Shown here in pieces: positions 1 through 28,489 of a stretch of DNA of 28,489 nucleotides; position 1 is the first letter of the stretch, and each line of letters opens with the position of its first letter. Below the pieces are notes generated by a model that did not search any database, had not been told where the DNA came from, and was given only the letters and a program-made list of their open reading frames with translations. Location of the stretch: positions 1-28,489 of the IMG/VR virus record IMGVR_UViG_3300033571_006811, one strand, 5' to 3'. Origin of the DNA: a virus. Both the position numbers and the translations under genes were made by a program.

Positions 1-483
1 ACTGTAGCTACCAAAGCCAACTACACACCTATTGAGCCTGTTCACAGTAATTACACATCGTATGGATATAAAAACAGCTCCATTGAAGACATTACCATAT
101 CCGGCGAATTCAGTTGTGAAACAAACAACGAAGCTGCCTATTGGATCGCTGCAACTACCTTCTTTAAAACAGCAACTAAAATGTTTTTTGGAGAAGGTGC
201 CCTTGCAGGCAATCCTCCGATTATTTGTAATTTAACCGGCTACGGTTCAAACGTATTTGATAAAGTTCCAGTAATTATTAAATCTTTTCAGGTTGATCTA
301 AAAGACGATGTGAACTATATTCGATGTACAGCACTAGGCGCTAACACATGGGTTCCTGCAATGAGTACCATTACAGTAGTAGTATCGCCAGTATACAATA
401 GAAGACGCCTACGTAAATTCAGCCTAGAAGATTATGCAAACGGCAAAACAGCACAAGGCAATGACGGAATAGGATTTATCTAA
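1..483 (+). CDS. Baseplate tail-tube cap/junction protein, gp48/gp54-like (5' truncated)
   Basis: The frame is open from base 1 to the TAA at 481-483, giving 160 C-terminal residues; the true start lies outside the window. The Met at 181 is internal, because coding sequence continues upstream in frame. The tail of the protein (PVIIKSFQVDLKDDVNYIRC, then NTWVPAMSTITV, then a basic RRRLRKFSLEDY segment) resembles the C-terminus of T4-type gp48/gp54 proteins. Those proteins cap the hub and start tail-tube polymerisation. I cannot separate gp48 from gp54 with only this end. The gene sits one base upstream of gp53, which fits a baseplate cluster. Family assignment is by remembered resemblance and synteny, not by a search. 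Confidence 0.6.
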   Translation, partial: TVATKANYTPIEPVHSNYTSYGYKNSSIEDITISGEFSCETNNEAAYWIAATTFFKTATKMFFGEGALAGNPPIICNLTGYGSNVFDKVPVIIKSFQVDLKDDVNYIRCTALGANTWVPAMSTITVVVSPVYNRRRLRKFSLEDYANGKTAQGNDGIGFI

Positions 484-484
484 G

Positions 485-784
485 ATGGCAACATATACTA
501 ATTCTAGCCCTTGGCACACAACTCCACAAAATAATTTCTATATGGAATTAATAGACATACGTCCTGTGCCTGCCGAAACTGACGATTTCAAATACACAAT
601 TGAAAATCAATACAAACATAGACCGGACCTATTGGCATATGATTTATATGGTAATGCAAAACTATGGTGGGTATTTGTGCAAAGAAATATGGGAGTCATT
701 AAAGATCCTATATATGATTTCCTTCCAGGTATTACAATCTACATTCCTAAAAAGACCAATCTAGAAAAGTTCCTAGGAATATAA
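485..784 (+). CDS. 53: Baseplate wedge protein gp53
   Basis: A 99-residue protein. The segment HRPDLLAYDLYGNAKLWWVF (about residues 46-65) and the ending LPGITIYIPKK match the conserved core of the T4 gp53 family. In T4, gp53 joins neighbouring wedges and ties them to the hub during baseplate assembly. T4 gp53 is about twice as long, so this is the compact form typical of marine T4-like phages. The start is one base after the preceding stop and the stop is one base before the next gene, which suggests translational coupling; no strong Shine-Dalgarno is visible. The assignment is strong from motif and neighbours. Confidence 0.9.
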   Translation: MATYTNSSPWHTTPQNNFYMELIDIRPVPAETDDFKYTIENQYKHRPDLLAYDLYGNAKLWWVFVQRNMGVIKDPIYDFLPGITIYIPKKTNLEKFLGI

Positions 785-785
785 T

Positions 786-3116
786 ATGGCATTTCGAGAC
801 ATCGGTTTACCAGACTTTAATAAATTAGTAAAACCAGACGGATCTGCAATATCTCTGGTATCAACTGTTAGCGGGCTTGCACAAGGAGCCGCTTCGAGAA
901 TAACCGGATTGTTGCCAGCTAAAGCCACAGACCTACTCAAGCCGGGCGGAATCACTTCTATATTACAAAAAGAAGGAGTTATAAAAACCAACCCAGCATC
1001 TAATCTTTCTAATATAATTTTAAACCCTTTAGAAAATTTTGCTTCGATGTCGCCGATGTGGACTTTGTCGGCAGTAACTATTGAACAGTTTAATAATCCT
1101 GCATCGTATAGGAATAGTCCCAAAGACCTTCAATACGTTGTGTTTGCTTCTGGTGGCCGATATGATTCTCAACGTGTTCAAACAGCATACGGTGCCCCAG
1201 AGTATTATGTTAATAATTTTGTCATGCAAACAGCAGTGGCACCAACAAGCAAGACAGGCAATACCAATGCTTTTAAGTTTACCTTTGATATTATAGAACC
1301 TCACAGCATGGGATTGCTATTACAAAGTATGCAGATTGCTGCAAAGAATGCCGGACATCCTAATTACAATGCAGCGCCGTTTGTGTTGAGATTAGATTTC
1401 ATGGGATCCGATGACAACGGAAAAATCCTGTCTACTGTTAAGCCAAAGTTTTGGGTGTTGAAATTTATAAAGGTTACTTTCACAGTAACTGAAACTGGTA
1501 GCGTATACAAATGCGAAGCAGTGCCAATGAGCAGTGCTGGGTTTGATGATGCAGTTAACGTTGCCTATACAGATGTGAAATTATCGTTATCCGACAACGG
1601 AGACAAACCTGGAACAGTGATTGATCTGTTATGTTCTGGAAAAAATAGTCTAATGGCCTATCTAAATGGCCTAGAAGAACAACAGTTAAAAGCTGAAAAA
1701 ATAAGTATACCCGACACATATATAATTGAATTTCCAAGTAAGTCGGACGAGTTTATTAATTCCGCCAATGTTCCAGGTGTTACAAAGAAAGCCACGGCTG
1801 ATCCCAATGCACCAGTGGAAGCCAAGATCACAGGAAAAAATGTTTCAGTAATTCTTGAGTTTGGAGAAAATGACATAGGGCTTGCAGATTTTGGTCTGGG
1901 TCAAACCACAGGCGGAAATTATCCTTTCAGCAGAGTAGGTGATATTGTAGACAAAGCCACAGGCGTTGTTAAACGAGACAATATGACCATTAACCCCAAA
2001 ACAAGAACGTTTCAGTTTACACAACAACAGAAATTAACCACGATAATAAATCAAGTTATCCTAAGCTCAACTTATGCGAAAAAGGCAATAGACCCAGCTA
2101 ATCTTGTAAACGATTTTATTAAATGGTGGAGACTAGATACACAGATACAGATAAAAGGAGTTGACCCAAAGACCGGTGATTATGCTTACAAATATGTGTA
2201 TCGTGTTGTGCCTTATTTGGTACACCGATCAATTTTCTCTCCCGCAACAGCCGGCCCGATTGATTATTCTGAACTTTCAAAACAAGTGGTAAAACAATAC
2301 AATTATATCTATACCGGTAAAAATGTAGATGTGTTAAAATTTGATATACAAATCGATAATTTATTTTACACAGGTATCAACTCATCTGCAGAGGCCAATA
2401 GTGCTAAAGTTGCAAATCAAGATCAGAAAGGCCCAGTCGAAGCTCCTGGTAGAGAAACCCCGACAAAATCTACCGCTGCAGGTCCACAAGCTCTGGAGGT
2501 AGTAAATGGCAGAAGACGAGTTAAAAAAGATCCAGGACTATTAACTAAGCCTACTGGTGGACAGAGAGATCAAAATACAGAACAAAAAGTAGCAGAAGCA
2601 TTTCATAAATCTTTTGTTTCTGCAGGCAGTGGTGATATGGTTAAAGTTAATTTAGAAATTGTTGGCGATCCTTATTGGATGGTCGATAGTGGAATATCAA
2701 ATTATTTTGCCAGACCAAGTTTAAAAAGTAGATTCTTAACCGAAGACGGAACATTAAATTACGAAGGCGGCGACGTTTTTGTTTATCTCACATTTAGGAC
2801 ACCAGCAGACATTGATGAAACTACAGGTTTATATCAATGGCCTACTAAAGGAAAAGAAAGTCCGTTCAGCGGAATTTTTAGAGTAACACAGTGTGAGAAT
2901 GTTTTCAATGACGGGGTATTCAAACAAAAATTAACCTGTGTAAGACAACCAGGACAAAGTCAAGACTTCAAAGACAGCAATCCTAATAATATTGCTAATA
3001 TAGCCAACGATAAATCCAAACAGTTAGCAGTAGAAGGTACTGGACAAGAAGAAAAACCAAAAACAAACCCTGCCGAAGAGTATGCAGTTAACGACAAGGG
3101 CGAAGGAATCTATTAA
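786..3116 (+). CDS. Large baseplate hub protein, gp27-like
   Basis: A 776-residue protein with no signal peptide or membrane segment. Two segments look like hub (gp27/VgrG N-terminal type) barrels. One is FDIIEPHSMGLLLQSMQ near residue 167. The other is FSGIFRVTQCENVFNDGVFK from residue 694, followed by LTCVRQPG, the kind of strand pair seen at the end of gp27-like domains. Gp27 trimers form the adaptor ring between the tail tube and the gp5 spike, and the next gene encodes the spike, overlapping by one base (TAATG). T4 gp27 is about half this size. The extra length includes a low-complexity Lys/Thr/Pro stretch around residues 555-610, possibly a linker. A different hub-associated structural protein is the main alternative. 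Confidence 0.65.
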   Translation: MAFRDIGLPDFNKLVKPDGSAISLVSTVSGLAQGAASRITGLLPAKATDLLKPGGITSILQKEGVIKTNPASNLSNIILNPLENFASMSPMWTLSAVTIEQFNNPASYRNSPKDLQYVVFASGGRYDSQRVQTAYGAPEYYVNNFVMQTAVAPTSKTGNTNAFKFTFDIIEPHSMGLLLQSMQIAAKNAGHPNYNAAPFVLRLDFMGSDDNGKILSTVKPKFWVLKFIKVTFTVTETGSVYKCEAVPMSSAGFDDAVNVAYTDVKLSLSDNGDKPGTVIDLLCSGKNSLMAYLNGLEEQQLKAEKISIPDTYIIEFPSKSDEFINSANVPGVTKKATADPNAPVEAKITGKNVSVILEFGENDIGLADFGLGQTTGGNYPFSRVGDIVDKATGVVKRDNMTINPKTRTFQFTQQQKLTTIINQVILSSTYAKKAIDPANLVNDFIKWWRLDTQIQIKGVDPKTGDYAYKYVYRVVPYLVHRSIFSPATAGPIDYSELSKQVVKQYNYIYTGKNVDVLKFDIQIDNLFYTGINSSAEANSAKVANQDQKGPVEAPGRETPTKSTAAGPQALEVVNGRRRVKKDPGLLTKPTGGQRDQNTEQKVAEAFHKSFVSAGSGDMVKVNLEIVGDPYWMVDSGISNYFARPSLKSRFLTEDGTLNYEGGDVFVYLTFRTPADIDETTGLYQWPTKGKESPFSGIFRVTQCENVFNDGVFKQKLTCVRQPGQSQDFKDSNPNNIANIANDKSKQLAVEGTGQEEKPKTNPAEEYAVNDKGEGIY

Positions 3117-4702
3117 TGGCACAACAACGTAGAACCGCAGCGAATCTAAATGAAAATGTTAATATTGGCGCAGGCCCATATCTTGCCAGAATTGTCAGCC
3201 ATTTAGATCCTAGTTTCATGGGAGGCCTTGAAGTTACATTGCTGAGAGAACAAGGAAACTCCAATGCCGACAACGATCAAACCTATGTTGTTCACGGAGC
3301 GTCTCCGTTCTTTGGGTATACTCCTTTTGAATACATGGGAAATAATTCTGCGGCCGATGGTGCAAAAACTATTGATGCATATAACGACACACAGAAGAGC
3401 TATGGTATGTGGATGGTGCCTCCTGATATAGGAGTTACTGTTTTGGTATTTTTTGTAAACGGAGACCCAAGTCAAGGATTCTGGATGGGATGTATCCCAG
3501 GTAGATTTATCAACAATATGGTGCCAGCTATTGCAGGTTCTACAAATGTTGATCTAGACGACACTGATAAAAAACGTTTCAACACCAAGCAGCCATTGCC
3601 TGTGGCAGAAATCAATAAACGACTAAATGCTAAAAATCAAATAGACGATGTTGAGAAAATTAAAAAACCGTTGCATCCTATTGTTGAAAGATTTTTAGAA
3701 CAGGGATTATTAGAAGACGATGTTCGAGGAGTAACAACGTCGTCATCTCGTAGAGAAGCGCCTAGCATGGTTTTTGGTATATCAACACCTGGACCTATGG
3801 ATCGTCGTGCTGGAGCAAAAAAAGCCTTTATAGGAAAAACTGACGATCAAACAGAATCTACAGTGCCTGTAAGTCGATTAGGCGGGACAACTTTTGTGAT
3901 GGATGACGGTGATGCTCGATATATTAGAAAGCAACCTGCAAGCCAAGGACCAGTACAATATGCAGATGTGCTGGCAGGTGAAAAGGGCGAAGTCGATATT
4001 CCTCGTGACGAGTATTTCCGTATCCGCACAAGGACTGGCCATCAGATATTGATGCACAATTCAGAAGATTTGATTTACATTGCCAATAGCAAAGGCACAA
4101 CTTGGATTGAATTAACAGCCAACGGAAAAATAGACATATTTGCCAAAGATTCTATTAGCATTCATTCGGAGAATGATTTAAACATCAAAGCCGATAGAGA
4201 CATCAACATGGAGGCCGGTAGAAATTTTAACATCCGTACAGAAAGCGGACGTATGCAAATGGATATCGCTACTGACTGGCTAGTTACTGTGGGCGTTGAT
4301 GGAAAGATCACAATTGGTGGAGATTACGAGCATGTTATTGGCGGCAGCACAAAAATTACATCTTCGGCTGCATTTGATCTTAATTCAGGAACCAGTAATA
4401 AATTTACCGCCGGAACAACTACAGATATACGAAGCGGTGGAAACCATACAGAGACTGCGGCACGAATTGACATGAACGGCCCGGTGGCTAAATCTGCAAC
4501 AAAAGCAGTAGCGATAAATCCATTAAATCTTCATAAGAATCCCAAGACCGGCACAACAACTGATTGGTCAGAAGCCAAATATCAAGAATCACCAATTTCT
4601 AGTATTATGAAACGTGTGCCTATGCACGAACCGTGGATACTGCACGAGAATCAAACACCGCAATTCCTAACTCCGGCAAACACGGATAGAGAGGTACAAT
4701 AA
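3116..4702 (+). CDS. 5: Baseplate central spike protein, gp5-like, without lysozyme
   Basis: A 528-residue protein. Residues about 20-140 form an OB-fold-type domain (YLARIVSHLDPSFMGGLEV, later GMWMVPPDIGVTVLVFFV and GFWMGCIPG), as in gp5/VgrG spikes. Residues about 330-460 are short alternating strands (GKIDIFAKDSISIHSENDL, then DINMEAGRNFNI), typical of the triple-stranded beta-helix needle. The T4 lysozyme domain that normally sits between these parts is absent; the intervening region is a charged linker (about residues 150-250) plus an uncharacterised segment. The C-terminus PMHEPWILHEN also fits marine gp5 proteins. Start and stop overlap both neighbours by one base (TAATG), implying re-initiation and matched stoichiometry with the hub protein and gp25. 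Confidence 0.87.
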   Translation: MAQQRRTAANLNENVNIGAGPYLARIVSHLDPSFMGGLEVTLLREQGNSNADNDQTYVVHGASPFFGYTPFEYMGNNSAADGAKTIDAYNDTQKSYGMWMVPPDIGVTVLVFFVNGDPSQGFWMGCIPGRFINNMVPAIAGSTNVDLDDTDKKRFNTKQPLPVAEINKRLNAKNQIDDVEKIKKPLHPIVERFLEQGLLEDDVRGVTTSSSRREAPSMVFGISTPGPMDRRAGAKKAFIGKTDDQTESTVPVSRLGGTTFVMDDGDARYIRKQPASQGPVQYADVLAGEKGEVDIPRDEYFRIRTRTGHQILMHNSEDLIYIANSKGTTWIELTANGKIDIFAKDSISIHSENDLNIKADRDINMEAGRNFNIRTESGRMQMDIATDWLVTVGVDGKITIGGDYEHVIGGSTKITSSAAFDLNSGTSNKFTAGTTTDIRSGGNHTETAARIDMNGPVAKSATKAVAINPLNLHKNPKTGTTTDWSEAKYQESPISSIMKRVPMHEPWILHENQTPQFLTPANTDREVQ

Positions 4703-5142
4703 TGCCAAGCAAACTTTATAATAACAAAACTGTTGCAGTAAACAAAGCATCTGTCGGAGAATTCAACTCTGGAGCATTTGCCTACAAAGGTTTCAGTTCA
4801 AAAGAATATTCTAAAAACTACAAGCTCTACGACATTGATTTGGTAAAGCAGGATATCATCAACCATTTTTACATTCGTAAGGGAGAAAAGTTAGAAAATC
4901 CAGAATTTGGCACAGTTATCTGGGATATTTTATTTGAACCTTTTACTGAGGAAGTAAAAACAATCATCGCCAAAGACGTTGAAGATATTGTAAACTATGA
5001 TCCAAGGATTGTGGTAAATGCTGTGTCTGTTGACTCAACAGATCAGGGAATTAGGATCGAAGCAGACATAACCTATATTCCATTTAATGTTAACGAACGA
5101 ATGACCTTTGACTTTGACAAAGAGAGATCAGTCATAAACTAA
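4702..5142 (+). CDS. 25: Baseplate wedge protein gp25 (gpW/gp25 family)
   Basis: A 146-residue protein. The core DLVKQDIINHFYIRKGEKLE, then ENPEFGTVIWDILFEPFTEE, then the strands GIRIEADITYIPFNVNERMT is the gpW/gp25 fold. Members of this family sit beside the central hub and nucleate sheath assembly; TssE of type VI secretion is related. About 45 residues precede the core, an N-terminal extension relative to the 132-aa T4 protein. The start overlaps the gp5 stop as TAATG. It is the last gene of the tightly packed hub block and is followed by a 41-base spacer before gp6. In T4, gene 25 lies in a different cluster from genes 5 and 6. Confidence 0.93.
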   Translation: MPSKLYNNKTVAVNKASVGEFNSGAFAYKGFSSKEYSKNYKLYDIDLVKQDIINHFYIRKGEKLENPEFGTVIWDILFEPFTEEVKTIIAKDVEDIVNYDPRIVVNAVSVDSTDQGIRIEADITYIPFNVNERMTFDFDKERSVIN

Positions 5143-5158
5143 GCACTTAATTTTGTTT

Positions 5159-5166
5159 GGTAAATA
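5159..5166 (+). promoter_or_regulatory. Possible late promoter element before gp6
   Basis: The only sizeable spacer in the first 22 kb (5143-5183) contains GGTAAATA, matching 6 of 8 bases of the T4 late consensus TATAAATA. A T4-type start about 6 bases downstream would leave a very short leader holding the Shine-Dalgarno-like AGGGAAG at 5173-5179, just ahead of the gp6 ATG at 5184. In such AT-rich DNA this match could be chance. It is listed because it sits at the natural boundary between the hub block and the wedge genes. Confidence 0.25.
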
Positions 5167-5183
5167 TGATATAGGGAAGAAAA

Positions 5184-8100
5184 ATGACAACAACCGCTAG
5201 ACAAAATAATCTAATTCTTAATCAAGATTGGACAAGAATATATCAGACATTTAAGAATGCTGATTTTAAATCCTACGATTTTGAAAACCTGCGCAGGGTC
5301 ATGATCACGTATCTGCGTGAAAACTATCCAGAAGATTTTAACGATTATATTGAAAGTTCTGAGTACCTTGCACTTATTGATGCAGTGGCATTTTTAGGAC
5401 AAAGTCTAGCGTTTAGAATAGATCTAGCATCAAGAGAGAATTTTATTGAATTAGCTGAACGTAAAGAATCAGTTCTTCGTTTGGCTAGAATGCTAGGATA
5501 TAATCCAAAAAGAAATAAGCCAGCTGCTGGACTTTTGAAATTTACTTCAATATCAACTACAGAAAGTCTTGTTGACAGCAACGGAAAAAATTTAGCCCAA
5601 CAGATCATATCATGGAACGACCCTACAAACACAAATTGGCTAGAACAGTTTATTGTAGTATTAAATGCATCAATGGCCAGCAACACAGAATTTGGTCGTA
5701 GCCAAGGATCTGCAACTATACAAGGAATTCCGACAGAACAATATAGATTCAATTCTATCTCCACAGACGTTCCAATTTACTCATTCAGTAAAACAGTAGC
5801 TGGTCGAGCTATGGTGTTTGAAGTTGTTTCAACAGCATTTAAAAATGCAGAAACGCCATACGAGGAAGCACCAGTACCTGCAAATCAATTAGGTTATATC
5901 TATAGAAACGACGGTAGTGGTCCTGGATCAGCAAACACAGGTTTTTATATGATGTTCAAACAAGGAAGCCTAGAACTTGCTGATTTTTCGATTGATGTTC
6001 CAACAACAAATGAAAAAATTTCTGTAGACAGTACCAACATCAATAACGACGATGTGTGGTTATTTAAATTAAGTTCTTCTGGAGCACAACTAGAAGAGTG
6101 GACTCAGGTATCTAATCTAGTTGGAAATAATATTGCATATAATAGTATCTCTCAAAATATTCGAAATATCTATGCGGTGCAAACAAAAGAATCTGATAGA
6201 ATTGATCTTGTATTTGCCGACGGTGTATATGGAAATTTACCTCAAGGAAGTTTCAGAGTTTACTATAGAGTAAGTAATGGTCTTTCCTATATTGTAGCAT
6301 CTAACGAACTTAGAGGCATCTCAGTTTCCGTGGCATACCTTAACAAACAAGGAATTCGTCATGTTGCCACGATTGGTCTTGCATTACAATCTTCAGTATC
6401 GTCTGCTGCTTCTTCAGAAGACACAGATACTATTAGGGTCAATGCTCCGGCGTTATACTATACACAAAATAGAATGATCACAGCAGAAGATTATAATCTA
6501 GCTCCGTTGTCAAGCAGTCAAGACATTGTCAAGATTAAATCTATTAATAGAACATCTAGCGGAATTTCTAGAAATTTTGAAATCATTGATGCTTCTGGAA
6601 AATACAGTTCTGTGACTGTGTTTGCTGATGATGGATATATCTATAAGAAAGAATCTGAAAAAACACAGTCTTTTAAATTTGCTAGTCGTGTAGATATCAT
6701 CAATTATATTAAACAGGCCTATGAAGTCTTAATAGATCAAGATTATGTCTATAATTATTATCTAACTAAATTTGACAAAATCCTATTCGGAGATACCAAC
6801 ATTCGTTGGAAATCAGTAACCACTGACGTTAATTTGTCTACAGGTTATTTTTACAATTTCATTGACGACACAAAACTGAAAGTAGGATCATATTCAACTA
6901 ACAGTTTAAAGTATCTAACCAAAGACGCTTTAATCAAATTTGCACCGCCCGAAGGCTACGCATTTAAAAATGGAAAGTTAGTCACATATAACGAAGGCGA
7001 CCCTTATCAAACAACACAATTGTGGACTAAAGCTGTGTTGGCAGTAGGCGACGGAACATCAAGCGGTACAGGCATATTGCCAAATGGCAACGGTCCAATA
7101 TCTTTTAGCGATGTAATACCATCGGAGGCCATAGCGGTTCAAATCGTTCCTAAATTTGTAAATGATTTGCCTCCTGCACTAGAAAACGAAATGGTAAATC
7201 AAATTTACCAAAATCTAAACTTTGGAGTTAGATACGACATTGCAACAACTTCTTGGAAAATAGTTTCTTCTTCTAATGCAAATTTTTCAGACAATTTCAG
7301 TTTAGGTAAAACCGGTGACACCACAGATAATAATCTTGATACATCGTGGCTAATTGCATTTGTAAGAGATGCAGACCAATATCTAATCCGCATTCGAGCC
7401 ATAGAATATGTGTTCGGTAGCGTTGAACAAAATAGATTTTATTTTGATGCCAGTGAAAAACAATACAATGATCAATTAGGAAAAGTTGTAAAAGATCAGG
7501 TTAAAGTATTGGGAATAAACACTAATAAAGATAATACATCATCTTTGAATTTAGATTATACTTTTGAAATTTCTGACACAATAAAGTATGAAGATGGATT
7601 TGAAAGTTCGACAGAAATCCTTGTGTCGTTCCAAGATTCAGATGACGACGGAGTCATTGATAATCCCGATTCGTTTATTAATGTTGTTGGTGAAGATGTG
7701 AATTTAAATTATCTATTTTTTAAAGAAACAGCAGATGCCTATGGCAATGTCTATGACGAACTAGTAGATACTGACACAACACCAATACGAATAATCAAGC
7801 AACAAGCTGATTTTACTAGTTTTACTACCTGGCCAGACGGTACAGCGATTTCTAATGGTGACCTAGTGTATTTTTATGACAGCACCGAAGATAGAGTGAT
7901 GTCTGTTAACACCTCTAGTAATATACTTGAATTACAAAATACCTACAAAGCATCCGTTGGTAGAAAAAATTTAAAATTTCAATATATTCATAACGCCAGT
8001 GTTAACAGAAGAATTGACCCAAGCTCAAGTAATATTATAGATATATTCCTATTAACACGAAGCTATGATACTGCATTTAGAACTTATCTTGCTGGAGGTT

Positions 8101-8603
8101 CGACAGAACCATCACCGCCAAGCACTGATCAATTAAAAATAAATTACGGATCTAGTTTAGATTCGATCAAATCAATCAGTGATGAAATAATTTATCATCC
8201 TGTAAAATATAAAGTTTTATTCGGTTCTAAAGCAGATCAGAAATTACAGGCTACATTTAAAGTGGTTAAAAATCCAACGCAGTCAATTAATGATAACGAC
8301 CTAAAAGTTAGAATCATATCAGCAGTGAATACGTTTTTTGATATTAACAATTGGGACTTTGGCGACAGGTTTTATCTCAGCGAACTAGTCACTTATGTAA
8401 TTAATTCCGTGACCCCGGACGTAAGCAATATGATCATAGTGCCAAAACAATCAGGTCAAGTATTTGGCAGTTTATTTGAAATTCAAAGCAGATCCGATGA
8501 GATTCTTATCAGCGGAGCAACAGTTGACGATGTTGAAATAGTTACAGCTATTACAGCAAACGAAGTTAGAGCAGATGTTAATTCTATTGTATCGAGTACC
8601 TAA
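5184..8603 (+). CDS. 6: Baseplate wedge protein gp6 (enlarged)
   Basis: A 1139-residue protein. The N-terminus (about residues 38-90: RVMITYLRENYPEDFNDYIE, then ALIDAVAFLGQSLAFRIDLA, then ERKESVLRLARMLGYNP) is the conserved gp6 start. The C-terminus (about residues 993-1125: NNWDFGDRFYLSELVTYVIN near residue 1056, IIVPKQ, FGSLFEIQS, DEILISG) is the conserved gp6/gpJ-like wedge end. Gp6 dimers form the continuous ring that holds the wedges around the hub and changes shape at contraction. T4 gp6 has 660 residues, so the middle is expanded by several hundred. That middle holds an Asp-rich loop (residues 818-829) resembling a thrombospondin-3-type calcium site. A Shine-Dalgarno-like AGGGAAG precedes the start. 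Confidence 0.93.
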   Translation: MTTTARQNNLILNQDWTRIYQTFKNADFKSYDFENLRRVMITYLRENYPEDFNDYIESSEYLALIDAVAFLGQSLAFRIDLASRENFIELAERKESVLRLARMLGYNPKRNKPAAGLLKFTSISTTESLVDSNGKNLAQQIISWNDPTNTNWLEQFIVVLNASMASNTEFGRSQGSATIQGIPTEQYRFNSISTDVPIYSFSKTVAGRAMVFEVVSTAFKNAETPYEEAPVPANQLGYIYRNDGSGPGSANTGFYMMFKQGSLELADFSIDVPTTNEKISVDSTNINNDDVWLFKLSSSGAQLEEWTQVSNLVGNNIAYNSISQNIRNIYAVQTKESDRIDLVFADGVYGNLPQGSFRVYYRVSNGLSYIVASNELRGISVSVAYLNKQGIRHVATIGLALQSSVSSAASSEDTDTIRVNAPALYYTQNRMITAEDYNLAPLSSSQDIVKIKSINRTSSGISRNFEIIDASGKYSSVTVFADDGYIYKKESEKTQSFKFASRVDIINYIKQAYEVLIDQDYVYNYYLTKFDKILFGDTNIRWKSVTTDVNLSTGYFYNFIDDTKLKVGSYSTNSLKYLTKDALIKFAPPEGYAFKNGKLVTYNEGDPYQTTQLWTKAVLAVGDGTSSGTGILPNGNGPISFSDVIPSEAIAVQIVPKFVNDLPPALENEMVNQIYQNLNFGVRYDIATTSWKIVSSSNANFSDNFSLGKTGDTTDNNLDTSWLIAFVRDADQYLIRIRAIEYVFGSVEQNRFYFDASEKQYNDQLGKVVKDQVKVLGINTNKDNTSSLNLDYTFEISDTIKYEDGFESSTEILVSFQDSDDDGVIDNPDSFINVVGEDVNLNYLFFKETADAYGNVYDELVDTDTTPIRIIKQQADFTSFTTWPDGTAISNGDLVYFYDSTEDRVMSVNTSSNILELQNTYKASVGRKNLKFQYIHNASVNRRIDPSSSNIIDIFLLTRSYDTAFRTYLAGGSTEPSPPSTDQLKINYGSSLDSIKSISDEIIYHPVKYKVLFGSKADQKLQATFKVVKNPTQSINDNDLKVRIISAVNTFFDINNWDFGDRFYLSELVTYVINSVTPDVSNMIIVPKQSGQVFGSLFEIQSRSDEILISGATVDDVEIVTAITANEVRADVNSIVSST

Positions 8604-8605
8604 AG

Positions 8606-11600
8606 ATGGCAGACAAAATATTTCCAAAAAGCGGTTTACCTATTAGAAGATCGGTAGAACTATTACCACAGATTTTTCAAACAACTACTAATGACAAATT
8701 TATGTCAGGGGTTGTTGATCCTTTAATACAACCAGGAGTTTTACAAAAAACTGTAGGTTACATTGGAAGAAGATATGGTAAGACCTATAGCGGTAAAGAC
8801 ATATATCTTAACACAGATCAAACTCTTCGCAGCAGATATCAATTAGAACCCGGTGTCGTAATCAAGAACCAAGACACCATTGAAGGATTTTATGACTATC
8901 TTGATTTTAAAAATCAACTGAAATTTTTTGGAAACGAAAACGAAAGAGATGACTTAACTACTAGCCAAGAACACTATTCTTGGAATCCTCCTATTGACTG
9001 GGATAAGTTTATTAATTACCGAGAATACTATTGGGAACCATCTGGTCCGCTGAGAGTACAGGTTGCCGGACAATCTAAGTCTATAGTTAGTTCGTATAAA
9101 GTTTCTTTAGGATCTGCGTATTCATTCATATTCACTCCTGATGGATACACAAATAATCCTTTGGTAACGCTATATCGAGGACAAACTTATAAATTTAAAA
9201 TAGATGCTCCTAACGAAGGATTTGTAATTAGAACTAACTATGATGTTGGAACACTATATTACAGACCCGAACTACCATATTCCAAAGGGCAGACAACAAT
9301 ATTCAACGGAAAGGTATGGAAAGCCAAAGTTGACATTGCTGCAGGAGATGGCAGTACGATCACAACAGATTCTCAAGATTGGGAATATGTTTCTTTAGTA
9401 TCGGTGGGCACCGCTTCTGATTATAACAAGGGTGTAACTAATAATAGAATTGAAAATGGAACATTGATATTTGAAGTTCCATTTGATGCGCCCGATGTGT
9501 TGTATTATCAGAGCGTGATTGATCCTAATAAATTTGGTCAATTTATAATTTCAAATATTGAATCCAATACCGACTTAGATGTAGAAAAAGAGATTCTTGG
9601 AAAATCGCAATACACTAGCAGTAATGGTATTGAATTTTCTAATGGAATGATTATAGAATTTACTGGATCGGTTACACCTGAAAAATATGCCTCTGACGGT
9701 TGGTTAGTTGAAGGAGTTGGAGAAAAAATCTCATTAATTAGATTTACAGATTTAATAGTTCCTATAATTTCAAAGACCGTTCCTGAAGTGTTATTTGATA
9801 ATGAAGGATTTGACACGCAGCCATTTGATGATGCTAGTCAGTATCCCGGACAGAAAGATTATATTACTATCAATAGAAGTAGTCTAGACAAAAATCCGTG
9901 GAGTCGATATAATCGATGGTTTCACAGATCAGTACTTGAAAATGCATATAAGTTGAGAGGCCAAGATTTTCCAGCCTCGGAAGATGCAAGAGCAAAGAGA
10001 CCTATCATCGAGTTTGTTTCTAATTTACGATTGATAAATCATGGTATAAAAGCCAAGGAAGCTGTGGACTTTGTAGACAGCTATACTACTGATGCATTTT
10101 CAACTATTGAGGGCAGTTTAGGTTATAACATCGATGGAGAATTTTTATTTGAAGGTGCCCGCATCTTAGTAATTGCCGATTCTGATATATTAGCGAATAA
10201 TAAAATATATCAAGTTGAGTTTATTACACACAACAATAGAAAACAGATACACTTAAGAGCCACTGAAGACTCTAATCCAATTCTTGGCGATTCGGTTATT
10301 GTAAGACGAGGAAAAGAATACGGCGGAGTTATGTTCCATTATAATGGTTCTAGCTGGGTCTCTAGTCAAAGTAAAACATCTGTTAACCAATCACCGAAGT
10401 TTGATGCTTATGATGAAAATGGAATAAGTTTTTCAAATAAAGAATATTATCCCACTACAACATTTACAGGTACTGAAATTTTATCTTATAAAGTTGGCAG
10501 TAGCGTTTCGGACGTTGAATTAGGATTCAGCCTAAGCTATCTTAATATTGACAATGTGGGAGATATACAGTTTAATTGGAATTGGGAAACTGATAACTTT
10601 TACTATACAGTAGATCAAGAAGCATTTTCAAAATCTATTTCTACAGGCTTTTATCAAATTGGCGAAAATATGGCCAATGGTTGGATTAAAACTGATAACT
10701 CTTATCTACAACCGATCATTGATAGTGCGGTGATTAGTCAATCAACAAATTCGATCTCTTTAAAGACTGTTGACTGGAGCCTGGTTTCTGAAGATACATT
10801 ATTAAAAATCAATTTTTATCTTAACGGAATACAATTTACAGATTCTTATACACGAAGCGGTTCGACTTTTACATTTGATAATAAAACATTTTCTGAGAAC
10901 GATGTAGTTTCAGTTAAAATAATAACTGATTTACCTCCTGATGAAGGATATTATGAAATTCCGGTAGGACTTGAAAAGAATCCGTTGAATCAAACTTTAG
11001 AAACATTCACCCTTGGACAGGCTATTGATCATTTATTAACTGCTGTTGAATTTAAAGAAGACTTTGTCGGAGAGTTGCCTGGAGTTTCTAATCTACGAGA
11101 TATTGTTGACTATCAAAAATACAGTAAACGTTTCTTAAAACATTCTGGATTAACTCCACTTGCGATTAATTTATTAACTGATAAAACTTCTAATATTATA
11201 AAATCAATTCGGTATGCTAAAAAGTCTTATACTGATTTTAAAAATAACTTTTTACAAAAAGCAACTGAAATAGATTTCAATGAAAACACAGCAGATTTTG
11301 TTGATGATATCATTAACGAACTAACAAAAACTAAATCCGAAAGAAGCCCTTTTGCAGATTCGGACATGGTTGGCTCTGGTGCTTACACATCTATTGATTA
11401 CACAGTTGATGATGTTGGAACTAATACATTTGCATTATCAGAAAAGTTTGGATTAGATGCATTAAGTAGAAAGGCTGTTTATATCTACATAAACGACCAG
11501 CAGTTATTATACATGAGAGATTATGAGTTTAACTCAACGTTTGGTTTCTTAATTCTAAAAGTTGAGTTAACCAGAGGAGATCAAATCCAAATCCGCGAAT

Positions 11601-14600
11601 ATGTATCGACTGCATATAATCATATTCCGCCTACTCCTACAGCGATGGGGATGTATAAAAAATATACTCCGATTAAATTTTTAGATGATACCTATGTCGA
11701 ACCTACATGGGTAATACAAGGTCATGACGGCAGCATCACAGTTGCCTATGATGATTACAGAGACGATGTGTTATTAGAATTAGAATATAGAATCTATAAT
11801 AATATCAAAGTTACTTATGACAGAGATATATTTGACATAGACTCTGTTGTCGGAGGCTACTATTTTAACAGCAGTACATATTCTAAAAATCAACTTGATA
11901 ACATAGTTGTTCAAGAATTTCTAAAATGGGTGCAAAACACCAATATTAATTATACTTTAAACGAATATTTTGACAGTGAAAATTCTTTCACCTATACATA
12001 TTCTAATATGGCAGATCCCGCAGGTACGGAAAACTTGCCTGGTTGGTGGAGAGGCGTGTATCAGTGGTTCTATGATACTGACAGACCACATCGCTGTCCT
12101 TGGGAAATGCTAGGCTTTTCAGAACAACCAGATTGGTGGGAAAGTGAGTACGGTCCTGCTCCATATACTAACGGAAACCTGTTATTGTGGGAAGATCTCA
12201 GAGATGGTATTATTCGTCAAGGAGACCGTGCTGGCACATATGACAGATATAAACGATCTACAATTATGTCGCACATTCCTGTAGACGGAGATGGAAATTT
12301 ATTAAGCCCATTAGATTCAAACCTAGCACAAAATTTTAGCCTAATCAATAACAGAGGACCGTTTGTATTAGGTGATATTAGCCCAGTCGAATATGCATGG
12401 AGATCAAGTTCAGAATGGCCGTTTGCTGTGGTCATGGCAATGTCATTATTAAAACCATTTGAGTTTATCAATGATAGCTTTGATATTTCAAAGACAAAGA
12501 TCAACATTATAAATCAAACAGTAAATGCAGAAACAAATCTATTTGTAACTCCTGCTGATATAATGCTTCCTGGTGTGAGTGCGGATTTAACATTTGGATT
12601 AGTGAAATATCTAACAGGGTATCTAAAATCAAGAGGTTTAGATCTTGCTGAGTACGAATCTAAATTACAAAATTTAAATGTTGCATTATCAAATAGACTG
12701 GCAGGCTTTGCAGATAAAGAACAACAGAAATATCTTTTAGATAGCAAGAGTCCCAAGTCGTCTACAAGTAATATCTTTATACCTCAAGAAAATTATGATA
12801 TTATTTTTAATGTAAGTTCGCCCATTGCCAGCTTGTCTTACAGTGGTGTAATTGTTGAAAAAGTTGAAGGGGGTTGGGTTCTTACAGGTTATGATAATGT
12901 TCATCCTTACTTCAATTATCACGAGGCCAGCCCCAATAAGGGAGATCCGATCATTACGGTTGGTGGCGTAAGTGAAGAATTTGTTGATTGGTCGCAAGAT
13001 ACAACATATAACAATGGTAGAATAACACGCTATAGAAATGACTTTTATAGGGCATTGAAAACTCACATATCAACAGCTGAGTTTGATAAAACACTATGGA
13101 AAAAATTACCAAACATCCCTGTAGTTGGCGGAGTTGAAGCTCAGCGAAGAAGATCATTTAATACACTTAATCCTCAGAAATTAGTCTACGGAACCAAGTT
13201 AACCTCGATTCAATTAGTGGTAGATTTTCTATTAGGGTATGAAAATTATTTGATATCTCAAGGATTTATTTTTAATAGTTTTGATCCTACAATTAAATCA
13301 GCAGCAAATTGGTTAACATCTTCTAAAGAGTTCATGTACTGGACTACTCATAATTGGGCCGTTGGGTCATTAATAACCTTAAGCCCAGCGGCTGAAAAAA
13401 TAGATATTACTATTCCTGTTGGAGTTGCTGATAATTTATTAGATGGATTTTATGATTATCAGGTTTTGAAAAGCGATGGTAAGGTATTACCTATCGCAAA
13501 TATTAATGTTAATAGGGGTTTTCAAAACATTACAATCGAAACAGTTAATACTACTAACGGAATTTATTTCTTAAAAATTTATTTTGTTCTTAAAGAACAC
13601 GTAGTAGTATTCAGCGATAGAACAGTATTCAACGATGTCATATATGATAAAACAACAGGATATCGCCAAGAGAGAATCAAAAATCAAGGATTTGTAACCA
13701 CCGACTGGGACGGAGATTATACAAGCCCTGGATTCTTGTTTGATAATGTAAACATTCAGAACTGGCAACCTTTTACGGATTATAGATCTGGAGACATTGT
13801 TTCTTATAGAAGTTATAATTGGACAAGCCTGTCAAATCAAATAGGTTCTGAAACCTTTAATGATGCATACTGGTCTAAACTCGATAGCACTCCGGAAAAG
13901 CAACTGGTTTCAAATTTTGATTATAAGATTAATCAATTTGAAGATTATTATGAAGTTTCCGCAGACGGATTAGGAAATAGCCAACGAAGTCTTGCTAGAC
14001 ATTCTATCGGTTACCAACCTCGTGAATACCTACAAAATCTAGCAGAAGATCCTGTAACACAATTTCAATTATATCAGGGTTTCATCAGAGAAAAAGGAAC
14101 CAACAATGCTGTAACTAAGGTGTTTAATAAACTCAGCAATTCAACATCTGGTAGCATAGAACTTAGAGAAGAATGGGCATTTAGAGTCGGACGCTTAGGC
14201 GGAGTTGAACAATTACGTGAAGTTGAGATGACATTATACAAAGATAGATTTGTAATAAATCCTCAACCAATAATTATTTCTACAGAATTACCAGATTCTG
14301 TTATTGATCAATATTATAGAGTTCTCAAGACAGACTTTACAATTGATCCGTTGAGATATTCAACAGACATAAACCCAACAACGACTGATTCGCTGTTATC
14401 TAGGGTTCCTGGATATGTTAAAACAGATCATGTAGATTTCATTGTTTCGACTAGAGATTCGATACTAGATCTAGACATCGAAAATTTTGAAGAAAATGAT
14501 CATGTATGGATAACATTTGATCAATATTCTTGGACGGTCCTTCGATATAATGAATCCCCAATTTTAGTTATAACAAACATAACAAAAGAAAAAACCAAGG

Positions 14601-17600
14601 TAACAATTGAAGTAGGAAGATTCCACGAATGTAATGTTGATGATATCATTGGTATCAAAGACATTGAAAATCTAACAGGTTTTTATAAGATTGTTTCTGT
14701 TACTCCTAGAACTGTGACAGTTGAAGTTTCGGCTAGCGCCAAAGAACCAGGATGGGACGGAAGTTCAATAGTCAACTTGAAATTGTTTACCAAAGCAAGG
14801 TTTGCCAGCTATGAAGATATAGGTCCTCAACAAGCGGCGTTATTAACAACTGGCTCAAAATTATGGATCGATGACAATTCAAGTAACGGCTGGGAAGTTG
14901 TACAAAAAACAAAACAATTTATTATTAAGGAACTGGTTGATCCCGGTATTGCCGAACCAACACATCTAGGAACAAAAACACTTTATAATTCTCTAACACA
15001 ACAGACAATCGCTAGCATACCCGATACTGGATATGTAATGATATACGGTTCTGTAGTAAGCGGACTTTCAGTTTTTCAGGTATTAACTCCGGCAGAAAGC
15101 ATAAGATCAAGCGTGACCGGATCATTTGGTCGAGCAATGGCTCTCAGCCCAGACGGAACACAGCTAATTGTAGGTTCCCCTGCAGCTGGATTCCTTAGCA
15201 GTTATTACAAAGGAACTTTTGATCCTTCAACAGCATATCAACCAAATGAAATAGTCCAGTGGGATAATCAACTATGGGTAGCACAAGTTGCTTTAACAAC
15301 TCCTCCATATCCATCGTCGATATCTACCGTCTGGTTACCTCAAGGAATTATTCCGGTCACAACTTCTGGAACTAGCACAGGTTTCACAAATCAAGGAATA
15401 ATTTCCATATATAAATGGACTGGACAGCGTTGGCAAATTACTGGATCGTACCTAAGCCCTCGCCCATCAGCTAACGAAACATTCGGATCTGAGATTACAA
15501 TTAGTCAATCTGGTACAACATATTATGCTTCTATTGCGGCCAAAGGTGCATTTGGTAGCAAAGGAAGAGTATATGTCTTTAAAGGATCCACACTAGGCGA
15601 CGGGTCAGTAACCTGGGAAATTCTTTCGATCGATAGCAACAACTTTGCTTTGCCTTTGCAAATTGCTTTTGATTCTGACGGATCAAGTGTAAACGCCGAT
15701 GTTGAAATAATCAAAGACGGAGACGAGTTTGGAACCGCATTGGCTACCAGTGGTGACGGAACAGTATTAGTTGTTGGTGCACCAAACAGCGACGGACAAT
15801 ATTTTGAAAATTATAGAGGATTATGGAAATCTGATGTTGCTTATCAACAAGACGATGTAGTGAAATACGAAGACAACTACTACAAAGTATCCGACTCTTC
15901 ATCAGTGATTGGAATAGATCCAAGCAATGCAGGTTGGGAAGATGTTGGAGATAGCAGTGCCCCAGCATCAGGAAAAGTATTTGTTTACAAAAAAGATGTT
16001 GACGACAAATATAACCTAATACAAACTATCGACGCAGGTTCGCTGGTACTAGTAGACGACACTCCATCAGTCGTTAATTCAAGAGCAGTTCAAACGTCAG
16101 CCATTGATTATTCGATAACATTAAAAAATACTACCGGAATAATAGTAAACATGCCGATCCTGTTTACTGGTACATCGTTTGGCGGACTGATCTCCGGAAC
16201 AACATATTACGTTAAAGAGATCCTTCAATTCGGTGTTAATGGAAAGATAAAAGTTAGCAGAACTTTTGGCGGCAATGTATTAGCCCTTACAACATCTACA
16301 GGATCACTAGAAGTCACTGCTGGCGGAACACCCGACATAAACGTTGGAGATCAATTTGGATACTCAGTAGACCTAGACTATTCGGGTTCTACATTGATTA
16401 TTTCAAGTCCTAGGGCAGATATTAATTTTCAAAATCAAGGATCTGCGTATGTGTTCACAACAGCCAGTTTAGATTCGATTGAATATAGATTAAAACAAAA
16501 ATTAGAAAGTTTTGAAAAATATCCTAATGAATATTTTGGACAGAGTGTTTCTATCAGTTCAACGGGTGAACGTGTTGCTATAGGTGCAAAAAATACTCCT
16601 TTCAAAGTTTCATCTAGATTAGATGTAGATAAAGGCACAACTTTTGATCAAGGAAGAACTAGATTTGTTGAAAGAAATGGATTTGCCGGAGCGGTTTATG
16701 TTTACGAGAAAAAACAAGGAATATATTTCTTAGTTGAAAAATTAGAAACAGATTTTTCTCCGTACGAATCTTTCGGAGCCACAGTTGATTGTACCGACTC
16801 GGTGATTGCAGTTGGTTCTCCCGATTATCGAGCTCCTGGCAGTCACTTAAACAGCATTGCATTTGACGGACCGATGATTGGTACTGTAAGATTGTTTTCT
16901 AAAAATCCAGAAGTTAATTCTTGGAATCTTTTGGAAACTCAAAAATCTTTAGTTGATACAAGAAAGATAAAAAGTATTTCTTTATACGATACAGTTAACA
17001 ATGTTAAGATACAAGACATCGACTATATTGATCATGCAAAACTAAAAATTCTTAACGTTGCCGAAAAAGAAATTAAATTTAAAACATTATACGACCCAGC
17101 GACTTACACCATTGGAACTGACGAGCAAGCAGTTGATGCGACAACAGCATGGGCTGAGAAAAACGTCGGTAAATTGTGGTGGGATTTATCAACAGTTAAA
17201 TGGAAATACTACGAACAAGGCGACACTGCGTATAAGACCAGTAACTGGAACGGACTTGTAGAAGGTTCAAGTGTTGATGTCTATGAGTGGGTACAGACAA
17301 GATTATTGCCAAGCGAATGGTCGATAGTAGCAGATACCACAGAAGGATTAGCATTAGGAATCTCCGGACAGCCTAAGCATCTTGATGACACAGTATATTC
17401 TATTAAAGAATTGTATAATTCAGTAACCGGTGAAATTTCTGGAACTTTATATTTTTATTGGGTTAAAAATAAAACTGTAGTACCAGAAAACATGCCAGGC
17501 CGAGAAATTTCTGCTGCATCGGTCGCTGCATATATTAGAGATCCGATAACCACAGGTGTGGCACACTTGGCGTTAATTGATTCTGATAAGTTTATTGCTT

Positions 17601-20600
17601 ATAACTTCAAGTCGATTATCACAACAGATACAGTTGTGATGAATATTGAATATTTTAAAAATAGCAAACAATTAAACCCAATTCATAACGAATATCAATT
17701 ATTAGTTGAAGGTGATCCTAATAGTACACCAGCACCGTCATTAGAAACCAAGTGGTTAGATAGTTTAATAGGAGTTGATGCACAAGGCGGAGCAGTTCCC
17801 GATCCTAGCTTGCCAGCTAAACAAAAATATGGTCTAAGTTTTAGACCAAGACAAAGCATGTTTGTAAATCGAGCTCCGATATTAAAAATAATAGTAACAA
17901 AGGTAAATGAGTTTTTATTAACTGCACCGTGGGCTGATGTTATTGAAGTTGAAGATCTAAACTTAATCGATCTTCCGCCCGACTCTGCTCTGAATTTATA
18001 CGACCAGTCAGTTGATACATATGAGGCTTTACAGACAGTTGGTACGACCAGAATCAAACAGGCACAGCTAAGAGTTAATATTTCTAACAATCAAATATCA
18101 TCAATCGATATTCTTGAAGCTGGGTTTGGTTATCGTACTATTCCTAATATAGAAATCTATGGCGACGGAGTCGGAGCTACAGCAGTTGCTACACTAGATA
18201 ATCAAGGAAGAATTAGTCAGGTAACCGTTACTAACAAAGGTAAAAAATACAGCGAAGCCACAGCCACAATAAGACAGTTTGCAGTATTAGTAACCTCTGA
18301 TGAAACTACTAAAGGATTTTGGGGAATTTATTCTTGGGACGACGAACGTCAAACTTTTTATAGAAGTAGAGCGCAGGCATTCGATACTTCTAGATATGGA
18401 TATGCTTATGATTGGTGGGCCGAGGGATATTCTGTAAAAACTAGAATTACTACTGAAATTCCTGATATCAGTTATGAACCATTGATAACTACAAAAATTG
18501 GTGATCTTATCAAGGCCAAACAATACGGCAACGGCGACTGGGCAGTCTTTGAAAGAGTATCTAACGATACAGAATTTTTCAAGAGATATCTATTAGTTGG
18601 TCGAGGTACAGGAACAATACAATTATCAGACTCTCTCTGGAACAACACAATGTCAGGAATTGGTTTTGATAACACAGTTTCTTTTGACAACGATTCTTAT
18701 GACATCGATAACAGCAAAGAATTAAGAATCATTCTAGAACGTATTAAACAATATTTGTTTATTGGCGAATATAGAAATGAATGGAATAATTTATTCTTTA
18801 CTTCTATTAGATATGCTCTTGCTGAGCAACAGTATGTTGATTGGGTATTTAAAACAAGTTTCTTAAATGCTACACATCTTGTCGGAGAATTACGAGAAAG
18901 ACTTAACTATAAAAATGATAATCTTGAAAGTTATCAAGATTATCTACACGAAGTTAAACCTTATAGAACCACAATTAGAGAATTCATTAGCAATTATGAA
19001 AAAATTGATAGAGTAGGATCTGCCAATACTGATTTTGACCTTCCTCCTACTTTTTCAGTTACTGAAGGAAAAATTGTACCGGTTACAACTAGTGATGAAA
19101 CATCACAGGCATATCCGTGGAAGTGGTGGCTTGACAACCATACCTATGAAATTATTTCAATCGAAGTGTCAAATCCTGGCAGCGGTTATATCCAGTCGCC
19201 TAATGTGTTAATTACCGGAGACGGTATTAACGCTTCTGCTAAAGCATATATTTCAAATGGAAAAGTTTCAGGAATAACTCTATTAAATTCAGGATCTGGA
19301 TTTACAGCAGCACCAACTATAACACTAGTTGGAGGAAACGGATCTAGCGGAGACAATGCCACAGCAGTTGCAATTATTGGGAATTCAAAAGCAAGAACAT
19401 TTACATTAGGAATAAAATTTGATAGATTTACAAAGACAGGACATCTTTCTTCTCTAGACAACTATCAACAATTTTATGCCAACGGGTATAGTGCAACATT
19501 TGAATTAAGTTATGCTCCTACTAGAGATAAGAGTCAGATACGAGTATTGAAAAATAATCAAGTGGTGTTGAACAGTGAATATAAGATTACTCTGTTTAAG
19601 TCTAGTACTGATACATTTTCTCTGTTAAAAGGAAAATTAATATTCACCGAAGTACCGGCCGGTCCAGACACAGCAACAGGGTATTTAGGAGATTTGATTG
19701 AAATTTACTATGTAAAGAATGATGAACTATTAGACAGTGTTAATAGAATTAACAAGTATTATTATCCTCTTGCAGGAATGAAAGGCAAAGACCTTGGACA
19801 GTTAATGACTGGCATAGACTTTGGAGGAGTTCAACTTCAAGGCACAACATTCGATGTCACCGGCGGTTGGGATGCATTACCTTGGTTCACAGACAGTTGG
19901 GATAGTGTTGAATCTAGTGCTGATTTTTATGTTATCTGTGATGGAAGTACATCGTTTGTAACACTTCCATTCACTCCTAGTACTGGTCAAGAAATAAATG
20001 TCTATCTAAAAAGATCGGGCGTTGGGCTGGGTCGTTCACCGAATACTATTGAAACATTAGGAGATCCAACTTCGCCTGAAGTAGTATATGAACCTATTGT
20101 CCCAGAACAACCAACAATCAGAATAGATGATCCTTATTTCTTTACTGAGAATGATTCATCTACATCGCCAAATCCTAACGCACAAATGCCAACATTTGTA
20201 GGAGACGGGGTTACACGAATAATTGAAATTGGCCAATACATTCAAACTAATGCAGGAGATACATTGATTTTCCGCCCAGCCGAAAGTGACGGATCTGTTA
20301 CTATCAATGATACTAATTTGTTAGATACTAAACTTAGTGGTGGAACATTAGCATCAATGGGTCCAGCGTATGTTACCGCAACAGGAACAAATGCTGAAGA
20401 CATAATCATTGACGGTGGAAAATTAATTTCACCAGATCAAGTTCCAGCTCCAGAAGAAAATATTCCAGGACAGGTATTAGAAAGTGTAAGCATCAAGGTG
20501 TTTACAACAGATACAGATGGAGCCGTTCCTTTACAGACAACTGTTCTTTCTGGTAATGGTGCTGATAATGTATTTTCTATAGGATTAAACATTTTTGAAT

Positions 20601-22510
20601 CTAATTCTTTATTGGTATATGTTGATAAAGTTAGAAAAGAATACCAAGGAACTGATACTTTAGATTACTCTATTGACTTTGTATCTAATGAAGTATTGTT
20701 TAACAATACTCCTCCGATCGGTTCTCTTATTGAGATAATTGCATTCGGCATTGGCGGAGTTGCTTTGTTAGATTATCAGGAATTTATTGCAGACGGTGAA
20801 ACTAGTTTATTTCTAACTAATGCAAATTTTAAAGATACAGAAATGGTTTCTGTGTCAGTAAATGGAGTTTATCAGGATACTGGTTTTATCAATAGTACAG
20901 GAGTAGTTGATACTAACGAAAAAACTCTAATACAGTTTGGAACAACGCCACTGGCTAATTCTTTAATCAAGATATTGTCAATTGGATCGGGCGCAACCTC
21001 TACGGGTATTGTAAGAGTACATTCTCAAGAATTTGAATTTGAAGGAAGTACTAGAACTTTTGAAATCAGCGATTTGAGCATACAGGCTAACGGATCAATC
21101 ACATCTTCTGTAGTAGTTGAAGTTAACGGTACAGTTCTCAAAGGAGTTGATACTATTGCGTCGACATACGACGGGATTACAAATACATTCGTTATTGGTA
21201 CAGATCCTTTCGAAGGCGCAGGAGCGGTATTGTCTTCTAATATAAAAGTTTTTATCAATAACGAACTCATTGAGTTTGTTACCGATTACATTTATACAGG
21301 ACAAACTAAAGAATTAATAATCACAAAGGTTCTATCCGTCGGAGATTCAATTAGGATTGAAAATGACTTTAGAGCAGAATACACAATATCAACAGATTCA
21401 ACTGTGACATTGTTATCTATAGATCCTGATGTAACATTATCTTCCACCAACGAAACTGACAACGATATTATCAAAGTCACTTGGTTTAGCGAATATCCGT
21501 CATTGGAAATGATATCAGACGAATACACCGGCGGAAAAATAAACTATCAATTAAATTCCATTCCGCTTGATGCTAGTTATGTATGGGCATACAAAAATGG
21601 CCAGAGACTTGTTCAAGATAAAGATTTTCGTATTTCTTTACCAAGGGGTGTTTTATATCTAACAGATTCAAGTACTACTTCAGATATTATCAACATAATA
21701 TCATTTGGTTCTAAGATTTACAAAGAGCCTAGTGGATACGAGATTCATAACGATATGTTAAACGGCTATTCGTTTAAGAGATATAGTGTTGATCCAAAAG
21801 TAACGTTGGCTACAGAATTAACATACTATGCTCAAGAAATAGTTGTTAGTGATGCATCGAATCTTGCAGAACCTATAAGAGAAAGAAATATCCCCGGAAC
21901 TGTATTAATCAACAATGAAAGAATCGAATATCTACAAAAGAATGGAAATATCCTAGCTCAGTTGAGAAGAGGAGTCACTGGCACCTCAATTGCAACAGTA
22001 CACCCTGTGGGTAGTTTTGTGGTAGATGTTAGCAAAGCTGAAACAATTCCTTACAAAGAAAATCAAGATAAATTAGACTTTATCAGTGATGGAAGTACGC
22101 TGTTAGTTGGCCCATTAGATTTTATTCCTACAAAATCTTCTAGATCATGGACCACTGCATCAGCGGTTACAATTCCAGATGAGTATGGTCCTTGTGATGA
22201 ATTTGAAGTGTTTGCAGCAGGAGCAAGATTAAGAAAAGATCCATTGCAATCATATAATGATGCATTAGGAGCATCTAGCCCGTCCGCTGATATTATTTTA
22301 GAAGCTGAGTTTTCAGTAGATGGAGTTAGCCCGTATGTTCGATTAACTTCGAAGCTTCCTGCAGGAACCCGAATTTCTATCATTAAAAAGGTAGGTAATG
22401 TATGGTATGAAAGAGGCAGCACAACTATCAGTAAGGGTATTACATTGCTAGAAAATGAAACTCCTATAGCTAAATTCATAGCTAAAAAGACTACTAGACT
22501 GCCCGAATAA
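8606..22510 (+). CDS. Giant multidomain baseplate protein in the gene 7 position
   Basis: One uninterrupted 4634-codon frame, starting two bases after the gp6 stop. The N-terminus (RRSVELLPQIFQTTTNDKF, VGYIGRRYGKTY) and several Trp-rich blocks recall the very large virion proteins of marine T4-like phages: GWWRGVYQWFYDTDRPHRCP near residue 1146, HEVKPYRTTIREFI at 3448, and LINNERIEY with AQLRRGVTG near 4440-4460. By position after gp6 it should replace T4 gp7 (1032 aa), the wedge initiator, but homology to gp7 is not proven. Apparent domains in order are: five short Trp modules (about 217-263, 1462-1500, 1720-1758, 2206-2246, 2407-2447); an FG-GAP-like propeller (about 2170-2770) enclosing the last two; glycine-rich GSGY repeats (about 3164-3224 and 3514-3592); and fibre-type beta repeats (about 3866-4370). 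No enzyme motif, signal peptide or membrane helix was recognised. It probably projects from the baseplate rim and binds cell-surface glycans. Confidence 0.8.
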   Translation: MADKIFPKSGLPIRRSVELLPQIFQTTTNDKFMSGVVDPLIQPGVLQKTVGYIGRRYGKTYSGKDIYLNTDQTLRSRYQLEPGVVIKNQDTIEGFYDYLDFKNQLKFFGNENERDDLTTSQEHYSWNPPIDWDKFINYREYYWEPSGPLRVQVAGQSKSIVSSYKVSLGSAYSFIFTPDGYTNNPLVTLYRGQTYKFKIDAPNEGFVIRTNYDVGTLYYRPELPYSKGQTTIFNGKVWKAKVDIAAGDGSTITTDSQDWEYVSLVSVGTASDYNKGVTNNRIENGTLIFEVPFDAPDVLYYQSVIDPNKFGQFIISNIESNTDLDVEKEILGKSQYTSSNGIEFSNGMIIEFTGSVTPEKYASDGWLVEGVGEKISLIRFTDLIVPIISKTVPEVLFDNEGFDTQPFDDASQYPGQKDYITINRSSLDKNPWSRYNRWFHRSVLENAYKLRGQDFPASEDARAKRPIIEFVSNLRLINHGIKAKEAVDFVDSYTTDAFSTIEGSLGYNIDGEFLFEGARILVIADSDILANNKIYQVEFITHNNRKQIHLRATEDSNPILGDSVIVRRGKEYGGVMFHYNGSSWVSSQSKTSVNQSPKFDAYDENGISFSNKEYYPTTTFTGTEILSYKVGSSVSDVELGFSLSYLNIDNVGDIQFNWNWETDNFYYTVDQEAFSKSISTGFYQIGENMANGWIKTDNSYLQPIIDSAVISQSTNSISLKTVDWSLVSEDTLLKINFYLNGIQFTDSYTRSGSTFTFDNKTFSENDVVSVKIITDLPPDEGYYEIPVGLEKNPLNQTLETFTLGQAIDHLLTAVEFKEDFVGELPGVSNLRDIVDYQKYSKRFLKHSGLTPLAINLLTDKTSNIIKSIRYAKKSYTDFKNNFLQKATEIDFNENTADFVDDIINELTKTKSERSPFADSDMVGSGAYTSIDYTVDDVGTNTFALSEKFGLDALSRKAVYIYINDQQLLYMRDYEFNSTFGFLILKVELTRGDQIQIREYVSTAYNHIPPTPTAMGMYKKYTPIKFLDDTYVEPTWVIQGHDGSITVAYDDYRDDVLLELEYRIYNNIKVTYDRDIFDIDSVVGGYYFNSSTYSKNQLDNIVVQEFLKWVQNTNINYTLNEYFDSENSFTYTYSNMADPAGTENLPGWWRGVYQWFYDTDRPHRCPWEMLGFSEQPDWWESEYGPAPYTNGNLLLWEDLRDGIIRQGDRAGTYDRYKRSTIMSHIPVDGDGNLLSPLDSNLAQNFSLINNRGPFVLGDISPVEYAWRSSSEWPFAVVMAMSLLKPFEFINDSFDISKTKINIINQTVNAETNLFVTPADIMLPGVSADLTFGLVKYLTGYLKSRGLDLAEYESKLQNLNVALSNRLAGFADKEQQKYLLDSKSPKSSTSNIFIPQENYDIIFNVSSPIASLSYSGVIVEKVEGGWVLTGYDNVHPYFNYHEASPNKGDPIITVGGVSEEFVDWSQDTTYNNGRITRYRNDFYRALKTHISTAEFDKTLWKKLPNIPVVGGVEAQRRRSFNTLNPQKLVYGTKLTSIQLVVDFLLGYENYLISQGFIFNSFDPTIKSAANWLTSSKEFMYWTTHNWAVGSLITLSPAAEKIDITIPVGVADNLLDGFYDYQVLKSDGKVLPIANINVNRGFQNITIETVNTTNGIYFLKIYFVLKEHVVVFSDRTVFNDVIYDKTTGYRQERIKNQGFVTTDWDGDYTSPGFLFDNVNIQNWQPFTDYRSGDIVSYRSYNWTSLSNQIGSETFNDAYWSKLDSTPEKQLVSNFDYKINQFEDYYEVSADGLGNSQRSLARHSIGYQPREYLQNLAEDPVTQFQLYQGFIREKGTNNAVTKVFNKLSNSTSGSIELREEWAFRVGRLGGVEQLREVEMTLYKDRFVINPQPIIISTELPDSVIDQYYRVLKTDFTIDPLRYSTDINPTTTDSLLSRVPGYVKTDHVDFIVSTRDSILDLDIENFEENDHVWITFDQYSWTVLRYNESPILVITNITKEKTKVTIEVGRFHECNVDDIIGIKDIENLTGFYKIVSVTPRTVTVEVSASAKEPGWDGSSIVNLKLFTKARFASYEDIGPQQAALLTTGSKLWIDDNSSNGWEVVQKTKQFIIKELVDPGIAEPTHLGTKTLYNSLTQQTIASIPDTGYVMIYGSVVSGLSVFQVLTPAESIRSSVTGSFGRAMALSPDGTQLIVGSPAAGFLSSYYKGTFDPSTAYQPNEIVQWDNQLWVAQVALTTPPYPSSISTVWLPQGIIPVTTSGTSTGFTNQGIISIYKWTGQRWQITGSYLSPRPSANETFGSEITISQSGTTYYASIAAKGAFGSKGRVYVFKGSTLGDGSVTWEILSIDSNNFALPLQIAFDSDGSSVNADVEIIKDGDEFGTALATSGDGTVLVVGAPNSDGQYFENYRGLWKSDVAYQQDDVVKYEDNYYKVSDSSSVIGIDPSNAGWEDVGDSSAPASGKVFVYKKDVDDKYNLIQTIDAGSLVLVDDTPSVVNSRAVQTSAIDYSITLKNTTGIIVNMPILFTGTSFGGLISGTTYYVKEILQFGVNGKIKVSRTFGGNVLALTTSTGSLEVTAGGTPDINVGDQFGYSVDLDYSGSTLIISSPRADINFQNQGSAYVFTTASLDSIEYRLKQKLESFEKYPNEYFGQSVSISSTGERVAIGAKNTPFKVSSRLDVDKGTTFDQGRTRFVERNGFAGAVYVYEKKQGIYFLVEKLETDFSPYESFGATVDCTDSVIAVGSPDYRAPGSHLNSIAFDGPMIGTVRLFSKNPEVNSWNLLETQKSLVDTRKIKSISLYDTVNNVKIQDIDYIDHAKLKILNVAEKEIKFKTLYDPATYTIGTDEQAVDATTAWAEKNVGKLWWDLSTVKWKYYEQGDTAYKTSNWNGLVEGSSVDVYEWVQTRLLPSEWSIVADTTEGLALGISGQPKHLDDTVYSIKELYNSVTGEISGTLYFYWVKNKTVVPENMPGREISAASVAAYIRDPITTGVAHLALIDSDKFIAYNFKSIITTDTVVMNIEYFKNSKQLNPIHNEYQLLVEGDPNSTPAPSLETKWLDSLIGVDAQGGAVPDPSLPAKQKYGLSFRPRQSMFVNRAPILKIIVTKVNEFLLTAPWADVIEVEDLNLIDLPPDSALNLYDQSVDTYEALQTVGTTRIKQAQLRVNISNNQISSIDILEAGFGYRTIPNIEIYGDGVGATAVATLDNQGRISQVTVTNKGKKYSEATATIRQFAVLVTSDETTKGFWGIYSWDDERQTFYRSRAQAFDTSRYGYAYDWWAEGYSVKTRITTEIPDISYEPLITTKIGDLIKAKQYGNGDWAVFERVSNDTEFFKRYLLVGRGTGTIQLSDSLWNNTMSGIGFDNTVSFDNDSYDIDNSKELRIILERIKQYLFIGEYRNEWNNLFFTSIRYALAEQQYVDWVFKTSFLNATHLVGELRERLNYKNDNLESYQDYLHEVKPYRTTIREFISNYEKIDRVGSANTDFDLPPTFSVTEGKIVPVTTSDETSQAYPWKWWLDNHTYEIISIEVSNPGSGYIQSPNVLITGDGINASAKAYISNGKVSGITLLNSGSGFTAAPTITLVGGNGSSGDNATAVAIIGNSKARTFTLGIKFDRFTKTGHLSSLDNYQQFYANGYSATFELSYAPTRDKSQIRVLKNNQVVLNSEYKITLFKSSTDTFSLLKGKLIFTEVPAGPDTATGYLGDLIEIYYVKNDELLDSVNRINKYYYPLAGMKGKDLGQLMTGIDFGGVQLQGTTFDVTGGWDALPWFTDSWDSVESSADFYVICDGSTSFVTLPFTPSTGQEINVYLKRSGVGLGRSPNTIETLGDPTSPEVVYEPIVPEQPTIRIDDPYFFTENDSSTSPNPNAQMPTFVGDGVTRIIEIGQYIQTNAGDTLIFRPAESDGSVTINDTNLLDTKLSGGTLASMGPAYVTATGTNAEDIIIDGGKLISPDQVPAPEENIPGQVLESVSIKVFTTDTDGAVPLQTTVLSGNGADNVFSIGLNIFESNSLLVYVDKVRKEYQGTDTLDYSIDFVSNEVLFNNTPPIGSLIEIIAFGIGGVALLDYQEFIADGETSLFLTNANFKDTEMVSVSVNGVYQDTGFINSTGVVDTNEKTLIQFGTTPLANSLIKILSIGSGATSTGIVRVHSQEFEFEGSTRTFEISDLSIQANGSITSSVVVEVNGTVLKGVDTIASTYDGITNTFVIGTDPFEGAGAVLSSNIKVFINNELIEFVTDYIYTGQTKELIITKVLSVGDSIRIENDFRAEYTISTDSTVTLLSIDPDVTLSSTNETDNDIIKVTWFSEYPSLEMISDEYTGGKINYQLNSIPLDASYVWAYKNGQRLVQDKDFRISLPRGVLYLTDSSTTSDIINIISFGSKIYKEPSGYEIHNDMLNGYSFKRYSVDPKVTLATELTYYAQEIVVSDASNLAEPIRERNIPGTVLINNERIEYLQKNGNILAQLRRGVTGTSIATVHPVGSFVVDVSKAETIPYKENQDKLDFISDGSTLLVGPLDFIPTKSSRSWTTASAVTIPDEYGPCDEFEVFAAGARLRKDPLQSYNDALGASSPSADIILEAEFSVDGVSPYVRLTSKLPAGTRISIIKKVGNVWYERGSTTISKGITLLENETPIAKFIAKKTTRLPE
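9254..9394 (+). other. Trp module A of the giant protein (carbohydrate-binding-like)
   Basis: Residues about 217-263. The pattern is Y-x-x-G-Q-T-x-x-x-x-G-K-V-W-K-A-K, followed after about 25 residues by D-W-E-Y-V. This is the layout of small CBM5/12-type chitin- and glycan-binding domains (Y..GD.V.Y....Y.A......W). It is the most N-terminal and most divergent of five such segments. Glycan binding is inferred from pattern only. Confidence 0.4.
12041..12500 (+). other. Conserved Trp-rich core block of the giant protein
   Basis: Residues about 1146-1298 contain eight tryptophans in the first 60 residues or so, plus DRPHRCPWEMLGF (from residue 1159), SEQPDWWESEYGPAPYT and NNRGPFVLGDISPVEYAWRS. 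I recognise this block as one of the most conserved parts of giant virion proteins in marine T4-like phages. It has no function known to me. Its density of aromatic residues and its Cys/His content make it a good anchor for homology searches. Confidence 0.5.
12989..13105 (+). other. Trp module B of the giant protein (carbohydrate-binding-like)
   Basis: Residues about 1462-1500: W-S-x-x-T-x-Y-x-x-G-x-I-T-x-Y-x-x-x-F-Y-R-A, then F-D-x-T-L-W-K-K-L. It fits the CBM5/12-like layout closely, with one aromatic strand and a closing Trp at residue 1498. Confidence 0.5.
13763..13879 (+). other. Trp module C of the giant protein (carbohydrate-binding-like)
   Basis: Residues about 1720-1758: W-x-x-x-T-D-Y-R-S-G-D-I-V-S-Y-R-S-Y-N-W, then F-N-D-A-Y-W-S-K-L. 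This is the cleanest match of the five to the Y..GD.V.Y....W......W pattern. Confidence 0.55.
15221..15343 (+). other. Trp module D, inserted between propeller blades 1 and 2
   Basis: Residues about 2206-2246: F-D-P-S-T-A-Y-Q-P-N-E-I-V-Q-W-D-N-Q-L-W, then V-A-Q and a closing Trp at 2243. It matches the same small carbohydrate-binding-like pattern as modules B and C, but lies inside the propeller between the first and second FG repeats. Confidence 0.5.
15824..15946 (+). other. Trp module E, inserted between propeller blades 3 and 4
   Basis: Residues about 2407-2447: W-K-S-D-V-A-Y-Q-Q-D-D-V-V-K-Y-E-D-N-Y-Y, then K-V and a closing Trp at 2444. It is followed within the same insertion by a further beta-rich segment (about residues 2501-2576, with FTGTSFGGLISGTTYYVKEI) that I have seen as a repeat unit in marine phage virion proteins. 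Confidence 0.5.
18095..18277 (+). repeat. GSGY-type glycine-rich repeat, first copy, in the giant protein
   Basis: Residues about 3164-3224. The unit runs I-x-x-I-x-I-x-x-x-G-x-G-Y, then P-x-I-x-I-x-G-D-G-x-G-A-x-A-x-A, then a G-x-I-x-x-V strand starting the next half-repeat. Such GSGY repeats are common in marine phage fibres and probably fold as beta-solenoid turns. Confidence 0.55.
19145..19381 (+). repeat. GSGY-type glycine-rich repeat, second copy, in the giant protein
   Basis: Residues about 3514-3592 hold two consecutive units. Each is NPGSGY or NSGSGF, then P-N-V-L-I-T or P-T-I-T-L-V, a Gly-rich turn, and an A-x-A strand. The unit is clearly the same as at 3164-3224, from which it is separated by about 290 residues that include the HEVKPYRT block. 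Confidence 0.6.
20201..21712 (+). repeat. Array of fibre-type beta repeats near the C-terminus of the giant protein
   Basis: Residues about 3866-4370 hold five or six divergent units of about 70-110 residues. Each opens with an acidic-Gly turn and an aromatic strand (GDGVTRIIEIG, GNGADNVFSIG, ADGETSLFLTN). Each continues with a V-x-V-(N/D)-(G/K)-x-x-(Y/L) strand and closes with a G-S-L-I-x-I-I-x-F/I-G strand. The layout resembles repeat domains of podovirus and myovirus tail fibres. Identity between units is low, so this is old duplication. Confidence 0.55.
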
Positions 22511-22513
22511 ATA
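22507..22513 (+). promoter_or_regulatory. T4-type late promoter element (ATAAATA)
   Basis: ATAAATA, preceded by A, matches 7 of 8 bases of the T4 late consensus TATAAATA. It overlaps the stop codon of the giant gene. Transcription would start around 22519-22520, upstream of the Shine-Dalgarno-like AAGAG at 22529-22533. It would let the small structural gene and the fibre genes be transcribed independently of the 14-kb gene before them. Confidence 0.5.
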
Positions 22514-22539
22514 CTACTATGGAATCACAAGAGACTAAT

Positions 22540-23181
22540 ATGCCAAAAAATAACGATCAAAACAAGCAAGAAACAACTCGCCCGAATGAAACAGGCGGGT
22601 TCCATTTTGAAGGACATATCAAAATTTGGTATCCGGAAACCGGAGAAGTAGCAGTTGACAAGCGCAACGCCATACACTACGAAAATATGTCGGTGGCAAT
22701 GGTTAATAGTTTATCAAATCAAGGAAACGGAACAATATACGAAATGGTGTTTGGAACCGGGGGAACAGTAGTAGATCCTACCGGATTAATAACATATCTA
22801 ACACCAAATACTATTGGAATTAATTCTAGTTTATATAATCAAACTTACAGCAAAATCGTTGATCAGAACGTCATTGAAAACACAGATCCTACTAGAAATA
22901 AAATGGAAATTCGGCATGTTAGCGGTGCAACATATAGCGATATCATAGTTACCTGCTTGCTTGATTACGGAGAGCCCCTAGGACAAGAAGCATTTGATAA
23001 TTCAGTTGATTTGTCTGGTAACTTTGTCTTTGACGAATTAGGGTTAAAATCTTTTAATACAGGCGGCGGCAAATTATTGACACATGTGGTATTTCATCCT
23101 GTACAAAAATCTTTAAACAGATTATTACAAATTGATTATACTATTCGTATACAAAGTCTAACTGGTTTCACTGAGGTCTAA
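22540..23181 (+). CDS. Small virion structural protein, function unknown
   Basis: A 213-residue protein read from the ATG at 22540; an in-frame ATG at 22519 would add seven residues. I prefer 22540 because AAGAG lies six bases upstream, while 22519 has no ribosome site and would sit at the predicted transcription start. After a polar N-terminus (Lys/Asn/Gln-rich, about 20 residues) comes FHFEGHIKIWYPETGEV, then DKRNAIHYENMS. I recall similar sequences from marine T4-like phages, listed there as structural proteins. Its position after the gp7-like gene and before the fibres is where T4 has gp8-gp10, so a baseplate or fibre-attachment role is plausible. I see no resemblance to T4 gp8 itself. 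Confidence 0.75.
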   Translation: MPKNNDQNKQETTRPNETGGFHFEGHIKIWYPETGEVAVDKRNAIHYENMSVAMVNSLSNQGNGTIYEMVFGTGGTVVDPTGLITYLTPNTIGINSSLYNQTYSKIVDQNVIENTDPTRNKMEIRHVSGATYSDIIVTCLLDYGEPLGQEAFDNSVDLSGNFVFDELGLKSFNTGGGKLLTHVVFHPVQKSLNRLLQIDYTIRIQSLTGFTEV

Positions 23182-23183
23182 AC

Positions 23184-25313
23184 ATGCCATATCAAATTAA
23201 ATTTACAGATAGCAATAATAAGACTGATCTTACAGTTTACGATAATACGTCAAATTTTGATACCAGCTTGGTATTTCCGGGTAGAAATCAAACAGGCTAT
23301 GGGCAAATAATTGCAGAGAACTTTTTACATCTGTTGGAAAATTTTGCCAACGATGAAGATAACAAACCAGTCAACCCTGTCGAAGGACAGTTGTGGTATG
23401 ACACTACAAATGGAATATTACAGATATGGGATAACTCGAACTGGAAAGCGGCTTCCAATATCCAGAAAGGTCCAACAGAACCTTCTGTTGAAACAGCAAA
23501 GGTTGGAGAATTATGGGTTGATACTACTAATCAACAGTTGCGTATTTTCTCAGGCGGCGAAAACGGCCGCTGGATTTTAGTAGGTCCTAGTGAAAGCTCA
23601 ATCGACGGATTGAGATATGGACCAACAGTAGAACGTATTTCTGACAGCGATAACTTTACTAGAAGTGTGCTGGTATTTTATATTGCTGATATTCCTGTTA
23701 TTATTTTCAGTAAAGATACTTTTACTCCTAAAGTTATTTTAAATGGTTTTCCTATTATTAAATCTGGAATCAATATTAACGTTCCGAGCTTATCCGAAGC
23801 AGTTGATTTTGAAGGCGGCCTTCTTCCTAAATTGTACGGCACAGCTACAGCCGCCGACAGTCTTATTGTTAATGATGAAGTAATTAATTCTGGATTCTTT
23901 TTAAGATCAGATACAGCCAACACAATATCAGCACCTGGTTTTAATATTGCTAATAATACAGGTATCACACTAGGGGTTGATAGAACATTTACATTAGCCA
24001 CAACTGCTACATCTGCAAGAATTTTTAATTCACAGACCGGTAGTAGTATTGATCTTCAAACTAATATTGATGGCAGGGCAACAGCTATTGTTCGAATAAT
24101 CGACAATCGAGTAGGGATTAATAATGAAACTCCAGACGAGGCATTGGATGTTATTGGTAATATAAAAACTTCTGGCACAATCGTTATTAACAATGATGCA
24201 GAAAGCACAAGTCTAAGTGACGGTAGTTTAAGAACTATTGGCGGAATATCTATTGCAAAAAATATTCGAGTAGGTACAGATCTTGAAGTTTCTGGAACAT
24301 CGTCACTGTCAACAACTATTCCTAAGACCACCGACACTTATAATCTAGGAACATCAGGCAAACGTTGGAAAGAAATCAGAGCAAAGACAATCGTTGCTGA
24401 AACAATTTCTGGGGTATTAGATGGAAATATCAGCGGTAATGCTAATACTGCCACTACTCTTAAAAATGTTACTACCTTTCAGCTTGCCGGTGACGTAGTC
24501 AGTACTAACGTAATTAGATTTGACGGACAGGTAGAATCTAATACAAAGATTTTTAATACACAGCTAACCGCCAATATTATTTCAGCGAAACCCGAACCAT
24601 CTCCAGGAGTTTCTAAATCCAGCGACTATGTTTTAACATATAGAAGCGTAGGTGCTACTGGTCTTTACAAGCAGACACGAGATACTTTTGTTGGAGATTT
24701 GGGGGTCCCAATTGGTGGTATCTTACCGTATGCTGGCACAAATGTGCCATACGGCTTTTTATTATGTGACGGCAGCGAAGTTGAAATTGCAAAATATCAA
24801 AATTTATATGACACTATTGGAGTGACTTACAATGGGTCTACAGCACTAATCGGATTTAATACATTTAGACTTCCCGACCTACGAGGTCGATTCGCACTAG
24901 GTCGTGACAACATGGACAATGGACTCACAGTTCCTCTGGCTGTGGGATCCTATGTTGATGCTGGCGGAGGCACAGCAGGTAGAGTCCCAGACATTAAAGC
25001 ACAAACTGTTGGCGGAGATGCTGGACAGAGTTCAGCAACATTAACATTGCCTAATTTACCAGAGCACACTCATACCATGAAAAATGGTACTACACAATAT
25101 TCAGCTGTTCGTGTAGACACTGCAATTAATCCTCCTGCAACAACAGGGTTAGGACCAACGGCACCGGGACAGGCACAGTACCTTCAAAACGCTGGCCCAG
25201 TTGAAACTCCATTCGGAACTTCATTAGGTCAACCTATTGGTATTATGAATCCTTATCTAACAATTAATTATATTATTAGATCTGGACCTCCTGCATTTAC
25301 TACTACAGCATAA
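23184..25313 (+). CDS. Tail-fibre protein with gp12-type tail-collar domain (paralogue 1)
   Basis: A 709-residue protein. Residues about 1-200 are a module shared with the two downstream genes: GYGQIIAENFLHLLENFAND, then two LWYDTTN...IWDN..W-type repeats, then FSKDTFTPK. The middle is fibre-like (VGINNETPDEALDVIGNI, DTYNLGTSGKRWKEIRA, GNANTATTLKNVTTFQLAGD). Residues about 508-640 are a phage tail-collar domain: PYGFLLCDGS (Cys528), FRLPDLRGRFALGRDN (from about 562) and LPEHTHT with His628/His630. The HxH recalls the metal-binding pair of the T4 gp12 short tail fibre. The protein probably forms a trimeric receptor-binding fibre held to the baseplate by the shared N-terminus. It starts two bases after the preceding stop. 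Confidence 0.85.
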   Translation: MPYQIKFTDSNNKTDLTVYDNTSNFDTSLVFPGRNQTGYGQIIAENFLHLLENFANDEDNKPVNPVEGQLWYDTTNGILQIWDNSNWKAASNIQKGPTEPSVETAKVGELWVDTTNQQLRIFSGGENGRWILVGPSESSIDGLRYGPTVERISDSDNFTRSVLVFYIADIPVIIFSKDTFTPKVILNGFPIIKSGININVPSLSEAVDFEGGLLPKLYGTATAADSLIVNDEVINSGFFLRSDTANTISAPGFNIANNTGITLGVDRTFTLATTATSARIFNSQTGSSIDLQTNIDGRATAIVRIIDNRVGINNETPDEALDVIGNIKTSGTIVINNDAESTSLSDGSLRTIGGISIAKNIRVGTDLEVSGTSSLSTTIPKTTDTYNLGTSGKRWKEIRAKTIVAETISGVLDGNISGNANTATTLKNVTTFQLAGDVVSTNVIRFDGQVESNTKIFNTQLTANIISAKPEPSPGVSKSSDYVLTYRSVGATGLYKQTRDTFVGDLGVPIGGILPYAGTNVPYGFLLCDGSEVEIAKYQNLYDTIGVTYNGSTALIGFNTFRLPDLRGRFALGRDNMDNGLTVPLAVGSYVDAGGGTAGRVPDIKAQTVGGDAGQSSATLTLPNLPEHTHTMKNGTTQYSAVRVDTAINPPATTGLGPTAPGQAQYLQNAGPVETPFGTSLGQPIGIMNPYLTINYIIRSGPPAFTTTA
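24705..25090 (+). other. Phage tail-collar domain of fibre paralogue 1
   Basis: Encodes residues about 508-636. Visible landmarks are the Pro-Tyr-Gly-Phe-Leu-Leu-Cys-Asp-Gly entry, the Leu-Pro-Asp-Leu-Arg-Gly-Arg-Phe core and the Pro-Glu-His-Thr-His-Thr motif. These are the three signatures of the collar domain family found in T4 gp12 and many lambdoid fibres. Confidence 0.88.
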
Positions 25314-25319
25314 GGCGTT

Positions 25320-25331
25320 TAGGATAAGAAT
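25320..25331 (+). promoter_or_regulatory. Ribosome-binding site of fibre paralogue 2
   Basis: AGGA at 25321-25324 lies seven bases before the ATG at 25332, within TTTAGGA. The same TTTAGGA string precedes the next paralogue, which suggests the leader was duplicated with the gene. Confidence 0.6.
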
Positions 25332-27221
25332 ATGGCATATCAAATTAATAAAACAGACGGAACCATAGTATCAACGGTCCCAGACGGTCAAGTTGATCAA
25401 TCGTCTACTGACTTGAGTCTTATTGGTAAAAATTACAGCGGATTTGGTGAAATTTTTAATGAAAATTTAGTAAAATTATTGGAAAATTTTGCTAGTGCAG
25501 ACACTCCCTCACATCCCATAAGAGGACAAGTTTGGTTTGATACATCTGAGAATAGATTAAAAGTCTACAACGGTAACGAGTTTATCCCAGTAAGCTCAGC
25601 GACTATTGCAGGAACACAACCGCAGACACTCGGATCGGGAGATTTATGGTTTAATAACATCGATAAACAATTATATTTCTTTGACGGTACAAGCACAGTA
25701 TTGTTAGGTCCAGCATATTCAGAAGCTCAAGGCCTAAGCGGTCTTAAAGTTGTTAGCATTCTAGATACATTAAATCAAACAAGAGTTGTTACCTATCTAT
25801 ATAACAATGGCAGTCTATTAGGAATCTTTTCTAAAGATTCGTTTACACCAAAATCTGCGATACAAGGATATGTCGGAAGCATAGAACCTGGCTTTAATGC
25901 AGGAACAATTGAAAATTTTAAATTTAATGTAACAGCCACAAATTCAGAACAGCTAGGTGGAACACCAGCTATAGTATACGTTCGAAAAGACACGTCGAAT
26001 CAAGTTGAAGGACAATTTAGGGTCAATACAGACTTGGGATTGTCTTTTGGTGGTGCTGGTCAAGGTGTACTAACAGTTAGCGGTGGTAATGTTATTGTTT
26101 CAAACACCGCAAGAGATAGAGACATTATTTTTACTGTTCTAAAAGGCATTGCACAAGAAGATGCTATCAGAATTTCTACTGATTCTCGAACAGTGTCAAT
26201 ATATGAAAATCAATTATCTAGTCAAACGGTTGTCGGCGGAAGTTTAACTGTAGTAGGTAATCTTACTGTACAAGGAGATTATGTCACAGTTGACACAGCA
26301 ACATTAGTTGTTGAAGATAAGAATATAGTATTAGCCAAGCAGACAGGCACAACACCCACAGATTCAAATGCATCAGGCGGTGGTATCATCTTACAAGGTC
26401 AAGATAGCCATGTATTTTTATGGGCAGATGCTAGTGGACTTCCGGCTACAGGGCCAACTCCTGGAGCTGTACTGAATGGATACAATGATTCTATTCCGGA
26501 GTTGTTAGGCACCGCATGGAATAGTTCCGAGCACATTAACTTAGCCTCTGGAAAATATTTTGCTATTGACGGAGTTGAAGTACTTTCAGCAACTTCTTTA
26601 GGATCGAGTATTACTAGTATTCCGGGTGTTACTAGCTTTGGTGTTTTAACTAAAGTGGAAGTCGGACCAGCCAGTGTTGCTTCAGTAAAAATAGAAAACA
26701 ATAGAATTTCTTCTGTAAATCCTGCGTTACCTAATTTAGAAATTTCTTCATTGGGAACTATCGCATTGATTGGTAGTCCTAAGATCACAGGACTAGGAGC
26801 ACCAGTATCGGCCAATGACGCCACAAATAAAACCTATGTTGATTCATCTATTAGATCAAGGGCAGTGGTTTTTTCTGTGATCATTCCGTTAGACTCATTA
26901 GGAAATCCAACAATCACAAATGGATATATTGCATCAACCCTATTACCTGAAGTAGCACCAATCGCAGAATATGATGCAAATACCTTTGCAAGAGTGTTCT
27001 GTATGGAACTCAGTAACTTGTCATCCACATTAAATCTAAATATTGGAACACCGTCGACAAATGTATTTTCAGTAGCTGCGGGCGGATCTGCATCAGCTAT
27101 CACTGGACTGTCGGTGCCATCACAAGCATTAGATGCACAGGTTTTAAATCCAGTTAGAAGTGTTAGAACATTTAGAATTATTGGCAGTGCCTGGACATTT
27201 GTCGGTAGCGTATCAATATAA
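25332..27221 (+). CDS. Tail-fibre/adhesin protein (paralogue 2)
   Basis: A 629-residue protein. Residues about 1-200 repeat the shared module: GFGEIFNENLVKLLENFA, GQVWFDTSENRLKVYNGNEF, GDLWFNNIDKQLYFFDG and FSKDSFTPKS. The middle (about 215-290) aligns by eye with paralogue 1 (YVRKDTSN here, FLRSDTAN there). Next comes VVEDKNIVLAKQTG with GGGIILQGQDSHVF, a segment typical of marine phage fibres, and ITGLGAPVSANDATNKTYVD, a fibre-stalk motif often found just before C-terminal tip domains. The last 120 or so residues are a different tip with no collar domain and no recognised fold. It is likely a trimeric fibre with a different receptor or position from paralogue 1. Confidence 0.8.
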   Translation: MAYQINKTDGTIVSTVPDGQVDQSSTDLSLIGKNYSGFGEIFNENLVKLLENFASADTPSHPIRGQVWFDTSENRLKVYNGNEFIPVSSATIAGTQPQTLGSGDLWFNNIDKQLYFFDGTSTVLLGPAYSEAQGLSGLKVVSILDTLNQTRVVTYLYNNGSLLGIFSKDSFTPKSAIQGYVGSIEPGFNAGTIENFKFNVTATNSEQLGGTPAIVYVRKDTSNQVEGQFRVNTDLGLSFGGAGQGVLTVSGGNVIVSNTARDRDIIFTVLKGIAQEDAIRISTDSRTVSIYENQLSSQTVVGGSLTVVGNLTVQGDYVTVDTATLVVEDKNIVLAKQTGTTPTDSNASGGGIILQGQDSHVFLWADASGLPATGPTPGAVLNGYNDSIPELLGTAWNSSEHINLASGKYFAIDGVEVLSATSLGSSITSIPGVTSFGVLTKVEVGPASVASVKIENNRISSVNPALPNLEISSLGTIALIGSPKITGLGAPVSANDATNKTYVDSSIRSRAVVFSVIIPLDSLGNPTITNGYIASTLLPEVAPIAEYDANTFARVFCMELSNLSSTLNLNIGTPSTNVFSVAAGGSASAITGLSVPSQALDAQVLNPVRSVRTFRIIGSAWTFVGSVSI

Positions 27222-27229
27222 TGAAATTT

Positions 27230-27242
27230 AGGAGCGGCTCAA
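27230..27242 (+). promoter_or_regulatory. Ribosome-binding site of fibre paralogue 3
   Basis: AGGAG at 27230-27234 is eight bases before the ATG at 27243, in a 21-base spacer. It is the strongest Shine-Dalgarno seen in the window and supports the chosen start of the last gene. Confidence 0.65.
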
Positions 27243-28489
27243 ATGCCATATACAATTAACAAATTTAACAATGAACCGTTAGTCGTTTTAGAAGACGGTA
27301 CAATAGATACTTCTACTAGTATAGGTTTAGTCGGAAGAAACTATGTTGGATATGGCGAAACACAAAATGAAAACTTTGTATGGCTATTAGAAAATTTTGC
27401 AAACGAGTTTCCGCCAGCTAGACCACTAAAAGGACAAACTTGGTTTAATACTGCTATCAATGTCCTACATGTATACGACGGTGCTAAATGGACCATAGTT
27501 GGTGCTGCGGTGCTTGACGATAATCCTCCGGCAGAACCTTCGAATGGTTCTTTATGGTTAAAAACTCCATACAATACTCTACACATATGGACTGACGGTA
27601 ACTGGAGATTTATTGGACCTGAGGTTGCAGAAGGATTTGGCATCACACGGGCAGTATCTACTACGGTGTTAGATTCAGATAACATTTCTAGACCAATCAT
27701 AAAATTATTAGTAAATGAAAGTGTTATAGGAATTGTTTCATCTACTGCATTTTTAATTAACCCAGCAAACCCTATCCTTGGATTTAATAATTTATCCATA
27801 GGAATTAATTTAAGTACATCGGCAGTAGTTAGAGGAAATTTATTAGGAAACTCTACAACAGCTACACGTCTACAAACAGCTAGACAGATAAACGATGTAT
27901 TGTTTGACGGAACACAAGACATAACGATCTCATCAAGCACCACTGAACTATTGAAACGAGGTTCATATATAACAGGAACCGATTTTAACGGATCAGCTGA
28001 AACCACTTGGGCAGTAGATGCATCGTCTGCTAATCAAGCCGGTAAAGTTGTAGCAAGAAACAGTTCAGGTGGATTTTCCGCCGGTGTTATCACTGCCGAC
28101 CTAGTAGGAAATGTCACAGCATTTAGTGGTACTAGTAATTTTGACATAGTACAGGCTAATACATTTATTGGAGCAAGTCTTAGCGGTAATGCCGCAACTG
28201 CTACAAAATTTGCTACACCTAGAAAAATCAATGGAGTCAATTTTGACGGATCTGCAGACATTACAGTTACAGCAGCTTCGGTGACATTGACTGGAACACA
28301 ACTAAGTCCAAGTGTTCAAGTATCACAATTAACACAAGTAGGCACACTCGATGATCTAAGCATTGCAGATCCTGGTGTTACAGTTGGTGGTGCTGGAGAA
28401 ATTTCTCTTGAAGTTCAAGGAGGAACTCCTACATTATCAGCAAATTTAGAAACCGGAATGTTGTTGAAAATATTTGATCAAGATGTTAC
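27243..28489 (+). CDS. Tail-fibre/adhesin protein (paralogue 3, 3' truncated by window end)
   Basis: The frame from the ATG at 27243 stays open to the last base, giving 415 complete codons with no stop. Residues 1-165 or so repeat the shared module: GYGETQNENFVWLLENFANE, GQTWFNTAINVLHVYDGAKW and GSLWLKTPYNTLHIWTDGNW. Downstream are classic fibre-shaft repeats: GNSTTATRLQTARQIN with VLFDGTQDITI (about residues 200-230), GTDFNGSAETTWAVDASS, KVVARNSSGGFSAGVI, and GNAATATKFATPRKINGVNF with DGSADITV (about 315-345). These resemble T4 long-tail-fibre and related shaft repeats. The C-terminal tip, which would identify its receptor class or a chaperone, lies beyond the window. Confidence 0.85.
   Translation, partial: MPYTINKFNNEPLVVLEDGTIDTSTSIGLVGRNYVGYGETQNENFVWLLENFANEFPPARPLKGQTWFNTAINVLHVYDGAKWTIVGAAVLDDNPPAEPSNGSLWLKTPYNTLHIWTDGNWRFIGPEVAEGFGITRAVSTTVLDSDNISRPIIKLLVNESVIGIVSSTAFLINPANPILGFNNLSIGINLSTSAVVRGNLLGNSTTATRLQTARQINDVLFDGTQDITISSSTTELLKRGSYITGTDFNGSAETTWAVDASSANQAGKVVARNSSGGFSAGVITADLVGNVTAFSGTSNFDIVQANTFIGASLSGNAATATKFATPRKINGVNFDGSADITVTAASVTLTGTQLSPSVQVSQLTQVGTLDDLSIADPGVTVGGAGEISLEVQGGTPTLSANLETGMLLKIFDQDV

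Follow-up and report, generated by a model that had tools for sequence, protein, structure and literature searches.

A predicted seven-bladed FG-GAP_2 propeller nested in a giant baseplate-region protein of large aquatic phages

The stretch of DNA analysed here, referred to below as the window, is the IMG/VR virus record IMGVR_UViG_3300033571_006811, with a length of 28,489 bases. Its main open reading frames lie on the plus strand and are arranged in the order of a myophage baseplate cluster:

485..784, plus strand, gp53-like protein, first in the baseplate-order series
Between the gp53-like and gp5-like hub reading frames, plus strand, virion protein of 776 aa
3116..4702, plus strand, gp5-like hub protein
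4702..5142, plus strand, gp25-like protein
5184..8603, plus strand, gp6-like baseplate wedge protein (phrog_10646, E=4.6e-287)
8606..22510, plus strand, giant virion or baseplate-region protein of 4634 aa containing the propeller (phrog_10938 virion structural protein, E=7.5e-300)
3' of the giant reading frame, a 220-aa protein and then three fibre-like proteins

The giant reading frame directly follows the gp6-like one, an order that corresponds to the position of gp7 after gp6 in T4 and that is also found in relatives and isolates; the longer order gp25-gp6-giant-fibres is maintained in relatives. On both sides of the propeller, the scaffold is orthologous to the giant protein of PA5oct, Phosso, Atu_ph07, SCTP-2 and the RaK2/121Q group (24-29% identity), and the PA5oct homologue is annotated as detected by ESI-MS/MS. 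The giant was also considered as a T4 gp7-type wedge protein by sequence, and no such homology was found: profiles of residues 1-1000, 1000-1900 and 2766-3700 matched no phage baseplate chain among solved structures. Because the scaffold profiles miss T4 gp7 and the solved baseplate proteins, the label “baseplate” is based on the order of the genes and on homologues annotated as virion proteins. For the baseplate protein of the original prediction, support comes from the location next to the gp6-like gene and from the virion detection of a homologue, not from homology to a known wedge protein; we infer a location in the baseplate of the virion.

Some neighbouring features deserve mention in their own right. 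The gp5-like hub protein (3116..4702) matches only the N-terminal part (positions 21-395 of 887) of the best “hub and tail lysozyme” family, and seems to lack the lysozyme domain. The three fibre-like proteins (23184..25313, 25332..27221 and 27243..28487) have related N-termini of ~100 aa (phrog_15511; ...GYGE..NENF..LLENFA...), which suggests, from sequence, that a tail attachment domain has been duplicated and that the proteins differ in their distal parts. Within the giant protein, residues 3131-3243 (about 17996..18334) and 3516-3615 (about 19151..19450) form GxGYxxxPxIxIxGxG repeat modules, which in Phosso and Atu_ph07 are greatly enlarged into arrays of ~1500 aa, just upstream of the position of the propeller hairpin described below.

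An FG-GAP-like, integrin-alpha-type propeller had been predicted in the giant protein from six Phe-Gly repeats, and this assignment was borne out by Pfam, by AlphaFold and Foldseek, and by a comparison with about 200 relatives. The six repeats are in frame in the 4634-aa protein, with the FG of the blades at residues 2174, 2293, 2375, 2584, 2644 and 2723; they have the proposed layout and lie above chance according to the Pfam score and a reversed-sequence control. The suggested search with FG-GAP and related profiles matched Pfam FG-GAP_2 (PF14312) to the propeller region with E=1e-19 and 70.9 bits, three times the curated cutoff of 23; the best stretch takes in blade 4, and all 51 of 51 aligned relatives match the same family. 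The classic FG-GAP profile (PF01839) stayed under its cutoff on the window (11.9 bits vs 22.1, E=0.22). In 121 non-redundant relatives, a blade profile built within the analysis gave 706 matches inside the site (6.5 per 1000 aa), compared with 11 outside it in the same proteins (0.027 per 1000 aa) and 3 on all 121 reversed sequences. The canonical calcium loop is, as anticipated, missing: the window propeller contains no D.[DN].[DN]G motif (DxDxDG-type), and in the 121 relatives the motif occurs 29 times vs 13.8 in shuffled sequences. The propeller is thus of FG-GAP type, belonging to FG-GAP_2 instead of the calcium-binding FG-GAP family. Its blades and the large insert between them are laid out as follows:

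14978..15085, plus strand, blade 0, degenerate and without FG (four strands in the model; canonical repeat in the relative L180)
15125..15454, plus strand, blade 1 (FG 2174) with a nested CBM5/12-like module (model strands, alignment)
15482..15622, plus strand, blade 2 (FG 2293), here without the CBM5/12-like module present in many relatives
15728..16030, plus strand, blade 3 (FG 2375) with a nested CBM5/12-like module (alignment, model)
16067..16327, plus strand, insert of ~87 aa between blades 3 and 4 (pLDDT about 35)
16355..16507, plus strand, blade 4 (FG 2584) (Pfam FG-GAP_2, alignment, model)
16535..16741, plus strand, blade 5 (FG 2644) (alignment, model)
16772..16939, plus strand, blade 6 (FG 2723), ending in a strand, SWNLLETQ, that overlaps with the hairpin's right half (alignment, model, empty-site comparison)

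The structure of the propeller was predicted with AlphaFold2 on a 51-sequence alignment, replacing a run on four sequences that was too shallow (pLDDT 50). The resulting model has a pLDDT of 77 and a pTM of 0.77, with most blade residues above 85 and low scores mainly restricted to the inserts. Counted from the secondary-structure string of the model, the strands fall into seven groups of four, that is, seven four-stranded blades. The proposed check by structure prediction and blade counting therefore recovered a propeller fold, and the count of six blades had to be revised to seven, the additional FG-less blade preceding the start originally assigned. The span of 15119..16915 holds the six FG repeats, and the domain as a whole is longer, about 14915..16939. 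The FG-less blade lies at about residues 2125-2160, where compact relatives such as L180 have a canonical FG-GAP repeat, QDFGYRVVARNDGRTAVVSAPGKGQGELHFLF, so that in compact relatives all seven repeats are explicit: both L180 and L206 have seven repeats, in L180 all canonical and within 455 aa. Among solved structures, Foldseek placed integrin alphaM first (E=2.1e-11), followed by many further integrin alpha chains, with a TM-score of 0.62, normalised to the target, for integrin alpha5; a sequence profile also lists integrin alphaM, weakly (E=0.019). The closure of the ring is a prediction of the model, supported by the full-length integrin matches.

One could still imagine that there is no propeller at all, and that a chance or degenerate FG pattern has arisen in a beta-rich tail protein. 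The poor four-sequence model and the sub-threshold PF01839 score on the window would fit such an explanation, but it is contradicted by the FG-GAP_2 match, by the deep-alignment model (pLDDT above 90 in 285 residues), by an integrin as the best fold match and by the near absence of blade-profile matches in reversed sequences. At the level of prediction it is already refuted, and we give it hardly any credence.

The boundaries of the propeller can be read from relatives in which the site is empty. We compared eight such sites (L230, PA5oct, L266, L267, L270, L287, L312 and L259), which defined the following junctions in the window:

14858..14914, plus strand, left half of a beta-hairpin, KLWIDDNSSNGWEVVQKTK, residues 2085-2103 (joined with the right half, it matches the uninterrupted hairpin of relatives that have no propeller)
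14915..16912, plus strand, nested insert with the propeller, 666 aa, residues 2104-2769 (junctions from the empty-site comparison)
16913..17005, plus strand, right half of the hairpin, beginning with SWNLLETQKSLVDTRKIKSISLYD (empty-site comparison)

In propeller-less relatives the hairpin is continuous, for instance GWAVYTYTEPGTWTRTRQQQDSIDITSISRTFIYN in L230 and AWTVYRYLSGNWLPYRQQEYKIDSSLLLDSALYN in L287, and in the window its strands GWEVVQK and SWNLLETQKSLVDTRKIKSISLYD are separated by 666 residues. A profile of the eight empty sites scores the joined flanks of the window at 43.1 bits vs 15.8 and 22.8 for the separate halves, and the joined flanks beat either half also in L236, L206 and L180. 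At the level of sequence comparison, the predicted propeller is thus nested, splitting a beta-hairpin of the giant protein. The sister lineages L230 (empty) and L236 (with propeller) differ by the insert, and in L227 (2648..4396) the place of the propeller in this hairpin of the orthologous giant is taken by a YHYH domain (PF14240, Pfam E=1.9e-30). Since the reading frame of L230 is intact without a propeller and L227 has the YHYH form, the scaffold works without the propeller. Two further candidates for replacement at this site were rejected. Neither the repeat arrays of Phosso, Atu_ph07 and L265 nor an insert in SCTP-2 that resembled a LamG lectin was counted, since both lie just upstream of the hairpin; for the SCTP-2 insert, moreover, Pfam gives only E=0.025. 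This region of Salicola phage SCTP-2 (L008, 12070..12852) is of some interest by itself, as a possible Laminin_G_3 lectin-like domain, below cutoff and with full-length coverage.

The distribution of the propeller was established by scanning IMG/VR with a propeller-free flank; the scans gave over 500 loci, and each time the best 80 were retrieved. Among the non-redundant giants with both flanks, 121 of 130 contain two or more blades and 112 of 130 five or more, fractions that are biased somewhat upward because the set also includes loci retrieved with the propeller as query. All carriers fall within one strongly supported clade of 123 rows, made up of IMG/VR phages, of which 121 carry the propeller; the only exceptions are L227 and L230. 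Pfam FG-GAP_2 was matched in 8 of 8 deep-branching carriers tested. A relative that a first profile had classed as propeller-less (L168) was reclassified, as Pfam FG-GAP_2 is found there at 26.8 bits. No FG-GAP propeller is present in the giant protein of any of the seven jumbo-phage isolates examined, all of which lie outside the clade. A further isolate-aimed scan yielded 31 new loci with both flanks, outside the tree, comprising 22 carriers and nine without a convincing blade pair. By parsimony, this pattern suggests one gain and two losses or replacements, with uncertain rooting among the long-branched isolates. Carrier contigs reach 289 kb, so at least some carriers are jumbo phages. All carriers are environmental contigs, and no isolate with a known host has the propeller in its giant protein. 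Three phage contigs among the relatives (L179, L180 and L181) are binned in bacterial MAGs that stand as GTDB genomes (Candidatus Pelagibacter, Porticoccaceae and Rickettsiales). A host inference from these bins was discarded, the three bins giving three inconsistent hosts; the assignments are probably binning errors.

The original prediction overlooked two CBM5/12-like modules in the loops of blades 1 and 3, as well as the insert of ~87 aa. The giant protein contains five such modules in all:

9254..9394, plus strand, outside the propeller (residues 217-263; CBM profile 44 bits)
12980..13108, plus strand, outside the propeller (residues 1459-1501; 43 bits; best Pfam CBM_5_12 stretch 1462-1491)
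13751..13894, plus strand, outside the propeller (residues 1716-1763; 49 bits)
15203..15346, plus strand, B-C loop of blade 1 (residues 2200-2247; CBM profile 31 bits; model strands E127-175)
15809..15952, plus strand, B-C loop of blade 3 (residues 2402-2449; CBM profile 28 bits)

Pfam CBM_5_12 (PF02839) scores 42.3 bits (E=7.6e-11) on the whole giant protein and 26.4 bits, vs a cutoff of 26.2, on the propeller span only (E=7.3e-6), and is matched by 48 of 51 relatives at E<=0.01. A phrog_5073 “tail fiber” match was dropped as evidence for the identity of the blades, as it aligns to a CBM-like module and not to the blades. The module at 13751..13894 is also conserved in propeller-less relatives, and PA5oct, Phosso and L230 likewise have modules at an upstream position. 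A third module, following blade 2, is present in many relatives but not in the window. The insert of ~87 aa is restricted to the window and the relatives closest to it, is absent from L014/L019 and most other relatives, and has a gap fraction of 0.92. Within the site, the 130 non-redundant giants have no CBM5/12-like module in 62 cases, one in 1, two in 10, three in 54 and four in 3. Because the compact, basal members L180 and L206 have none in the site, a plain ring probably came first and acquired the modules afterwards.

Insertions and deletions account for 16% of the propeller columns in the multiple alignment, vs 0.7% and 3.5% in the flanks, and the mean identity is 51% in the propeller vs 60% and 57% in the flanks. 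Pairwise local identity gives a larger gap (about 28-37% in the propeller vs 50-70% in the flanks), which in large part is due to the inserted modules. The idea of a hypervariable host-range domain was downgraded on the multiple-alignment values (51% vs 57-60%).

With the fold, the seven blades, the nesting, the empty and swapped forms of the site, the modular loops and the distribution documented by sequence and prediction, we propose, with a probability of roughly 0.6, that the FG-GAP_2 propeller in the giant virion protein of this large aquatic myophage is an adhesion-display platform whose loop modules bind a host glycan or glycoprotein. A closed ring needs both of its ends side by side, so that a hairpin turn is the right socket, into which the ring would be plugged with the scaffold left undisturbed. 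The exposed blade loops would bear small exchangeable modules, CBM5/12-like in blades 1 and 3 and in many relatives also in blade 2, and these would most likely bind a surface glycan or glycoprotein of the host where the baseplate contacts the cell. The propeller would thereby be exposed on the virion, bind the host surface, and provide adhesion at the baseplate in addition to that of the separate tail fibres. We favour this explanation because of the CBM-like loops, the wedge-adjacent gene, the contractile tail and the domain-replaceable site; the propeller probably serves the phage as a docking platform with which to grip its bacterial host.

Several observations speak against such a platform. 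Conservation of the propeller core is only slightly below that of its flanks, and where two scaffolds are 81-84% identical, their propellers share 77-79% identity, a divergence that is not as extreme as expected of a main host-range determinant. Exchange is rare in the clade, with only 2 of 123 members lacking the propeller, and the three downstream fibre-like genes could perform all host recognition. The main rival is a structural brace, in which the propeller is a rigid part of the baseplate that has no contact with the host and either braces the wedges or serves to hold an accessory protein or a tail fibre. A spacer of this kind would agree with the presence of the propeller in nearly all of the clade (121 of 123 non-redundant members), with the conservation of its core, which almost equals that of the scaffold, and with a gene-by-gene identity in close relatives that is no lower than that of the fibre genes; it is harder to reconcile with the intact L230 without a propeller, with the unrelated YHYH domain at the same site in L227, and with loops that gain and lose CBM-like modules. 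We consider it a serious but on balance unlikely explanation.

Binding to something other than the host appears improbable to us. Here, the CBM-decorated ring would attach to particle- or mucus-like polysaccharide in the water, or to sister virions, concentrating the phage where hosts grow. The CBM5/12-like modules in the propeller and in three other places of the giant protein could be taken in this sense, as could the fact that carriers are all environmental contigs, with no known-host isolate among the propeller-bearing giants. However, propeller-less relatives that infect Pseudomonas and rhizobia also have CBM5/12-like modules, which therefore need not mark a polysaccharide habitat. Returning to the adhesion platform, one could speculate, and we regard this as unlikely in its full form, that a wedge-region scaffold has been turned into an integrin-like receptor, with a plug-in propeller at a fixed hairpin site and exchangeable ligand-binding modules in its loops acting as a host sensor of the baseplate beside the fibres, perhaps coupled to the contraction switch.

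A near-universal fold in a large environmental phage clade, at one fixed site and with natural empty and swapped versions, would point phage biologists to a port in the baseplate region at which one adhesion domain can be exchanged for another. It also offers a direct test of whether baseplate wedges, and not only fibres, recognise hosts.

Among known systems, the jumbo phages PA5oct, RaK2/121Q-type, Atu_ph07 and SCTP-2 (phrog_10938 family) share the orthologous scaffold, but their giants have an empty hairpin or, just upstream, arrays or other domains, with no FG-GAP in the seven examined. A tblastn search with the window propeller gave no match among isolate phages; the family consensus matched nt-1, C48C1 and Phosso, with 5 FG-GAP_2 stretches in ORF127 of Vibrio phage nt-1, 8 in CDS0129 of Kyanoviridae phage C48C1 and 24 in gene 108 of Sinorhizobium phage Phosso. 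Viral fold matches include Cyanophage S-TIM5 (H6WG31) and a “hemagglutinin” of Agrobacterium phage Atu_ph07 (A0A2L0UZX4). Unlike the window propeller, the FG-GAP proteins of these five phages are encoded by separate genes, outside the giant gp6-adjacent protein, and the giant proteins of Phosso and Atu_ph07 themselves have no propeller. Two of the loci are noteworthy by themselves: Phosso gene 108 (L178) lies outside the baseplate cluster, and its very large hypothetical product has 24 or more FG-GAP_2 repeats, which may make up several successive propellers. In C48C1 (L177; 5325..9767 and 11330..14131), 8 FG-GAP_2 repeats are found in a protein of 1480 aa; close to it are a hub gene and a cadherin/Big-domain protein of 933 aa, an arrangement that looks like an adhesion gene cluster.

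The receptor-binding protein of Staphylococcus phage phi11 is reportedly a five-bladed propeller on the baseplate that serves host recognition; in contrast to the window propeller, it is a protein of its own rather than a nested part of a wedge-region protein, and its propeller is of a class other than FG-GAP. In agreement with the original prediction, we found no description of an FG-GAP propeller in a phage baseplate in the open-access literature. The fold is known, and FG-GAP_2 repeats already occur in giant viruses and, without having been remarked upon, in a few proteins of isolate phages; it is the nested, module-decorated plug-in in a conserved phage baseplate-region protein that appears to be undescribed.

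FG-GAP propellers are mainly known from integrins, bacterial adhesins and a few giant viruses. The bacterial and giant-virus FG-GAP_2 proteins (PF14312) belong to the same repeat family, which the window propeller matches above the curated cutoff, and the top viral fold matches include FG-GAP proteins of NCLDV; as far as annotated they are separate proteins, whereas the window propeller is nested in a baseplate-region scaffold. The integrin alpha propeller, which gives the best solved Foldseek matches, likewise has seven FG-GAP-type blades, but the window propeller has no calcium loops, about 10% identity to it, and a nested position in a phage virion protein. In some integrins (alphaM, alphaX and alphaL), a ligand-binding I domain is plugged into a loop of the propeller. 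The window shares this arrangement of a module in a propeller loop, with CBM5/12-like modules in place of the von Willebrand A-type I domain, a likeness that was probably reached independently.
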